The notes beneath the pieces are model-generated. The model was not told where the DNA came from. It searched no databases and saw only the letters and a program-made list of their open reading frames with translations. The position numbers and the translations under genes were made by a program. A DNA stretch of 64,000 nucleotides from Sphingomonadaceae bacterium. Its GTDB lineage: Bacteria; Pseudomonadota; Alphaproteobacteria; Sphingomonadales; Sphingomonadaceae. Where the stretch lies: assembly GCA_947463325.1 (NCBI GenBank), contig CANHQT010000001.1:1-64000 (forward strand), written 5' to 3'. Of the stretch, positions 1-64,000 are shown piece by piece; the first letter of the stretch is position 1; the number at the start of each line of letters is the position of its first letter.

Positions 1-1
1 A

Positions 2-697
2 GGCAAAATCGACGCTTCGGTCCATTCGATGAAAGACGTTGAGACGATTCGCCCGAGCGAGTTCGTGGTCGCAGCCATGCTGCCGCGCGCGGATGTCCGC
101 GACCGGCTGGTCGGCGCTGACAGCATCGATGCCCTGCCGCAAGCCGCGCGCATCGGCACGTCCAGCCCGCGCCGAACGGCCCAGTTGCTGCGGCTGCGAC
201 CCGACCTCAAGCCAGTGCTCCTTCGCGGCAATGTCGGAACGCGCCTCGGCAAGATCGAGGCAGGCGAAGCAGATGCCACCATGCTCGCTGCGGCCGGTCT
301 CGACCGGCTCGGCATGCATGACACCGGGGTCGCGATTGCCGACAGCGTGATGCTGCCTGCGCCATCGCAGGGCGCAGTCGGTATCGAAGTGTTGGCGGAG
401 AATGCAAATGTTCGTGCTCTCGTTTCCGCGATCAACCATGACCATACCCACCGCTGCGTCGAAGCCGAACGCGAATTGCTGGCAGAGCTTGGTGCCGATT
501 GTCGGTCCCCGGTTGCAGCGCTCGCTACGATCAAGCCAGACGGGGCCATGTATCTGAGGGCCGAACTGCTGGCGATGGACGGCAGCCAGTCGGTGGCTGA
601 CGAGGGGATTATCGGCGAAGGCATTACGCCGACGACACTCGCGCGCCGCCTGCTCGACGCCGCGCCGCCGACAGTGCGGGCGCTGTTTGCCGGGTGA
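2..697 (+). CDS. hemC: Hydroxymethylbilane synthase (porphobilinogen deaminase), 5' end cut by window
   Basis: HemC polymerises four porphobilinogen molecules into hydroxymethylbilane, an early cytosolic step of tetrapyrrole synthesis. The reading frame is open from base 2, before the first ATG at 29, and gives the conserved VHSMKD motif, so the N-terminus lies outside the window. Further HemC landmarks are IGTSSPRR, RGNVGTRL and PAPSQGAVGIE. The cysteine that carries the dipyrromethane cofactor is in GADCRSPVAAL, with its codon at 500-502. The stop codon overlaps the GTG start of hemD, so the two genes are translationally coupled. The identification is secure; only the 5' end is missing. Confidence 0.96.
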   Translation, partial: GKIDASVHSMKDVETIRPSEFVVAAMLPRADVRDRLVGADSIDALPQAARIGTSSPRRTAQLLRLRPDLKPVLLRGNVGTRLGKIEAGEADATMLAAAGLDRLGMHDTGVAIADSVMLPAPSQGAVGIEVLAENANVRALVSAINHDHTHRCVEAERELLAELGADCRSPVAALATIKPDGAMYLRAELLAMDGSQSVADEGIIGEGITPTTLARRLLDAAPPTVRALFAG

Positions 698-1350
698 GTA
701 CGCCCCCCATTTGGGTCGTTCGGCCGGAGCCCGGCAATAACGCAACAATGCGCCGGCTCGCGGCTCAGGGGTTGCCAGCGCACAGCGTGCCGCTGTTTCA
801 GGGTGAACCGCTGCCATGGACAGCTCCGCCTTCCGACAATTTCGATGCCCTGATGCTGACCAGCGCCAACGCACAGCGCCATGCCGGACAGGAGCTTGCT
901 TGCTATGGCCAGCTGCCGCTTTGGGCGGTGGGCGCCACCACGGCATCGGCCGCCCATGACGCGGGCTTGGCGGTGAGCCGGGTAGGTAATGGCGGCGTCG
1001 CCGAGTTGCTGGAAGGTGCGAAGGGTCGCATCCTCTGGCTATGCGGGGAAGCGCGGACAACACCCCCGGCGCATGCAGGCCTCACTGTCACGCCCGTGCC
1101 TGTCTATCGGATGGCAGAAACGTCGGTGTTGCCCGATCGATTTGGAACAAGGGGCATCATTCTCCTCCACAGCGTTCGCGCCGCCCGGCGTATTGCCGGA
1201 CTGGTTTGTGATCACAGGGGCACGTTCACACTCGTCGCCATCAGTGCGGAGGTTGCGAACGCAGCCGGGGATGGATGGCAATGCGTGCGCATCGCCTCCA
1301 GCCCGACCGACGCAGAGATGGTGGCGGTTACTGCGCAGCTGTGCCAGTAA
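694..1350 (+). CDS. hemD: Uroporphyrinogen-III synthase
   Basis: The 218-residue protein is expected to cyclise hydroxymethylbilane to uroporphyrinogen III. HemD proteins are poorly conserved. The support here is the N-terminal PIWVVRPEPGNN segment, a length close to other alphaproteobacterial HemD proteins, and above all the position directly after hemC. The start is GTG at 694, overlapping the hemC stop as GTGA; a downstream start would remove the conserved VxRP strand. The gene is followed 38 bases later by the Mic60-like gene, an arrangement known for alphaproteobacteria. Confidence 0.9.
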   Translation: MSTPPIWVVRPEPGNNATMRRLAAQGLPAHSVPLFQGEPLPWTAPPSDNFDALMLTSANAQRHAGQELACYGQLPLWAVGATTASAAHDAGLAVSRVGNGGVAELLEGAKGRILWLCGEARTTPPAHAGLTVTPVPVYRMAETSVLPDRFGTRGIILLHSVRAARRIAGLVCDHRGTFTLVAISAEVANAAGDGWQCVRIASSPTDAEMVAVTAQLCQ

Positions 1351-1388
1351 CATCCACCAGAACATCAGCCGGAGCGAAGTTTTCGCCG

Positions 1389-2282
1389 ATGAACGAAACG
1401 ATCAGTGGTCAGACGACGGCACAGCCGGTCATCCATCCCGAAACAATCGACATTCGCCGCCGCTCGCGATGGCGGTTGACCAGTATCGCCCTGATCCTGA
1501 CGCTGCTGCTCGGGGCCATCGGCGGTGGGTGGGTCGCCCTGAAATGGCAGGAAAGGCTGCTGGGCACAGCGGCCCCTGCCGACGCACCAGCATCGGCGCC
1601 AGCACCAGCCTTGACCGTCGCGCCGCCACAGGTTGCGCCGGTTGCGCCTGTTCCCACCACTCCTCTCACAGCTGGTGAAGCCGGCGCTATGGCAGCGCGG
1701 GTCGGCCAGCTCGAAGACCGTCTGTCGCGTCTCATGCTGGCTACAGAAAGCGCATCGGGCAATGCGGCGCGCGCCGAAGCCCTTCTGGTCGCCTTTGCCG
1801 CGCGCCGCGCAATCGAACGCGGCTTTCCGCTGGGTGGGCTGGAGGCGCAACTCAGGCTTCGTTTTGGCGAGACACAACCCAATGCTGTGAGCTCGATCCT
1901 GGCGGTATCGGCCATGCCGGTGACCAATGAAGCGCTGCTCGCCCGTCTCGACGCTCTCGAAACCGTCGCGATGGCTGATGCCGGTTCAGGTTGGTTGACG
2001 CGAATCGGCAACAACCTTTCGTCGATGGTCATACTGCGCCGAAGCGAAGCACCGTCGACGCTGCCGAACGAGCGTTTCGCGCGAGCGCGTCGTGCGCTCG
2101 AAGGTAATCGCATCGACGATGCAATTGTTGAGGTCAGCGAACTACCCGGCGCCGCTGAACCGCGTGTCGCGGCATGGATCGCCGATGCCCGGCGCCTTCA
2201 TGATGCCCGGCGCGCGCTCGACCTCATTGAAACTGCGGCGATATTAGAGCCGGGCCAGAATCGGATGCCGGCCGAACGCTAA
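1389..2282 (+). CDS. Alphaproteobacterial Mic60/mitofilin-like membrane protein
   Basis: The 297-residue protein has a basic N-terminus (DIRRRSRWR), one membrane span at about residues 30-51, a Pro/Ala-rich linker at about 55-85, a helical and probably coiled-coil section containing ARVGQLEDRLSRL, and a helical C-terminal domain. This architecture and the position after hemC-hemD match the alphaproteobacterial relatives of mitochondrial Mic60 (COG4223), which shape intracytoplasmic membranes and contact the outer membrane. ATG 1389 is preferred over an upstream in-frame start at 1275, because that one lies inside hemD and would place a long non-membrane tail before the anchor. The gene ends three bases inside the convergent glnD. 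The function is inferred from family and synteny. Confidence 0.75.
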   Translation: MNETISGQTTAQPVIHPETIDIRRRSRWRLTSIALILTLLLGAIGGGWVALKWQERLLGTAAPADAPASAPAPALTVAPPQVAPVAPVPTTPLTAGEAGAMAARVGQLEDRLSRLMLATESASGNAARAEALLVAFAARRAIERGFPLGGLEAQLRLRFGETQPNAVSSILAVSAMPVTNEALLARLDALETVAMADAGSGWLTRIGNNLSSMVILRRSEAPSTLPNERFARARRALEGNRIDDAIVEVSELPGAAEPRVAAWIADARRLHDARRALDLIETAAILEPGQNRMPAER

Positions 2283-5038
2283 GCTGCGCGGGCGCCGGCA
2301 AAGGGCGTGCCGGCCGCAGCCTCCAGCAACCGCTTTTCGAGCGCTTTGAGCCGCGTCTTGTTTTCAATCTTGGTGCCGAGCAGGTCGGTCACATAAAATG
2401 TGTCGACGGCACGCTCGCCATAGGTGGCAACGTGCGCGCTGTGCAGCGTCACTTTCGACTGGAACAGCGCATAGGCAAGACGGTTGAGTAGCGCTGGTCG
2501 ATCCTGCGCATTGATCTCGATGACCGTGAAGCGGTTCGATGCGCGATTATCGATCAGCACCGAAGGCTCGACGCGGAAGGCCTCCGCCCGGGTCCGCGCC
2601 AGAGGGCGGCCCACCAGTCGCTCGGCCAGAGCCGTCCGGTTGGCGAGGGCATCGGCGATGGCCTGGCGAAGGCGGATAAGCTGGGCTTCTTCGGCAAAGG
2701 GCCGCCCGAGCGGATCCTGCACCAGGAAATTGTCGATGGCGAGGCCGTCACGCGTCGTGTGGATGCGCGCATCAATAATGTTGCCGCCGGCAAGATGAAT
2801 GCCGCCGGCAATGCGGAAAAACAGGCCCGGATGGTCAACGGCGTGCACCGAAACCAGCGTCGCCTGCCGGTCGGCATCATATTCGGCATCAATGGCAAGG
2901 CCATTCTGCATGCCGCCACCGATCAGCGCGATGTTGCGCGCAGCGACTTCAGCCGGTTCAGCAATCCAGAAACTATCAGGCATGCGCCGGGCAACTGCAT
3001 CGAAGGCCGCATCGTCGAGCTTGAGCAGACCGGCAACCGCCTCTTTCTTCTCTAGGATGCGGGTTTCGCGGCCGCGTTGCTTGTGGCCGAGCCGCAGCAC
3101 TTCCTCTGCAGCGTCGAACAAGTCGGAGAGGAGCTGGCGTTTCCAGCCATTCCACACGCCCGGGCCCACCGCTCGGATATCAACAACGGTCAGTGCGACT
3201 AACAGCCGCAGCCGCTCCGGACTCTGCACCACACTGGCGAAATCGAGGATGGTCTTGAAGTCGGCCAAATCACGCTTGAAGGCAGTGGCGGACATCAGCA
3301 GGTGATGCCGCACCAGCCAGGCCACGGTCTCTGTCTCGGCTGGCGTGAGGCCGAGGCGCGGGCACAGCCGCTCCGCCACCAGCGCGCCGAGCACGCTGTG
3401 ATCGCCGCCACGACCCTTGGCGATATCATGCAGCAGCACCGCGACATAAAGAACACGCCGGGAGTTGATTTGGCCGAGGATGGCGGTTGCCAACGGATGA
3501 TCGCCCTTGAGCTCGCCGCGCTCGATCCGCGCGAGCAGTCCGATGGCGCGGATGCTGTGCTCGTCGACCGTATAATGATGATACATGTCAAACTGCATCT
3601 GCGCGACGACGCGACCGAAGTCCGGAACGAAGCGGCCGAACACGCTCGCCTCATTCATCCAGCGCAGCACAGTCTCGGGATCGCGCGGGGATGTGAGGAC
3701 ATCCATGAACAGCGCATTGGCACGCTCATCGCGGCGGACGCCTGCATCAATCAGCTTCGCATCACGCCGCGCCGCGAGCATCGCTGCAGGGTGGATTTCA
3801 AGACCATGGCGATCAGCCACAGCAAACATCTCGATCAGACGAACCGGATCCTCTTCGAACCAGTTGTCGGCCGGCAATGCCAACCGTCCGCGATCGATAG
3901 GCCAGCCGTCGACCTTGCGCTGGCGAGTGACAAAGCTCGGCAAGTAACGCCGCCCGGATTTCGCAAGCTGGTCATCAAGGTGGGCAAGGAACACGCCGGT
4001 CACGTCGCCCACGGTTTTCGCATGCAGAAAATAGAGCTGCATGAAGCGTTCGACCGCTGACTTGCCGGGCCGGTCGGCAAAGCGCATCCGCTCAGCGATT
4101 TCGCGCTGCACGTCGAATGTCAGCCGGTCCTCAGCGCGACCGGCGAGGATATGGAGATGGCAGCGCACGGCGAGCAGAAAATTCTCCGCCCGTTCGAAAT
4201 GACGAAGCTCCCCGCGCGTCAGCAATCCTGCATCGACCAGATCGCGCGCATCGCGCACCTTGTGGAGATATTTGCCAATCCAGAACAGGGTGTGGAGATC
4301 GCGAAGGCCGCCCTTCCCTTCCTTCACATTGGGCTCAACGACATAGCGACTATCGCCCATGCGCCGGTGCCGGTCGTCGCGTTCGGCGAGCTTTTCGGAA
4401 ACGAACGCCTTTTCGGTTCCGGCGACGACCTCCGCAGCGAAGCGCGCCGATGCCTCCTCGTAAAGCGCCCGGTCGCCCCAGATATATCGCGCCTCAAGAA
4501 TGGCGGTGCGGATCGAAAGGTCGCTGCGCGCCATGCGCACCATCTCATCGAGCGAACGGGAGCTGTGCCCAACTTTGAGGCGCAGATCCCACAGCGTGTA
4601 GAGCATGGATTCGATGACCTGCTCGACCCAGGCGGTCTGCTTGAAGGGCGTCAGAAAACCGATGTCGATATCGCTGTGCGGCGCCATTTCGGCCCGCCCG
4701 TACCCGCCAACAGCAATCAGCACGAGACGTTCACCGGAGGTTCGGTTGCCGCTTGGATAAAGGTGCTGGACAGTAAAATCGTGAAGCAGACGGATGATCT
4801 GGTCGATCAGGAAGGCCTGGGCCTGACAGGCTTCACGCCCGCGCGATGGGTGCGTCTCCAACCTGCGGGCAATCTCCGCACGCCCGCTATCAAGCGCCGA
4901 GCGCAGGATGACCGCCAGCGCCGCGCGCTTGTCGGCGAGGCCGCGGCCGCTGGTGCCCAGTTCCTCCAGCACGTCAGCGATGGTGCGGCGGTCGATGATC
5001 GCGCGACGGTCGGCGAGGGAGGCCAAGCGGTCTGCCAT
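2279..5038 (-). CDS. glnD: Bifunctional [protein-PII] uridylyltransferase/uridylyl-removing enzyme
   Basis: GlnD senses glutamine and adds or removes UMP on PII proteins, so controlling glutamine synthetase and nitrogen-regulated transcription. The 919-residue protein shows the whole family order. A nucleotidyltransferase domain carries GGYGRAEMAPHSDIDIGF at about residues 111-128. An HD domain carries LLHDIAKGRGGDHS at about 535. Two C-terminal ACT domains contain HAVDHPGLFFRIAGG (about 743) and NAQDRPALLNRLAYALF (about 846). The start ATG is 9 bases after the mutS stop, so the two genes are probably cotranscribed. The 3' end overlaps the convergent Mic60-like gene by three bases. Confidence 0.96.
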   Translation of the reverse strand: MADRLASLADRRAIIDRRTIADVLEELGTSGRGLADKRAALAVILRSALDSGRAEIARRLETHPSRGREACQAQAFLIDQIIRLLHDFTVQHLYPSGNRTSGERLVLIAVGGYGRAEMAPHSDIDIGFLTPFKQTAWVEQVIESMLYTLWDLRLKVGHSSRSLDEMVRMARSDLSIRTAILEARYIWGDRALYEEASARFAAEVVAGTEKAFVSEKLAERDDRHRRMGDSRYVVEPNVKEGKGGLRDLHTLFWIGKYLHKVRDARDLVDAGLLTRGELRHFERAENFLLAVRCHLHILAGRAEDRLTFDVQREIAERMRFADRPGKSAVERFMQLYFLHAKTVGDVTGVFLAHLDDQLAKSGRRYLPSFVTRQRKVDGWPIDRGRLALPADNWFEEDPVRLIEMFAVADRHGLEIHPAAMLAARRDAKLIDAGVRRDERANALFMDVLTSPRDPETVLRWMNEASVFGRFVPDFGRVVAQMQFDMYHHYTVDEHSIRAIGLLARIERGELKGDHPLATAILGQINSRRVLYVAVLLHDIAKGRGGDHSVLGALVAERLCPRLGLTPAETETVAWLVRHHLLMSATAFKRDLADFKTILDFASVVQSPERLRLLVALTVVDIRAVGPGVWNGWKRQLLSDLFDAAEEVLRLGHKQRGRETRILEKKEAVAGLLKLDDAAFDAVARRMPDSFWIAEPAEVAARNIALIGGGMQNGLAIDAEYDADRQATLVSVHAVDHPGLFFRIAGGIHLAGGNIIDARIHTTRDGLAIDNFLVQDPLGRPFAEEAQLIRLRQAIADALANRTALAERLVGRPLARTRAEAFRVEPSVLIDNRASNRFTVIEINAQDRPALLNRLAYALFQSKVTLHSAHVATYGERAVDTFYVTDLLGTKIENKTRLKALEKRLLEAAAGTPFAGARAA

Positions 5039-5047
5039 AGACTCTAG

Positions 5048-7693
5048 CTAGGCCTCATCGGCCCGGCCCGCTAGCGCCTTGAGACGATAAATCGCTTCCA
5101 GCGCCTCACGCGGCGTCAGCGCGTCTGCATCAAGGGCAGTGATCGCCTCATGCAGCGGATCTGAAGTCACCTCGGCCTCTTGGCTGATGGCAGCGAACAG
5201 CGGCAGATCATCCAGCCCTGCGGCCAACCCTCCCGTCGCAGCACGCCCGGCTTCCAGTTTTGCCAGCACCGCCTTGGCCCGCGTCACCACCGCGGGTGGC
5301 AGTCCCGCCAGCCGTGCGACGGCAAGGCCATAGCTGCGATCAGCTGGACCTTCGGAAACCTCGTGGAGCAGCACCAGATCGCCTTTCCATTCGCGGGCGC
5401 GAACATGGTGAAGTGACAGGGCATCGAGCCGTTCGGCAAGGCGGGTGAGCTCGTGGTAATGGGTCGCAAAGAGGCAGCGGCACCGATTCGTGTCATGCAC
5501 CGCCTCGGCAATCGCCCAGGCAAGCGCCAGCCCGTCATAGGTAGAGGTGCCACGTCCGACCTCATCGAGGATCACGAAACTGCGATCGGTCGCCTGCGCC
5601 AGGATCGCCGCAGTCTCGACCATCTCGACCATGAATGTCGATCGCCCACGCGCCAGATTATCTGACGCTCCGACGCGACTGAACAGCCGGTCGACGAGGC
5701 CAAGTCGAACCTGCCTTGCCGGCACAAAACCACCTGCCTGCGCGAGCAGGACGATAAGGGCATTCTGGCGCAGGAAAGTCGATTTGCCGCCCATGTTGGG
5801 GCCTGTAACCAGCCACAGCCGGTCTTCGGGCGCGAGCAGGCAATCATTGGCAACAAATCTGTCCTTGCCGCCGGCAGCAAGCGCTGCCTCGACCACCGGG
5901 TGGCGGCCTCCGGTCACAGACAGGCAGGGTTCTTCAACAATCTCCGGCCGGCACCAGCCGCCGTCGACAGCCCGGACAGCAAGCGCTGCCGCCACATCGA
6001 TCCGCGCCAGCACCGCCGCGCTGGCTGCAATCGCGTCAGCCCTCTCCATCACGAGCGCCAACAGCGCTTCCAGATGCGCGCTCTCCGCAGCCAGGGCGTG
6101 CGCACCAGCCTGCACCACCTGCGCCGCCTCATTCGCCAGCTCGGGTGAATTGAACCGCACGACTCCGGCAAGCGTCTGACGATGCGTAAAGCCCGAATCC
6201 GCTGCCATCAGGGCATCGGCGTGACGTGCCGTCACCTCAACATGATAACCGAGCACGGCATTATGGCGGACCTTCAAAGACGCGATGCCAGTTGTTTCGC
6301 GGTAGCGTGCTTCGAGCGCGGCAATGGCCCGCCTGCCCCCAGCTGCAGTGTCCCGCAAAGCATCGAGCGCAGCATCATAGCCGGTTGCGATATAGCCGCC
6401 CGATGCGCTTTCGGTGGGCGGGGTGGGCACCAGAGCGCGCACCAACTCGTCAACCAGTGCACCATGCCCGTCCAGAGCAGGAAGCATTCTTGCCAGCAAC
6501 GGCGGCGGCGTCGCTCTGCCGAAAGCTTCCCGCAATGCCCGTGCGCCGCCAAGGCCGTCACGCAAGCTCCCCAGATCGCGCGGGCTGCCCCGCCCTGCAA
6601 CGACGCGGCCCAGGGCGCGAGCAATGTCCGGCATCGCAGCCAGCGCCTCGCGCACATGGTGCCGCCAGCCCTCTTCGCGCACGAACCAGTCGACCAGATC
6701 ATGACGCTCAAGGATGGCCGCACGATCGCAAAGCGGTGCAGCAAGGTCGGCGGCGAGCAGACGCGCTCCACCTCCAGTCACCGTGCGGTCGACCTCGGCG
6801 AGCAGGCTGCCTTTGCGCTCGCCTGACTGGCTACGCGTGATTTCCAGACTCTCGCGCGTCGCCGCATCGATCAGCATGTGGCCGCGCGCCTCGCGCCGCT
6901 GTGGGCGCTGCAACCAAGGCAGTTGGCCTGCACCGGCGCGGTCGAGCCAGGCGACCAGCGCTCCAGCCGCAGCCAGCTCAGCACGCGAAAAATCCCCGAA
7001 CCCGTCAAGCGTGGCAACGCCATAAAGCGCACCAAGTCTGGCCGCCCCCCGGATACTGTCGAAATCGCCGCGTGGGCGATGGTGGATAAGGTCCGCTGGA
7101 ACCTCGGCCGCAAACGGCGCGCCTTCCGCGCATAACACTTCAGAGGGCGAGAGCCGGGCAAGCTCTGCAGCCACACCGTCGGTCAGCCCGCCCAGCTCGA
7201 ACAGGCCGGTCGAGACATCGACCGCAGCAAAGGCCAGCTCCCCCGCCGCCTCCGCCAAGGCCACCAGCCAGTTGGAGGCCTTGCTGTCGAGCAGGGCTTC
7301 CTCTGTCAAAGTGCCGGCGGTGACAAAGCGGACAATGGCGCGCGCGACCAGCGCCTTGGATCCACCGCGTTTCTTGGCCTGTTCGGGGGTCTCCACCTGT
7401 TCGGCAATCGCCACGCGATGCCCGGCACGGATCAGACGGGCGAGATAGTTTTCGGCGGCATGCACCGGAACACCGCACATCGGCACCGGCACGCCGCCAT
7501 GATCACCGCGGGTTGTCAGCGCGATATCGAGCGTCGCGGCAGCCGCCTTCGCATCCTCGAAAAAAAGCTCGAAGAAATCACCCATGCGGTAGAACAGCAG
7601 GCAATCGCCAGCTTCTGCCTTGAGCGCATGATATTGCACCATCATCGGCGTCATCGCTGCGCTCGCGGCGGAGGTTCGATCGGCATCGGCCAT
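5048..7693 (-). CDS. mutS: DNA mismatch repair protein MutS
   Basis: MutS recognises base mismatches and short loops and starts methyl-independent or methyl-directed repair as an ATP-driven clamp. The 881 residues include the mismatch-contacting GDFFELF at about 38-44 (the Phe-X-Glu wedge), the Walker A loop GPNMGGKSTFLRQ at about 631 and the signature DEVGRGTSTYDG at about 715. Length and order are normal for MutS1. An AGGG sequence precedes ATG 7693 at suitable spacing. glnD follows within 10 bases. The gene is divergent from maeB, with 116 bases between them. Confidence 0.97.
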   Translation of the reverse strand: MADADRTSAASAAMTPMMVQYHALKAEAGDCLLFYRMGDFFELFFEDAKAAAATLDIALTTRGDHGGVPVPMCGVPVHAAENYLARLIRAGHRVAIAEQVETPEQAKKRGGSKALVARAIVRFVTAGTLTEEALLDSKASNWLVALAEAAGELAFAAVDVSTGLFELGGLTDGVAAELARLSPSEVLCAEGAPFAAEVPADLIHHRPRGDFDSIRGAARLGALYGVATLDGFGDFSRAELAAAGALVAWLDRAGAGQLPWLQRPQRREARGHMLIDAATRESLEITRSQSGERKGSLLAEVDRTVTGGGARLLAADLAAPLCDRAAILERHDLVDWFVREEGWRHHVREALAAMPDIARALGRVVAGRGSPRDLGSLRDGLGGARALREAFGRATPPPLLARMLPALDGHGALVDELVRALVPTPPTESASGGYIATGYDAALDALRDTAAGGRRAIAALEARYRETTGIASLKVRHNAVLGYHVEVTARHADALMAADSGFTHRQTLAGVVRFNSPELANEAAQVVQAGAHALAAESAHLEALLALVMERADAIAASAAVLARIDVAAALAVRAVDGGWCRPEIVEEPCLSVTGGRHPVVEAALAAGGKDRFVANDCLLAPEDRLWLVTGPNMGGKSTFLRQNALIVLLAQAGGFVPARQVRLGLVDRLFSRVGASDNLARGRSTFMVEMVETAAILAQATDRSFVILDEVGRGTSTYDGLALAWAIAEAVHDTNRCRCLFATHYHELTRLAERLDALSLHHVRAREWKGDLVLLHEVSEGPADRSYGLAVARLAGLPPAVVTRAKAVLAKLEAGRAATGGLAAGLDDLPLFAAISQEAEVTSDPLHEAITALDADALTPREALEAIYRLKALAGRADEA

Positions 7694-7812
7694 AACGCAG
7701 CCCTAACCCAGCCGCGCGCCGAGGCAAGAGGCAGGCGATCACATCAAAGCCGTTGGCGCGGTCGAGGAAATCCGGCTAGGCATTCAGCATCGGCAATCAA
7801 CAGGGGCAGATG

Positions 7813-10074
7813 ATGAGCGAGAGCAGGGTGCAATTCTCGGACCGCGAGGCATTGCTCTATCATGCGCATGGACGCCCCGGGAAAATCGAGATCATCGCCT
7901 CCAAGCCGATGGCGACCCAGCGCGACCTTTCACTCGCCTATTCACCGGGCGTCGCTGTGCCGGTGCGCGCGATCGCCGACGATCCGGCCGCAGCCTATGA
8001 TTTCACGGCCAAGGGCAATTTGGTTGCCGTCATTTCCAACGGCACCGCCATCCTTGGCCTCGGCAATCTTGGCGCGCTCGCTGCCAAGCCTGTGATGGAA
8101 GGCAAGGCAGTCCTCTTCAAACGCTTTGCGGACGTCGATTCGATCGATCTCGAGGTCGATACTGAGGATCCACAGGCGTTCATCGATGCCGTGGCTCTGC
8201 TCGAGCCCAGCTTTGGCGGCATCAACCTCGAGGATATTGCCGCACCGAATTGCTTCATCATTGAAGCCGCGCTGAAAGAACGGATGAACATTCCGGTGTT
8301 CCATGACGACCAGCATGGCACCGCAATCATCACGGCGGCTGGACTCATCAACGCCTGCCTTATCACCGGACGCGATCTCGCTGACGTAAAGGTGGTGGTG
8401 AACGGAGCGGGCGCCGCCGCCATCGCATGCACCGAATTGATCAAGGCGATGGGTGTTCGGCACAACAATGTGCTGATGTGCGACCGCAAGGGTGTCATCT
8501 ATCAGGGTCGCACCGAGGGAATGGACCAGTGGAAATCCGCCCATGCGGTGAAAACAGAGGCACGGACGCTGACTGATGCCCTGGTAGGCGCGGATGTGTT
8601 CCTCGGCCTCAGCGCCGCTGGCGCACTCAAGGGCGAAATGGTGAAGGATATGGCGCCCGCGCCGATCATCTTTGCCATGGCGAATCCCGATCCCGAGATC
8701 ACGCCTCCCGAAGCCAAGGCGGCGCGGCCCGATGCGATCATCGCCACCGGCCGGTCTGACTATCCCAATCAGGTCAACAATGTCCTCGGCTTCCCCTTCA
8801 TCTTCCGCGGCGCCCTCGACGTGCGGGCGACGACCATCAATGATGCGATGAAGATTGCCGCCGCCAATGCCATTGCCGAACTGGCGCGCGAAGCAGTGCC
8901 AGAGGAAGTGGCAGCGGCCTATGGTGGGCGGGCCGCAAGTTTTGGCGCCGAATATATCATTCCCGCGCCGTTCGACCCGCGACTTATGGAAGTCGTGCCA
9001 ACAGCCGTTGCCAAGGCTGCCATGGAATCGGGCGTCGCACAGCGCAGCATCGAGGATTTCGATGTCTATCGCCAATCGCTGCGCGCCCGCCTCAACCCGA
9101 CGACATCGGTGCTGACACTCGCCTATGAGGCAGCGCGCCAGAATCCGCGCCGCGTGGTGTTTGCCGAGGCCGAAGAGGAAGTGGTTCTGCGCGCCGCCAT
9201 CATGTTCCGCGACGGGGGCTATGGCGTGCCAGTGCTGGTCGGGCGCGACAGCGTCCGCGAGCGGCTGCGCAATCTTGGGGTAACCGATCCCGACAGTTTC
9301 GAACTGCACAACAGCAAGCATTCCCCGCTGGTCGAGGCGATGACCGAAAAGCTCTACGCCCGCCTGCAGCGGCGCGGCTATCTTCGCCGCGACTGCGAGC
9401 GGATGGTCAATCAAGACCGCAACATCTTCGGCTCGCTGCTGGTCGAACTCGGCGTGGCTGATGCCATGCTGACTGGTGTCACACGAACCTATGCACAGAC
9501 GATGCGTGAGGTGCGCCGCGTGATCGATCCGGCGCCAGGGCGGACACCGTTCGGCATTCATGTCCTAGTCGGGCAGCATCACACTGTCTTCATGGCCGAC
9601 ACCACGGTCAATGAGCGACCGTCTGCTGAAATGCTGGCCCAGATCGCCCGCGAAACGGCAGCTGTCGCCAGGAAAATGGGGCATGAACCCCGCGTTGCCT
9701 TTCTTTCCTATTCAACCTTCGGCAACCCGCCTGGCAATTGGCTCGAAAATATCCGCGACGCGGTCGCCATCCTCGACGAGCAAGGCGCCGAGTTCGAATA
9801 TGAGGGGGAAATGGCGCCAGACGTCGCGCTCAACATGCGGATGCTGGCAAAATATCCGTTCGCGCGCCTTTCCGGCCCCGCCAATGTGCTTGTGATGCCG
9901 GGCCTCCAGTCAGCCAATCTCTCAGCGAAATTGCTGCGCGAACTGGGCGGCGACAGCGTGATTGGCCCAATGCTGGTCGGCATGGAAAAGCCGGTACAGA
10001 TCGCACCGATGACCGCGGCGGCGAGCGAACTGGTGACGCTGGCAGTACTGGCGGCCGGTGGGATCGCCAGTTAG
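7813..10074 (+). CDS. maeB: NADP-dependent malic enzyme with C-terminal phosphotransacetylase-like domain
   Basis: This enzyme oxidatively decarboxylates malate to pyruvate, giving NADPH and C3 units for gluconeogenesis. About residues 1-430 form the malic enzyme, containing SLAYSPGVA, FHDDQHGTA and VVVNGAGAAAIA (the nucleotide fold). About residues 430-753 form a phosphotransacetylase-like domain (PARVVFAEAEEE-type start, DPAPGRTPFG region, VMPGLQSANL). That domain is usually regulatory, probably binding acetyl-CoA. Two consecutive ATGs exist at 7810 and 7813; the second is better spaced from AGGGG at 7802-7806. The gene stands alone between divergent mutS and convergent bamE. Confidence 0.94.
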   Translation: MSESRVQFSDREALLYHAHGRPGKIEIIASKPMATQRDLSLAYSPGVAVPVRAIADDPAAAYDFTAKGNLVAVISNGTAILGLGNLGALAAKPVMEGKAVLFKRFADVDSIDLEVDTEDPQAFIDAVALLEPSFGGINLEDIAAPNCFIIEAALKERMNIPVFHDDQHGTAIITAAGLINACLITGRDLADVKVVVNGAGAAAIACTELIKAMGVRHNNVLMCDRKGVIYQGRTEGMDQWKSAHAVKTEARTLTDALVGADVFLGLSAAGALKGEMVKDMAPAPIIFAMANPDPEITPPEAKAARPDAIIATGRSDYPNQVNNVLGFPFIFRGALDVRATTINDAMKIAAANAIAELAREAVPEEVAAAYGGRAASFGAEYIIPAPFDPRLMEVVPTAVAKAAMESGVAQRSIEDFDVYRQSLRARLNPTTSVLTLAYEAARQNPRRVVFAEAEEEVVLRAAIMFRDGGYGVPVLVGRDSVRERLRNLGVTDPDSFELHNSKHSPLVEAMTEKLYARLQRRGYLRRDCERMVNQDRNIFGSLLVELGVADAMLTGVTRTYAQTMREVRRVIDPAPGRTPFGIHVLVGQHHTVFMADTTVNERPSAEMLAQIARETAAVARKMGHEPRVAFLSYSTFGNPPGNWLENIRDAVAILDEQGAEFEYEGEMAPDVALNMRMLAKYPFARLSGPANVLVMPGLQSANLSAKLLRELGGDSVIGPMLVGMEKPVQIAPMTAAASELVTLAVLAAGGIAS

Positions 10075-10083
10075 CTGAGCAGC

Positions 10084-10593
10084 TTAGCGTCCGCCCGCGC
10101 CGCCACCACCAGCGCCGGGCGCGCCAACGGTTCCGATATTGCCGAACAGCTCCTCAAAGAAGCTGCGCTCGCGGCCCAATGTCGGTGTCTTGTCCGATTC
10201 AGGACTGATCCGCGCGACCGTTTCCAGACCTGTGCGATCGACCGAAACAACATTGCCGAGTGCGTCAAAGCGCACCCGGATCATCATCTGCTCCGTTGGG
10301 CGCGGCCGCGCAAAAGGCGGCGAGCGCATCGACCGGGACACATAATACCATTCGGTCGCCTGCTCGGGCGTGACGATCGCCCCGCGACCGTCCACCGTCC
10401 CGAACTGGCTGGCAAACGTCGGGCGTCCCAATGTGCGCTCCACCGATTCCCGATTGTCGATCCCTGCCGTCACCGAATCAAGCAGCACTTGATCAGCGAT
10501 ATAGCCTTCATGGCTGCGCAGCTGGGTGCAGCCGGCAGTGGCAATTGCGGCAGTACCCGCAAGGGCAAGAGCGGCGGCGCGGGTGAAGCGCAT
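10084..10593 (-). CDS. bamE: Outer membrane protein assembly factor BamE (SmpA/OmlA) lipoprotein
   Basis: BamE is a small lipoprotein of the BAM complex that inserts beta-barrel proteins into the outer membrane. The 169-residue protein starts with a lipoprotein signal peptide ending in a TAGC lipobox with Cys22. The SmpA/OmlA fold follows, including ESVERTLGRPTF and the strand around EWYYVSRS. The C-terminus is an Ala/Gly-rich tail, common in sphingomonads. The gene is divergent from the cytochrome bc1 chaperone gene, and its 3' end is 9 bases from maeB. The identification is good. Confidence 0.88.
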   Translation of the reverse strand: MRFTRAAALALAGTAAIATAGCTQLRSHEGYIADQVLLDSVTAGIDNRESVERTLGRPTFASQFGTVDGRGAIVTPEQATEWYYVSRSMRSPPFARPRPTEQMMIRVRFDALGNVVSVDRTGLETVARISPESDKTPTLGRERSFFEELFGNIGTVGAPGAGGGGAGGR

Positions 10594-10614
10594 TGGATAG
10601 CATTCCCTTTATCG

Positions 10615-10631
10615 GGCGGCGCAATGCCGCC
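10615..10631. other. Inverted repeat in bamE leader
   Basis: GGCGGC and GCCGCC form 6-base arms around a 5-base loop, in the 145-base divergent region between bamE and the chaperone gene. The repeat is 22 bases upstream of the bamE start. It could be a leader hairpin or an operator. In DNA this GC-rich, short arms of this kind also arise by chance. Confidence 0.3.
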
Positions 10632-10738
10632 AAGGGCCGCAGTCTTAGGGCAAGCGGGCGAGGCTGCACAAGGGCCGGTAGCGGGATTGTGCCGCTCAGA
10701 CCTTTCCTGTTGTCGTTGCTGCCCCTATCTGCGCCGAC

Positions 10739-11263
10739 ATGAACCTCTTCCAGCGTCTGTTCGGGCCGAAGGCCGACCCCCGCGATCCCTATCGCCCGCT
10801 CTATGCTGCTACGGTCGCGCGGGCGCGCGCGCCTGTCTGGTATCTGGATGGTGTGCCAGACACACTCGATGGTCGGTTTGACATGCTCGCCGCACTGCTT
10901 TCGCTGGTCATGATCCGGCTTGAACGTGATGAGGAAGGGCGCCAGCCCTCGGTCCATCTTGCTGAATTGTTCGTCGATGACATGGACGGGCAGCTACGCC
11001 AGATCGGTATCGGCGACATGATTGTCGGCAAGCATATCGGCCGGATGATGGCAGCACTCGGCGGACGACTTGGTGCCTATCGCGAAGCGGGCAAGGATGT
11101 TGATGCAATACAGGCGGCGCTAATCCGAAACCTGTGGCAGGGCCAAGACCCGGGCGATTCTGCTGCAAAGGCGGCGGGCCGGATGTCGGCCTGGGCCGCT
11201 GCGCTCGACGCGGCCGGGACAGATGGGATCCTTGGTGGAACCCTGCCTGACCTTCCGCAATGA
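10739..11263 (+). CDS. Ubiquinol-cytochrome c chaperone family protein (CBP3-like)
   Basis: The 174-residue protein belongs to the Cbp3/UQCC1 family (ubiquinol-cytochrome C chaperone domain), whose members assist maturation of cytochrome b in respiratory complex III. Recognisable features are the start MNLFQRLFG, the segment DTLDGRFDMLAALLSLVMI, the acidic patch LAELFVDDMDGQLRQIGIGD and the following helix KHIGRMMAALGGRLGAY. Its stop overlaps the start of the downstream DUF177 gene (ATGA), so the pair forms one transcription unit. A chaperone role in this organism is inferred from the family. Confidence 0.85.
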   Translation: MNLFQRLFGPKADPRDPYRPLYAATVARARAPVWYLDGVPDTLDGRFDMLAALLSLVMIRLERDEEGRQPSVHLAELFVDDMDGQLRQIGIGDMIVGKHIGRMMAALGGRLGAYREAGKDVDAIQAALIRNLWQGQDPGDSAAKAAGRMSAWAAALDAAGTDGILGGTLPDLPQ

Positions 11264-11793
11264 CCGAATTCGCACGCGCCATGACGCTGGCCGAGGCCAA
11301 GCGTCAAACAAGCCCCCTCCTGCTGATCGCCGACGAAGCCGAACGCACAGCGCTTGCAACGCGCTTTGCCCTTCCGGCGATCGACAGGCTCGAAGCGCGC
11401 ATCGAAATCGCTGTGGATGGGGAACGGATTCGCTTGACCGGTGAAGTCAGTGGCAACGCCGTCCAGTCCTGTGTCGCGACCGGCAAACCCGTGCCCGCAC
11501 AGGTCCGCGCGCCGCTGGACATCACCTTGGTTCCAGAAGGTCAGGCAGGCGATACGGAAGAGATTGAACTGGGCAGCGCTGATCTCGACGTGGAGACCTA
11601 TCCAGCCGGCGGCCGCTTCGATCCGGCAGAAATCGTTGCCGAGACCTTCGCGCTCGCTCTCGACCCTTGGCCGCGCAGCGACGACGCAGAGGCGTTCCTG
11701 AAAGCCAAGGGCGTCCTCAGTGAAGAAGAAGCAGGCAGCTTCGGCGCCCTGGCCGGCTTGCGCGAGCGCCTAAGCAAGCAACAGCCTGAATAG
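11260..11793 (+). CDS. DUF177/YceD family protein
   Basis: The 177-residue acidic protein matches the YceD/DUF177 family. In many bacteria this family precedes rpmF and is linked to rRNA processing or ribosome assembly. Family-like parts are the beta-rich section IRLTGEVSGNAVQSCVATG, where the usual CxxC is reduced to a single Cys, the acidic stretch around EEIELGSADLDVETY and the helical end DPAEIVAETFALALDPWPR. It overlaps the upstream chaperone gene by four bases. No rpmF follows, since the next gene is ssb on the other strand. Its biochemical role is unknown. Confidence 0.8.
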   Translation: MTEFARAMTLAEAKRQTSPLLLIADEAERTALATRFALPAIDRLEARIEIAVDGERIRLTGEVSGNAVQSCVATGKPVPAQVRAPLDITLVPEGQAGDTEEIELGSADLDVETYPAGGRFDPAEIVAETFALALDPWPRSDDAEAFLKAKGVLSEEEAGSFGALAGLRERLSKQQPE

Positions 11794-11818
11794 GCAATCA
11801 CTCCCGCCCGACGCCCAA

Positions 11819-11841
11819 CCGCAGAGAGGCTTCAGCTGCGG
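11819..11841. terminator. Possible bidirectional hairpin between DUF177 gene and ssb
   Basis: CCGCAG and CTGCGG form 6-base arms around an 11-base loop, in the 67-base gap between convergent genes. There is no clear T-run on either side, so an intrinsic terminator is possible but weak. Confidence 0.3.
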
Positions 11842-11860
11842 TCAGCGCCTACGCCGATTC

Positions 11861-12385
11861 TCAGAAAGGCACTTCGTCGTCGAGATCGTCAGCGAAAGGC
11901 GATCCGCCGCCTGAACGGGCGCTTCCACCCGCACCGCCGCCGAAGTCATTACCGCCGCCCCAGTCAGATCCGCCAGCGCCGCCGCCATAGCTGTCGCCCG
12001 AGGAGCGACCAGCGCCACCCGAACCGCCGCCTTGCGCGCCGTCCAGCATGGTCAGGACGCCGCCCATACCGCCGACACTGACCTCGGTGGTGTAACGGTC
12101 ATTGCCGTCACGATCCTGCCATTTGCGGGTCCGCAGCTGGCCTTCGATATATATTTTGCTGCCCTTGCGCAGATAGCGTTCAACCACGCCGACCAGCCCT
12201 TCGGACTGGATGACAACATTGTGCCATTCGGTGCGCTCTTTGCGCTCGCCGGTGGCGCGGTCCTTCCAGTTTTCGGACGTGGCGATGCGCAGGTTCGCAA
12301 TCTTGCCGCCGTTCTGAAAGCCCTTCACTTCAGGATCGGCCCCCAGATTGCCGATCAGGATGACCTTGTTGACGCTGCCTGCCAT
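11861..12385 (-). CDS. ssb: Single-stranded DNA-binding protein
   Basis: SSB coats single-stranded DNA in replication, recombination and repair. The 174-residue protein has an N-terminal OB fold over about residues 1-112, with [26 protein letters not shown] and the strand [14 protein letters not shown] low-complexity Gly/Ser linker follows, and the acidic tip DDEVPF is the docking site for partner proteins. Length and layout are standard. The start lies 9 bases downstream of a tiny hydrophobic ORF and 130 bases after the COQ9 gene on the same strand. Confidence 0.97.
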
Positions 12386-12394
12386 TGAAAAACC

Positions 12395-12475
12395 CTATCC
12401 CAGTCCGAATGCGACCGCGACCCAATAGGTCGCCCCAGCCGCGACATAGGCGAGCGCGAACAGATAGCCAACCAT
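12395..12475 (-). CDS. Possible 26-residue single-span membrane microprotein
   Basis: A short open frame starts at ATG 12475 and ends at 12395. It encodes an almost wholly hydrophobic peptide that begins MVGYLFALAYVAAG and ends in AFGLG. It fills the gap between the COQ9 gene and ssb on the same strand. No ribosome-binding site is visible, and no in-frame start exists further upstream even though the frame stays open with a plausible RCRWPAF stretch. It may be a real small membrane protein with a mis-placed start, or chance. No function can be assigned. Confidence 0.3.
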   Translation of the reverse strand: MVGYLFALAYVAAGATYWVAVAFGLG

Positions 12476-12515
12476 GAAGGCAGGCCAGCGGCATCGCGCG
12501 GCATTGCTGCAACGG

Positions 12516-13202
12516 TCAGTTGGTCGGGTAGCGCAACCGTCCGATAAAGCGTGACAGGCTCGGGCGATGATCACCCCGCCCCTTCAGGCCCGCCTTCCAC
12601 TTTTCGAACCGCATCACGCCGTCGATTCGCCGCGCGAGGAACGCGCGGGTGTCGGCATGATCCTCACTCTCGTCATCAAGGAACACCGCCATGGTCGATC
12701 CATAAACGGCAGAAAGCGTCATGCGCTTGCTATAGTGGTTGAAATCTGTCGCCGTGTCCCCGGCAAGCCGCCACATGGCATCGGCGGCACGCCAGCCGAG
12801 CTTCGCGGCGCGTGGCAGGTTCTGCGGCATAGCGAGAATGGCGAGCGCCCGACGCAGCGACTCACGGTCGGGCGCGATGATGTCTAGCCTCGCCTCGACC
12901 AGCGCGGTGATGCGCTCGCGAATCTTCATTGCCCCCAGCTGCTCAGGCGGCAATCGACTGGCCATTTCGGCGTCGATATGCGCGAACCAGGTGTCGATCA
13001 TCTCGACCGCGCCACCCGTAAAGGCGAGTCGCGCAAGATCGGCATCAATGCCCTCTGCCTCAGCCGCCATGCGCACTGCAGCCTCGCCCCAGCCATCGAA
13101 CGCAGCATTGGCCGCAACATCGGCAATCAACGCGGCGCGGATTTCGTCCAGAGTGGGGTCCAGGGGGAGAGTTTCGGCCATGGTCGCAATATAGGATGTC
13201 AT
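12516..13202 (-). CDS. COQ9 family protein (ubiquinone biosynthesis)
   Basis: COQ9 proteins are lipid-binding members of a TetR-like fold that assist ubiquinone ring hydroxylation. The 228-residue protein contains the family C-terminal region, including GWRAADAMWRLAGDTATDFN and YSKRMTLSAVYGSTMAVFL, both typical of COQ9. ATG 13202 shares one base with the upstream transporter stop (TGATG). An internal ATG at 13181 (MAETLPLDPT) is an equally reasonable start. Coupling to a drug/metabolite transporter is probably incidental. The identification is good by motif; function here is inferred. Confidence 0.85.
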   Translation of the reverse strand: MTSYIATMAETLPLDPTLDEIRAALIADVAANAAFDGWGEAAVRMAAEAEGIDADLARLAFTGGAVEMIDTWFAHIDAEMASRLPPEQLGAMKIRERITALVEARLDIIAPDRESLRRALAILAMPQNLPRAAKLGWRAADAMWRLAGDTATDFNHYSKRMTLSAVYGSTMAVFLDDESEDHADTRAFLARRIDGVMRFEKWKAGLKGRGDHRPSLSRFIGRLRYPTN

Positions 13203-14128
13203 CACGCGCTTGTCGAAGGCTTGGCGCGCGATGGCAAACGCACCAGCACCAGCGCCGCAGCCAGCATCACGCCGCCGGTGAGGTCAAGGGCAGTCAGTCG
13301 CTCATCATAGACCAGCCAGCCAATCATCGCCGCGAGCGCGGGCTGGGTGAGCAGGGTCAGCCCGACAACCAGTGCCGAGAAATGCGGCAGCGCATAAATG
13401 ATCAATCCCTGCCCGATGAGCTGGCTGGTGAATGCGAGCGCAACGACCGGCCCCCAATTGCCCGGCATGATCTGTTCACCCAGCGCCAGCGCAAACAGCA
13501 GCAACGGGATCACGCCGGCCGCCGTCGACAAAGCCAGCGTCGGCCAGCTCGCCAGCACGCCCCGAGCGCGCTGCATCGACAGCATGTAGCCCGCATAGAG
13601 CACCCCCGCGAGCAGGCAGAGAAGATCGCCGATGAGCCGCGCTTCGCCCTGCTCGCCGCTCGATCGCAGCAGGAGTAGCGCGCCGGCAAAGGCGAGCAGC
13701 AGGGCCAGAGCCTCCGCTCCGCTGGGCAATCGGCGGGCAATAACCAGCGTGACCGCCGCCATGATCAGGCTGGCGGCATTCCCGAACAGCGTCGCATTGG
13801 CCATTTTCGTCATGCCGATACCGATGTGCCACGCAGCCAGGTCCGCGGCGAAAAATGTCCCGCCGGCAATCGCCAACCAGAGCGCGCCGGGCTGGCCGCG
13901 CAATCCAGCAAAGCCGCCCTGCCGCATCGCCAACAGCATCAGAAAGGGGAGCGCCAGCGCGAGCCGCCAGAATCCTGCAGCGACCGGCCCCACATCGGCA
14001 AGGCGGACGAAAAGCGGGCCACTCGCCAGCGCGGCATTACCGGCAATCAGTGCGACAAAGGCCCAGGTCAGCGACACCTTGGCCCCTGACAAGTTTTCCT
14101 TCGCAACCGAATCTGTTGCATCGCCCAT
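13202..14128 (-). CDS. EamA/DMT-superfamily transporter
   Basis: The 308-residue inner-membrane protein has about ten hydrophobic segments in two repeated halves, the pattern of the drug/metabolite transporter (EamA/RhaT) family. Family-like features include the first helix ALIAGNAALASGPLFVRLAD, the helix-loop around AADLAAWHIGIGMTKMANAT and a late helix ending in TLLTQPALAAMIGWLVYDE. The substrate cannot be read from sequence; many relatives export amino acids or nucleobases. The gene overlaps COQ9 by one base and is divergent from the alkene reductase, 48 bases away. Confidence 0.88.
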   Translation of the reverse strand: MGDATDSVAKENLSGAKVSLTWAFVALIAGNAALASGPLFVRLADVGPVAAGFWRLALALPFLMLLAMRQGGFAGLRGQPGALWLAIAGGTFFAADLAAWHIGIGMTKMANATLFGNAASLIMAAVTLVIARRLPSGAEALALLLAFAGALLLLRSSGEQGEARLIGDLLCLLAGVLYAGYMLSMQRARGVLASWPTLALSTAAGVIPLLLFALALGEQIMPGNWGPVVALAFTSQLIGQGLIIYALPHFSALVVGLTLLTQPALAAMIGWLVYDERLTALDLTGGVMLAAALVLVRLPSRAKPSTSA

Positions 14129-14176
14129 GGGTGCGCCCTAGCTGGTTCATTCCAGAGCACAAGGAGAAGCCGTTCC

Positions 14177-15271
14177 ATGGCCAGCCTGTTCGATCCTATT
14201 CAGCTCGGCGATATCGCCGCCCCCAATCGCATCCTGATGGCGCCGCTGACACGCGGCCGCAGCGTCGACGGTCATGTGCCAATCACCGGGCTCAAGGCGG
14301 ATTACTATGCGCAGCGGGCAAGCGCCGGCCTGATCATTGCCGAAGCGACAGGCATCAGCCAGGAAGGGCTGGGTTGGCCATCCGCGCCGGGCATCTGGAG
14401 CGAGGCGCAGGTCGAAGCGTGGAAGCCTGTGACCGCAGCCGTGCATGACGCCGGTGGCCGTATCATCCTCCAGCTCTGGCACATGGGCCGCCTCGTCCAC
14501 CCCGATTTCCTTGGCGGTGAACCGCCGGTGTCCTCCTCGGCCACGACCGCGCCGGGCTTTGCCCACACCGCGAGCGGCAAGAAGCCCTATGAGCAGGCCC
14601 GCGCCCTGCGGCTCGACGAAATCCCGCGCATCATCGAAACCTATGCCAAGGCGGCGCGCAATGCGATCACCGCCGGGTTCGACGGGGTGCAGCTGCACGC
14701 CGCAAACGGCTATCTCATCGACCAGTTCCTGCGCGACAATGCCAATCTGCGCGACGATGATTATGGCGGGCCGATCGCCAACCGAATCCGGTTGCTTGAT
14801 GAGGTGACCGGCGCGATTGTTGCAGAAGTCGGGGCAGGCCGCACCTCGGTTCGCCTGTCACCCAATGGCGAAACGCAAGGATGCAATGATAGCGATCCGG
14901 TGGCGCTGTTCACCGCCGCTGCCGCTGCGCTTCAGCGTCACGACATCGCCTTCTTGGAACTGCGCGAGCAGAAGGAGTTCGGCGATTTCGGCAAGACGGA
15001 CGTGCCGCGCATCAGCCCCGAAATCCGAAAGATCTTCACCAATCCGCTGGTGCTCAACCAGGAATATCGTCTTGCCAGCGCGAGCGAAGATGTGAGCTCT
15101 GGCCTTGCCGACGCGATCAGCTTTGGACGTCCTTACATCTCCAATCCGGATCTGGTTGAACGGCTACGCGTGGATGCTGAACTGACACCCGACAATTACC
15201 GCACATGGTACAGCGCGGGCGCAGAAGGCTACACTGACTATCCGACGCTGGCCGGGGCCGAAGCAGCCTGA
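14177..15271 (+). CDS. FMN-linked alkene reductase (Old Yellow Enzyme family, NemA-like)
   Basis: The 364-residue TIM-barrel flavoenzyme would reduce activated C=C bonds, such as those of 2-enals, N-ethylmaleimide or nitro compounds, with NAD(P)H. Visible OYE features are the start FDPIQLGDIAAPNRI, the segment ILQLWHMGRLVHPDF and the substrate-binding HAANGYLIDQFLRD, followed by the invariant DDDYGG. The C-terminal strand ISFGRPYISNPDLVERL binds phosphate. AAGGAG precedes the ATG. The last 34 bases overlap the convergent GNAT gene. The physiological substrate is unknown. Confidence 0.92.
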   Translation: MASLFDPIQLGDIAAPNRILMAPLTRGRSVDGHVPITGLKADYYAQRASAGLIIAEATGISQEGLGWPSAPGIWSEAQVEAWKPVTAAVHDAGGRIILQLWHMGRLVHPDFLGGEPPVSSSATTAPGFAHTASGKKPYEQARALRLDEIPRIIETYAKAARNAITAGFDGVQLHAANGYLIDQFLRDNANLRDDDYGGPIANRIRLLDEVTGAIVAEVGAGRTSVRLSPNGETQGCNDSDPVALFTAAAAALQRHDIAFLELREQKEFGDFGKTDVPRISPEIRKIFTNPLVLNQEYRLASASEDVSSGLADAISFGRPYISNPDLVERLRVDAELTPDNYRTWYSAGAEGYTDYPTLAGAEAA

Positions 15272-15810
15272 GCTGCACGGCGGGTGCGCCAGTCCGCTGC
15301 GGACTGGCCCCAGTTATCGACCGGAAATTCGTGATAGGGTGGCGGCAGCCGCGTCGTACCACGATTGACGGAGCCGAGCCGCTTGGCGAGCGCGATCGAG
15401 CGGCGATTGTCCGGCGCGATAGCGTGGCAGATGTCGCTCCACCCGAGCACGTCGACACAATAGTCCATGGCCGCGATTGTCGCCTCATAGGCATAGCCCT
15501 TGCCCGCAAAGGCCGGGTGCACCCCCCATCCAACTTCAGTCCCTGGCCAGCCTTCAGGCTGCCAGGGGCCGAGCCTGCCGACCCATCGGCCAGTGGCGCG
15601 CTCGATCACCGAGAACATGGAATAGCCGCGGATCGCCCAGGCCCCGCGCAGCTCGCACAGCCCGCGCCACACTTCGGAGCGTGTCTTCACACCGCCGAGA
15701 TGGCGCATCGTTTCCTCATCGGCGGCGAATTCGGCAAAACCGTCGAGATCCTCCGCCATCGGCACGCGCAGCATCAGCCGCTCGGTGAACAGCACCGGCC
15801 CGTCGATCAT
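15238..15810 (-). CDS. GNAT family N-acetyltransferase (RimJ/RimL type)
   Basis: The 190-residue protein has the acetyltransferase layout of RimJ/RimL-like enzymes. It starts with LFTERLMLRVPMAEDLDGF, includes the beta strand GRWVGRLGPWQPEGWPG, then EVGWGVHPAFAGKGYAYEA, which holds the acetyl-CoA pyrophosphate loop, and a final CHAIAPDNRRSIALAKRLG helix. ATG 15810 was chosen because it gives the family N-terminus and overlaps the upstream membrane-protein stop (ATGA); the open frame extends much further upstream without similarity. It is the last gene of the riboflavin operon and overlaps the alkene reductase tail on the other strand. The substrate is unknown. Confidence 0.85.
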   Translation of the reverse strand: MIDGPVLFTERLMLRVPMAEDLDGFAEFAADEETMRHLGGVKTRSEVWRGLCELRGAWAIRGYSMFSVIERATGRWVGRLGPWQPEGWPGTEVGWGVHPAFAGKGYAYEATIAAMDYCVDVLGWSDICHAIAPDNRRSIALAKRLGSVNRGTTRLPPPYHEFPVDNWGQSAADWRTRRAAQAASAPASVG

Positions 15811-16184
15811 CGCAATCCCTCCCGCTGCTGAGGCAGCGTGATGGTCAATATCATCCCCGCGATCGAGACCGCAAAGGCAAGGCCGACAAGCCACGTCAGC
15901 AGGACGAGATCGAAATTGCCCGCGTTGGTGCGCGCAGGCTCGAACAGCTTGCCGAAGAAACTTCCGTAGAGCATCCCGGCATTGACGCCCCAGCCTGCAG
16001 CAAAAAAGGCGCGACGGGCGAGCGTGTCGCGCGCCATCGCCCATGCCCCGGCGAGCAGCATCGCACCCATGATCTGGTCATCCAGCCAGGCATAGGCCGG
16101 CCTTCCCGCGCCCCAGCTTCGCCACGCCTCCCCCACCATCAGCGACAGGGCAAGCAGCACGGCGAGGAGGCGCAGGCGTTTCAC
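15807..16184 (-). CDS. Small four-span membrane protein in the riboflavin operon
   Basis: The 125-residue protein has four hydrophobic stretches, at about residues 4-20, 38-52, 58-76 and 92-116. It is basic at the N-terminus and has a short charged tail. Its start overlaps the ribH stop by four bases and its stop overlaps the GNAT start, so it is embedded in the rib transcript. I do not recognise the family. The position raises the idea of a link to flavin or riboflavin transport, but it could equally be a passenger. Confidence 0.7.
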
Positions 16185-16603
16185 CCGCCAAACCGTTTCT
16201 TCAGCGCCAGCATCGCCAGCGCCGCTTCGGCCGCGCCGCCGCCCTTGTCGAGTTGGGCCGGGTCCGCCCGGCGGATGGCTTGCGCCTCATTTTCGGTGGT
16301 GAGGATGCCGTTGCCGATGGCGAGCCCGTCCATGGTCAGCGCCATGATGCCGCGCGCGCTTTCGCCTGCGACAATCTCGAAATGATAGGTTTCGCCGCGA
16401 ATGACGACGCCGATGGCGACATAGGCATCATAGCCGCCTGCCTGATCGGCGAGCGCGATGGTTCCCGGCACCTCGAGCGCGCCGGGCACAGTCACGGTCT
16501 CGTGGCTATGTCCTGCCGCCTCGATCGCGGCGCGCGCACCGGCCAGCAGCATGTCGTTCAAATGCTCGTAGAAGCGCGCCTCAACGATGAGGATATGGGC
16601 CAT
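16181..16603 (-). CDS. ribH: 6,7-dimethyl-8-ribityllumazine synthase
   Basis: RibH condenses 5-amino-6-ribitylamino-uracil with 3,4-dihydroxy-2-butanone 4-phosphate to give the lumazine precursor of riboflavin. The 140-residue protein shows the family motifs [33 protein letters not shown] and the catalytic-loop region [20 protein letters not shown], followed by [16 protein letters not shown]. Length is typical for the icosahedral or pentameric enzyme. It begins in the last base of the ribBX stop (TGATG), so translation is coupled. Confidence 0.96.
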
Positions 16604-17883
16604 CAGTTCTGCTCCCCCGGAATGGCGCGTTCGCCGGTGACGCTGAGACCATAGCCTTCGAGTCCGACGATATTGCTGTGGCTAGACGTCAGCAATTCCA
16701 TGCGGTGCACGCCAAGGTCGGCAAGGATCTGCGCGCCGATGCCATAGGTGCGCAGGTCCATACCCGCCGGGCCGCCCGTGGGGGCTGGTTCATGTGATAG
16801 CGCGCCGGGAAGAGGCGGCATCAGAAGAACGATGAGGCCGCCGCCCGCTTCGCCGATCGCTTCCATTGACCGCTGCAGCCGGCGCTTGCGTGCGCCCGGT
16901 GCACCGAGCAGATCGTGGAATACCGACAGCGCATGCATGCGCACCAGCGTCACGCCCGCAGGGTCGACCGCCCCCTTTTGCAGGACCAGGCTGACGGAGC
17001 CGTCAGTCTTGTTGCGATAGGATTTGATCCGCCAGTCGCCGCCATAATCGCTGGTGAAGGGTTCGTCCGACACGCATTCGACCAGACTGTCGTTACGGTG
17101 GCGATAGGCAATGAGGTCGGCAATAGTGCCGATTTTGAGCCCGTGCCGCCGTGCGAAGGGGATGAGATCGTCCAGACGGGCCATCGTCCCGTCCTCGTTC
17201 ATGATTTCGCAGATCACGCCCGAAGGATTGAGGCCCGCGAGCCGTGCGATATCAACCGAGGCTTCGGTATGGCCCGCACGCACCAGCACCCCGCCATCGC
17301 GTGCGATCAGCGGAAAGACATGGCCGGGGGTAACGATATCCTCTCGCCCGCGGCTGGCATCGATCGCCACCGCAATGGTGCGCGCGCGGTCCGCCGCCGA
17401 AATGCCAGTGGTCACGCCTTCGCGCGCCTCGATCGAGACGGTGAAAGCAGTTTCGTGGCGTGTGCCGTTGTTGCGGCTCATCAGTTCGAGCCCGAGCGCC
17501 TCGACCCGCGAACGGGTCAGCGTCAAGCAGACAAGGCCGCGCCCGTGCGTCGCCATAAAATTGATGGCGGCAGGGGTCGCCATCTGTGCGGGGATGACGA
17601 GATCGCCCTCATTCTCGCGGTCCTCATCATCGACAAGGATGAACATGCGGCCGTTGCGCGCCTCGTCAATGATCTCCTCAGGGCTAGCCATCGGCGACCC
17701 ATCGGAGCCATAGGCCAGCCACTCCTCCAATTTGCGCAGCGTCTCTGTCGTCGGATTCCAATCCGCACTGTCGAGATCGCGCAGCGTGTTGGCATGGAGG
17801 CCTGCCGAACGGGCGAGGCCGGATTTGGTGACGCTGCCATCCTCGACGAGGATGCGGACGCGATCGATAACGGATGTGCTCAT
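16603..17883 (-). CDS. ribB: 3,4-dihydroxy-2-butanone 4-phosphate synthase with N-terminal HTH-like domain and degenerate GTP cyclohydrolase II domain (RibBX-like)
   Basis: The middle part, about residues 65-270, is a complete RibB that makes dihydroxybutanone phosphate from ribulose 5-phosphate. It contains [28 protein letters not shown] and [17 protein letters not shown]. The C-terminal part keeps the late GTP cyclohydrolase II fold ([26 protein letters not shown]) but reads [15 protein letters not shown] where active RibA has its zinc cysteines, so it should not hydrolyse GTP. This matches the RibBX type known in proteobacteria. The first 60 residues ([20 protein letters not shown], then [16 protein letters not shown]) look like an XRE-type helix-turn-helix. 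A perfect inverted repeat lies 12 bases upstream of the start. A separate ribA must exist elsewhere. Confidence 0.9.
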
Positions 17884-17894
17884 AGAGGCCCGGT

Positions 17895-17912
17895 ATCACA
17901 TCGAAATGTGAT
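17895..17912 (-). promoter_or_regulatory. Perfect inverted repeat upstream of ribBX, candidate operator
   Basis: On the minus strand the sequence is ATCACAT-TTCG-ATGTGAT, with 7-base arms, placed 12 bases before the ribBX start inside the 55-base ribE-ribBX gap. A further half-site, AATGTGA on the minus strand (17927-17933), lies just upstream. The arms are AT-rich for this genome. The downstream protein has its own helix-turn-helix-like domain, so autoregulation is an attractive but untested reading. Confidence 0.55.
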
Positions 17913-17938
17913 CGCCAATAGAGCAGTCACATTGCTGG

Positions 17939-18544
17939 CTATCCGGCCATCACTGCCTGCATCCGCTGGAGGTAGCGCGCCAGCGTATCGATCTCGATAT
18001 TGACAGGCTGCCCCTCGGCCAACGCGGCGAAGGTCGTTACGTCCCAAGTGTGCGGGATGATATTGAGGTGGAACACGGTACCTGCCGCATCATCCTCCAC
18101 CGCATTGACGGTGAGCGAGACACCATCGACCGCCACCGATCCCTTTGGCGCGATGAAGGGCGCAAGGCTGTGATCGATGCGGATCGCAACGCGGTGCGAG
18201 TCGCCCTCGGAAGCGATGCTCTCTACCCGGCCGACGCCGTCGACATGGCCGGTGACGATATGTCCGCCGAGCTCGTCACCCACCTTGAGCGCGCGTTCGA
18301 GGTTGAGACGGCGGCCCGGTTCCCAAATCGCCGGAGCGGTCTTGGAGAGAGTTTCCGCGCTGGCATCGACCGCGAACCAATCCGCGCCCTTTTCAACGAC
18401 TGTCAGGCAACAGCCCGAACAGGCGATCGACGCGCCGATAGCGACACCGGCCATATCGTAATTGCAGCCGATGACGAGGCGCAGGTCACCCCGCCGGTCG
18501 ACGGAGCGGATGGTGCCGATGTCAGTGACGATGCCGGTGAACAT
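17939..18544 (-). CDS. ribE: Riboflavin synthase, alpha chain
   Basis: The enzyme dismutates two lumazine molecules to riboflavin and the pyrimidine precursor. The 201-residue protein shows the two tandem lumazine-binding barrels. The N-terminal repeat starts MFTGIVTDIGTIRSV and contains GASIACSGCCLTVVEKG. The second contains GGHIVTGHVDGVGRVESI and GSVAVDGVSLTVNAVEDD. It starts 2 bases after the ribD stop. The identification is certain. In some nomenclatures this gene is called ribC. Confidence 0.96.
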   Translation of the reverse strand: MFTGIVTDIGTIRSVDRRGDLRLVIGCNYDMAGVAIGASIACSGCCLTVVEKGADWFAVDASAETLSKTAPAIWEPGRRLNLERALKVGDELGGHIVTGHVDGVGRVESIASEGDSHRVAIRIDHSLAPFIAPKGSVAVDGVSLTVNAVEDDAAGTVFHLNIIPHTWDVTTFAALAEGQPVNIEIDTLARYLQRMQAVMAG

Positions 18545-18546
18545 GA

Positions 18547-19527
18547 TCAGTCCTTTCGCACGCGCTGGTAGTGCTCGATGCGGTCGCTGCCAAGCTGGCG
18601 CGCGTCGATGAGTGTCCAGCGGCCGTGCGCATCATTGAGCGAGGTAAGGCCGATGTCGGTAAGCGCCGCCCTGCCCCCGCCGATGAAGATCGGGGCACGG
18701 TGGATCATCAAGGTGTCGACCAGATCGGCGGCAAGGAAGGCGGCGGCGGTCTGTGCCCCGCCTTCAACGAAAAGGTCGTTGACCCCGTCGAGTGTGACAG
18801 CGGCGTTGGGTGACGCGACGCATTCGGCATCGGTCAGGTCGCTGGCTGACAGCACGAGCCGCCGCGGCGAGCGGGATTCCAGACCGGCAAGGCGCACGTC
18901 GAGCGCAGGCCGATCCGTCTCCCATGTGCCACGCCCGACCAGAATTGCATCGCAGCGCGAGCGCGCGAGATGGGTGAAAGCCCGCGCCCGATTGCCAGTA
19001 ATCCAGCGGCTTTCGCCCGAGGGAAGCGCAATACATCCATCAAGGCTGGTGGCGAGTTTCAGCGTCACATGGGCACGCCCGCGCGTCGCGCGCGCCCACC
19101 ACCCTGCCATTGTCTCCATCGCCGCATCGCGACCGACGCCATCGCTGACAGATATCCCTGCGGCAGCAAGCCGTGCGAGCCCCTTGCCATCCGTACGTGG
19201 ATCGGGATCGCGCAACGCAGCGACCACGCGGGCGACGCCAGCCGCGATCAGCAGATCCGCACAGGCGGGACCACGCTGCGATTCATGCGCACATGGTTCG
19301 AGCGTCACATAGGCGGTTGCACCGCGAGCCGCCTTGCCAGCCGCACCCAGCGCCATCGCTTCAGCATGGGGCCGCCCGCCCGCCTGCGTCCAGCCACGCC
19401 CAAGGACGCGGCCATCCTTCACGATCAGGCAACCGACATTGGGATTGGGCGTGGAACGCCCGCGGCTGCGCGCAGCCAGCGCAATCGCCGCTTGCATCCA
19501 GCGCTGATCATCCCCGCCCCCCGGCAT
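18547..19527 (-). CDS. ribD: Bifunctional diaminohydroxyphosphoribosylaminopyrimidine deaminase / 5-amino-6-(5-phosphoribosylamino)uracil reductase
   Basis: RibD performs the second and third steps of riboflavin synthesis from GTP. The 326-residue protein has an N-terminal cytidine-deaminase-like domain with NPNVGCLIVKDG, the zinc and proton-shuttle motif HAEAMAL and the zinc pair in EPCAHESQRGPACADLL. The reductase domain follows, with VTLKLATSLDGCIALPSGES, WITG and a C-terminal GGAQTAAAFLAADLVD. It follows the 159-residue membrane-protein gene by 3 bases and is followed immediately by ribE, so the rib genes form one leftward operon. Confidence 0.95.
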   Translation of the reverse strand: MPGGGDDQRWMQAAIALAARSRGRSTPNPNVGCLIVKDGRVLGRGWTQAGGRPHAEAMALGAAGKAARGATAYVTLEPCAHESQRGPACADLLIAAGVARVVAALRDPDPRTDGKGLARLAAAGISVSDGVGRDAAMETMAGWWARATRGRAHVTLKLATSLDGCIALPSGESRWITGNRARAFTHLARSRCDAILVGRGTWETDRPALDVRLAGLESRSPRRLVLSASDLTDAECVASPNAAVTLDGVNDLFVEGGAQTAAAFLAADLVDTLMIHRAPIFIGGGRAALTDIGLTSLNDAHGRWTLIDARQLGSDRIEHYQRVRKD

Positions 19528-19530
19528 GAT

Positions 19531-20010
19531 TTACTTGGCCGGTGCAGGCTGCTCGCCCACGTCTCGCGGACCGGCCGCCTGCGGCAGGGGCGGTAACGGA
19601 CGGCCAGCGGCTTCGGCTGCTTCGAGATCGGCGAGCGCCTGTTCCATCACCCGCCGTGCAGCGTCAAACTCGCGGTCGGCGACGCTGGGGTCATAGGTCT
19701 GGCCGATGGCATTGCCAATCGCGCCATAAGCATGGCGGCGACGGCGGTTCTGCTCATTCTGCTCGATGCCTCGCCGCAACCAGTCACGCCGCACATCGAA
19801 TTCCGAGCGATCGGCAGGCCAGCTTTCGAAATAGACGATGGAGCGCTTTTCCGGTTCAGGCGCGGTCGATTTGGCCATGCCATAGAGGATTATCCCCGGC
19901 ACGGTGATGGCAAGGCCCAGCGCGGGCCAGCGGTGTGGCCGGTCCTGCCGGATATAATCCCACAAGTCCTTGAGTCCGCCGGCTATGTCGGGGGGTGTGT
20001 AGATTGCCAT
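19531..20010 (-). CDS. Hypothetical membrane-anchored protein upstream of ribD
   Basis: The 159-residue protein starts MAIYTPPDIAGGLKDLWDYI and has a single span around LGLAITVPGIILYGMAKS (about residues 32-49). The remaining soluble part is Arg- and Glu-rich and mostly helical, ending in a Pro/Ala-rich tail. ATG 20010 is preferred to the earlier in-frame start at 20166, which would lie inside the downstream end of the epoxide hydrolase gene. It is 3 bases before ribD and appears to be the first gene of the rib operon. I do not recognise a domain; similar proteins precede ribD in other sphingomonads as far as I recall. Confidence 0.65.
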   Translation of the reverse strand: MAIYTPPDIAGGLKDLWDYIRQDRPHRWPALGLAITVPGIILYGMAKSTAPEPEKRSIVYFESWPADRSEFDVRRDWLRRGIEQNEQNRRRRHAYGAIGNAIGQTYDPSVADREFDAARRVMEQALADLEAAEAAGRPLPPLPQAAGPRDVGEQPAPAK

Positions 20011-20062
20011 GACATAAGGATAGGGTCTGCGAAGCGACTTGGCGAGGGGGAGGCTCGCCTTC

Positions 20063-20986
20063 TCAACTGTCGCGCCGGTTGAGCCAGTCGTCGAGGATGG
20101 CGTTGACCTGTTCCGGCGCTTCCTGCTGCACCCAGTGCGAGACACGAGGCAGGCGATGCAGTTCAAAATCGCTCACCCATTGGTCCGTGCCGTCAGTGGT
20201 GCGGATATCGAGCGCGCTGTCTTCCTCGCCCCACACCATCAGGGTCGGCACATCGACCCGCCCGTCACCTATGTCGCGCAAGGCGCCGGTGCGGACGAGC
20301 GCGCGGTAATAGTCGAGCATGGCCTTCATCGCACCGGGCCGCTTCGCCGCGCGCGCATAGACTTCCAGCACTTCGGGCGGAAAGCGGCTCTTATCCAGCG
20401 CCATGCCAACGAACGCTTGCCGGATACCCCGCGCATCGTCTTTGAGCAGCATACGCTCCGGCAGCCAGGGCAGTTGGAAAAAGCCGATGTACCAGCTTTT
20501 GCGCAGCTGGTGCCAATGGCGTGCCTCGCGCAATGCGGGTGCCGGATGCGGCACATTCATAATCACCAACTTGGTCAGCGGGCGCACCTTCCGGATTGCG
20601 AACATCCAGGCGACAATCGCACCCCAATCATGCGCCACCAGCATCAACTCGCGCGGCGCGGCAAGATCGACCAGAGCAGCGACGTCATCGAGCAGATGGT
20701 CCATCGCATAGTCACGCCAGTGCGCCGGCTTCGAGGTTGCGCCATAGCCACGCATGTTGGGTGCCCAAACCCGCCAGCCGCGCGCCGCAAGCATCGGCAT
20801 CTGGTGCCGCCAGCTGTAGGCCAGTTCGGGGAACCCGTGGAGGCAAAGAGCCAGCCGTCCATGATCGCTGCCTGCCGGCGCGCATTCAGCCAACTCGAAA
20901 CGAATCCCGTTCGCCTCGACAAAGCGGATGGCAATGCCCTCGGGCGGGTTCGCCCAGCTGGGCTCGGACGACAGATCAGGATCCAT
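20063..20986 (-). CDS. Alpha/beta-fold hydrolase, epoxide-hydrolase-like
   Basis: The 307-residue protein has the alpha/beta hydrolase core. The oxyanion segment is LCLHGFPELAYSW. The nucleophile elbow is VAHDWGAIVAW, with Asp as nucleophile, which separates epoxide hydrolases and haloalkane dehalogenases from serine esterases. A late acid strand, TLMVWGEEDSALD, and a His in LPRVSHWVQQEAPEQV complete the triad. The HGFPE form favours epoxide hydrolase over dehalogenase, though a dehalogenase or haloacetate dehalogenase is not excluded. It is on the same strand as, and 52 bases upstream of, the small gene heading the rib operon. Confidence 0.85.
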   Translation of the reverse strand: MDPDLSSEPSWANPPEGIAIRFVEANGIRFELAECAPAGSDHGRLALCLHGFPELAYSWRHQMPMLAARGWRVWAPNMRGYGATSKPAHWRDYAMDHLLDDVAALVDLAAPRELMLVAHDWGAIVAWMFAIRKVRPLTKLVIMNVPHPAPALREARHWHQLRKSWYIGFFQLPWLPERMLLKDDARGIRQAFVGMALDKSRFPPEVLEVYARAAKRPGAMKAMLDYYRALVRTGALRDIGDGRVDVPTLMVWGEEDSALDIRTTDGTDQWVSDFELHRLPRVSHWVQQEAPEQVNAILDDWLNRRDS

Positions 20987-21003
20987 CGCCCGAGGCTAGC
21001 TTG

Positions 21004-21723
21004 TTATTCCGGCATGCGGAAGGTGACGGTGATGTCCTGTGTCGATTCAACCGGCACGCCATCGCGCGTGGCGGGGCTGAAGCGCCAGCTGCGCAGCGCC
21101 TGCCGCTCTGTCGCGGCAAAGAAGGCGCTGTCATTGCAGCCGTTGCTGGCGACCGACGCCACCCGGCCCGACGGCGCGATGGTGACCGTGACCGGACAGC
21201 GCCCCTCTATCCCCTCGCGCTCCCGCGCAGCGGGATAGGCTGGCTGGAAGTCGCGGGCGAAACGCGGATCGCGCGTTGCCTCACGAAATATGGGCGCGGG
21301 CGGCGGATCGAGGCGAGTGCTGCCGCCGGTGGGGGCTGTACCGAGGTCAGGCGTCGGCAGCACAAGGTCCGGCCTATCATCGATCTTCACCTCGATCTGC
21401 GTGTCGCTGATCGGCGGCAAGGGCGAGTCCGGCACAGTGATCAGCGTGCGCCGCACTTCGCGCTCGGGCTCTGCCGTTGGCTCAACCGGATCAATCTTCG
21501 GTGTTTCGACCGGGCGCACGATGATCGTGCCCCAGTCATCCGGCGCAAGCTTCGGCGCAACCAGTGCCAGCACCAGCGCACTGCCGATACCGCCGGCGAT
21601 GGATAGCGCCGCACCAGCGGACAGTGCGCGCTGCATCGGGTTTCGCGCCGCACCGTAGCGCGACCCCCCGGCGATTTCCGGCTGCGTGGAAGCGGATGCA
21701 AAAATCAGGAACGGCAGGGCCAT
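21004..21723 (-). CDS. TonB-family C-terminal domain protein
   Basis: The 239-residue protein has one membrane span around residues 33-55 (GAALSIAGGIGSALVLALV). A Pro-rich periplasmic spacer follows, then a C-terminal TonB-like domain containing CPVTVTIAPSGRVASVASNG and ALRSWRFSPATRDGVPV. The domain has two cysteines (in EGRCPV and SNGCND) that could form a disulfide. It may energise an outer membrane receptor or be one of the many orphan TonB-C proteins of sphingomonads. No exbB or exbD is nearby. The divergent neighbour is cysS. Confidence 0.78.
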   Translation of the reverse strand: MALPFLIFASASTQPEIAGGSRYGAARNPMQRALSAGAALSIAGGIGSALVLALVAPKLAPDDWGTIIVRPVETPKIDPVEPTAEPEREVRRTLITVPDSPLPPISDTQIEVKIDDRPDLVLPTPDLGTAPTGGSTRLDPPPAPIFREATRDPRFARDFQPAYPAAREREGIEGRCPVTVTIAPSGRVASVASNGCNDSAFFAATERQALRSWRFSPATRDGVPVESTQDITVTFRMPE

Positions 21724-21933
21724 GGCACTCTCCTTCGTCCATGCCGGGGCTGGACGCCGGAGGAAGCGGGGCGGTGGGCGTTCTGACGGCCCGTTGCTGT
21801 TCGCCCGGTCGCATCCCCTCGACCGGCAGTGGTCAAAGGATGATACAACATGACTCGTCTGACAAGTTGCCGCTCGCGTCAGCTTTATCGGGGCGGATTG
21901 ACCTTGGCCCCGGCGTCACGCAAGGGCGCGCTC

Positions 21934-23394
21934 ATGACCGATACCCCGCCGCTGATGCTGTTCAACAGTCTGACCCGCAGCCTGGAACCGTTTCGCCCGC
22001 TCCATGCGGGTGAGGCGCGCGTCTATACCTGCGGGCCGACGGTTTATGCCTATCAGCATATCGGCAACATGCGCGCCTATGTGTTCGCCGACACGCTTGG
22101 CCGCACGCTTAGCGTGCACGGCTACAAGCTCAGCCATGTCATCAACATCACCGATGTCGGCCACCTGACGTCGGATGCTGATGCGGGTGACGACAAGATG
22201 GAAAAGGCGGCGGCGGCCGCAGGCAAAACGGCGTGGGACATAGCGGCCTATTATCAGGCCGACTTTGAATCGGATCTCGCCCGGCTCAACATCCGCAAGC
22301 CCCAGCATCCACGCGCGACCGACTATGTCCCGCAAATGATCGAATGGGCGCGAAGCATCGAGGCCAAGCATTGCTACCGACTCGACAGCGGCCTCTATTT
22401 CGATACCGCGACGGTGCCTGACTACGGCCGCCTCGCCCGCGCCAGCACCGATGGCGGCGAAAGCCGCATCGATCCTGTACCGGGCAAGCGCAATCCGGTC
22501 GACTTCGCGATCTGGCGGACGACGCCTGCCGGTGAAACACGGCAGATGGAATGGGACAGCCCCTGGGGCCGCGGTGCGCCGGGCTGGCACCTCGAATGTT
22601 CGGTCATGTCGGCGGCACTGCTCGGCCATCCGTTCGACATCCACACCGGCGGCATCGATCACCGCGAGGTGCACCACCCGTGCGAAATCGCGCAGAACCA
22701 GGCGCATGGAGACTGCGACCACAGCGGCGCCGGCATCTGGATGCACAATAATTTCCTGATCGACCGGCGCGGCAAGATGTCAAAATCGTCGGGCGAGTTT
22801 CTGCGCCTGCAGACGCTGGTCGATCGCGGATTCCACCCCCTCGCCTATCGCCTGATGTGCTTGTCTGCGCATTATCGCAGCGAGCTGGAGTTCAGCTGGG
22901 AAGGCCTGCTCGCTGCACAGACGCGGCTGAAGCGCATGGTAATGGCGCACGCCAAATCGCTCGATCAACTGCGCGAGCCACCAGCGCAAATCCCGGGCGA
23001 TTGCTGGGAACGCGAGGGTGTAACGCGGGCGCTGGTCGAGCGTTTCGTTTCTGCGGTTTCCAACGATCTCAACACTGCCGATGCGCTGACCGTGCTCGAC
23101 GAGTTGCTGGCGCTCAAGCGCACGGCCCCCGAATGCGTGGTGACTGCCGCGCACGAGATGGACCGGGTGCTCGGCCTCAACCTCGGCAGACTGTCGCGCA
23201 CCGATCTGCGCGTGCGCCCGAAGTCCGCGACCATCGATGCGGAGGCCATCGAAGCCCGCCTCGCCGAACGCCGCGAGGCGCGCGTTGCCAAGGACTTTGC
23301 CCGATCCGACACATTGCGCGACGAGCTCATTGCCGCCGGTGTCGAGGTGATGGACGGCGATCCATTGGGCTGGGACTGGCGCGTCGACATCTAA
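21934..23394 (+). CDS. cysS: Cysteine-tRNA ligase
   Basis: CysRS charges tRNA-Cys. The 486-residue class I synthetase shows the zinc-site start VYTCGPTVYAYQHIGNMR, whose second half is the HIGH-type motif, plus WHLECSVMSAALLGHPFDIH, with zinc ligands, and the KMSKS loop GKMSKSSGEF. The C-terminal helical domain ends in VEVMDGDPLGWDWR. ATG 21934 gives the usual N-terminus; the open frame extends 28 codons upstream without family similarity. The 210-base interval to the divergent TonB-like gene has no recognisable leader regulation. Confidence 0.96.
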   Translation: MTDTPPLMLFNSLTRSLEPFRPLHAGEARVYTCGPTVYAYQHIGNMRAYVFADTLGRTLSVHGYKLSHVINITDVGHLTSDADAGDDKMEKAAAAAGKTAWDIAAYYQADFESDLARLNIRKPQHPRATDYVPQMIEWARSIEAKHCYRLDSGLYFDTATVPDYGRLARASTDGGESRIDPVPGKRNPVDFAIWRTTPAGETRQMEWDSPWGRGAPGWHLECSVMSAALLGHPFDIHTGGIDHREVHHPCEIAQNQAHGDCDHSGAGIWMHNNFLIDRRGKMSKSSGEFLRLQTLVDRGFHPLAYRLMCLSAHYRSELEFSWEGLLAAQTRLKRMVMAHAKSLDQLREPPAQIPGDCWEREGVTRALVERFVSAVSNDLNTADALTVLDELLALKRTAPECVVTAAHEMDRVLGLNLGRLSRTDLRVRPKSATIDAEAIEARLAERREARVAKDFARSDTLRDELIAAGVEVMDGDPLGWDWRVDI

Positions 23395-23405
23395 AAAGCC
23401 GCTTG

Positions 23406-23421
23406 CTTACACAAGTGTAAG
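23406..23421 (+). promoter_or_regulatory. Perfect palindrome CTTACAC-AA-GTGTAAG, candidate operator
   Basis: The 7-base arms with a 2-base centre lie 15 bases before the start of the small membrane-protein gene, where a ribosome-binding site would normally be; none is visible. The shape is like TetR- or MerR-class operators. A shorter GTAA/TTAC repeat overlaps its right side. No regulator gene is adjacent. Confidence 0.5.
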
Positions 23422-23436
23422 TGTTACGTTTCCGTC

Positions 23437-23796
23437 ATGCTCGACCGTTTCCTTTGGCTCGTCCTCGCCGGCATCCATGCCATGCCGGCACTAGCCTTCT
23501 TCCGGCCCGCGATGATGGCGGCGATGTACCGGGTCAGCGCGGATTCGCCGCTCTTCCTGCTGATGCGGCACCGTGCCGCGCTGTTCGTCATTGTGGTCGT
23601 CATCGCGCTGTGGGCGGCAGTCGATCCCGCCACCCGCCGCCTCGCCTCGGTCGCCGTGGGCTTTAGCATGCTGAGCTTCCTCTATCTGTGGTGGCAGGCC
23701 GGCTCGCCGCCCGCGCTGCGCACCATCGCGATAGTCGATCTGGTGGGGCTGCCCTTCCTTGCCCTTGCCTGCTGGCGCGCCTTCGCACAGGGTTGA
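23437..23796 (+). CDS. Small four-span membrane protein of unknown function
   Basis: The 119-residue protein has four predicted membrane helices. They lie around residues 4-22, 43-63, 69-86 and 94-113, and the loops are rich in Arg and Ala. I recognise no domain; the size and topology resemble DoxX-like or other small inner-membrane proteins. No Shine-Dalgarno sequence is visible before ATG 23437, and a perfect 16-base palindrome sits in that place, so expression may be conditionally controlled. The next gene starts 31 bases downstream on the same strand. Confidence 0.7.
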   Translation: MLDRFLWLVLAGIHAMPALAFFRPAMMAAMYRVSADSPLFLLMRHRAALFVIVVVIALWAAVDPATRRLASVAVGFSMLSFLYLWWQAGSPPALRTIAIVDLVGLPFLALACWRAFAQG

Positions 23797-23827
23797 GCGG
23801 CCACAGGATTCTTACGGGAGCCACCGC

Positions 23828-24772
23828 TTGACCCGAACCACCCTCATCGCCTCCGCCATGGTCCGCCCGGCACTGGAGCCGCGCCTGCCCGACTGGGTCG
23901 ATCCGCACTGGTTCGCAACCACGGAGGAATTATTTGCCCTCGCGCCAGAGGCGGAGATCGGCTGGTTCGACCTCTACAATAAGGGCGATATGGCCGAGGC
24001 AGTGCGCCGCGCGCCAAAGCTGAAATGGCTGAATTCGATCTACGCAGGAGTCGACGGCATGCCGCTCGACCTGATGGCCGAACGCGGGGTCACCTTCACC
24101 AACGGCACCGGAATCAACGCGATCACCATCGCCGAATATGTGGTGATGGGCATGCTCACGATCGCCAAGGGCTATCGCGAGGTGGTGCGCGCGCAGGAGC
24201 GCCGCGAATGGCTGATCGATTCGCCGGGGAAGCGCGAGCTGTTCGGATCACGCGCGCTACTGCTCGGCTATGGCGCCATCGGACAGCTGGTAGAAGAACG
24301 GCTGAAGCCTTTTGGTGTCGACGTCACGGTGGTGCGCCGCTCGCGCGGCGAAAATGTGCTGGGGCCGGACGAATGGCGTGCGCGGCTGCATGAGTTTGAT
24401 TGGGTCATCCTCGCGGTCCCGGCGACCGCAGAGACGGACGGAATGATCGGTGCAGCCGAACTGGCATCGATGAAGCCGGAGGCCGTGCTGGTGAACATCG
24501 CCCGCGGCAGCGTGGTCGATCAGGACGCGCTGCTCGCCGCGCTCAATGAAAAACGCATCGCTGGCGCTTTCCTCGACGTGACATCGCCGGAGCCACTGCC
24601 ACCCGAAGACCCGCTGTGGGCAGCAGACAATGCCCACATCACCATGCACCTCTCCGGCCGGGCGCAGGACAAGATGTTCGTCCGTTCGGTCGAACGCTTT
24701 CTCGACAATCTCGACCGCTGGTATCAGGGTCTCAGGGTCGAACCTCAGGTCAACCTCGCGCTCGGTTACTGA
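23828..24772 (+). CDS. D-isomer-specific 2-hydroxyacid dehydrogenase (NAD-binding)
   Basis: The 314-residue protein has the NAD-binding fold of the family in SRALLLGYGAIGQLVEERL. The conserved Arg is in LVNIARGSVVDQDALLAAL, the Glu in VTSPEPLPPEDPLW and the catalytic His in ITMHLSGRAQ. TTG 23828 is preferred as start because GGGAG lies seven bases before it and an ATG start further upstream overlaps the preceding gene; ATG 23858 is the other option. Relatives reduce glyoxylate, hydroxypyruvate or other 2-keto acids; the substrate here is not defined. It converges with prfC. Confidence 0.87.
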   Translation: MTRTTLIASAMVRPALEPRLPDWVDPHWFATTEELFALAPEAEIGWFDLYNKGDMAEAVRRAPKLKWLNSIYAGVDGMPLDLMAERGVTFTNGTGINAITIAEYVVMGMLTIAKGYREVVRAQERREWLIDSPGKRELFGSRALLLGYGAIGQLVEERLKPFGVDVTVVRRSRGENVLGPDEWRARLHEFDWVILAVPATAETDGMIGAAELASMKPEAVLVNIARGSVVDQDALLAALNEKRIAGAFLDVTSPEPLPPEDPLWAADNAHITMHLSGRAQDKMFVRSVERFLDNLDRWYQGLRVEPQVNLALGY

Positions 24773-26335
24773 TCAGCGCTCGCGCGTCGCGGAAAAGACG
24801 ATGTCGGGGTGGCGTTCCGCCTGATAGCTGACATCCCAAGCCGATTTCGCGAGGAACACGGGATTGCCGTCGCGGTCGCGGGCCATCTTGTCGCGGTTGA
24901 ACTGGGCAAAGCTCTTGAGCTCGGCCTCGCCAGCCTTCATCCAGCGGGCAGTATCGAACGGCGCGGGTTCGAGCGCGGCCTCGACCTTATATTCGGCCTC
25001 AAGCCGGCTGATCAGCACATCGAGCTGGAGCTGGCCGACCACACCAACAATCATCTGCGCGCCAATTTCGGGCGTGAAAACCTGAATGACGCCTTCCTCG
25101 CTGAGGTCATCGAGCGCCTTCCTCAGCTGCTTGGTCTTGGTCGGGTCTTTCAGCACGACGCGCCGCAGGATTTCCGGGGCGAAATTGGGCAGGCCGGTAA
25201 AGCGCAGGTCATTCTTCTCGGACAGCGTATCACCGACGCGCAGCGTGCCGTGATTGGGGATGCCGATGATATCGCCGGGCTCGGCGCTGTCGGCAATCTC
25301 GCGGTCCTGCGCGAAGAAGAGGATGGGCGAATGGATGGCGATGGGCTTGCCCAGCGCCGACGGTGTCAGCTTCATGCCCCGTTTGAAGGTGCCTGACACC
25401 AGCCGCATGAAGGCGATGCGGTCGCGGTGCTGCGGGTCCATGTTGGCCTGCACCTTGAAGACGAAGCCGGTCACGTCGCCCTGCGTCGGGAGCACCTCGC
25501 CCTTGTCGCTGGGTTGCGGGCGCGGCGGCGGCGCATGTTCGGCGATGGCGGCAAGCAGCTCGGGCATGCCGAACTGCTTCAATGCAGAGCCGAACCACAC
25601 CGGCGTCAGATCACCATTGCGATAGGCTTGGCCGTCGAACTCAGGATAGCCGGCCTGTGCCAGCTCGGCCTCGGCTGCAAGCCGTTCGCACGCCGCGGCG
25701 GAGAGTTTGTCGGCAAGCGTAGGATCGGTCACGCCACTGTGCAGCGAAACATCACCCAGGAACTCGCGGCTGTCGCCCTCAGGGCGGGAGAGGCGCCCGC
25801 TGGCGAAGTCATATAGCCCCTCAAACTCGCCGCCCATGCCGACCGGCCAGTTCATCGGGCACACATCGAGCGCCAGCCGGTCCGCGACCTCGTCCATCAG
25901 CTCGAATGGATCGCGCCCTTCGCGGTCGACCTTGTTGATAAAGGTGATGATCGGAACCGAACGCAGGCGGCACACCTCGAACAGTTTCAGCGTCTGCGGT
26001 TCGATACCCTTGGCAGCGTCGAGCACCATGATCGCCGAATCGACTGCGGTCAGCGTGCGATAAGTGTCCTCGCTGAAATCCTCGTGGCCCGGCGTGTCGA
26101 GCAGGTTGAAAACGATGCCGTCGCGCTCGAAGGTCATGACGGACGAGGTGACGGAGATGCCGCGCTGCTGCTCGATCTTCATCCAGTCCGATCGCGCCCG
26201 CCGCGCCGCGCCGCGGGCTTTCACCTCGCCGGCCAGATGGATCGCGCCGCCCACCATCAGCAGCTTTTCAGTGAGCGTGGTCTTGCCCGCGTCAGGATGG
26301 GCGATGATGGCAAAGGTGCGGCGGTTGAGGGTCAT
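24773..26335 (-). CDS. prfC: Peptide chain release factor 3
   Basis: RF3 is a GTPase that removes RF1/RF2 from the ribosome after termination. The 520-residue protein has the translational-GTPase motifs AHPDAGKTTLTEKLL, DTPGHEDFSEDTYRTL and INKVDREGRDPFELMDE, and the RF3-specific insert RSDWMKIEQQRGISVTSSV. The beta-barrel and C-terminal domains follow, and the protein ends in WDVSYQAERHPDIVF. It is the last gene of the leftward series behind pheT (26 bases apart) and ends one base from the convergent dehydrogenase. Confidence 0.96.
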   Translation of the reverse strand: MTLNRRTFAIIAHPDAGKTTLTEKLLMVGGAIHLAGEVKARGAARRARSDWMKIEQQRGISVTSSVMTFERDGIVFNLLDTPGHEDFSEDTYRTLTAVDSAIMVLDAAKGIEPQTLKLFEVCRLRSVPIITFINKVDREGRDPFELMDEVADRLALDVCPMNWPVGMGGEFEGLYDFASGRLSRPEGDSREFLGDVSLHSGVTDPTLADKLSAAACERLAAEAELAQAGYPEFDGQAYRNGDLTPVWFGSALKQFGMPELLAAIAEHAPPPRPQPSDKGEVLPTQGDVTGFVFKVQANMDPQHRDRIAFMRLVSGTFKRGMKLTPSALGKPIAIHSPILFFAQDREIADSAEPGDIIGIPNHGTLRVGDTLSEKNDLRFTGLPNFAPEILRRVVLKDPTKTKQLRKALDDLSEEGVIQVFTPEIGAQMIVGVVGQLQLDVLISRLEAEYKVEAALEPAPFDTARWMKAGEAELKSFAQFNRDKMARDRDGNPVFLAKSAWDVSYQAERHPDIVFSATRER

Positions 26336-26361
26336 GACACTTTCAGATCAGGGAAATGAGA

Positions 26362-28722
26362 TCAGCCCCGCAGGCTCGCGCCCAGTTTGGCCGCTGCCGC
26401 GACCACAGCATCGCTGATCGCCTTGAGATCGGCTTCGGCATAGCTCTTCTCGGTCGGCTGGAGCGTCACCTCGACGGCAAGGCTCAATTGCCCGTCCTTC
26501 TCGAAGCGGTCGAAGATGCGAGCGGCAACGATGTTCGCCTTGTCGGCACCCTTCACCGCGCGGACAAGATCGCCTGCCGCGAGCGTTGAGGGCACGAGGA
26601 AAGCGAAATCGCGTTTCACCGCCTGCAGCGGCGGCGGGGTGTAGGCGCTGCGCATGAAGCCGCTGCCGCCGCGCTTGGCGGGAATGGCATCGAGATAGAT
26701 TTCAGCAACCACAACCGGTCCGTCGAGGTCAAAGGCCTTGGCGGTCGCCGGATGCAATGCGCCAAAGCTTGCCAGCACCGTCTTCGGACCGAGCCGCAGG
26801 GTCGCCGACTGGCCCGGGTGCAGATGCGCGCCAGCATCACCCATCACCTGCAGATTCTCGACCGGCGCACCGGCCGCCGCGAGCAGCGCCAACACCTCGG
26901 CCTTGGCGTCATAGGCGTCGAACTTCGCTGCCTTGCCACTCGCCCAGCCGCGCGGGGCCTTGTCACCCGCGAGCACCAGCCCGACCGTGAGCCGCTCGCC
27001 ATCGGCGAAGTAGCGCCGACCGATCTCGAACAATCGCACCGATGCGGCACCGCGATCCATGTTGCGCTGCGTGGCGGAGAGGAGCCCGGCGAGCAGCGTC
27101 GGGCGCATCACCTTCATGTCCTCGCTGATCGGATTGGCGAGCGTCCAGGCGCCGCCACCAAAGGCATCAGCCTCGCGTTCGGGGAGGAAGGACCATGTCA
27201 CCGCTTCCTGAAGACCGCGCGCCGCAGCCGTGCGACGCACCTTGCGTTCGACCGTCTGCATCGGCGTCGCTGTCGGCTTGGCGACGCCATCCACGCGCGG
27301 CAGCGGAGTGGACGGGATGTGATCGAGCCCGACGATGCGCACCACTTCCTCAACGAGGTCGGCAGGGCCGTCGATATCGCGGCGCCAGCTCGGGATGGTC
27401 ACAGCCCAGTTGCTGTCGACGCCGAAGCCGAGCGATTCGAGGATAGCACGCTGCCGCTCCGCCGGCACATCAATCCCGCCGAGGCTGGCGCACAGCGCCG
27501 GATCGTAGGAGAGTGTGCGGGCTTCGACAGGCGGGCAGCCCGCACGCACCACCTCGCTCGCCTCGCCCCCGCAGAGGTCGAGGATGAGCGCGGTAATCAG
27601 TTCAACCGCATCGTCCAGAAATGCCGGATCGACCCCGCGCTCAAAGCGGCTGCGCGCGTCGGACGTCAGCGCCAGTGCCTGCCCGGTGCGGGCAATCCGC
27701 TCAGGGCTGAAGTAAGCGACTTCGAGCAGCACATCGGTGGTCGTGTCCGAACAGCCCGAATGTTCGCCGCCCATAATGCCGGCGATGTCATGCACGGCGC
27801 TGTCATCGGCGATCACTGTCATGTCGGCATTGAGCGCATACTCTTTGCCGTTGAGCGCCGTGACCGTTTCGCCGCCACGCGCACGGCGCGCCATGACCGC
27901 CCCCTTGAGGGTCGCCAGATCATAGGCATGGCTGGGCCGGCCATGGTCGAGCATCACATAGTTGGTGATGTCGACCAGAGCAGAGATCGGCCGCTGACCC
28001 GCCGCCTTCAGTCGCGCCTGCATCCAAGCCGGCGATGCACCATTGCGCACGCCGCGGATCACGCGCCCGTAAAAGGCCGGGCAGCCTTCGGGATCATCGG
28101 TGCGGATTTCGGTCGGGCAGGGGAATCGCGCTGCCACCGGCGGAACCGCCAGCGGCTTCAGCGTGCCGAGGCCTGCCGCCGCCAGATCGCGGGCGATGCC
28201 GCGCACGCCCATGCAATCCTGCCGGTTCGGGGTGATGGCGACTTCGATGACAGGATCGTCGAGCCCGGCAAAGTCAGCAAAGGCAGTTCCCACGGGCGCA
28301 TCGGCGGCGAGCTCGATAATGCCGTCATGATCATCGCCCAGCTCGAGCTCGCGCGAGGAGCACATCATGCCGTTCGATTCCACGCCGCGGATCGCCGTCT
28401 TCCTGAGCACCATGCCATTGGCAGGCACGGTCGCCCCTTCTGTACCGAACACCCCGACGAGGCCGGCACGCGCATTGGGCGCACCGCAGACAACCTGCAG
28501 CGGATTGCCATCCCCGGCATCGACAGTGAGCACCTGCAGCTTGTCCGCCTGCGGATGCGGTGCGGCGGTCAACACCCGCGCAACCGTGAAGCCGGCGAGA
28601 CGTTCGGCGGGATTGTCGATGCCTTCGACCTCCAGGCCGATGCGGTTGAGGCAATCGGCGACCTGCTGAACGGTCGCGTCAGTTTCGAGGTGCGATTTCA
28701 ACCATGACAGGGAGAGTTTCAT
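26362..28722 (-). CDS. pheT: Phenylalanine-tRNA ligase, beta subunit
   Basis: PheT forms the alpha2-beta2 PheRS with PheS and carries the editing site. The 786-residue protein shows the tRNA-binding domain at the start ([12 protein letters not shown], then [17 protein letters not shown]), the B3/B4 domain with [20 protein letters not shown], the B5 domain and a C-terminal FDX-ACB domain ([16 protein letters not shown]). ATG 28722 overlaps the pheS stop by four bases. An earlier in-frame start at 28785 lies inside pheS and is not needed. Confidence 0.96.
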
Positions 28723-29819
28723 GCGCCCACTCCTCCGCTCAGCGTCGGCACGTCCAGCGCATCGAATCCATAGTGGGCCAGCCACCGCACATCGCCGTCA
28801 AAGAAGGCGCGCAGATCGTCCATTCCATATTTGAGCATCGCGAGCCGATCGACGCCGGTGCCGAACGCGAAGCCCTGCCATTCATCGGGATCGAGACCGC
28901 AGGCTTCGATGACGCGGCGGTGGACCATGCCGCTGCCCAGCACCTCCATCCAGCCTTCGCTGCCGCCGATCACACGCTTGCCGTTGACGATGCTGTAGCC
29001 GACGTCGACTTCCACCGATGGTTCCGTGAAGGGGAAATAGCTGGGGCGCAGGCGCAGCGTGACATCGTCCCGCTCGAAGAAGGCGCGCAGGAATGTCTCC
29101 AGCGTCCATTTGAGGTGGCCGAGGTGGATGCCGCGGTCGATCACCAGTCCTTCGATCTGGTGAAACATCGGCGTGTGCGTGGCGTCACTGTCGCTGCGAT
29201 AGACGCGGCCCGGCGCGATAATGCGGATCGGCGGTTCCTGGCTCGTCATGGTGCGAATCTGTACCGGCGATGTGTGGGTGCGCAGCAGCATGCGCTGGCC
29301 TTCCGGCCCGGACGGCGCCTCCCCGGCAGGGCGAGGAGCCATATAGAAGGTATCGTGCATGGCGCGGGCCGGGTGTGTTTCCGGGATGTTGAGCGCGCTG
29401 AAATTGTGCCAGTCGTCCTCAATCTCCGGCCCTTCGGCCACGGCAAAGCCCATGTCGGCGAAAATCTCTGCCAGTTCGTCCATCACCTGGCTGACCGGGT
29501 GGACGCTGCCGCGCGGCGCCTCCGGCGCTGGCAGGCTAAGGTCGATCCGTTCCGAGGCAAGCCGTGCTTCAAGCACTTGGCTCTCCAGCGCCGCCTTGCG
29601 CGCCGTGATGGCATCGCTCACCGCCTCGCGCAGGCCGTTGATCAACGGCCCCTGCACCTGCCGCTCCTCGGGCGACATGCCGCCGAGCATTTTCAGGAGG
29701 GCGGAGATACTGCCCTGCTTGCCAAGCGCCGCCACGCGCACCGCCTCGATAGCATCCAGGCTGTCAGCTGCGGCGATGGCGCCAAGGGTTTCACTACGGA
29801 GACTGTCGATATCATTCAT
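28719..29819 (-). CDS. pheS: Phenylalanine-tRNA ligase, alpha subunit
   Basis: This is the catalytic subunit of PheRS. The 366-residue protein has the N-terminal coiled coil that binds tRNA, then class II core motifs. These include [30 protein letters not shown], the arginine pair in [20 protein letters not shown] and the late [21 protein letters not shown] 29819 (MNDIDSLR) is the family start; the frame stays open to 29873. It lies between rplT and pheT in a translation-related operon. A bulged hairpin sits directly before the start codon. Confidence 0.96.
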
Positions 29820-29824
29820 AACCT

Positions 29825-29847
29825 GCGCCCCATAAGCGAATGGGCGC
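29825..29847 (-). other. Bulged hairpin at the pheS translation start
   Basis: GCGCCCCAT and ATGGGCGC pair with one bulged C around a 6-base loop. The stem ends five bases from the pheS start codon, next to the weak AGG ribosome-binding sequence. It could modulate pheS translation. No phenylalanine-rich leader peptide is present, so classical attenuation is not supported. Confidence 0.35.
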
Positions 29848-29909
29848 GAACGGCCAACGCCGCCCACGCCCATTTGCGCATGTCTCGAAGACTGTTACGA
29901 AGACGTGGC

Positions 29910-30275
29910 TTACGCCGCCTTCGGAAGTGCCGCCTTCGCCTGCGCGATGATCGCGCTAAATGCTGCACCTTCGTTCATCGCGAGATCCGCCATGACCTTG
30001 CGGTCGAGCTGGATGCCGGCGAGCTTCACGCCGTTCATGAACTGCGAATAGGTCAGGCCTTCGGCGCGGACCGCTGCGTTGATGCGCTGGATCCAAAGCG
30101 CACGGAACGTGCGCTTCTTTACCTTGCGGTCGCGGTAAGCGTACTGGCCGGCCTTTTCCACAGCCTGACGGGCAATGCGGATGGTGTTCTTGCGGCGGCC
30201 ATAAAAGCCTTTGGCCTGCTCAAGAATATTCTTGTGCTTGGCGCGGGTGGTTACACCCCGTTTGACGCGTGCCAT
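29910..30275 (-). CDS. rplT: 50S ribosomal protein L20
   Basis: L20 binds 23S rRNA early in large-subunit assembly. The 121-residue basic protein starts [20 protein letters not shown] and has the long helix with [39 protein letters not shown] and the domain containing [13 protein letters not shown]. It is 13 bases after rpmI. infC, which usually precedes rpmI-rplT, is absent here. Intergenic distance to pheS is 90 bases. Confidence 0.98.
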
Positions 30276-30288
30276 CGATCAGCGCTCC

Positions 30289-30492
30289 TTACTTCAGGCC
30301 GTAGGGCGCCCAGAGGCGCACGTGACCGACATCCGCATCGCTGAGCACGCTGGTGCCGCGGTTGGTACGGATATATTTGCCGCTATGGCTGATCAGGCGG
30401 TGGCGCTTGCCGGCGACGCCGTGCTTCACCTTGCCGGTCGCGGTGAATTTGAAGCGCTTCTTCACACCGCTCTTGGTCTTAAGCTTGGGCAT
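30289..30492 (-). CDS. rpmI: 50S ribosomal protein L35
   Basis: The 67-residue basic protein is a standard L35, starting [20 protein letters not shown] and containing GKRHRLISH and the end [15 protein letters not shown] strong AAGAGGAG sequence precedes the ATG. It is the first gene of the L35-L20-PheST-RF3 series. The 136-base interval up to the hisN-like gene probably holds the promoter. Confidence 0.98.
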
Positions 30493-30628
30493 TTGGGTCT
30501 CCTCTTGGAAGTCCGTAAAGACACGCCACGGCAGCCCATGTTAGCCGGGCCGTGTCATCGGAACGCGGGCGGTTAGCGGGACGCCCCGGCAAAAGCAAGC
30601 GATTCGGCACAAATGACGGTCGGCCCGG

Positions 30629-31411
30629 TCAATGGCCGCACGCCAGCGCCTCCATCACATCCTCAAGCCGGGCCGGATCACCGAGCGCAATCACATGGCC
30701 CTCGCTGTCGGCATTCAGCGGTTCCCCGTTCCAGTCGGTCATCATGCCGCCCGCCCCTTCGATCACCGGCACCAGCGCGGCGAGATCGTGAAGCTTGAGA
30801 CCCGCTTCGACAACGATGTCGATATGACCGGAGGCAACGAGGCCGTAATTGTAGCAATCGCCACCATAAACGATGCGCCGCTGCGCCACCTTGGTCGCGA
30901 GATTGAGGAAATGCTCGCCCTCGTGCGCCGAGAAAGCATGCGGACTCGTGGTGCCAAGCACCGCTTCACTGAGGTCAGGGCACGGGCGGGCGCGCACCGG
31001 ACGGCCGTTGAACAAGGTGGTTTCGCCCGCTGCACCGATCCAGCGCTCGCCCCCGATCGGCTGGTTGATGACGCCGAGGATTGGCCAGCCATCCTGCATC
31101 AGTGAGATGAGCGTGCCGAAAATCGGGCGGCCGGCGACGAAGCTGGTTGTGCCGTCGATCGGATCAAGCACCCACTGCCGCGCGGCGCCGGGGCGTTCAT
31201 TGCCATATTCCTCACCGATGATGCCGTCGGCAGGGCGCTCGGCCGAGAGAATCTGCCGCATCGCCGCCTCCGCCGCCCGGTCGGCAAGCGTCACAGGCGT
31301 CGCATCCTCCTTGCTTTCGAGGCCAATGTCCCCGCGCCAGTATGGGCGGATCGCGGCACCTGCAGCATCAGCAAGGCGATGGGCGAGGGCGATGTCGGCA
31401 GCAAGTGTCAT
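30629..31411 (-). CDS. hisN: Inositol monophosphatase family protein, probable histidinol-phosphatase
   Basis: The 260-residue magnesium-dependent phosphatase has the family metal sites IIGEEYG and WVLDPIDGTTSFVAGRPIFG and the third site in AGLKLHDLAALVPVIEGAGG. The segment YGGDCYNYGLVASGHIDIVVE is of the kind found in HisN-type histidinol-phosphate phosphatases, the usual solution for histidine biosynthesis in alphaproteobacteria. An inositol phosphatase or CysQ-like role cannot be fully excluded. It lies between prs and rpmI on the same strand. Linking it to prs is sensible, because PRPP feeds histidine synthesis. Confidence 0.82.
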   Translation of the reverse strand: MTLAADIALAHRLADAAGAAIRPYWRGDIGLESKEDATPVTLADRAAEAAMRQILSAERPADGIIGEEYGNERPGAARQWVLDPIDGTTSFVAGRPIFGTLISLMQDGWPILGVINQPIGGERWIGAAGETTLFNGRPVRARPCPDLSEAVLGTTSPHAFSAHEGEHFLNLATKVAQRRIVYGGDCYNYGLVASGHIDIVVEAGLKLHDLAALVPVIEGAGGMMTDWNGEPLNADSEGHVIALGDPARLEDVMEALACGH

Positions 31412-31484
31412 GGCTTATGCTGGTGCGATGGGGCCGCTGTGAAAGCAAGAACCTGTTTAGCTGGCGAAGCGACGGAGCGCCCGC

Positions 31485-32420
31485 TCAATCGAACAGGCTG
31501 GAGACGCTGCTTTCGTCGGCAATGCGCTTGATCGCCTCTCCCAGCAGGGGGGCGATGGTGAGCGTGCGGATGCGATCCGATGCACTGACCTCCGGCGTCG
31601 GCTGGATCGAATCGGTGATCACCAGTTCCTTGAGTTGCGAGCCTTCAACCCGCGCAACCGCGCCGCCCGACAATACGCCATGGGTGCAATAAGCGACGAC
31701 ATCTTCGGCACCAGCCGCCTTCAACGCGCCGGCAGCATTGCACAGCGTACCCGCCGAATCGACGATGTCGTCGATGAGGATGCAGAAGCGGCCTTCGACA
31801 TCGCCGATGATGTTCATCACCTCCGATTCGCCGGCCTTTTCCCGACGTTTGTCGACAATCGCGAGCGGGGCGTTATCGAGCCGCTTGGCGAGCGCACGGG
31901 CGCGCACCACACCGCCGACATCGGGCGAGACGACCATCAGGTTACGGCCGCCGAACCGTGCCTGGATGTCCGCGCTCATCACCGGCGCGCCATAGAGATT
32001 GTCGGTCGGGATATCGAAGAAGCCCTGGATCTGCCCGGCATGCAGATCGACCGAAAGCACGCGGTTGGCGCCCGCGGTGGTGACGAGGTTGGCGACAAGC
32101 TTGGCCGAAATGGGCGTGCGCGGTCCCGGCTTACGGTCCTGCCGTGCATAGCCAAAATAGGGAACGACCGCGGTGATGCGCTTGGCCGAAGCGCGGCGCA
32201 GCGCATCAGTGATGATCAGCAGTTCCATCAGATGGTCGTTGGCCGGAAAGCTGGTCGGCTGAACAACGAACACATCCTGTCCGCGGACATTTTCGTGAAT
32301 TTCGACGAAAATTTCCTCGTCAGCGAAGCGGCGCACGCTGGTATCGGTGAGCGGCAGGTCGAGATAGTCGGCGATGGCGGATGCAAGCGGCAGGTTGGAA
32401 TTGCCCGATATGATCTTCAT
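31485..32420 (-). CDS. prs: Ribose-phosphate pyrophosphokinase (PRPP synthetase)
   Basis: Prs makes phosphoribosyl pyrophosphate from ribose 5-phosphate and ATP for nucleotide, histidine, tryptophan and NAD synthesis. The 311-residue protein has [11 protein letters not shown] at the start, the ATP-binding [29 protein letters not shown], the flexible loop DKRREKAGE and the PRPP-binding loop [17 protein letters not shown]. All catalytic motifs are intact. It is preceded by the fatty-acid hydroxylase gene (42 bases) and followed by hisN. Confidence 0.97.
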
Positions 32421-32462
32421 GAGTCCCCGCGTCCCCCGTTTTTTCTGCCGGATAGCGGCGCT

Positions 32463-33215
32463 TTAGTGGTCCTCGCCCGATTGGGGAAGCCCGATCTTGG
32501 GACCCGACGGCGCATCGCGCCATGTGCCAAACCAGCGATCCCAAAGGCCGATGGCAAAGCCGTAATTATGGTTATGGTCTTCACCGTGCGCGCTGTGGTG
32601 GACGCGGTGGACGGCAGGCGTGATCCAGAACCGGCGCAGCACGGCATCGGCGCGCGCGGGCAGGCGCACATTGCCATGCTCGAACATGCTCCCCACCGCC
32701 AGCCACGCCTCAAACGCCAGCACCGCCACCAGCGGCAGCCCCAGCAACAGCGTCAGAGCGCTCTTGTAGAGCATCGACACGATGGCCTCGGCGGGGTGAA
32801 ACCGCACCGCCGTCGACACATCGAGTCCCGTGTCGGCATGGTGCAGCCGGTGCAGCGCCCACCCCCAGCGCGTCGCGTGGAACAAGCGGTGCTGCCAATA
32901 CATGGCGCAATCCATCAGGATGATGGCGATAGCAATCACGGCCCATAGCGGCAGCTCGACCTGGCGGAGCAGGCCATAGTCTGCGCTCTCGGCGAGCAGG
33001 GCGACCCCTGCCGGGGCGGCAACACTGGCAAGGCGGACCAGCAGGGCGTTGATCAGCCCGAGGGCGAAATTGACCGGCCAACGGCGGCGCGCTGCCGGGC
33101 GGTCGGGGCGCGCAAATTCGGCCAGCGCGACAATGGCCAGCATCAACCCGATGACCATGAGGGGCCATAGCGTCGGCAAGCCGGACATAGGCAAAAGAGG
33201 AGAACCGGGGACCAT
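32463..33215 (-). CDS. Sterol desaturase / fatty acid hydroxylase family membrane enzyme
   Basis: The 250-residue integral membrane protein has several hydrophobic helices and the three histidine clusters of the di-iron hydroxylase family. These are WQHRLFHATRWGWALH, LHRLHHADTGLD and ITPAVHRVHHSAHGEDHNHN. Members hydroxylate or desaturate lipids such as carotenoids, sphingolipids or hopanoids; in sphingomonads a sphingolipid or carotenoid role is plausible but not shown by sequence. Possible starts are ATG 33215 and ATG 33188, and neither has a clear ribosome-binding site. Confidence 0.85.
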   Translation of the reverse strand: MVPGSPLLPMSGLPTLWPLMVIGLMLAIVALAEFARPDRPAARRRWPVNFALGLINALLVRLASVAAPAGVALLAESADYGLLRQVELPLWAVIAIAIILMDCAMYWQHRLFHATRWGWALHRLHHADTGLDVSTAVRFHPAEAIVSMLYKSALTLLLGLPLVAVLAFEAWLAVGSMFEHGNVRLPARADAVLRRFWITPAVHRVHHSAHGEDHNHNYGFAIGLWDRWFGTWRDAPSGPKIGLPQSGEDH

Positions 33216-33499
33216 CGAGGGGCCGGTTTAGCGGATCAGGCGCGAAGTGGGAATGAAACCAGTCCGGGCGCCTGGCCACCTGCCGGCGCGCCCACTTTCC
33301 CCTTTCCTACATCCCCCGCTTGTGTCTTAGCTGCGGCAATGCTCGTCCACGCCCGTCCCTTCGCGTTTGGCCCCACCGCCCACGCACTTCGCGCCCGTCC
33401 AAATACCCTTATGCACCCGGCACCCAGGGGAGGGTATGACTTCTACTTTCTGAGAAATGCTGGGGTTTCAGCGCACCCACCCATCGCCGGAACAGGGTT

Positions 33500-35158
33500 A
33501 TGACCACCGCCCTCACCATCGTCATTGCCCAGCTGAACCAGTCGGTCGGCGATCTTGCTGCCAATGCGGCGCAGATGCTGGCCGTGCGGGCGCGGCATCC
33601 GGGGGCCGACCTCATCCTCTACCCCGAGCTCCAGCTGATCGGTTATCCGCCCGAGGATCTGGTGCTCAAACCCGCGCTTGCCACTCGCGCCGCCGAAGAG
33701 CTGGCGAAACTCGCGGCGGCGACCGCAGGCGGCGGCCCGGCGATGCTGGTCGGCAGCGTCGAGCGGGAGGGCGATGCCCTCTACAATATCGTGGCGCTGC
33801 TCGACGGCGGCGAAGTGGTCGCGACGCGGCGCAAGCATGAACTGCCCAATTACGGCACCTTCGATGAAAAGCGCGTCTTTGCTCCCGGCCCGCTGCCCGA
33901 TCCGGTCGACTGGCGCGGCGTGCGGCTGGGCCTGCCGATCTGCGAGGACGGCTGGCTGCCGACTGTCTGCAGCCATCTCAAGGCGCGCGGGGCGGAGCTG
34001 CTCATCTCGGTCAACGGCAGCCCCTATGAGATCGACAAGGACGACCGGCGGCTCGAACAGGTTTTCGCCGCCCGCGTCGCCGAAACCGGGCTGCCGGTAA
34101 TTTTCCTCAACCGTGTCGGCGGACAGGATGAGGTGGTGTTCGACGGCTGCTCCTTCGTGCTCGGCGCGGACGGCAGTGTGCGCCACCGCCTGCCCGACTG
34201 GGAGGAGGAGGAGCGGATAACCCACTGGTCAAAGGACGCTGCCGGCATCTGGCAGTGCGAGGCGGGCGAGCTCGCGACATGGGAACAGCATCCTGCCGAC
34301 ATCTATTCGGCAATGGTGCTGGCGCTTCGCGACTATGTCGAACGCAACCGCTTTCCCGGCGTGGTGCTGGGCATGTCCGGCGGGATCGACAGCGCATTGT
34401 GCGCGGCCATTGCCGCCGACGCTCTGGGTCCGGAGCGGGTCTGGTGCGTGATGCTGCCGAGCCGGTTCACATCGCAATCGAGCCTGGATGACGCCAAAGC
34501 CTGCGCTGAAGCAATCGGCGCACGGCATGACGTCATTCCCATCATGCCGGCGGTTGAGGCGTTTGATGCCATGCTGGCAGACAGCTTTGCCGATCGCTCC
34601 GTCGACATCACCGAGGAGAATGTGCAGTCGCGTATCCGCGGGGTCACGCTGATGGCGCTTTCGAACAAGTTCGGTCCGATGCTGCTGACCACCGGCAACA
34701 AGAGCGAGATGAGCGTCGGCTATGCCACTATCTATGGCGACATGGCCGGTGGCTACAATCCGCTGAAGGATGCCTACAAGACGACAGTTTTCAGCATCGC
34801 CCGCTGGCGCAACGCGCATGTGCCCCGCATCGGGCTAGGGCGCGGCGGCGAGGTAATCCCCGAAACGATCATCACCAAACCGCCGAGCGCAGAGCTGCGC
34901 CCCGACCAGAAGGATTCGGATTCGCTGCCTGAGTATGACGTGCTCGATGACATTCTGCTCGGCCTCGTCGAAGGCGAGCTATCTGTCGACGAGGTAGCCG
35001 CGCGAGGGCATGACCGGGCGACAGTCGCGCGCATCGAACGGTTGCTGGCGATTGCCGAATACAAACGGCGGCAGGCGCCGCCAGGAGTGAAGCTCGGAAC
35101 CCGAAACTTCGGGCGCGACCGGCGCTATCCCATCACCCACGGCTTCCGGACGGGATAA
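33500..35158 (+). CDS. nadE: Glutamine-dependent NAD+ synthetase
   Basis: NadE amidates deamido-NAD to NAD. The 552-residue form carries its own glutaminase. The N-terminal nitrilase domain (about residues 1-260) has a Glu in YPELQLIGYPPEDL, a Lys in RRKHELPNYGTFDE and the catalytic Cys in GLPICEDGWLP. The C-terminal synthetase domain has the PP-loop LGMSGGIDSALCAAI and TTGNKSEMSVGYATIYGD. Length is typical. It is isolated between divergent and convergent genes. The 284-base region upstream (33216-33499) contains only a doubtful 54-codon frame and a pyrimidine-rich stretch. Confidence 0.95.
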   Translation: MTTALTIVIAQLNQSVGDLAANAAQMLAVRARHPGADLILYPELQLIGYPPEDLVLKPALATRAAEELAKLAAATAGGGPAMLVGSVEREGDALYNIVALLDGGEVVATRRKHELPNYGTFDEKRVFAPGPLPDPVDWRGVRLGLPICEDGWLPTVCSHLKARGAELLISVNGSPYEIDKDDRRLEQVFAARVAETGLPVIFLNRVGGQDEVVFDGCSFVLGADGSVRHRLPDWEEEERITHWSKDAAGIWQCEAGELATWEQHPADIYSAMVLALRDYVERNRFPGVVLGMSGGIDSALCAAIAADALGPERVWCVMLPSRFTSQSSLDDAKACAEAIGARHDVIPIMPAVEAFDAMLADSFADRSVDITEENVQSRIRGVTLMALSNKFGPMLLTTGNKSEMSVGYATIYGDMAGGYNPLKDAYKTTVFSIARWRNAHVPRIGLGRGGEVIPETIITKPPSAELRPDQKDSDSLPEYDVLDDILLGLVEGELSVDEVAARGHDRATVARIERLLAIAEYKRRQAPPGVKLGTRNFGRDRRYPITHGFRTG

Positions 35159-35161
35159 GGA

Positions 35162-36289
35162 TCAGGCGGCGCGGGCTCGGGTACGCGTGCGGGTTATCGG
35201 CTGGCGCGTTGCTTTCGCAGAATAGAGGCGTGAGTCGGCCCGGGCGATCAATGTGTCGGCATCATCTGACGGGCGGGCCTGAGCCGTTCCGAGGCAGGCG
35301 CCGACAGCGATGCGGCGGCCTTCGAGCATGAACGGCGTGGCCAAGGCGCTGAGCAGAGCGGTCCCGAGAGCGCGCATGTCCGCCTGGTCCGCACCGGGCA
35401 TCAGCACTGCAAATTCATCTCCGCCCAACCGATAGGCCGTCGCACCGGCTGGACAGGCATCACGCAGCCGTTCGGCAACGCTGCGCAATAACCGATCGCC
35501 TGCAGCATGGCCGTGCGCATCATTGACCGGCTTGAAGCCGTCAAGATCGACCAGTGCAACGCCCAGCGGCTGGCCGGCATCAAGACAATGATCGAGCGCG
35601 CCATAGAGGGCGCGCCGATTGGGCAGTGCGGTCAGCGGATCAGTGGCTGCCTGATAACGCATCCGGTTTTGGAGCAGCAAAAGATCGACCAGCTGGTCAT
35701 GCTGCTGATGGATCATGCGCAAAAGAAATCCTGTCGCCAGCAGAATCACCAAGCTGGCGAGACTGTCCATCCAATTGCCGAGTAGCACCATGGCAGCGAT
35801 TACGGGGACGATGCCAACCATCACGACAACGAGCGTCGCCACGCGTGAGGCGGACAGGCAGAAGGCTGCCGCTAGCGCGCCCACAAACATGAACAACGGA
35901 TAGAAGGTGCGCGTCTCCGGGGTAGAGACATGCCAGCTCATCACCGTCCAGATGCTAGCGGCAAGGCAAATGATGCCGGAAATGAAGACCGTGCGCTTCA
36001 CCGTTCGGCGCGCATCATCCGCGCTGAGCGAATCGTGGCGGCTACGCAGCCACCACAGCAGACGAATGCCGCATGCCGTGACAATCGCCAGCGGAAAGCC
36101 AAACCGCAGATAATAAGGTGCGGCGGGATCGGCGGCACCCATTGCGGTCAGCACGACCAGCATGGTTGTCACATAGAGTGTGGGCACCTGCGCGCGCAGC
36201 CGCGCGAGGCGCAGCTGTGCCAGATCATCCGCAACATCGGCGGGGACGGCAGGCCATAGCTGGCGACGCAGGGCGGTAAGCAACGCCAT
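35162..36289 (-). CDS. Membrane-bound diguanylate cyclase (GGDEF)
   Basis: The 375-residue protein has about six hydrophobic helices in the first 200 residues and a C-terminal GGDEF domain. The latter contains DPLTALPNRRALYGALDH, ALVDLDGFKPVNDAHGHAAGD and the intact catalytic loop AYRLGGDEFAVLMPG, so synthesis of cyclic-di-GMP is expected. The inhibitory RxxD site normally placed nine residues before GGDEF is missing (PAGATAYRL), so classical product feedback is unlikely. No EAL domain is fused. It converges with nadE (3 bases) and is divergent from gltX. Confidence 0.93.
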   Translation of the reverse strand: MALLTALRRQLWPAVPADVADDLAQLRLARLRAQVPTLYVTTMLVVLTAMGAADPAAPYYLRFGFPLAIVTACGIRLLWWLRSRHDSLSADDARRTVKRTVFISGIICLAASIWTVMSWHVSTPETRTFYPLFMFVGALAAAFCLSASRVATLVVVMVGIVPVIAAMVLLGNWMDSLASLVILLATGFLLRMIHQQHDQLVDLLLLQNRMRYQAATDPLTALPNRRALYGALDHCLDAGQPLGVALVDLDGFKPVNDAHGHAAGDRLLRSVAERLRDACPAGATAYRLGGDEFAVLMPGADQADMRALGTALLSALATPFMLEGRRIAVGACLGTAQARPSDDADTLIARADSRLYSAKATRQPITRTRTRARAA

Positions 36290-36386
36290 GTCCGCCAGAT
36301 AAAGCTGCTATGGTAAAACAGTGGTAAAGCACATTGCTGTTCCCGCACTCTCGCCAGTGAGGCCGGTCTGGTGTAGCTGCGCGCTC

Positions 36387-37727
36387 ATGACTGTTGTGAC
36401 CCGTTTCGCCCCTTCGCCCACCGGCCATCTGCACGTCGGCAATCTGCGCACCGCCATCCACAATTGGCTGTTCGCAAAAGCGCATGGTGGCCAATTCTGG
36501 CTACGCATCGATGATACCGATGCCGCGCGCAGCGAGGAGCATTTCGTCGCAGGTATTCGTGCCGATCTGGGCTGGTTGGGGCTGATACCCGATGGCGAGG
36601 TACGCCAATCACACCGTTTCGGCCTGTACGAAAAAGCCTTCGAGCAGCTCGTTGAAGCAGGGCGCATCTACCCCTGCTATGAGACCGCCGAAGAACTGGA
36701 CATCCGGCGCAAGATCCTGCTCTCGCGCGGGCTACCGCCGGTCTATGAACGCACCGCACTGGCGCTGACCGCTGCCGAGCGGGCGGAAAAGGAAGCCGCA
36801 GGGATCGCGCCGCACTGGCGCTTCAAGCTCGATCATGACGCTCCCATCGGCTGGGCCGATCTGGTGCGCGGCGAGCAGCATTTCGACCCCAAACTGCTGT
36901 CTGATCCCGTCATCCGTCGGGCCGACGGCTCATGGCTCTACATGCTGCCCTCCGCCGTCGACGACATCGCCATGGGCGTTACCCACGTTGTGCGCGGCGA
37001 GGATCATGTGTCCAATACTGCGGTCCAAGTGCAGATGTTTAACGCACTGCAGGCACCTGTCCCGGCCTTTGCCCATGCCGCGCTGCTGACTGGAAGCGAG
37101 GGCAAGCTCTCCAAGCGGCTAGGAAGCCTCGGGACAGACCATTTTCGCGAAATCGGCATCGAACCGGCGACATTGCTGTCCAAGCTGGCTCGACTGGGCA
37201 CGGCCGATCCGGTTGAACCCTTTGTCGACGCAGCGCCGCTGATTGGGGGGTTCGATTTTGCCCGCTTTGGCCGCGCTCCGGCCCGGTTCGACGAGGCCGA
37301 ACTGGTGCAGCTCAATGCCCGCATCATCCATGCCCTGCCATTCGAGGCGGTCGCCGCGCGGATTCCGGCAGAGATGGACGCCGCCGCTTGGGAAGCGATC
37401 CGCCCGAACCTTTCCACCGTCGCCGATGTCGCCAACTGGTGGAGCATTGTTACCGGGCCGGTCACTGCGCCTGCACTGGAGGCGGCCGACCGCGCCTATT
37501 GCAGCGAAGCGGCGCAGATTGCCGCGACGCTCGACTGGAACGCAGACCCCTGGCACGCGCTGACCGGAGCTCTGAAAACTGCGACCGGCCGTAACGGGAA
37601 GGCCCTGTTCTTGCCGTTGCGCCTTGCGCTCACAGCGCGCGCGCAAGGCCCGGATATGGCCGCGCTGCTCCCGCTGATCGGGCAGGAAGAAGCGCTGGCA
37701 CGGCTGGAGGCCGCGGCGGCAGCCTGA
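36387..37727 (+). CDS. gltX: Glutamate-tRNA ligase
   Basis: The 446-residue class I synthetase has the HIGH-type motif in FAPSPTGHLHVGNLRTA and the KMSKS-type motif in GKLSKRLGSLG. In between are the catalytic-core segments RIDDTDAARSEEHF and YMLPSAVDDIAMGVTHVVRG. Alphaproteobacteria commonly have two GltX paralogues, one of which can also charge tRNA-Gln; which type this is cannot be decided here. ATG 36387 gives the family N-terminus; the frame is open from 36321. It converges with the S9 peptidase with 1 base between stops. Confidence 0.94.
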   Translation: MTVVTRFAPSPTGHLHVGNLRTAIHNWLFAKAHGGQFWLRIDDTDAARSEEHFVAGIRADLGWLGLIPDGEVRQSHRFGLYEKAFEQLVEAGRIYPCYETAEELDIRRKILLSRGLPPVYERTALALTAAERAEKEAAGIAPHWRFKLDHDAPIGWADLVRGEQHFDPKLLSDPVIRRADGSWLYMLPSAVDDIAMGVTHVVRGEDHVSNTAVQVQMFNALQAPVPAFAHAALLTGSEGKLSKRLGSLGTDHFREIGIEPATLLSKLARLGTADPVEPFVDAAPLIGGFDFARFGRAPARFDEAELVQLNARIIHALPFEAVAARIPAEMDAAAWEAIRPNLSTVADVANWWSIVTGPVTAPALEAADRAYCSEAAQIAATLDWNADPWHALTGALKTATGRNGKALFLPLRLALTARAQGPDMAALLPLIGQEEALARLEAAAAA

Positions 37728-37728
37728 T

Positions 37729-39675
37729 TCAGTCGCGATCGAACAGCCGGCGCAGGAACACCGTTTCCACCTCACGCCGCAGGTCGTTGTTGGCTTTCTT
37801 GAGGAAGCCATGACCTTCATCCGCGAACAGGACGTAGCTGGTATCCACGCCATTGGCGCGCAGCTCGCGCACAATCTGGTCACTTTCCGACTGCGGCACG
37901 CGCGGATCATTCGCGCCCTGCATGATAAGCATAGGCCGGGTGATGCGGCGGACGTTGGCGAGCGGGGCGATACGTTCGAACACCGCGCGCATGGCAGGAT
38001 CACGCTCGTCGCCATATTCGGCGCGGCGGTTATCGCGCCGATAGGCCTCGGTGTTACGCAGGAAAGAGATGAAATCGCTGATGCCATAGCGGTTGACGCC
38101 GCCGACCAAGCGGTCGGAATAATGGGTCATCACCGCCAGCGACATATAGCCGCCATAGCTCTGTCCGTAGACGGCGACGCGCCCGGCATCTAGGCCCGGC
38201 TGTGTGGATATCCAGTCAAGCAGCGCGCCGATATCCTTCACCGCATCCTCGCGCCGTTCGGCATTGTCGAGGTTGAGGTAGCGGGTGCCATAGCCATCGG
38301 ACCCGCGGACATTGGGGAGGATGACGGCCGCACCGAGCACATTGGCAAAATATTGCGCGCCGGGATTCCAGCCTGGCCGCGACTGCGCCTCTGGCCCACC
38401 ATGAATGTCGATGATCACGGGGAGCCGCGCATCGGGTGCCGCACCGGCAGGACGATACACCAAGGCCGGGACGGAGAGGCCGTCGAAGCTGGTGAAGCGG
38501 ATCAGCTCGGGCTCGACGAGCCGTGCGGGATCGAGATCACCAAGCTCGCTCATCGTCCAGCGGGTCAGTTCGCCGCCAGCGACATCATGGGTCCACACAT
38601 CGCCTGCCGAACGGGCCGTGCTGAGGCCAATCGCCAGTTTCGAACCATCGGGTGAAAAATCGAGCGCAGTCAGGACGCCGCGCGGCAATTCCGGCTGGGG
38701 CAGGGCGCGACGGGTAACGAAATCCTGCACCACAACCCGGCTGAACCCGTCCTCGTTCACTACATAAGCGAGGATGCGTCCGTCATCGCTGAGGTCATAG
38801 GCCTCAATGTCCCAGGGCAGCTCGGGCGAGATAGCGCGCAATGCGGCGCTCGCGACATCAATCTCCACCAGCCGGCGCACGTCGCTGCCATTGTTGCTGA
38901 TCGCAAGGATCGCGGCGCCATTGCGGATGAAGCGCGGGCTTTCATAGCGCGCCGGGCCGCCGGGGATATCGAGCGGGCGCACGCTGGCGCTCGCGACATC
39001 GAGCAGCATCAACAGGTTCTCGCGATTGGAAATGCCGCGCGAGACAAGGATCGTCCGCCCGTCGGCGCTAATGCTGGCAGGCCCGACTGCACCGGTCCCC
39101 TGCCACAGCATCCGCGCACTTGCTGGATCGGCCGGGTCGGCGACGAAGACGGCATAATCCGCGGAGCCACGCACCGCCCGGCTCCATGCCATCAGGCTTC
39201 CGTCGCGGCTGAACGTCGTGAACTGATTGCGAGTACCAGCCTCTGTCAGCGCTGCACTGCTGCCGTCCAGCCCGCGGACATAAAGTTGGAACCATTCATC
39301 GCCGCCGGTATCGCGCGTGACCACATAGGCATTGCGGCCCGGGATGGTCTCAGCATTGGCGACCGGTTCTTGGTAAAAGGTCAGCTGCTGGCGGGCGGCA
39401 CCGGGCGCTGCGACACGGTGGACCTGCGCGGTTGACCCGAAGCGCGTGGTAATCAGCATCGACCCGTCAGCCAGCCAGTCCTGAAACTGAGCGCTGCGAA
39501 AATTCTGATAGCGCTGCACAGCCGCGCGCACGTCCACCGGGATCTCGGGAACATTCTCAAGCCGCGCACTCCCCACCTGCCGGACCTCGACCGGGGCGGG
39601 GGCGGGCGCCGTCTGGGCGGCAATGGTGGCAGGGGCCGCAGCGAGCAGCAGTGCAGACAGCAAGTGACGGATCAT
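37729..39675 (-). CDS. Secreted S9 family prolyl oligopeptidase
   Basis: The 648-residue protein begins with a clear signal peptide (MIRHLLSALLLAAAPATIAA), followed by a beta-propeller domain and a C-terminal alpha/beta hydrolase peptidase domain. The catalytic Ser is in VYGQSYGGYMSLAV, the Asp in ANDPRVPQSESDQIV and the His in ADEGHGFLKK. This is the dipeptidyl/acylaminoacyl peptidase branch of S9. ATG 39675 is chosen over the GTG at 39690 because it starts the signal peptide directly. A REP-like palindrome lies immediately upstream. The exported location suggests scavenging of peptides. Confidence 0.9.
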   Translation of the reverse strand: MIRHLLSALLLAAAPATIAAQTAPAPAPVEVRQVGSARLENVPEIPVDVRAAVQRYQNFRSAQFQDWLADGSMLITTRFGSTAQVHRVAAPGAARQQLTFYQEPVANAETIPGRNAYVVTRDTGGDEWFQLYVRGLDGSSAALTEAGTRNQFTTFSRDGSLMAWSRAVRGSADYAVFVADPADPASARMLWQGTGAVGPASISADGRTILVSRGISNRENLLMLLDVASASVRPLDIPGGPARYESPRFIRNGAAILAISNNGSDVRRLVEIDVASAALRAISPELPWDIEAYDLSDDGRILAYVVNEDGFSRVVVQDFVTRRALPQPELPRGVLTALDFSPDGSKLAIGLSTARSAGDVWTHDVAGGELTRWTMSELGDLDPARLVEPELIRFTSFDGLSVPALVYRPAGAAPDARLPVIIDIHGGPEAQSRPGWNPGAQYFANVLGAAVILPNVRGSDGYGTRYLNLDNAERREDAVKDIGALLDWISTQPGLDAGRVAVYGQSYGGYMSLAVMTHYSDRLVGGVNRYGISDFISFLRNTEAYRRDNRRAEYGDERDPAMRAVFERIAPLANVRRITRPMLIMQGANDPRVPQSESDQIVRELRANGVDTSYVLFADEGHGFLKKANNDLRREVETVFLRRLFDRD

Positions 39676-39693
39676 GGGTTGGACTCTCACTGA

Positions 39694-39770
39694 GTCGTCA
39701 GTGCGAGCACGGCAAAGCGATCCAGAGGAGGCGCTAACCGCCCTGGATGCTTCACAGCGCTCGCAACGAC
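39694..39770. repeat. REP-like extragenic palindrome
   Basis: Nearly the whole 87-base gap between the class II aldolase and S9 peptidase genes is one imperfect palindrome. The left arm runs GTCGTCAGTGCGAGC..AAGCGATCCAG and the right arm CCTGGATGCTT..GCGCTCGCAACGAC. It is a diverged copy of the widespread short repeat with the core TCATTGCGAGC..AGCAATCCAG found between genes in many proteobacteria. It may form a stable hairpin in the transcript and protect or terminate the upstream message. Only one copy is seen in this window. Confidence 0.7.
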
Positions 39771-39777
39771 GCTGCTT

Positions 39778-40566
39778 TTAGTTGCGGAAAGAGGGATCGA
39801 TGCGGTCGAGCTTGCGCAGCAGCGCCGGCCAGGCGAGCGCGCGGGCGACCATGCCCATGCCGGCCGGCGGCGTCTGGTCCTTCACCTTTTCCGGCGTACC
39901 TTGCGGCGGCGTGTTGAGATTTTCGCGCCCGGCGGAAAGCATCATCACCTGGGCCTCGCAAGCGCGCTCGAGGAAATAGAGACGCAGGAAGCAGTCAGCG
40001 ACGCTTTCACCGATCGCCAGCGTGCCATGGTTGCGCAAGATCATGACATGCTTGTCACCCATGTCGGTGACCAGCCGTTCACGCTCCTCGAGGTCGGTCG
40101 CGATACCTTCATAGTCGTGATAGGCGACATTGTGCAGCGCGATCATCGCGGTCTGCGTGTGAGGCAGCAGCCCTTCAGCCATCGCCGAGACCGCCTGACC
40201 ATGCGGCGTATGGAGGTGCATCACGGCATGCGCATCCTCGCGCGCCATGTGCAGCGCCGAATGGATGGTGAAGCCCGCGGGATTCACCGGATGACTGGTC
40301 GGCACCACCGGCTGCCCGTCAACATCGATCTTGACGAGGCTCGACGCAGTGATCTCCTCGAACATCATGTCATAGGGGTTGATGAGGAAATGATGCTCCG
40401 GCCCGGGAACGCGTGCGGACAGGTGGGTGAAGATGAGATCATCCCAGCCATAAAGTGCGACGAGGCGATAGGCAGCGGCCAAATCCACGCGGATCGCCCA
40501 CTCCTCATCCGATACCGCACCGCGCACATGATCGTCATTGGCGGGTTTGACTGCCGTTGCCATCAT
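39778..40566 (-). CDS. Class II aldolase/adducin domain protein
   Basis: The 262-residue protein has the class II aldolase/adducin fold. It contains LVALYGWDDLIFTHLSARVPG, a zinc-site pair in AVMHLHTPHGQAVS, a later His in VMILRNHGTLAIGES and an Arg/Tyr-rich C-terminal helix (CFLRLYFLERACEAQVMM). Relatives include fuculose- and ribulose-phosphate aldolases and adducin-like proteins; many sphingomonad members have no known substrate. The gene is downstream of the M17 aminopeptidase (88 bases) on the same strand. A link to the sulfoquinovose locus 5 kb away is not supported. Confidence 0.85.
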   Translation of the reverse strand: MMATAVKPANDDHVRGAVSDEEWAIRVDLAAAYRLVALYGWDDLIFTHLSARVPGPEHHFLINPYDMMFEEITASSLVKIDVDGQPVVPTSHPVNPAGFTIHSALHMAREDAHAVMHLHTPHGQAVSAMAEGLLPHTQTAMIALHNVAYHDYEGIATDLEERERLVTDMGDKHVMILRNHGTLAIGESVADCFLRLYFLERACEAQVMMLSAGRENLNTPPQGTPEKVKDQTPPAGMGMVARALAWPALLRKLDRIDPSFRN

Positions 40567-40584
40567 CTCTCTCCCAGTTTCGTA

Positions 40585-40625
40585 TCCGACTCCCGGTCGG
40601 AGGGCAGATTAGCGGCAATACCGCT
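40585..40625. other. Two short inverted repeats before the class II aldolase gene
   Basis: TCCGAC/GTCGGA (40585-40601) and AGCGG/CCGCT (40611-40625), each with a 5-base centre, lie in the gap between the M17 aminopeptidase stop and the aldolase start. The first is 18 bases upstream of the aldolase start and could be an operator. The second could be part of a terminator for the aminopeptidase message. There is no T-run. Confidence 0.3.
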
Positions 40626-40655
40626 GCCTGTGAAAGCCCCCCGCCAGACTTCGCG

Positions 40656-42284
40656 TTACTGCGCTTCGGCAGGCACCGGTCGGAAATCGCGCACGAAGCG
40701 TTCTAGCGTGCGGACGCCCCAGCCGGCAGCGCCAGCAGGGCGCTGATCAGTCGCGGCACCATAGGCCATATTGGCCATGTCGATATGCGCCCAAGGTGTC
40801 GTGCGGGGCAGGAACTCACCAATGAAGGCCGCGCCAAAACTTGCACCGCCACCGCCGGTGCCCGTGTTGCGCAGATCGGCGATGGTAGAGCTCATATCCT
40901 CAAGCACGCTGGGGTGGAGCGGCATGCGCCACATGATTTCACCTGTCGCGTTACCTGCAGCGTCGAGCTGGTCGGCAAGCGCGGGATGGCGACTGAACAG
41001 GCCGGCATAATCATCACCCAACGCAACCCCGATCGCCCCGGTCAGCGTCGCGACATCGACGACGGCAGCCGGATTGAGATTGGCCTGCGCCCATTCGAGC
41101 GCATCGGCGAGTACGAGACGCCCTTCGGCATCAGTGTTGATAATCTCGATGGTCTTGCCGCTCATCGTGCGCACGACATCGCCCGGGCGGCTCGCCATGT
41201 GGCTCGGCATATTTTCGGCCAGTGCGGCAATCGAGACGACGTTGACCGGCGCACCACTGCGGGCCAGCGCGAGGACCGCGCCGGTCACAGCAGCTGCGCC
41301 CGACATGTCCATCTTCATGTCGCCCATGTTGAGACCGGGCTTCAGGGAAATGCCGCCAGTATCGAAAGTGATGCCCTTGCCTGCGAGAACGACCGGCCCG
41401 CCTTCCGGGGCGCCCTGCCCTTGATAGCGCACAATCAGCATGCGTGGTGGACGGGCCGATCCGCGCCCAACCGAGAGCAGCGAGCCCATGCCGAGCCGTT
41501 CCATGTCGGCAACATCAAGCACTTCGATGGTGACGCCGCGCACCCCGGCAAAAGCGGCGCGTGCGCGCTCTACAAAGCTTTCGGGATAGATGATGTTGGC
41601 AGGCTCATTGGCCAGATCCCGTGTCCAGTGCACGGCATCGACGATCGCTTGCCCGCGCGAACGGAACGCCGCTTCGGCAGCAGGTGCGGCAGAGGCAACA
41701 ATGGTTGTAGCGCCAAGCTCAGCCGTCGGTCGATCCACCGTGCGGTGGATATCCGACCGGTATTCGCCGATGCCCATGCCGATGGCGAGCTCGCCGATCT
41801 GTTCGGCACTCAGCCCTTCCGCGGCGACCGTCACACGGCCATCCTCGTTGATCAGCGCACGGCCTCCGGCAGCGCCGATCGCCTGCACGGCGGCCAGATC
41901 AGGATTTTCACCCAGGCCGATGACGACGATCCGATCCCAGGCACCAATGCCGCGCAGCGACAAGGTAGCGCGGGCACCGAACTTGAATTCGGCAGACGCG
42001 ATGGCACGGGCCACCGCATCGCGGGTCGCGGCATCAAGGCCTGCACCCCGTGTGGCCAGGTCACCTTCAGCAGACATCGGCAGGACCAATGTGTCGCCAG
42101 CTTCGGCCAAGGCCGCAGCAAACACGACGTCACGACGCACTTGACGCTGCGCGACGGGATTAATGTCTGCAGTGGCAAGTTCGGCGCGGACCGGCTGCCG
42201 GCCCTGTGCTTCGGCAGCGGCCGGCATGGCAGCGGCACAGGCGGCGACGGAAATGGCGGCAAGCAGCCGGTGGACAGTCTTCAT
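40656..42284 (-). CDS. Exported M17 leucyl aminopeptidase
   Basis: The 542-residue protein is an M17 metallo-aminopeptidase. The active-site lysine and metal ligands are in VLAGKGITFDTGGISLKP and MDMSGAAAVTGAVLAL, and the family signature is NTDAEGRLVLADALEWA. Unlike cytosolic PepA it begins with a signal peptide (MKTVHRLLAAISVAACAAA.. ending near AEAQG). ATG 42284 is chosen because it starts that signal; the frame is open to 42317. A periplasmic or outer-surface peptidase is predicted. The neighbourhood also holds an exported S9 peptidase. Confidence 0.92.
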   Translation of the reverse strand: MKTVHRLLAAISVAACAAAMPAAAEAQGRQPVRAELATADINPVAQRQVRRDVVFAAALAEAGDTLVLPMSAEGDLATRGAGLDAATRDAVARAIASAEFKFGARATLSLRGIGAWDRIVVIGLGENPDLAAVQAIGAAGGRALINEDGRVTVAAEGLSAEQIGELAIGMGIGEYRSDIHRTVDRPTAELGATTIVASAAPAAEAAFRSRGQAIVDAVHWTRDLANEPANIIYPESFVERARAAFAGVRGVTIEVLDVADMERLGMGSLLSVGRGSARPPRMLIVRYQGQGAPEGGPVVLAGKGITFDTGGISLKPGLNMGDMKMDMSGAAAVTGAVLALARSGAPVNVVSIAALAENMPSHMASRPGDVVRTMSGKTIEIINTDAEGRLVLADALEWAQANLNPAAVVDVATLTGAIGVALGDDYAGLFSRHPALADQLDAAGNATGEIMWRMPLHPSVLEDMSSTIADLRNTGTGGGGASFGAAFIGEFLPRTTPWAHIDMANMAYGAATDQRPAGAAGWGVRTLERFVRDFRPVPAEAQ

Positions 42285-42557
42285 CGGTAATCCTCTCTCT
42301 GGATGGGTTCGGCCCACACGTGGCTTCGGTTTGCTCTGCGCGTGGGACCTAGAATGGGCGTCATGCGGATTGGGGCGCTGTTATCCTATCTTGGGCCGGA
42401 TCATGCACTGACCGGCTCAGCTTGATCGACGCATCCCCTTGGTCATCGGCATAGCAAGCCGCACGGCAGGGAAAAGCGAAAAATGACAGTATCGTGGCGA
42501 TGGGGTTGCCAAGGCCGAATCGGCCCTGACGGCTGTAGCCGCGCAGCCGCCATGCGA
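42285..42557. other. 273-base interval between aminopeptidase start and PBP stop
   Basis: This stretch is upstream of the M17 gene and downstream of the PBP gene, both on the minus strand. It contains a 13-base palindrome, GGCCGA-A-TCGGCC, at about 42513-42525, with no T-run. No ORF with coding character was found. The M17 promoter is presumably in the part nearest 42285. Confidence 0.4.
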
Positions 42558-44717
42558 TCAGGGCGGTCCCGGTTCCTCGCGCGCGGGAGGCGGTTCGGGC
42601 TTGCGCAGCGAGACGCCATTGCGATCAACGGTGATGCCAACACCGCCAACATCTGCATCGACCGCCACGCCATTAGCGGGATCTATCCGGACCGATGGTT
42701 CGCCGATAACGTCGCCCAGGTCGTCGAAAATCTGCGGAATGTCGGGTTCAGGTTCGGGGCGTGGTGCAGCGCGCGGAGCGGCACCGGGGATGGCGCGGGC
42801 CATGAAGTCGCGCCAGATGCGCGCTGGTGCGCCACCGCCGGTAATACCGCGAATGGGGCCATTGTCGTCGCGACCGATCCAGACGCCAACGACAAGATCA
42901 CCGGCAAAGCCGACGAACAGGCCATCGCGCCCGTCCTGAGTCGTGCCGGTCTTGCCATAGGCCGGGATGGCCAGCCGCGCCGCGCGGCCGGTACCATTGG
43001 CAACTGCAGCCTCGAGCAGTTCAAGCATGTCGCTACGCACACGCGACGGCAATGCACTGCGGCCGTCGAACAGCCGGTCAAACAGGTCTGGTTCCGGCTC
43101 CCGCAGGGCGTGGGGAATGACCGGTCCATAGTTGCCGGCAACAGCCGCATAAGCAGCGGTGAGCTCGATCAACGTGACCCCTTCACTGCCCAATGCGACG
43201 CTGGCATTGTCCGGCAACGATGTGGCGATGCCCAAGTCACGCGCTGCCTGTTCGACCGCCGCACTGCCGAGCTGGCTGTATAGTCGAACGGCAACAACAT
43301 TACTCGACTGGGCGAACGCTTCCTTGAGCGTGATCTCGCCGCGATACCGATCCCCGTAATTGCCGGGGCGATAATCGCCCTCGGTGATCGGGCTGTCATC
43401 GACAAGGCTGTCGGGACGCATCCCGCTCCGCAGCGCGGCAAGATAAACCATCAGCTTGAAGGTAGATCCCGGCTGGCGACGCGCCTGGGTTGCACGGTTG
43501 AAGGACGAGGCGCGGTAATTGCGCCCGCCAATCATCGCCACGACCTCGCCATTGGGGCGCATCGCCACCAGCGCAACCTGCGATCCCGCCGGCCCCGCGC
43601 CTTGGGTGACACGGCGGGCAATATCCTGCAACCGCGCGTCGAGCGTGGTCGTAACTCGTTCTTCGCCATAGCCCGGTTGCACCGTCGCGCGCGCCTGCGG
43701 CATGGCCCAGTCCGCAAAATAGGTGCCGGTCGGCAAGCTCGGACGGGCACGGTTGTCGATCTCGGCCGGGCGGATGCGCTCGGCCTCCTCCGCCGTCAGG
43801 AACCCTGCATCGACCATGCTCGCAATCACCACCCGCTGCCGTTCACGTGCGGCCCTCAAATTGCGTGTCGGCGCAAGGCGGGAGGGTGCCTTGACGAGGC
43901 CAGCGAGCATCGTCGCCTGCGACAAGGTCAACCGTTCAGGCTGACGGTAGAAATAATGGAGCGACGCGGCGCGCAGCCCATACACATTGTCGCCGAAATA
44001 AGCGTTGGAAAGATAGCGAGAGAGGATTTCGTCCTTGGTCAGCCACGCCTCCATCCACCAAGCGATGAGCAGTTCTCGCGCCTTGCGGCTGTATGTCTGA
44101 TCGGCATTCAGGAAGGTGAATTTGGCAAGCTGCTGGGTGATGGTGCTGCCGCCATGGCGGGTACCGCTGGTGATGTTGCTCCACAGCGCGCGGCTGATGC
44201 CAATGGGGTCTATGCCCCAATGCGAGTAGAAGCGCCGATCTTCGGTGGCGAGGAAAGCCTCGACCACATGCGGCGGCAGTTTCGTGACATCGACCGGGTC
44301 ATCGACAATCGCACCATTGCGCGCAATCGGGCGTCCGTCGGCGCTAACCAGCGTGAGCTGCGGCGGGGCGATAGGCTCGAGGCTTTTCGAGAGCGGCGCC
44401 GTCCAAGCGAGCCAAGCCACGGTCAATGTGAAAACCACTGCAAAGACAAGAAAGCCGCGCTTGGCCCAATACCAGCGACGCTGCCATTTCGATGGCGGTT
44501 CCACTGGCGGCAGCACTGGAGGGGCAATGCCGCCGGGCACAGTGGCGGAAGATGCATAGTCGGGTTGCGACCGAAGATTTGGGTCTGGTCGGTCAATGAT
44601 ACCGCGCAGCTCCGCCTCCAGTTCGGCCAGCGTCTTGCGGCGCCGTGATGAAGGCGCACCGGCGCCGCCGGTGCCGCCATAGCCGTCTGGCAGGTCGAAG
44701 GGATTGTCACTCGCCAT
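42558..44717 (-). CDS. Bifunctional class A penicillin-binding protein (PBP1A family)
   Basis: The 719-residue enzyme polymerises and cross-links peptidoglycan. After a Pro-rich cytosolic part and one membrane anchor (KRGFLVFAVVFTLTVAWLAW) comes the GT51 glycosyltransferase, with TEDRRFYSHWGIDP, GGSTITQQLAKFTF and YLSNAYFGDNVYGLRAAS. The transpeptidase domain has its nucleophile in PGSTFKLMVYLAAL (SxxK, about 417), an SSN motif in FAQSSNVVAVR and KTGTTQDGRDGLF (about 590). All catalytic motifs are intact. A TATAAT -10 box sits only about 12 bases before the start, so the message may be almost leaderless. Confidence 0.93.
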   Translation of the reverse strand: MASDNPFDLPDGYGGTGGAGAPSSRRRKTLAELEAELRGIIDRPDPNLRSQPDYASSATVPGGIAPPVLPPVEPPSKWQRRWYWAKRGFLVFAVVFTLTVAWLAWTAPLSKSLEPIAPPQLTLVSADGRPIARNGAIVDDPVDVTKLPPHVVEAFLATEDRRFYSHWGIDPIGISRALWSNITSGTRHGGSTITQQLAKFTFLNADQTYSRKARELLIAWWMEAWLTKDEILSRYLSNAYFGDNVYGLRAASLHYFYRQPERLTLSQATMLAGLVKAPSRLAPTRNLRAARERQRVVIASMVDAGFLTAEEAERIRPAEIDNRARPSLPTGTYFADWAMPQARATVQPGYGEERVTTTLDARLQDIARRVTQGAGPAGSQVALVAMRPNGEVVAMIGGRNYRASSFNRATQARRQPGSTFKLMVYLAALRSGMRPDSLVDDSPITEGDYRPGNYGDRYRGEITLKEAFAQSSNVVAVRLYSQLGSAAVEQAARDLGIATSLPDNASVALGSEGVTLIELTAAYAAVAGNYGPVIPHALREPEPDLFDRLFDGRSALPSRVRSDMLELLEAAVANGTGRAARLAIPAYGKTGTTQDGRDGLFVGFAGDLVVGVWIGRDDNGPIRGITGGGAPARIWRDFMARAIPGAAPRAAPRPEPEPDIPQIFDDLGDVIGEPSVRIDPANGVAVDADVGGVGITVDRNGVSLRKPEPPPAREEPGPP

Positions 44718-44726
44718 TGCGATACT

Positions 44727-44756
44727 GTATTATAAACCTAATACGCCAAGAGCCAA
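44727..44756 (-). promoter_or_regulatory. PBP gene promoter with overlapping palindrome
   Basis: On the minus strand, TTGGCT (44756-44751) is followed after 16 bases by a perfect TATAAT (44734-44729). The predicted transcript start is 5-6 bases before the PBP ATG. The -10 box lies inside the inverted repeat GTATTA-N6-TAATAC (44727-44744), which could be an operator. This is one of the most AT-rich short stretches of the window. Confidence 0.5.
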
Positions 44757-44835
44757 GCGCATATTGACGCGAGAGGGCCGAATGGCAACGCTCACCTGTC
44801 GCCAGGATGAAGCGGACGGGGGAAAGGACACAAAA

Positions 44836-45255
44836 TTGAGCTCAGAAATCCGCATGGATGCAGCAGCACTAAACGCTTTTCTGGCGCGCGCATTCCCAGA
44901 ACGCGGCGAAGGCATGGCACGGGTGTCAAAGGTCGAACCGGGGCGGGCTTGGCTCGCCCTTGAACCTGCCACCGCCAATTTGCGTCCCGGTGGGATCGTC
45001 TCCGGCCCGACTTTGATGGGCCTTGCCGACACCGCGGCCTATGCCGTCATCCTCGCCCATATCGGAGAGGTGCCGATGGCGGTGACCAGCAGCCTCACCT
45101 ATCATTTCCTGCGCGGCTGCGACTTTGCCACGGTCCATGCCGAAGCAAGCCTGCTCAAACTCGGCCGGCGGCTCGCGACGGTCGATGTGCGGATATGGAC
45201 CAAAGATCCCGCCCGCCCGGTCGGTCAGGCCAGCGTGGTCTATGCGCTGCCCTGA
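44836..45255 (+). CDS. PaaI/hotdog-fold thioesterase
   Basis: The protein, 139 residues from this start, has the hotdog fold of PaaI-type acyl-CoA thioesterases. The core has RPGGIVSGPTLMGLADTAAYA, where the Asp and the helix are typical, then AVTSSLTYHFLRGCDF and GRRLATVDVRIWT. TTG 44836 is preceded by GGGGGAAAGGA at good spacing and is preferred; ATG 44782 and ATG 44854 are alternatives, and the frame is open from 44704. It is divergent from the PBP gene and converges with the monooxygenase gene. The substrate is unknown. Confidence 0.82.
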   Translation: MSSEIRMDAAALNAFLARAFPERGEGMARVSKVEPGRAWLALEPATANLRPGGIVSGPTLMGLADTAAYAVILAHIGEVPMAVTSSLTYHFLRGCDFATVHAEASLLKLGRRLATVDVRIWTKDPARPVGQASVVYALP

Positions 45256-45270
45256 GGTACCAGGCTTGGC

Positions 45271-46356
45271 TTACAATTCGAGCGGGCCATGCTCCAGCTT
45301 GGGCAAAACATGGCGGGCGAACAGATCGCATTCGGCAGCGTGCGGGTAGCCTGACAGGATGAAGGCCTCCATGCCGACCTCCTGATAGGCGCGCAGCTTG
45401 GCCAGCACCTGATCGGGATCGCCGACAATGGCGGCACCGCAACCGGACCGGGCACGGCCGATACCGGTCCACAGATTGTCCTCGACATAGCCCTCATCAT
45501 CCGCGGTGCTGCGCAGCTCGGCCTGGCGCTGCACACCGAAGTTGGCGGCATCAAGGCTCTTGTTACGAATGGCATCGCCGGTTTGCGCATCAAGCTTGGA
45601 AAGCAGACGGCGGGCATAGAGGCGCGCTTCCTCTTCCGTCTCGCGCACGATCACATGGGCGCGATAGCCGAACTTGAGCGTGCGACCCTTGGCGGCGGCG
45701 CGCGCCTTCATGTCGGTGACGACCTCCTTCACCTTGTCCATCGTGTCGGGCCACATCAGATAGACATCGGCCGCCTCCGCAGCGACTTCGCGCGCCACCG
45801 GCGAAAGGCCACCGAAATAGAAAGGCGGGCATTTGCCGGAGATGGTCGTCATGCGCGGCGGATCGAGGTCGAGATTGTAGAAATCGCCCTTGAAGCTGAC
45901 GTGCTCGCCATTGAGCATGGTCTTCAAGATCTTCATCGCCTCAACCGTGCGCTGGTAACGCGGCCCGCCCTCCATCGTCTCTCCCGGGATGTCGGAAGAG
46001 ATGATGTTGACGTTGAGCCGCCCCCCGGTCCCTGCAGCGTTGGGGCCGAGGATGCGGTCGAGCGTGGCAATGCGGCGCGCAAGCTGCGGCGGCCAGTCTT
46101 CACCGATGCGCACCGCCATAAGCAGCTTCATGCGCGTCACCATCGTGGCGATGGCGGCAGCAAAGACAGTGGTATCGACGCCCAACTGATAGCCGGAGGG
46201 CAGCAGGATATTGTCGAACCCGCCCTTTTCGGCAGTCAGCACGATATTGCGGCAATGCTCCCACGATGATTGCAGCATCGGGTCAGGCACGCCCAGAAAC
46301 TCGTAATCGTCATCGCACAGCGCGGAAAACCAGGCGACTTCGCATTGCTGGGTCAT
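45271..46356 (-). CDS. SsuD-like LLM flavin-dependent monooxygenase, predicted sulfoquinovose monooxygenase
   Basis: The 361-residue TIM-barrel protein belongs to the alkanesulfonate monooxygenase (SsuD) branch of the luciferase-like family. Comparable segments are AEKGGFDNILLPSGYQLG, LLMAVRIGEDWPPQLARR, LNVNIISSDIPGE, PFYFGGLSPVAREVAAE, RAHVIVRETEEEARL and NLWTGIGRARSGCGAAIVGD. SsuD enzymes use FMNH2 and O2 to split a C-S bond, releasing sulfite and an aldehyde. In the sulfo-SMO pathway such an enzyme turns sulfoquinovose into 6-oxo-glucose. The locus, with sulfoquinovosidase and aldo/keto reductase, points to that substrate. ATG 46356 follows GAGGATG. No flavin reductase gene is adjacent, so FMNH2 must come from elsewhere. 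Confidence 0.8.
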   Translation of the reverse strand: MTQQCEVAWFSALCDDDYEFLGVPDPMLQSSWEHCRNIVLTAEKGGFDNILLPSGYQLGVDTTVFAAAIATMVTRMKLLMAVRIGEDWPPQLARRIATLDRILGPNAAGTGGRLNVNIISSDIPGETMEGGPRYQRTVEAMKILKTMLNGEHVSFKGDFYNLDLDPPRMTTISGKCPPFYFGGLSPVAREVAAEAADVYLMWPDTMDKVKEVVTDMKARAAAKGRTLKFGYRAHVIVRETEEEARLYARRLLSKLDAQTGDAIRNKSLDAANFGVQRQAELRSTADDEGYVEDNLWTGIGRARSGCGAAIVGDPDQVLAKLRAYQEVGMEAFILSGYPHAAECDLFARHVLPKLEHGPLEL

Positions 46357-46435
46357 GGCTTCATCCTCATTCACTGCCCCGAAACGTCTCAACAGGGGCA
46401 TTGGTCGTCATTGGCGATGGCCGGAACCGTTGGCA

Positions 46436-46449
46436 GCACCGGCCGGTGC
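46436..46449. promoter_or_regulatory. 14-base perfect palindrome before the monooxygenase gene
   Basis: GCACCGGCCGGTGC lies in the 103-base gap between the aldo/keto reductase stop and the monooxygenase start, about 80 bases upstream of the latter. It could be an internal operator for the LacI protein, or part of an internal terminator. There is no T-run. It is unlike the two palindromes upstream of the TonB receptor. Confidence 0.35.
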
Positions 46450-46459
46450 ATTCCTTGAT

Positions 46460-47368
46460 CTAGGGCAAGGGGATTCCGCGCGCGGCGACGAGCACGGCGT
46501 ACCACTGCGCCCGCGTCCAGCGGACGGCATAGGCATCCGCTGCTTCGGCGACACGCGCCGCATTTTGCGTGCCGACGATGGGAATAATCCCTGAAGGATG
46601 TGCCATCAGCCAACTATAGGCAGCAGCCGTGCGGCTGACGCCATGCGTTTCGGCAGCGACGTCAAGTGCGGCGGCTACGGCACGATCACGGTCACTCTCC
46701 GGCGCGGCGAGGCGCCCGCCGCCGAGCGGCGACCAGGCGAGCGGGGTCATGCCCATAACCATTGCCTGATCGAGCTCGCCATTCTCGATGCAATCGATGC
46801 GCAAGGGGCTAATCTCGGGCTGGGTAGCAACGATCGGCACGCTCCCCAGGAAATGCTGGAGCGCCGCGATCTGGGCCACGGTCATGTTGGAAACGCCGAT
46901 GCTGGCGATTTTCCCTGCAGCCACCGCGTCGGTGAGCGTGCGCGCCACCTCTTGAGGATGTGCAAGAATGTCCGGCCGGTGAATCTGATAGAGCTCGACA
47001 CGGTCGGTCTTGAGCCGGCGCAGCGAAGCATCGAGCGCGCCGGAGAGATAAGGACCGCTTTGATCATAGGGCAGCGGGGGCATGATCCCGCCCTTGGTCG
47101 CCAGCACGATGCGGCCCCGGATCGATGGGTCGGCGGCCATCACCTCGCCAAACAGCGCCTCGGCATCCCCGAACCCACTGTGGCCGTTGAAGCCATAGAT
47201 GTCCGCGGTGTCGAAAAAGGTAATGCCGCTATCAAGCACGGCGTGGACGAGGCGCGCGGTATCCTCACGGCTGCCGGCAAAGCGCCACATTCCCCATGCG
47301 AGAGAGGAGACGGTGAGGCCACTGGTCCCGAGGCTGCGGGTACGGGGGGCGGGTGCAAGATCGCTCAT
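46460..47368 (-). CDS. Aldo/keto reductase, predicted 6-oxo-glucose reductase
   Basis: The 302-residue protein has the full aldo/keto reductase tetrad: Asp and Tyr in FFDTADIYGFNG, Lys in VLATKGG and His in LYQIHRPD. The NAD(P)-binding tail is SGIIPIVGTQNAARVAEA. It is closest in style to E. coli YdhF-type reductases. In the known oxidative sulfoquinovose pathway an aldo/keto reductase (SmoB) reduces the 6-aldehyde left by desulfonation to glucose. The position between the LacI regulator (16 bases) and the SsuD-like monooxygenase supports this assignment. The substrate is inferred from context, not from sequence. Confidence 0.8.
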   Translation of the reverse strand: MSDLAPAPRTRSLGTSGLTVSSLAWGMWRFAGSREDTARLVHAVLDSGITFFDTADIYGFNGHSGFGDAEALFGEVMAADPSIRGRIVLATKGGIMPPLPYDQSGPYLSGALDASLRRLKTDRVELYQIHRPDILAHPQEVARTLTDAVAAGKIASIGVSNMTVAQIAALQHFLGSVPIVATQPEISPLRIDCIENGELDQAMVMGMTPLAWSPLGGGRLAAPESDRDRAVAAALDVAAETHGVSRTAAAYSWLMAHPSGIIPIVGTQNAARVAEAADAYAVRWTRAQWYAVLVAARGIPLP

Positions 47369-47384
47369 CGGCTATTATGTCCTG

Positions 47385-48413
47385 TCAGGCGTTGCGTTGA
47401 AAAGGCGGGGCGACACTGGCGCGTTCGACCAGCTGGTGAGGCAGGCGCCGATGCACGCTTTCCCCGCCGGCGAGCAGCAGTTGCGCGGCGGCGTCGGCGA
47501 GTTCGAACATCGGCTGGTGAATGGTGGTGAGCGGCGGCCATACGGTGCGCGCAAGCGTGGTATCGTCGAAGCCCGCAACGCTGAGCCGCCCCGGCACGTC
47601 GATGCCCATGTCATGCGCGACCGCAAGCACACCGGCGGCCATGTCGTCATTGGAGGCGAAGATGGCGGTCGGCGGTTCCGCCATGGCCAGAAACAGGCGC
47701 GCTGCCGCCACTCCACTGTCGAAATCGAACTGGCCCTGGGCGATCAGCGCCGGGTCTGCGCGCATGCCGACGCGTTCGAGCGCGCGGGTGTAGCCGCGCT
47801 GCCGGTCATCCGACGCCATGTGGCTGGGATGCCCCTTGATGAAGCCGATGCGCCGGTGCCCGAGATTGAGGAGGTGCGTTGTCATATCATCGCCGGCCTG
47901 CACGTCATCCATGAACACCGAAGAGGTCAGCGCATGGTTGGTGCCGGGGGAGATACGCACGAAGGGCACGTCCATCGCCTCCAGCGCACGCAGCACCGCA
48001 TCACAATCGGTGACGGGGGAGGAGAGGATGATGCCATCGACATGGGTTTCAGTGACAAGCCCGCGCACCTGTTCACCCACTGCCGGATCGTCGACATCGA
48101 CTGGCTGAGCGAGCAGGCGAATGCCCTCCCGGTTACAATGCGACCAGACACCCGACTGGATCTGGTGCATGTAATAGGGGCTGTGATTGTCATAGATCAG
48201 GGCGATCTGGTTCGACTTTGTGCCCGCCAGGATACGTGCGGCAACACTGGGGCGGAAATCGAGCTCGCGCATCGCCGCCTCGACCTTCGCCCGCGTCTCC
48301 TCCCGCACATAGCGGTGGCCGTTAAGCACGCGGCTGACGGTCTTGACGGCGACCCCGGCGAGCGCGGCGACATCGCGGATGTTGGCGCGTTCATTGGTGG
48401 TTTTGGCACTCAT
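47385..48413 (-). CDS. LacI-family transcriptional regulator
   Basis: The 342-residue protein has an N-terminal LacI helix-turn-helix with hinge (NIRDVAALAGVAVKTVSRVL and NGHRYVREETRAKVEAAM). A periplasmic-binding-protein-like effector domain follows, including ALIYDNHSPYYMHQI, GFIKGHPSHMASDDRQRGY, IFASNDDMAAGVLAV and LSVAGFDDTTLARTVWPPL. Its ATG overlaps the sulfoquinovosidase stop (ATGA), so it is probably cotranscribed with the enzymes it controls. The likely effector is sulfoquinovose or its glycoside. Candidate operators are the palindromes in the divergent region at 50468-50674. Confidence 0.92.
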   Translation of the reverse strand: MSAKTTNERANIRDVAALAGVAVKTVSRVLNGHRYVREETRAKVEAAMRELDFRPSVAARILAGTKSNQIALIYDNHSPYYMHQIQSGVWSHCNREGIRLLAQPVDVDDPAVGEQVRGLVTETHVDGIILSSPVTDCDAVLRALEAMDVPFVRISPGTNHALTSSVFMDDVQAGDDMTTHLLNLGHRRIGFIKGHPSHMASDDRQRGYTRALERVGMRADPALIAQGQFDFDSGVAAARLFLAMAEPPTAIFASNDDMAAGVLAVAHDMGIDVPGRLSVAGFDDTTLARTVWPPLTTIHQPMFELADAAAQLLLAGGESVHRRLPHQLVERASVAPPFQRNA

Positions 48414-50467
48414 GCCGAATCCCTCACCGACGGCAGGCTGGCAAACAGATCCGCAAAAGCGCTGTCCGGCCGGTAGAAAACCGGCGGTGTGCCAAGGGGG
48501 GCGGCAACATCATGCCAGCCCGGCACAAAATCATCGCCCGACCAGACATGGCGCCACACGGTAGAGACATCGCCCGGCAGATAGACGCGGCGAGACACTG
48601 CCCCCTCTTCGATCACGGGCGCAACCATCAGGTCCGCGCCATAGAGATACTGATCCTGGATGGTGAAGGTCTCTCGGTCGTCCGGCCAGTGCAGGAACAG
48701 CGCGCGCTGGGCGGGCAGGCCGGTGGCCGATGCCTCCTCGCACAAATGCCGAACCCATGGCGCGAGCGCGGCATGAACGCGGCTCCAGCGTACGAAACCG
48801 GCAAGCAGCTCAGAGGTGGAATCGATCTGCAGATTGTCGTCGGGCCGGTTGCCCTCATGCGTGCGCATAACCGGCGTGAAGGCACCAAGCTCATACCAGC
48901 GGAACATCAGCTCCGCCGTGCGCACATTGCCATGCAGGCTGGTGTAGCCGCCCACATCTGAATGCGAATAGGCGTTGCCGACCAGGCCCGACGACAGCGC
49001 AGCGGTGATCACCGTGCCGATACCATCGTGGCGCGAGAAATCGACCGACTGGTCGCCGGCCCAAAGCAGAGGGCAATATTGCTGCACGCCGGTGTAGCCA
49101 GCGCGCATGAAGAAGAGCGCATCGCCCGTCCGCCCCCGCGAGGCGACGGCATCGGCATTCACCTTTGCCCAATGCACCGGCCAGAGATTGTGCTGGGACA
49201 TCGGGTCACCCGCGTGCAGCCGCAAATCGACCGGCAAATATTCGCCGAAATCGGCCATCCAGCCATCGATGCCGAAATCGAGCATCTGCTTGCCGATGAT
49301 TTCCTCCGCAAACCACTCCGCCGCCGCATCGTTGGTGAAATCGACTACGCCCGCGTCGAACTCGCCGAAATCGACAGCATAGGGCTCATCGCTGTCGAGC
49401 CGCTGGGCCAGATAGCCCAGCCGCGCCGCCTCGGCATATTGAGGGCCATCGACCGCGAGATAGGGGTTCACATAGCCGAGGAACCGGATGCCGCGCGCCT
49501 TCAGCTCCGCGATCTTCGCCGGCAAGTCGGGATAGCGCGCGGCATTCCACTGCCAGTCCCAGAACAGGCGGCGGCCGAAGCTGGTCTGGCGAATGCCGCA
49601 CCAATCCTCGCACCACAGGCCGGAAACGGCAGCGCCCGCTGCGATGATCCTTTCGAGCCGTTCAAAACTGTTCGCGCCATCCTTGAGGCCGACGATCGCG
49701 CCGCCGATGGCCCAGTCGGGCAGGGGGGGCTGCGATCCCCCACCTGTCGAGAGCTGATGCACCAACCCGGCGAAGTCATCATGCGCGGCCAACCGCAACT
49801 CGGCGCGGCCGGACCAGATCGTGAGCGCGTGTCGGTCGGAAGAAGTGAAATCCAACAACGAATATTCACTGTTGAGTAGCGCCACAGCGTAACGGCGCGA
49901 TGAGAGGAAAGTCGGTTCGGGGTAGTTGGTCGTCCAATAATCGCCGCCGGCGAAGGAGCCGTCGGCACTCATCTTGTCCGTGAGCGTAGTCCCCGGCTCC
50001 CGCCCCACCCCGGGCTCGCTCGTCCACATCGGAAAGCTGCGCCCGCGCAGGTCAAAATAGCTCATCTGCTCGCCGCCGCCCCAGACGTGTTCATCGGCTT
50101 CGGCGACGAGCTCGATATTCAGGCGATCGTGACTGGCTAGCATCGAAAACAGCTCAAGCGTCGCGCCATCATCGTGAAGCGACACCCGTACCCTCAAAAT
50201 GGCCGAATCGTCGGCGTCCTCGGCGAGTAGCAGGTCGAAACATTCCCGATGGGGCGCGGCATCCTCCACCCTGTTCGGCTGGATATACCTGGGCACACGC
50301 TCATCGCTCGGCGCATCCTCCATGCGGAAATTGCCGCGTACCATGGTGACGGCCGGATTGCCCTTGGCGATGCGGAATGCAGGGGTGTCGATGCGGTGGC
50401 GCAGGATGACCCGGTCACCCAGCAGCAGGTCGAACCCGCCGTCGCGTTCCTCGAATCGCGCGCTCAC
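48410..50467 (-). CDS. GH31 sulfoquinovosidase (YihQ/SmoI-like)
   Basis: Sulfoquinovosidases release sulfoquinovose from sulfoquinovosyl glycerol and related plant and algal sulfolipid products. From GTG 50467 the protein has 685 residues (E. coli YihQ has 678), and the active-site residues then fall on almost the same numbers as in YihQ. The nucleophile is Asp406 in DGWMADFGEYLP and the acid/base is Asp472 in LLWAGDQSVDF. The sulfonate-pocket residues are Lys262 (VGLKDG), Glu287 (WCEDWCGIRQTSFG), Arg300 and Trp303 (GRRLFWDW) and Tyr508 (SHSDVGGY). This is the KERWY set of Agrobacterium-type enzymes; E. coli has Gln-Gln. GAGGGG precedes the GTG. ATG 50572 and ATG 50530 are earlier options, but they overlap the divergent promoter area. 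Confidence 0.9.
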   Translation of the reverse strand: MSARFEERDGGFDLLLGDRVILRHRIDTPAFRIAKGNPAVTMVRGNFRMEDAPSDERVPRYIQPNRVEDAAPHRECFDLLLAEDADDSAILRVRVSLHDDGATLELFSMLASHDRLNIELVAEADEHVWGGGEQMSYFDLRGRSFPMWTSEPGVGREPGTTLTDKMSADGSFAGGDYWTTNYPEPTFLSSRRYAVALLNSEYSLLDFTSSDRHALTIWSGRAELRLAAHDDFAGLVHQLSTGGGSQPPLPDWAIGGAIVGLKDGANSFERLERIIAAGAAVSGLWCEDWCGIRQTSFGRRLFWDWQWNAARYPDLPAKIAELKARGIRFLGYVNPYLAVDGPQYAEAARLGYLAQRLDSDEPYAVDFGEFDAGVVDFTNDAAAEWFAEEIIGKQMLDFGIDGWMADFGEYLPVDLRLHAGDPMSQHNLWPVHWAKVNADAVASRGRTGDALFFMRAGYTGVQQYCPLLWAGDQSVDFSRHDGIGTVITAALSSGLVGNAYSHSDVGGYTSLHGNVRTAELMFRWYELGAFTPVMRTHEGNRPDDNLQIDSTSELLAGFVRWSRVHAALAPWVRHLCEEASATGLPAQRALFLHWPDDRETFTIQDQYLYGADLMVAPVIEEGAVSRRVYLPGDVSTVWRHVWSGDDFVPGWHDVAAPLGTPPVFYRPDSAFADLFASLPSVRDSA

Positions 50468-50571
50468 GCCGCCCCTCTCCCTCACTCTCTCGCCCAAGGC
50501 CGTGCTGGCTGCGGCGGCGCTGTTGCGCATTTGCCGCACTGTGACCGCGACGCACGTCGCAGCGTATGACA

Positions 50572-50588
50572 CCGCTTGACATAAGCGG
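50572..50588. promoter_or_regulatory. Inverted repeat over a TTGACA box in the divergent control region
   Basis: CCGCTT-GACAT-AAGCGG has perfect 6-base arms and contains TTGACA (50576-50581), a consensus -35 box reading toward the TonB receptor gene. It is in the 207-base region between the sulfoquinovosidase and receptor starts. No clear -10 box follows at 17 bases. The overlap of a repeat with a promoter element suggests a repressor site, for which the neighbouring LacI protein is the obvious candidate. Confidence 0.5.
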
Positions 50589-50614
50589 ACATGCCTCGCA
50601 ACTGTTTTGCCGAT

Positions 50615-50629
50615 GCCGGTTAATCCGGC
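50615..50629. promoter_or_regulatory. Second palindrome in the divergent control region
   Basis: GCCGG-TTAAT-CCGGC has 5-base arms and lies 46 bases before the receptor ATG. GTTAAT (50619-50624) inside it could serve as a -10 box. It is a second candidate operator of the sulfoquinovose locus. Confidence 0.4.
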
Positions 50630-50635
50630 GCATGG

Positions 50636-50658
50636 CGCGCGCCTCCAACAGGCGCGCG
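50636..50658 (+). other. Leader hairpin before the TonB receptor ribosome-binding site
   Basis: CGCGCGCCT and AGGCGCGCG form a perfect 9-base-pair stem around CCAAC. It ends 4 bases before the strong ribosome-binding sequence GGGAGGA (50663-50669). A stable GC hairpin here may raise message stability or limit translation. There is no T-run, so it is not a terminator. Confidence 0.5.
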
Positions 50659-50674
50659 GATTGGGAGGACAGAC

Positions 50675-53032
50675 ATGACTCTGAACGTTTCGCGCATCGG
50701 CCGCGGGCTGCTTGCCATCGGTGCATCGAGCCTCGCGCTCGCCGTTTCGACGCCAGCCTTTGCTCAGGATGCGGCGGCAGAAGAAAACAGCAGCGGCGAC
50801 ATCATCGTTACCGCCAACCGCGTCGAGCAGAATTTGCAGGACGTGCCGATCGCGGTCAGCGCGGTTTCCGGCGACCGCCTGGTCGACACCGGCACCAACA
50901 GCCTTGAAAACATCGGCGATCTCGTCCCCTCTGTCACCTTCCGCAAAGGCACGACCAGCGCCAACAGCGCCATTGTGATGCGCGGCGTCGGCACCATCAG
51001 CTTCTCGGTCGCTGCTGAACCCAGCGTTTCAACCGTTGTCGACGGCATCGTTCTCTCGCGCTCGGGTCAGTCGTTCATCGACCTCGTCGACATCGACCGC
51101 CTCGAAGTGCTGCGCGGGCCGCAGGGCACGCTTTTCGGCAAAAATGCCTCGGCCGGTCTCGTCAACATCATCAGCCGCGGCGGCACCGATGAGTTCGAAT
51201 TCGAAGGCAATGCCGAATATTTCGAAGGCGACGAATATCGCTTCCGCGGTTCGGTCTCCGGCCCGCTCGGCGGCAATTTCTCGGGCCGTTTGACTGGCTT
51301 CTACGGCACGTATGACGGCAACATCACCAATATCAATGCTGCCGCCAACGGCAACAAGGTGAACGGTTACGAGCGCATGGGCGCCCGCGCGATCGTCGAT
51401 TATGACAGCGGCCCGACGAGCCTGCGTTTCATCGCCGACTATTTCGAAGCGGATGACGATTGCTGCGCCGAAGTGACCGGCGTTTCGCGCGGTGCCGCTA
51501 TCGATGCCATCCTCGGCATTCCGGGCGGCAATGCCAATGGTGAGAACCAGCGCATCGTCAACCACAACCTCGTTACGCGCACGCAGGACAAGCAGTATAG
51601 CTTCACCCTGTCGGGCGACTTCGAGCTGACCGACACGCACACTCTCAGCCTGGTCAGCGGTTACCGCAACTGGCAGAACACCGAACTCCGCGAAGGCGAC
51701 TTCCTGCCGTTCGCAGTGATCGGCACCGGCCAGCTGCATGACGAAGGTTTTGTCGAAACCAACCAGTACAGCTTTGAAGCACGGATCGCCTCCGACCAGT
51801 CGGCGGCCTTCTCCTATCAGGCCGGTGCATTCATCTGGTATTCGAACAACATCCAGAATTTCACGCGGCGCAACATTCAGTGCACCACGTCGACGCGTGC
51901 TGCACTGCCCGGCGGCGCCGTGCCTTGCAACATCATCGCGCCGAACACCACGACTGACGCCACCACCTTCCCGAGCGCAACCTCGGCAAGCGACGTGGAT
52001 TCGACCAACTATGCCTTGTTCGCGCAGGGCACCTATCGCTTCAGCGACATGTTTAGCCTGACCGCAGGCCTGCGCTGGACCAAGGACGAGCTGAGCTATA
52101 CCCACACCCGTGCGCCAGGCATCGACCTGCGCACCGGCCTCCCGGCCACTGGTGCGGGCGTTTCGGGCAACCCGGCCGGCGGCCTCACCACTGCCACTCC
52201 TCCGGGTAACGGCACCAACACCTCGGCCGGCGATTCGAACAACAGCAACTGGTCGGGCCGCGTTTCCGCGCAGTTCGAGCCCAATGACGACCTGATGCTC
52301 TATGCAAGCTACACCCGTGGCTACAAGGGTCCGGCGTTCAACGTCTTCTTCAACCACACTGCGCCGACCAACGCCGTGCCGATCGACGAAGAAACGTCCG
52401 ACAGCTTCGAAATCGGCGTGCGTTCGCAGTTTGCCGACTTTGTCACGCTGAACGCCACGGCATTCCAGGTGACCTATGACGGGTTCCAGGCGAACAACTT
52501 CATCCTGCTCAACGGTGCGGTTGTTTCCAACCTCACCAATGCGGGTAAGGTGCGTTCGACCGGCTTCGAAATCGACACCCGGATTGAGCCGGTTGACGGC
52601 CTGACCTTCTCGGGCAGTGTCGCTTATGCCGATGCCAAGGTCCGCCGGTTCAACCCGAACCCGGCAACCAACGCGCCGAGCGCGCTGAACGGCACCCGCC
52701 TGCCACTGGCACCGGAATGGAGCTGGAACATCGGTGCGGACTATGAGACCGCCATCGGTTCGAACCTGCGTTTCTATGCCAGCACGATCTACAGCTACAC
52801 CGACGATCAATTCTCCGATCTCGGCAACGCCGGCCCGATCGACAGCTACGGCATCTGGAACGCCAGCATCGGCGTCAGCGACGCGAACGACACTTATCGT
52901 CTGTCGCTGTTCGCCCGCAACATCGGTGACACCAGCTATGTGCTGCTCAACACCAGCGCTGGCCAGCGTCTCCACATCCCGCGTGATGCGGACCGCTACT
53001 TCGGCGTCGGCCTGCGCGTGAAGCTGCGCTAA
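50675..53032 (+). CDS. TonB-dependent outer membrane receptor, predicted sulfoquinovoside importer
   Basis: The 785-residue protein has a signal peptide ending at about AFA-Q31 and a TonB box-like DIIVTANRVEQ at about 42. A plug domain follows, with VPIAVSAVSGDRLV and RLEVLRGPQGTLFGKNASAG, then a C-terminal beta barrel ending in YFGVGLRVKLR. No N-terminal STN or carboxypeptidase-like extension is present. Receptors of this kind import sugars and other solutes in sphingomonads. Divergence from the sulfoquinovosidase gene and the transporter genes downstream suggest sulfoquinovose glycosides as substrate; specificity cannot be read from sequence. Confidence 0.9.
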   Translation: MTLNVSRIGRGLLAIGASSLALAVSTPAFAQDAAAEENSSGDIIVTANRVEQNLQDVPIAVSAVSGDRLVDTGTNSLENIGDLVPSVTFRKGTTSANSAIVMRGVGTISFSVAAEPSVSTVVDGIVLSRSGQSFIDLVDIDRLEVLRGPQGTLFGKNASAGLVNIISRGGTDEFEFEGNAEYFEGDEYRFRGSVSGPLGGNFSGRLTGFYGTYDGNITNINAAANGNKVNGYERMGARAIVDYDSGPTSLRFIADYFEADDDCCAEVTGVSRGAAIDAILGIPGGNANGENQRIVNHNLVTRTQDKQYSFTLSGDFELTDTHTLSLVSGYRNWQNTELREGDFLPFAVIGTGQLHDEGFVETNQYSFEARIASDQSAAFSYQAGAFIWYSNNIQNFTRRNIQCTTSTRAALPGGAVPCNIIAPNTTTDATTFPSATSASDVDSTNYALFAQGTYRFSDMFSLTAGLRWTKDELSYTHTRAPGIDLRTGLPATGAGVSGNPAGGLTTATPPGNGTNTSAGDSNNSNWSGRVSAQFEPNDDLMLYASYTRGYKGPAFNVFFNHTAPTNAVPIDEETSDSFEIGVRSQFADFVTLNATAFQVTYDGFQANNFILLNGAVVSNLTNAGKVRSTGFEIDTRIEPVDGLTFSGSVAYADAKVRRFNPNPATNAPSALNGTRLPLAPEWSWNIGADYETAIGSNLRFYASTIYSYTDDQFSDLGNAGPIDSYGIWNASIGVSDANDTYRLSLFARNIGDTSYVLLNTSAGQRLHIPRDADRYFGVGLRVKLR

Positions 53033-53051
53033 TCGACGTGAAGAACAACAG

Positions 53052-53092
53052 CACCGCCCCCGGTCGACCCGGCCGGGGGCGGTGTTGTGTTT
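53052..53092 (+). terminator. Intrinsic terminator after the TonB receptor gene
   Basis: CACCGCCCCCGG (53052-53063) pairs perfectly with CCGGGGGCGGTG (53073-53084) around a 9-base loop, followed by TTGTGTTT. It is 20 bases after the receptor stop and 58 bases before the MFS gene. It would end or strongly reduce transcription, so the receptor can be made in excess over the permease. Confidence 0.8.
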
Positions 53093-53149
53093 GCGGCGTA
53101 GCACTGGCAGTCGGGAGCCGAACAGAGCGGTGATCAAGGGAAAGCGGCA

Positions 53150-54403
53150 ATGACGACAATCTCGACGCGCCTGCGCTGGTCGCTGTTTGCCGTGCTCTGC
53201 CTTGCCGGCGTGTTCAACGCGATGGACCGGCCGATCATCGCAATCCTCAAACCCGACATGATGGCCGATTTCGGCTGGACGGAAAGTGACTTCGGCGATC
53301 TTGCTGCCGTCACCCAATTCTCCGCCGCCTTTGCCTTTCTGGTCACCGGCTGGCTGGTCGACAGACTTGGCGTCAACCGTTCGATGCATGTCGGCGCTGC
53401 GGCTTGGAGTTTCGCGGCCATCGCCCATGGCTGGGCAACCACTACCGTTCAGGTCGTCGCGGCTCGCGTAGGCCTGGGCGCGACCGAAGCGGTGCAAACG
53501 CCGCTCACCATCAAAACTGTTGCCTCAATCTTCGAACCTGACCGGCGCAGCTTCGCGCTTGGCATCGCCACCTTCCTCGCCAGCATCGGCACGATCGCCA
53601 TGCCGTTCGTCATTCCCGGCCTTTCCGAAGCTTTCGGCTGGCGCGGGGCTCTGGTGTTCGGCGGGATCGGCGGTCTGCTCTCTCTCGTCGCCTGGGTGAT
53701 CCTTGCGCGCGGGGTCAATTTCACAGTGGAAGCACCGACTGACGCTGCACAACGCAGCGACGTAGATCATGGCGGCTATGGCCCCATTCTGGCCAACCGC
53801 CGCACCTGGGGCATCGTGATCGCCAAGGCGCTCTCGGACATGACCTGGTGGTTCATCAACTTCTGGCTGGCCGATTATTACCGCAAAGAATTCGGCCTTT
53901 CGACGCTGGAGCTCGCCATTCCGTTGGCAATCGCTTTTGCCGGATCGGGGCTCGGCGCGCTGCTCGCCGGTTGGGGATCAAGCAAGCTGCTCGGCATGGG
54001 GTGGAGCGTTAATCGGGTTCGCAAAACGGTGATGCTGACTTCTGCACTCATCGTCCTGCCCCTTCCGCTGGTGCTGCAACTCGACAGTTTCTGGCCAGTC
54101 GCTGTGATGATGGGCGTGGTGATGGCTGGGCATCAGGGCTTCTCGCTCTCCATCTTCTCAACCATCACGGATGTAGTGCCCAACGCCAAGGTCGCTCGGG
54201 TGACGGCGTTCGGTGCCTTCATGGGCAATATGGGCGGTGTCGCGATCAGCCTCGTCGTCGGGCGCGTGCTCGATGCCGGCTTCGGCTACATGCCGATCTT
54301 CCTGTTCGCAGCCATATCCTACCTTCTCGCCTTCAGTTGGTTCCAACTCATGCTGCCGCGCATCGAGCGGAACGAAGGCGCGTTGGGCAGCGTCGCGAGC
54401 TAG
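53150..54403 (+). CDS. MFS permease of the anion:cation symporter type, predicted sulfoquinovose transporter
   Basis: The 417-residue protein has twelve hydrophobic helices and MFS features. The N-terminal part contains FNAMDRPIIAILKPDMMADF, the loop 2-3 motif is GWLVDRLGVNRSM, and GLGATEAVQTPLTIKTV lies in helix 4. This is the style of the ACS family, whose members carry organic anions such as hexuronates, which fits an anionic sugar like sulfoquinovose. It lies between the receptor and the exporter gene, which starts 7 bases after its stop. The substrate is inferred from context. Confidence 0.83.
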   Translation: MTTISTRLRWSLFAVLCLAGVFNAMDRPIIAILKPDMMADFGWTESDFGDLAAVTQFSAAFAFLVTGWLVDRLGVNRSMHVGAAAWSFAAIAHGWATTTVQVVAARVGLGATEAVQTPLTIKTVASIFEPDRRSFALGIATFLASIGTIAMPFVIPGLSEAFGWRGALVFGGIGGLLSLVAWVILARGVNFTVEAPTDAAQRSDVDHGGYGPILANRRTWGIVIAKALSDMTWWFINFWLADYYRKEFGLSTLELAIPLAIAFAGSGLGALLAGWGSSKLLGMGWSVNRVRKTVMLTSALIVLPLPLVLQLDSFWPVAVMMGVVMAGHQGFSLSIFSTITDVVPNAKVARVTAFGAFMGNMGGVAISLVVGRVLDAGFGYMPIFLFAAISYLLAFSWFQLMLPRIERNEGALGSVAS

Positions 54404-54410
54404 TCCAGCT

Positions 54411-55487
54411 ATGGCATCGCCCTACGAAGACCCACGCGATCGCTATGCCGGTGATCTGTTCGGCGAAATGGCGCTGGCAGAAACGACTACCGCACCACGC
54501 CCTGCGGCACCACTGTTCCCCGGCCTTGCCATCTGCGCCATCGCCAGCATCGCTGCAGCCTGGCTTTCCGAACATTATGGCATGCCCATCATCCTGATGG
54601 GACTATTGCTGGGGCTCGCGCTCAACTTCATCGCTGCCGATCCGCGCACCCACCGCGGGCTCGATTTTGCGAGCCGCACCTTCCTGCGCATCGGCATCGT
54701 CATCCTCGGCACACAGGTCACTTTTGCGCAGATTGGCATGCTCGGCCTGCTGCCATTCGTGGCGCTGCTGGCAGTGATGGCCTCGGCCTTTGCTGGCGGC
54801 CTCCTCGGTGCGCGGATGGCGGGACAAAGTCGTGAATCGGGCTTGCTTTCGGGCGGGGCTACAGCCATCTGTGGGGCATCGGCCGCGCTCGCGCTTTATG
54901 GCGTCATTGGCAAGGACCGGCTCAGCCAGGCGCAGTTTGCGCTCTCGCTGGTCGGCATCGCTCTCGCCTCCGCGCTCGCCATGTCCTTCTATCCCCTGCT
55001 GGCCGACGCGCTGGCCTTAAACGACCGGCAAGCAGGCTTCCTGATCGGCGCATCGATCCATGACGTGGCTCAGGCAATTGGCGGCGGCTATGCCTATTCA
55101 GACGCGGCAGGCAGCTATGCCACCATCGTCAAGCTGGCACGGGTCGCGATGCTTGCGCCGCTCGTCGCCCTTGTCAGCCTCTTATTCCTGCGCGGCAGCG
55201 GTGGCGGAGAGGCCCAGCCAATCTGGCGGCGACTGGCGTTACCCTGGTTCATCACCGCCTTTCTCGCGGTCGTCATTCTGAACAGCCTGATCAGCGTGCC
55301 GCCGGTGCTGACGGAAAGCGCTCTCACGGTATCCAAAACGCTTTTGTTACTCGCCGTAACCGCAACCGCGATGCGCAGCCGCATGGACCTCATCATGCAG
55401 ATGGGGTGGCGCGCTCTGATGCCGGTACTGGGAGCAACGATAGCGAGCCTCGTCGTCGCGCTGCTGTTCGCGCTGTTCGTCATCTAG
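54411..55487 (+). CDS. Putative sulfate exporter family (YeiH/UPF0324) membrane protein
   Basis: The 358-residue protein has about ten hydrophobic helices and the family signature LLSGGATAICGASAALALYG. LIGASIHDVAQAIGGGYAYSD and LRIGIVILGTQVTFAQIG are also typical of the YeiH/Cons_hypoth698 family. Members are annotated as putative sulfate exporters and recur beside sulfonate-degradation genes, where sulfite must leave the cell. ATG 54411 is 7 bases after the MFS stop; the open frame upstream of it lies inside the MFS gene in another frame. In this locus it would dispose of sulfite or sulfate from desulfonation. Direct transport evidence for the family is limited. Confidence 0.8.
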   Translation: MASPYEDPRDRYAGDLFGEMALAETTTAPRPAAPLFPGLAICAIASIAAAWLSEHYGMPIILMGLLLGLALNFIAADPRTHRGLDFASRTFLRIGIVILGTQVTFAQIGMLGLLPFVALLAVMASAFAGGLLGARMAGQSRESGLLSGGATAICGASAALALYGVIGKDRLSQAQFALSLVGIALASALAMSFYPLLADALALNDRQAGFLIGASIHDVAQAIGGGYAYSDAAGSYATIVKLARVAMLAPLVALVSLLFLRGSGGGEAQPIWRRLALPWFITAFLAVVILNSLISVPPVLTESALTVSKTLLLLAVTATAMRSRMDLIMQMGWRALMPVLGATIASLVVALLFALFVI

Positions 55488-55507
55488 CGCGCGGCGCGCT
55501 GTTTCCC

Positions 55508-55524
55508 GCGTAATAATATTACGC
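55508..55524 (+). promoter_or_regulatory. 17-base perfect palindrome directly before putA
   Basis: GCGTAATA-A-TATTACGC has 8-base arms and ends 1 base before ATG 55526, or 13 bases before ATG 55538. It is strikingly AT-rich for this genome. Such a site fits an operator for a proline-responsive regulator. TAATAAT within it could also act as a -10 box for a leaderless message. No ribosome-binding site is visible at either ATG. Confidence 0.55.
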
Positions 55525-55525
55525 T

Positions 55526-58500
55526 ATGCCTTCCGGCATGACTCACCCGCCCCGCAATGCCATCCGCGCGCTCCATCGTCAGAGCGAGGCGGCGATTACC
55601 ACATCCAACCTCGCCGCACTCGCAGCCACCGGCCCCGATGTCGCAACGATCAAGGTGCTGGGTCGCAAGGTCATCGCCCGCGCCAAGGCGGATGGGGAAC
55701 GGGACACGCTGGTCGGCGCGCTGATGAACAAATACCGGCTGTCGACCGAAGAGGGCGTGGTGCTGATGTGCCTCGCCGAAGCGTTACTGCGTGTGCCCGA
55801 CAGCGATACCGCCAACGCCCTCATCCGCGACAAGATCGCCGGGCGGCACTGGGCCGAAACCGAAGGCGATTCCGGTAGCTTCCTCGTCGAGCTTTCCGCC
55901 TTCGGCCTCAGTCTGGGATCGGCAACACTGCTGCTCGACCAAATCGGCAGCCGTTCCACTCCGGCGAGCATCCTGAGGCGCATGGTCCGGAAATCGGGCG
56001 AGCCGGTGATCCGGCAGGCGGCCTATGCCGCGATGAAGCTGCTCGGCCAGCAATTCGTGATGGGCGAAACGATCGAGGCCGCGATCCGCCGGGCCAATCG
56101 CGACGGGGGCGAACTCGCGTCCTTCGACATGCTGGGGGAAGCCGCACGAACCGCCGAGGATGCGGAACGCTATGCCCGCGCCTATGCCGAGGCCATCGCC
56201 GCCCTGGGTAAGGGTGCGAAACCGGGTGATCCGCACGCCAACCACGGCATCTCCATCAAGCTCAGCGCGCTTCACCCGCGCTACGAATATCTGCAGCCGC
56301 GTCGCCGGGCGGAGGAACTGCTGCCTGTGGTCATCACCCTCGCCCGCGCAGCGCGCGAGGCCAATGTTCCGCTGATGATCGATGCGGAGGAGAGCGACCG
56401 GCTCGAACCCCATCTCGATGTGTTCGCCGGCCTCATTGACGCAGGGGTTGCGGACGGTTGGCCCGGCCTCGGCATCGTTGTCCAAGCCTATCAGAAACGC
56501 GCCGCCGCGGTCATCGAATGGGTTGGCACTCTTGCTCGCGCACGCGGCGTGCAAGTCGCACTGCGGCTGGTGAAGGGCGCTTACTGGGACAGCGAGATCA
56601 AGCGCGCGCAGGTGATGGGCCTCACCGACTTTCCGGTGTTCACCGAAAAGAACCGGACCGACATCAACTATATGCGCTGTGCCCAACTGCTCCATGGGCT
56701 TGCTGACTGCATCTACCCTGCCTTTGCCACGCACAATGCGATGACCATCGCCTATATCGCTGCGCTGTTCGGCCGCGAAACCGACCATGAACTGCAGCGG
56801 CTCCACGGCATGGGCGAAGGCGCGCATGATGCACTGGCCGACATTGCCCCCCCGATGCGGCCTGTCCGGGTTTATGCCCCGGTCGGCACACACCGTGATC
56901 TCCTCGCCTATCTTGTCCGACGCCTGCTGGAAAATGGCGCTAACTCGAGCTTCGTCCACCAGTTCGCCGATCCCGACGTGACGGTGGAGGAACTAGCGGT
57001 CGACCCGCGCGAACCCGCCGCGCAAACGGCCCTGCCGCCGCTGCCGACAGGCGAGACGCTGTACCTGCCCGAACGGCGCAACAGCCGCGGCCATGATCTG
57101 GGTGACCCAGGCGTTCCCGAAGCGTTGCTCTCTTCCATGGCGGAAGCGCGGAAGTCGTCTGGCGCGGCCGTGCCGCTGGTCGCCGGCAAGGCGCTTGGCG
57201 GGACCTCCGCAGCAGTCATCAATCCGGCCACCGGCGCAGTCGTCGGCAGTGTGACAGACGCACAGCTCGATGCCGTGGCCGCTGCCATTGCTGCGAGCCA
57301 TGCCGCCCAGCCCGACTGGAGCCTGGCCGGCGGCGATTTCCGGGCGGACCGATTGGAGCGTGCTGCGGACATGCTCGAGGCTGAGGAAGCCCGTTTCCTC
57401 GCACTGGCAATGGATGAAGCCGGCAAGACTCTCGCCGACGCGGTCGCAGAGGTGCGCGAGGCAGTCGATTTCCTGCGCTATTATGCGCGCGAGGCCCGCT
57501 CCCATTTCAGCCGCCCCGTAGCGTTGCCCGGGCCGACCGGGGAGCGCAACGAACTCTGCCTTGAGGGCAAGGGCCTGTTCGTCGCGATCAGCCCCTGGAA
57601 TTTCCCGCTGGCGATCTTCCTCGGGCAGGTCGGTGCCGCTCTCGTTGCGGGCAACGCCGTCATCGCCAAGCCCGCCGAACAGACACCATTGATCGCCGCC
57701 GCGGCAGTCGACCTGCTCCACCGTGCTGGGGTACCACCCGAGGTCCTGCACCTCCTCCCCGGAGCGGGCGAGAGCATCGGCGCGGCGCTGGTCGCCGATC
57801 CCCGCATCGACGGCGTTGTCTTCACTGGATCGACGGAGGTTGCCCGGATCATCAACCGCACCCTTGCCGCGCGCGACGGACCCATCGCCACGCTGATTGC
57901 CGAAACCGGCGGGATCAACGCGATGATCGTCGATTCGACTGCGCTCCCCGAACAGGTCGCACGCGACGCTGTCGCCTCCGCTTTCCAGAGCGCAGGTCAG
58001 CGCTGTTCGGCGCTTCGGCTCCTCCTCGTCCAAAGCGACGTCGCGGAAAATATGGTGGCGATGATCGCGGGCGCGATGGCCGAACTTCAGGTCGGCGACC
58101 CTGCCGACCCCGCCACCGATGTCGGCCCGATCATCGATGCCCAAGCCCGTTCAGCTATCGCAGCCTATGTCGCGGAGGCACGCGCCGCCGGCCGTGTTCT
58201 GGCAGAGGCAACGCGGTTTGATGGCAGTGCCGGCCATTTCGTCATGCCGGCGCTGATCCGCCTCGATTCCCCCAACGACCTAAAGCGCGAGATATTCGGC
58301 CCCGTGCTCCATGTCGCCACTTGGGAGGAAGGTGGGATCGATGCGCTGATCGATGCCATCAACGCCTCGGGCTATGGCCTGACGCTCGGCGTCCACAGCC
58401 GGATCGATGCGGTCGCAGCGCATGTCGCGGCGCGGGCACGGGTCGGCAACATCTATGTCAACCGCAACCAGATCGGCGCGGTAGTCGGGGTTCAGCCCTT

Positions 58501-58633
58501 TGGCGGGCGCGGCCTGTCCGGCACCGGCCCCAAGGCCGGCGGGCCGCATTATCTGATGCGCTTTGCCGACGAGAAGACCATCTCTACCGACATTACCGCC
58601 GCCGGGGGCAATGCTGCGCTGATGGCGCGATAG
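55526..58633 (+). CDS. putA: Bifunctional proline dehydrogenase / L-glutamate gamma-semialdehyde dehydrogenase
   Basis: PutA oxidises proline to glutamate in two steps, giving electrons to quinone and NAD. The 1035-residue protein has a short helical arm and then a FAD-binding proline dehydrogenase barrel. The barrel shows MIDAEESDRLEPHLDVF, GIVVQAYQKRA, LRLVKGAYWDSEIKRAQ and FATHNAMTIAYI. The aldehyde dehydrogenase follows, with AISPWNFPLAIFLGQ, VFTGSTEVARII, the Glu in IAETGGINAMIV and the catalytic Cys in SAGQRCSALRLLLV. The N-terminal ribbon-helix-helix DNA-binding domain of long PutA proteins is absent, so regulation must come from another protein. ATG 55526 and ATG 55538 are both possible starts. 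Confidence 0.96.
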   Translation: MPSGMTHPPRNAIRALHRQSEAAITTSNLAALAATGPDVATIKVLGRKVIARAKADGERDTLVGALMNKYRLSTEEGVVLMCLAEALLRVPDSDTANALIRDKIAGRHWAETEGDSGSFLVELSAFGLSLGSATLLLDQIGSRSTPASILRRMVRKSGEPVIRQAAYAAMKLLGQQFVMGETIEAAIRRANRDGGELASFDMLGEAARTAEDAERYARAYAEAIAALGKGAKPGDPHANHGISIKLSALHPRYEYLQPRRRAEELLPVVITLARAAREANVPLMIDAEESDRLEPHLDVFAGLIDAGVADGWPGLGIVVQAYQKRAAAVIEWVGTLARARGVQVALRLVKGAYWDSEIKRAQVMGLTDFPVFTEKNRTDINYMRCAQLLHGLADCIYPAFATHNAMTIAYIAALFGRETDHELQRLHGMGEGAHDALADIAPPMRPVRVYAPVGTHRDLLAYLVRRLLENGANSSFVHQFADPDVTVEELAVDPREPAAQTALPPLPTGETLYLPERRNSRGHDLGDPGVPEALLSSMAEARKSSGAAVPLVAGKALGGTSAAVINPATGAVVGSVTDAQLDAVAAAIAASHAAQPDWSLAGGDFRADRLERAADMLEAEEARFLALAMDEAGKTLADAVAEVREAVDFLRYYAREARSHFSRPVALPGPTGERNELCLEGKGLFVAISPWNFPLAIFLGQVGAALVAGNAVIAKPAEQTPLIAAAAVDLLHRAGVPPEVLHLLPGAGESIGAALVADPRIDGVVFTGSTEVARIINRTLAARDGPIATLIAETGGINAMIVDSTALPEQVARDAVASAFQSAGQRCSALRLLLVQSDVAENMVAMIAGAMAELQVGDPADPATDVGPIIDAQARSAIAAYVAEARAAGRVLAEATRFDGSAGHFVMPALIRLDSPNDLKREIFGPVLHVATWEEGGIDALIDAINASGYGLTLGVHSRIDAVAAHVAARARVGNIYVNRNQIGAVVGVQPFGGRGLSGTGPKAGGPHYLMRFADEKTISTDITAAGGNAALMAR

Positions 58634-58639
58634 GGCCCG

Positions 58640-60721
58640 TCAGGTCACGCCCAATTCGGTGAGGATGAAGGCCATTTCCTCGGCATCCTCGCGCAAGCTC
58701 TCGAACCGCCCGGATTTGCCGCCATGGCCTGCGCCCATGTTGGTCTTCATCAGCAGCGTGTTCGCGTCAGTCTTGGTCGCGCGCAGCTTCGCCACCCACT
58801 TGGCAGGCTCCCAATAAGTGACGCGGGGGTCATTGAGGCCCGCCGTCACCATCAGCGGCGGATAGTCCTGCGCCCGCACATTATCATAGGGGCTGTAGCT
58901 GGCGATGAGGTCGAACGCCGCTGCATCCTCGATCGGATTGCCCCATTCGGGCCATTCGCCCGGAGTGAGCGGCAATGATGCATCGAGCATCGTGTTTAGG
59001 ACATCAACAAAGGGCACATGCGCGACAGCTGCACCGAACAGCTGCGGAGCCATGTTGATCGCCGCGCCAACCAGTTCCCCCCCCGCGCTGCCCCCGGCGA
59101 TGGAAATGCGCCCGGCCTTCGTCCAGCCCAGGTCCACCAGCCCCTGCGCCACATCGACGAAATCGTTGAAGGTGTTGGTCCGCGCCTCGCGCTTGCCCGC
59201 GAGATACCAGTGCCGTCCGAGATCATCGCCGCCCCGGATATGCGCGATGGCAAAGACAAAGCCACGGTCGAGCAGACTCAAGCGGTTGGTCGAGAAGCCG
59301 GGCGGAATGGCGATGCCATAGGCACCATAGCCGTAAAGATGCAGCGGATTGGATCCGTCCCCGCGCTTGGCGTCACGACGCCAGACGAGGCTGACCGGAA
59401 CGTCCGTCCCGTCCCGAGCCGTGATTATCAGCCGCGCCGTATCATAGGCGGCAGCATCATATCCCGAGGGGACTTCCTGCACTTTCCTGACGGTCAGCGC
59501 GCGCACCTTGACGTCATAGTCATAGGCCGTGCCGGGCGTGACCATCGATTCATAGCCGAGGCGCAGCGTGGCCGTTCGATATTCGGGATTTTCACCGAGC
59601 GCCGCATCATAGCTCGCTTCGGGAAAGGCGATGCGCTCAACCTTCACCGGATCGTCGTAGTAACGCACCTCGATCTGGTCGAGCCCGTCCTCGCGGCCTT
59701 CCACCACATAGAAGTCCGCGAACGTGGTGACGCCGGTCATATAGAAACGGTCGGACCCCGCGATCAGTTCATGCCATTCGCCCGGCGTTTCGAGGCGCGC
59801 GGTCGCCAGCCGGAAATTGGGGTGGGTGTCGTTGGTGTGGATGTAGAGCGTGCCTTCCCGCTCCTCGACATCATACTCGACCCCCTTGCGCCGCGCGGCA
59901 ACGACGATCGGCTCGGCAAGCGGATTGTCGGCGGGAATGAGGCGTACTTCGCTTGTCTCATGGTCGCCGGTGGCGATCATCAGGAAACGTTCGGACTGGG
60001 TGGTGCCGACATCGAGGCGGAAGCCCTCATCCTCCTCGTGGAACAGCTCGACATCCTTGGCCGGATCGTCCCCGAGCCAATGCAGCCGCGCACTGTCCGT
60101 CCGCCATTGCGCATTGGCGAGACCATAGAGGATGCCGCGCGAATCCGCCGTCCAGGCAAGCGCGGACAATGTGCCGGGAATGGTATCCGCCAGCATCTCC
60201 CCGCTTGCCAGATCGCGGAAACGGACAGTGAAACGCTCCGATCCGTCGGTGTCTGTCGAGAAAGCGAGCAAGCGGCCGTCGGGGCTGACCGCGACGGCAC
60301 CCAGCCGGAAATAGTCATGCCCCTCGGCCAGCGCGGGCTCGTCAATGATGCACTGATGCCCCACTCCCTCCGGCGCGTCGGCAGGGCGGCGCCACCAGGT
60401 GCGATATTGCGCACCGACCGCAAATTCGCGCCAGTAGAGCCAGTCGCCTTCGCGCACCGGAACCGACTTGTCGTCTTCCTTGATGCGCCCCTTCATCTCC
60501 GCGAACAGCGTGTCGAGGAGGTCGCGGCGCGGCGCCATCCATGCCTCGAACCAAGCATTTTCTGCCTCGAGATAGGCGAGCACCTCGGCGTCCTTGACCT
60601 CGGGATAGCCCGGGTCGCGCAACCATGCATAATCGTCGCTGATGGTGCGGCCATGAAAGGACGTGCTGGACGGGCGGCGCGGCGCGCTGGGCGGTACGGG
60701 GGTCGATATTGCATCGGTCAT
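58640..60721 (-). CDS. ptrB: Oligopeptidase B (S9A family)
   Basis: The 693-residue cytosolic serine peptidase cuts short peptides after basic residues. It has an N-terminal propeller and a C-terminal catalytic domain. Ser is in ISIAGGSAGGELVGAA, Asp in VTAGLNDPRVTYWEP and His in NMGAGHGGKSGRFE. The region LYGYGAYGIAIPPGFS is also typical of the family. No signal peptide is seen. It converges with putA (6 bases apart) and is divergent from the tandem TonB-C-like gene, 42 bases away. Confidence 0.93.
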   Translation of the reverse strand: MTDAISTPVPPSAPRRPSSTSFHGRTISDDYAWLRDPGYPEVKDAEVLAYLEAENAWFEAWMAPRRDLLDTLFAEMKGRIKEDDKSVPVREGDWLYWREFAVGAQYRTWWRRPADAPEGVGHQCIIDEPALAEGHDYFRLGAVAVSPDGRLLAFSTDTDGSERFTVRFRDLASGEMLADTIPGTLSALAWTADSRGILYGLANAQWRTDSARLHWLGDDPAKDVELFHEEDEGFRLDVGTTQSERFLMIATGDHETSEVRLIPADNPLAEPIVVAARRKGVEYDVEEREGTLYIHTNDTHPNFRLATARLETPGEWHELIAGSDRFYMTGVTTFADFYVVEGREDGLDQIEVRYYDDPVKVERIAFPEASYDAALGENPEYRTATLRLGYESMVTPGTAYDYDVKVRALTVRKVQEVPSGYDAAAYDTARLIITARDGTDVPVSLVWRRDAKRGDGSNPLHLYGYGAYGIAIPPGFSTNRLSLLDRGFVFAIAHIRGGDDLGRHWYLAGKREARTNTFNDFVDVAQGLVDLGWTKAGRISIAGGSAGGELVGAAINMAPQLFGAAVAHVPFVDVLNTMLDASLPLTPGEWPEWGNPIEDAAAFDLIASYSPYDNVRAQDYPPLMVTAGLNDPRVTYWEPAKWVAKLRATKTDANTLLMKTNMGAGHGGKSGRFESLREDAEEMAFILTELGVT

Positions 60722-60763
60722 GCACGCCCCTTAAGCCAAAGGCGGAGCAAGGGAAGGGGTGCG

Positions 60764-61918
60764 ATGCGGCACATCGTGATGACGGCAGCGGCGCTGCTGG
60801 CCGGCGTGTCGGAAGCGCCTGCGCAGGAAGCATCGCCCCCGCCACCGACGGCGCCGGCGATCATCGAGGATCCGCGCGTGTCGCTGTGGGGCTATGGCTC
60901 GCCGCGCCCGCAAGGCGTTCCAAAGCCGTTGCGGTCGGCGATGGCGGCCAACGACATGGCGAGCTGGCTGCCTGCCAGCGATCCCGCGGTGGTCGCCTTC
61001 CTTGCCGACCCCGCGCCCCGCGCCCAGCTCAACCTGCGCCTGACCATCGACGCAGCGGGCCGCGTGATCGCCTGCACCGCCAGCCAGCGATGGCGCGACG
61101 ATCCTCCCCCGGCCTTCACTGACGGGCTGTGCGATCGCGTGTCAACGCGGGCACGCTTCACACCGGCGATCGATGACGCAGGGGTCCGCGTGCCCGACAC
61201 GCTGCAACTGGTCGTCATGTTCGAACGAATCCGGCGTCGCCCGGGTGCCGAGCCCCCGCCGCTGATCGTCGAGCGCGAACCCGATCCCATACCCATGGTA
61301 GATCGCGAACGCTGGCCACCCCCGTCGAGCGGCCCGGTCCCCGCATTCACCGCCCTGCCGCTGACCGAAGGCGGAGCCGCCGCCCATGCAGCAGACGCCG
61401 CGCCATGGGCGGGAATCGAATTGCGCGAAGGCCGCGACGGGCGGGCAGAGGCGCGTGTCGTCCGGTCGTCCGAAGACAGGGCATTCAACGGACTGGCCTA
61501 TAGCCTTGCCCGACGGTCCGGTCCGACATGGCCGGCCGACCTGCCACCCAACCGCCGCCGCCTGATGATCCACTTCACATCGGTGAACGGCGCGCCGCAG
61601 GCAATCCTGCCGGTCAGCGAGCGGCCGACTGACCCGTCGATCAGCGCAGCCGACCGCGCCGTGCTGATCGACGCACTCAATTGGCCGCGCGCTACCGATG
61701 CCGCCAGAGCAAGGCTGCGCTTCGAGCTCGAACTCAACGCCGAAGGCCGCGTCACCCTGTGCCGCATCGCGCAATCGAGCGGCAGCGACGCCGGCGATGC
61801 TGCGGCCTGCCGCCTGATTCGGGAGAATGGCCGCTTCGAACCGCGCCGCGACATCTTCGGCTGGCCGCACCCCGCCCATTTCCGGTCATGGCCGCTGGTC
61901 GAAGCGCCTTCGGGCTGA
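60764..61918 (+). CDS. Exported protein with two TonB-C-like domains
   Basis: The 384-residue protein has a short signal peptide (MTAAALLAGVSEAPAQ) and two related beta-rich regions. The first contains LRLTIDAAGRVIACTAS at about 88-104, with a later Cys in GLCDRVSTRARFTP. The second contains FELELNAEGRVTLCRIAQSS near residue 325, with a later Cys in ACRLIRENGRFEP. Both have the strand-turn-strand plus Cys pair of TonB-type C-terminal domains. There is no membrane anchor besides the signal. ATG 60764 follows AGGGAAGGGG; a much longer frame upstream is antisense to ptrB. Function is unknown. Confidence 0.72.
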   Translation: MRHIVMTAAALLAGVSEAPAQEASPPPPTAPAIIEDPRVSLWGYGSPRPQGVPKPLRSAMAANDMASWLPASDPAVVAFLADPAPRAQLNLRLTIDAAGRVIACTASQRWRDDPPPAFTDGLCDRVSTRARFTPAIDDAGVRVPDTLQLVVMFERIRRRPGAEPPPLIVEREPDPIPMVDRERWPPPSSGPVPAFTALPLTEGGAAAHAADAAPWAGIELREGRDGRAEARVVRSSEDRAFNGLAYSLARRSGPTWPADLPPNRRRLMIHFTSVNGAPQAILPVSERPTDPSISAADRAVLIDALNWPRATDAARARLRFELELNAEGRVTLCRIAQSSGSDAGDAAACRLIRENGRFEPRRDIFGWPHPAHFRSWPLVEAPSG

Positions 61919-61958
61919 AGGGTGGCGGCCCGGGCCTGCCGACCCTATAAGGCAGGTC

Positions 61959-63791
61959 ATGAGCACTGACACATTAACCCGCCCCGCCACCTCCGCTGCC
62001 GCACAGCGGCTAGCCGACCTGCGTGCCGAAGTGGCGCGGCAGGGGATAGACGGCTTCATCATCCCGATCAGCGACGAGCATATGAGCGAATATGTCGGCG
62101 CCTATGCGCAGCGGCTGCAATGGCTGACCGGATTCAACGGATCAGCAGGGACGGCAGCGGTGCTGACCGATCGTGCGGCGATTGCAGTTGATGGGCGCTA
62201 CGAGATCCAGGTGCGCGATCAGGTACCGGGCGATCTGTACGACTATGTCGATATCCCGGGTGCAAGCCTGTCGGATTGGCTCACGGGCGCGGCGCATGAA
62301 GGTGCTCGTATCGGCTACGACCCCTGGCTGCATGGGGAACCTTGGGTACAGGCGATGGCAAAGGCGCTGAAGCCTGCGGGTGCGCAGATGGTGCCGGTCA
62401 CCGCCAATCCGGTCGATGCGGTTTGGGCCGACCAGCCTGCGCCGAGCGATGCGCCTGCCATTGTTCAGACGGACGCGCTCGCCGGCCGGACATCGGCGGA
62501 AAAGCGGGCCGAGATCGCCGAATGGCTCAAATCCAAGAAGCTCGATGCAACGGTCGTCACGGCGCTCGATTCGATCGCCTGGCTGTTCAACATCCGGGGC
62601 GCGGACGTCTCCCGCACGCCGGTCGTGCTCAGCTTTGCTCTGCTCCATGCCGATGGCACCGCCGACCTGTTCGTCGATGAAGCCAAGCTGACGGCAGAGG
62701 TGCGCGCGCATCTCGGCAATGCCGTGCGTGTCCATCCGCGCGCTGCCTTTGCGACAAGCCTCGACCATATGGCGGGCAAGCGCGTGGCCGCCGACCCCGC
62801 CTTCACCGTAGAGGCGATCATCGCCCGACTCGAAGCGGCGGGTGCCACTGTGGAGCGGATGCGCGACCCATGCATCCTCCCCAAGGCGGTAAAGAACCCG
62901 GTCGAGGTCGCCGGCATGAAGGCCGCGCATGAGCGTGACGGTGCGGCGCTCAGCCGCTTCTTGCGCTGGGTCGAGGCCGAAGCGCCCAAAGGCCATGTCG
63001 ATGAGCTTTCTGCCGCTGCCCGGCTTGAAGCTTTCCGCCGCGAGGATGCGATGCTCGCCGACCTTTCGTTCGACACCATATCGGGTGCCGGGCCCAATGG
63101 CGCGCTGATGCACTATCGCGTCAGTCCCGAGACCAACCGCCCGCTGGAAACGGGTACCCTCTATCTCGTCGATTCAGGCGGCCAGTATCGTGACGGCACC
63201 ACTGACGTCACCCGCACAATCGCCGTCGGCACACCGACAGAGGAAATGTGCCGGCGCTTCACCCAAGTCCTGAAGGGTCACATCGCACTCGCCACCGCCG
63301 TCTTCCCTGCTGGAACCCGGGGGAGCCAGCTCGACACGCTGGCGCGCATGCATCTGTGGGCCGATGGCGTCGATTATGGCCATGGCACCGGCCATGGCGT
63401 CGGCCATTTCCTGTCAGTGCATGAAGGGCCGCAGCGCATAGCCAAGTCCGCCGGCGGGCAGGCGGGTACCGAGGAAGTGCTGCAGGCCGGCATGATCCTT
63501 TCCAACGAGCCAGGCTATTACAAGCCCGGCCATTACGGCATCCGCATCGAAAATCTGGTGCTGGTGGTCGAACGGGCGGTCGAGGGGGCCGAGCATGCCA
63601 TGCTCGGCTTCGAGACGATCACCTTCGCGCCGATTGATCGCGCGCTGATCGACCTCGAGCTTCTGACAGGGCCTGAACAGCGCTGGGTGGATAGCTATCA
63701 CGAGGCGGTGAAAGCCAAAGTCGGTCCGCTGCTCTCGGGCGAGGATCGCGTCTGGCTCGACGCCGCCTGCGCGCCGCTCGGCACCGCCTGA
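61959..63791 (+). CDS. pepP: Xaa-Pro aminopeptidase (M24B family)
   Basis: The enzyme removes an N-terminal residue preceding proline. The 610-residue protein has the three-domain form found also in eukaryotic cytosolic X-Pro aminopeptidase 1. Two creatinase-like N-terminal domains (GFIIPISDEHMSEYVGAYA, LTGFNGSAGTAAVLTD) precede a pita-bread catalytic domain. Metal ligands are in LVDSGGQYRDGTTDVTRT (two Asp), GTGHGVGHFLSVHEGP (His), ILSNEPGYYKPGHYG (Glu) and IRIENLVLV (Glu). ATG 61959 gives the family N-terminus; the frame is open from 61827 within the previous gene. The thioesterase gene begins one base after its stop. Confidence 0.93.
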   Translation: MSTDTLTRPATSAAAQRLADLRAEVARQGIDGFIIPISDEHMSEYVGAYAQRLQWLTGFNGSAGTAAVLTDRAAIAVDGRYEIQVRDQVPGDLYDYVDIPGASLSDWLTGAAHEGARIGYDPWLHGEPWVQAMAKALKPAGAQMVPVTANPVDAVWADQPAPSDAPAIVQTDALAGRTSAEKRAEIAEWLKSKKLDATVVTALDSIAWLFNIRGADVSRTPVVLSFALLHADGTADLFVDEAKLTAEVRAHLGNAVRVHPRAAFATSLDHMAGKRVAADPAFTVEAIIARLEAAGATVERMRDPCILPKAVKNPVEVAGMKAAHERDGAALSRFLRWVEAEAPKGHVDELSAAARLEAFRREDAMLADLSFDTISGAGPNGALMHYRVSPETNRPLETGTLYLVDSGGQYRDGTTDVTRTIAVGTPTEEMCRRFTQVLKGHIALATAVFPAGTRGSQLDTLARMHLWADGVDYGHGTGHGVGHFLSVHEGPQRIAKSAGGQAGTEEVLQAGMILSNEPGYYKPGHYGIRIENLVLVVERAVEGAEHAMLGFETITFAPIDRALIDLELLTGPEQRWVDSYHEAVKAKVGPLLSGEDRVWLDAACAPLGTA

Positions 63792-63792
63792 C

Positions 63793-64000
63793 ATGAATCG
63801 CGATTGGTGGAAGGTGCCGCGCGAGCGGTTCGCGGTGCGGCATGACGTGCGCGTGCGTTATAATGAGATCGATGGCCAGGGCATCGTCTTCAACGGCAAC
63901 TATCTGATTTACGCTGACATCGGCGTGACAGAACTGTTCCGCGCGATGGGTGAAGGCCAGCCGGGTGCCTTTTTCGCGCAATATGGCACGGACATCGTCG
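63793..64000 (+). CDS. Acyl-CoA thioesterase of the hotdog fold (YbgC/4HBT type), 3' end cut by window
   Basis: The first 69 codons are visible. They contain VRYNEIDGQGIVFNGNYLIY, the active-site region of the 4-hydroxybenzoyl-CoA thioesterase/YbgC family, where the Asp is catalytic, followed by the long helix AD..GVTELFRAMG. It starts one base after the pepP stop and is likely cotranscribed with it. The rest lies beyond the window. The substrate cannot be told. Confidence 0.82.
   Translation, partial: MNRDWWKVPRERFAVRHDVRVRYNEIDGQGIVFNGNYLIYADIGVTELFRAMGEGQPGAFFAQYGTDIV

Follow-up and report, generated by a model that had tools for sequence, protein, structure and literature searches.

Seven adjacent genes in the window (the whole 64-kb stretch of DNA that was analysed) very probably form a sphingomonad-type sulfo-SMO (sulfo-ASMO) locus, a reading to which we assign a probability of about 0.9 from sequence comparisons. 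An earlier note on this DNA had proposed sulfo-SMO chemistry here, and the proposal is supported by the best PDB matches of all three enzymes, the monooxygenase tree, the residues of the GH31 enzyme and the conserved gene set. Sulfoquinovose (SQ) is the sulfur-containing sugar of plant and algal membranes; its production is put in published summaries at about 10 billion tons a year, and the gene set is common in bacteria.

The locus and its enzymes

The genes are open frames at 45271..55487, identified from the frame list and domain searches (Table 1). The minus strand carries, in order of transcription, the genes for the GH31 enzyme, the LacI regulator, the aldo/keto reductase and the monooxygenase; the TonB receptor, MFS and YeiH genes follow one another on the plus strand, divergent from the GH31 unit. 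This seven-gene divergent arrangement, as described previously, is borne out by the open frames and Pfam domains at the same coordinates. The start of the monooxygenase is most likely 46356 rather than 46401. For the GH31 gene, the GTG at 50467 is the more likely start, and 50572 is disfavoured because it lies inside an operator-like site and because the match to 5ohy starts only at residue 39. On one side of the locus is a thioesterase-like gene (44704-45255), and on the other a gene for a proline dehydrogenase/aldehyde dehydrogenase (55526-58633). A terminator-like inverted repeat lies between the receptor and MFS genes at about 53045-53090.

Table 1. Genes and putative control site of the locus, in window coordinates.
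Feature	Position	Strand	Basis or remark
P0001, SmoC/SquD-type FMNH2-dependent sulfoquinovose monooxygenase (predicted)	45271..46356	-	frame open to 46401
P0002, SmoB/SquF-type aldo/keto reductase, predicted 6-dehydroglucose reductase	46460..47368	-	7bbz/7bby best PDB matches
P0003, LacI-family regulator	47385..48413	-	LacI + Peripla_BP_3
P0004, GH31 sulfoquinovosidase (predicted)	48410..50467	-	start inferred; frame open to 50572; NF007746
Operator-like site TGTCAAGCGGTGTCA, putative LacI site in the divergent gap	50567..50581	-	conservation across homologous gaps
P0005, TonB-dependent receptor, predicted outer-membrane importer	50675..53032	+	plug and barrel Pfam domains
P0006, MFS permease, predicted inner-membrane importer	53150..54403	+	MFS_1
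P0007, YeiH/PF03601 putative sulfite/sulfate exporter	54411..55487	+	start inferred; PF03601

P0004 matches three GH31 domains of Pfam, the N-terminal one below its cut-off, and scores 848.6 bits (cut-off 553) against NCBIfam NF007746 (PRK10426, named alpha-glucosidase), which we take to be the YihQ model. Its best solved-structure matches are 5ohy and 5ohs (379/659 residues identical to 5ohy), named 'Alpha-glucosidase yihQ' in the PDB and presumably the Agrobacterium sulfoquinovosidase. D441 and D507, which we regard as the catalytic Asp pair, and R335, W338 and Y543, the presumed sulfonate contacts, are conserved in P0004 and throughout the comparison of 15 rows, which takes in 5ohy. The sulfoquinovosidase active site attributed to this protein is intact at these five positions. 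A sixth candidate position, Q262, was dropped because the residue is T in 5ohy itself. P0004 is probably cytoplasmic, since a signal peptide is not evident by eye.

P0001 has a Bac_luciferase domain and shares 177/344 residues with 7olf, 175/343 with 7oh2, 125/341 with 7jv3 and 118/338 with 1nqk; the corresponding phmmer scores against solved structures are 355 bits (7olf), 351 (7oh2), 204 (7jv3) and 188 (SsuD). We take 7olf and 7oh2 to be SmoC and 7jv3 to be MsuD, the PDB's own names being 'Methanesulfonate sulfonatase' for 7olf and 'Alkanesulfonate monooxygenase' for 7oh2 and 7jv3. In a tree of 23 rows, 7jv3 and 1nqk split off from the other 21, which include P0001, 7olf and 7oh2, with support of 100/100 that covers this 21-versus-2 split and no finer placing of the window's row among the 21. 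The phylogeny against SmoC and SsuD proposed earlier thus groups P0001 with 7olf/7oh2 and away from SsuD/MsuD. This separation from SsuD/MsuD is firm, and P0001 is predicted to be of the SmoC/SquD type. The residues W206, R236, H238, Y341 and H343 (7olf numbers), assumed here to be active-site positions, are kept in P0001 but do not discriminate, because they are common to SsuD and MsuD. One of the 23 rows, L121, is without the last of them (H343).

P0002 is an Aldo_ket_red protein whose best PDB matches, 7bbz and 7bby, score 159.5 and 158.6 bits against 131.8 for the next family (a margin of 28 bits); with a profile built from nine homologues, the values are 229.7 bits for 7bbz/7bby and 185.7 for the next family (a margin of 44). 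Both chains are named 'Aryl-alcohol dehydrogenase' in the PDB, and we take them to be SmoB. Residues D53, Y58, K92 and H130 are invariant across the nine homologues; they presumably form the reductase tetrad, which had been called intact. On these matches, a predicted SmoB/SquF-type reductase is present in the cluster.

Conservation in relatives and alternative explanations

The monooxygenase (E up to 1e-80) was found in 77 of 298 sampled genomes of the family and in 31 of 196 of the order, the window's own genome being included in both. Besides this genome, only one of the six listed from the same genus was positive (G122; negative were G042, G181, G224, G261 and G293), so the distribution is patchy. 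The search of named genomes confirmed 151 relatives, of which 80 were retained; the 63 with nearly 10 kb upstream were counted and 17 were left out. The reductase is present in all 63 loci, the LacI regulator in 62, and a GH31 homologue, upstream of the monooxygenase and on its strand, likewise in 62. A TonB receptor lies on the window's strand in 63/63 loci (at least 50% identity in 42/63), and an MFS gene of at least 60% identity lies on that strand in 26/63, a weaker-matching MFS gene being found on the other strand in 33/63. YeiH occurs in 49/63 loci, glpD is near 44/63 and glpK near 11/63; the counts cover up to 10 kb on the upstream side and 5 kb on the downstream side where sequence was available, which makes the last of them lower bounds. 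The synteny search across Sphingomonadales recommended in the earlier note thus indicates that a conserved regulator and receptor accompany the enzymes across the loci, as the MFS and YeiH genes mostly do.

Among named plasmids, 29 records carry the monooxygenase at E up to 1e-60, including six of Novosphingobium and seven of Rhizobium. On pLA3 of N. pentaromativorans, the receptor, GH31, LacI, reductase, monooxygenase, glycerol-3-phosphate dehydrogenase and glycerol kinase genes stand in a row. N. aromaticivorans is absent from the 29 plasmid records and from the titles of the 80 retained loci. Monooxygenases of 70-71% identity also adjoin a sulfo-ED-looking set of dehydratase, aldolase and lactonase genes in Rhizobium sp. 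WSM4643 and a sulfatase gene in Sphingobium yanoikuyae, where no GH31 is annotated within 11 kb; therefore, the monooxygenase alone does not fix the substrate.

At first sight, P0001 could be an ordinary alkanesulfonate (SsuD/MsuD) monooxygenase for sulfur scavenging that lies beside an unrelated alpha-glucosidase locus. Its best NCBIfam match is TIGR03565 (SsuD), though at 249.2 bits the match is below the cut-off of 518.2, and the five checked residues are those of SsuD as well. However, the 100/100 separation of P0001, with 7olf/7oh2, from 7jv3 and 1nqk, and the presence of a GH31 homologue upstream on the same strand in 62/63 loci, make this explanation very improbable. We consider it scarcely more probable that the substrate is a different sulfosugar, or a sulfonated glycoside of greater complexity, for which the specificity of the GH31 enzyme and the monooxygenase has shifted. 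The occurrence of two types each of receptor and MFS permease in these loci, together with the other gene contexts of the monooxygenase, would suit such a shift, but the presumed sulfonate contacts of the GH31 enzyme are intact in 15/15 rows and the linkage with glpD fits a glycerol glycoside.

Proposed pathway and related systems

In the sulfo-SMO reading that we prefer, an SQ glycoside, most likely sulfoquinovosyl glycerol, would pass the outer membrane through the TonB receptor and then reach the cytoplasm through the MFS permease. The GH31 enzyme, probably cytoplasmic, is predicted from its sequence to split this glycoside into SQ and glycerol. The monooxygenase, with FMNH2 from a flavin reductase encoded elsewhere, would cut the C-S bond and yield 6-dehydroglucose and sulfite; the aldo/keto reductase, again as its sequence predicts, would convert 6-dehydroglucose to glucose, and glucokinase would act next. 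YeiH may export surplus sulfite or sulfate. The substrate, the import route and sulfite export are the parts of this scheme that we infer. The occurrence of glpD and glpK near the relatives' loci is consistent with the release of glycerol.

The window's own genome (2.29 Mb, 57 contigs, 99.99% complete) encodes a glucokinase, and glpD is on another contig; neither glpD nor glpK is within the 64-kb window. A second match to P0001 was not found elsewhere in this genome at E up to 0.001, nor was a PF00174 sulfite oxidase. No flavin reductase is among the genes of the locus, as the earlier note had observed. The genome's only PF01613 match is a flavin reductase fused to an alpha/beta-hydrolase on another contig, and PF03358 gives one weak match (C8, 33 bits). 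Full-length relatives of the fusion occur in 33 of 35 other genomes of the genus that were searched, and among 24 genomes of other genera, those with a match show it in the reductase part only. The fusion is a candidate source of FMNH2.

The Agrobacterium sulfo-SMO locus reportedly comprises SmoI, SmoC, SmoB, SmoA and an ABC importer (Sharma et al. 2022), and the reference chains 5ohy and 7olf are presumably Agrobacterium/Rhizobium enzymes from sulfo-SMO bacteria. The window shares with it homologous GH31 and monooxygenase proteins; in contrast, it has a TonB receptor and MFS permease for the ABC importer, a YeiH gene, and no flavin reductase in the cluster. In Ruegeria sp. THAF33, which has a Roseobacter-type cluster, an aldo/keto reductase (only 36% identical to P0002) likewise adjoins a monooxygenase 52% identical to that of the window, whereas a local flavin reductase and a TRAP transporter are present and no GH31 is annotated in 19 kb. 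Roseobacter clusters are described as using GH188 in place of GH31 in the part of PMC10755693 covered.

A sulfo-ASMO locus with SquD and SquF is said to have been described by Liu et al. (2021) in N. aromaticivorans DSM 12444. The window resembles that locus in being a sphingomonad one with an SQ monooxygenase, an aldo/keto reductase and no SsuE in the cluster, a likeness taken from published descriptions that, in the parts covered, give no transport or regulator genes. According to the passages covered of PMC9594981, the N. aromaticivorans cluster is without SsuE and other flavin reductases are presumed to serve; the corresponding part of PMC12890257 agrees on the sulfo-ASMO pathway. Novosphingobium is listed in the passages covered of PMC13372026 among the main SQ users in freshwater 13C-SQ incubations, and sulfo-SMO is predicted there for labelled genomes near Novosphingobium. 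These sources, as far as covered, already contain the pathway, place it in sphingomonads and record that the cluster lacks a flavin reductase, so all three points are known. The absence of a local flavin reductase stands, but its presentation as a departure does not.

A putative control site and the transport genes

The gap between the GH31 and receptor genes contains the 15-base site TGTCAAGCGGTGTCA. Across 70 such gaps (the window's, one plasmid's and those of homologous loci, which are related rows), the site is exact in 60; four gaps have one mismatch, two have three, and the remaining four have at least four. Its core is nearly constant and the flanking letters vary. Shuffled-letter controls of the same gaps gave 0/1400 with at most two mismatches. 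In L047, L067 and L086, which are poor gap cases, an exact copy lies just beyond the stretch taken. Since the site was first spotted by eye in the printed gaps and then counted on them, the 60/70 is a description and no independent test. Copies elsewhere in the loci, with pattern controls, come closer to one. Over 84 loci (80 genome and four plasmid; 1,555,239 bases), 87 sites with at most two mismatches were found; the reversed pattern gave 4, and each of five shuffled patterns gave 1 to 7. Main gaps account for 66 (63 plus L047, L067 and L086), and 18 lie before MFS, YeiH or glpD genes; one is behind the MFS gene of L082 and is flanked by no recognised gene on the far side, and two are elsewhere (L105, inside GH31, and L118). 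The 18 further copies are weaker than the main-gap site.

Since TGTCAAGCGGTGTCA is only half palindromic, its presumed binding by P0003 is based on place and conservation. A search of the divergent gaps for perfect six-base inverted repeats yielded nothing widely common (best 5/70). The loci do not demonstrate co-variation of LacI and site: L083 and L094 (LacI 66-67% identical) have three mismatches and L073 (70%) has four, but of L101 and L105, both also with LacI at 70%, the first has an exact site and the second a single mismatch. LacI would repress both divergent units from the one gap site, and an SQ compound would release it. The conserved site and its copies before transport and glpD genes suggest a single LacI regulon that would include transport genes, and sulfoquinovosyl glycerol is suggested as the substrate. 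We consider it rather probable that a LacI-controlled sulfoquinovosyl glycerol regulon, recognisable by TGTCAAGCGGTGTCA, is common to sphingomonads, and that in it the TonB receptor, interchangeable MFS permeases, YeiH and glycerol-phosphate genes were recruited round a fixed GH31-LacI-AKR-SmoC core and TonB/MFS replaces the ABC importer. A TonB/MFS route for sulfoquinovose and this operator do not appear in the titles and abstract openings covered, although Liu et al. (2021) and Sharma et al. (2022) may show neighbouring genes; what we regard as new is a control site that the loci probably have in common, together with the uptake genes linked with it. Bioinformatic searches can use the site as a marker of the putative regulon, and it points to candidate transporters.

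The families MFS_1 and PF03601 (Cons_hypoth698; P0007 at 186.9 bits over a cut-off of 24.5) hold for the two membrane proteins. The labels 'ACS-type' and 'sulfate exporter' given previously are loose, because P0006 matches TIGR00893 (D-galactonate transporter) at 115.1 bits, below its cut-off of 395, and P0007 matches TIGR00698 at 117 bits, below 232.6. Because receptor and MFS types vary between loci, their substrate is unreadable from homology.

The copy in the gap is the only exact one in the window's own genome and the window's single copy at up to two mismatches. Four further matches at two mismatches elsewhere in the genome are at control level, the reversed pattern giving 5, and we therefore make no claim of a wider regulon in this genome. 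Before the window's MFS and YeiH genes, the best matches to the site have 6 and 5 mismatches, respectively. These two genes may be served from the receptor promoter, although the terminator-like repeat stands between the receptor and the MFS gene.

Gene sets around relatives of the monooxygenase

On the Rhizobium sp. WSM4643 plasmid, the neighbours of the 70% identical monooxygenase are an ABC importer and a set comprising a dehydratase, an aldolase, a lactonase and a GH31 enzyme, which looks like a sulfo-ED set; no aldo/keto reductase is annotated in stretch 1-12059 (L119). The 71% identical enzyme of Sphingobium yanoikuyae pKN1 is accompanied by a reductase, a sulfatase, a dioxygenase, an MFS permease and a TonB receptor. 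No GH31 gene is annotated within 11 kb there; the substrate is possibly a different sulfonated compound. In a MAG contig (L057, 1-10242), two copies of the LacI-aldo/keto reductase-monooxygenase set face each other, and this doubling is perhaps an assembly artefact.

Flavin reductase fusion and features of the window

The sole match to the flavin reductase family PF01613 in the window's own genome is joined to an alpha/beta-hydrolase, which forms the N-terminal part, and full-length relatives of this fusion occur in 33 of the 35 other same-genus genomes searched. By eye, the inverted repeat between the receptor and MFS genes of the window looks like a terminator. Also judged by eye, from its sequence, the RibBA-like protein apparently has ~60 additional residues at its N-terminus that resemble a helix-turn-helix.

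Coordinates of the features discussed
Feature	Location	Strand	Remark
Monooxygenase relative	L119 (Rhizobium sp. WSM4643 plasmid), within stretch 1-12059		70% identical
Monooxygenase relative	L120 (Sphingobium yanoikuyae pKN1), within stretch 3914-18075		71% identical
Alpha/beta-hydrolase-flavin reductase fusion gene	C17 (own genome) 11642-12784 (= L116:1489-2637)	minus	PF01613 match
RibBA-like protein gene	Window 16603-17883	minus	
Inverted repeat	Window 53045-53090		G+C-rich; between receptor and MFS genes; read by eye
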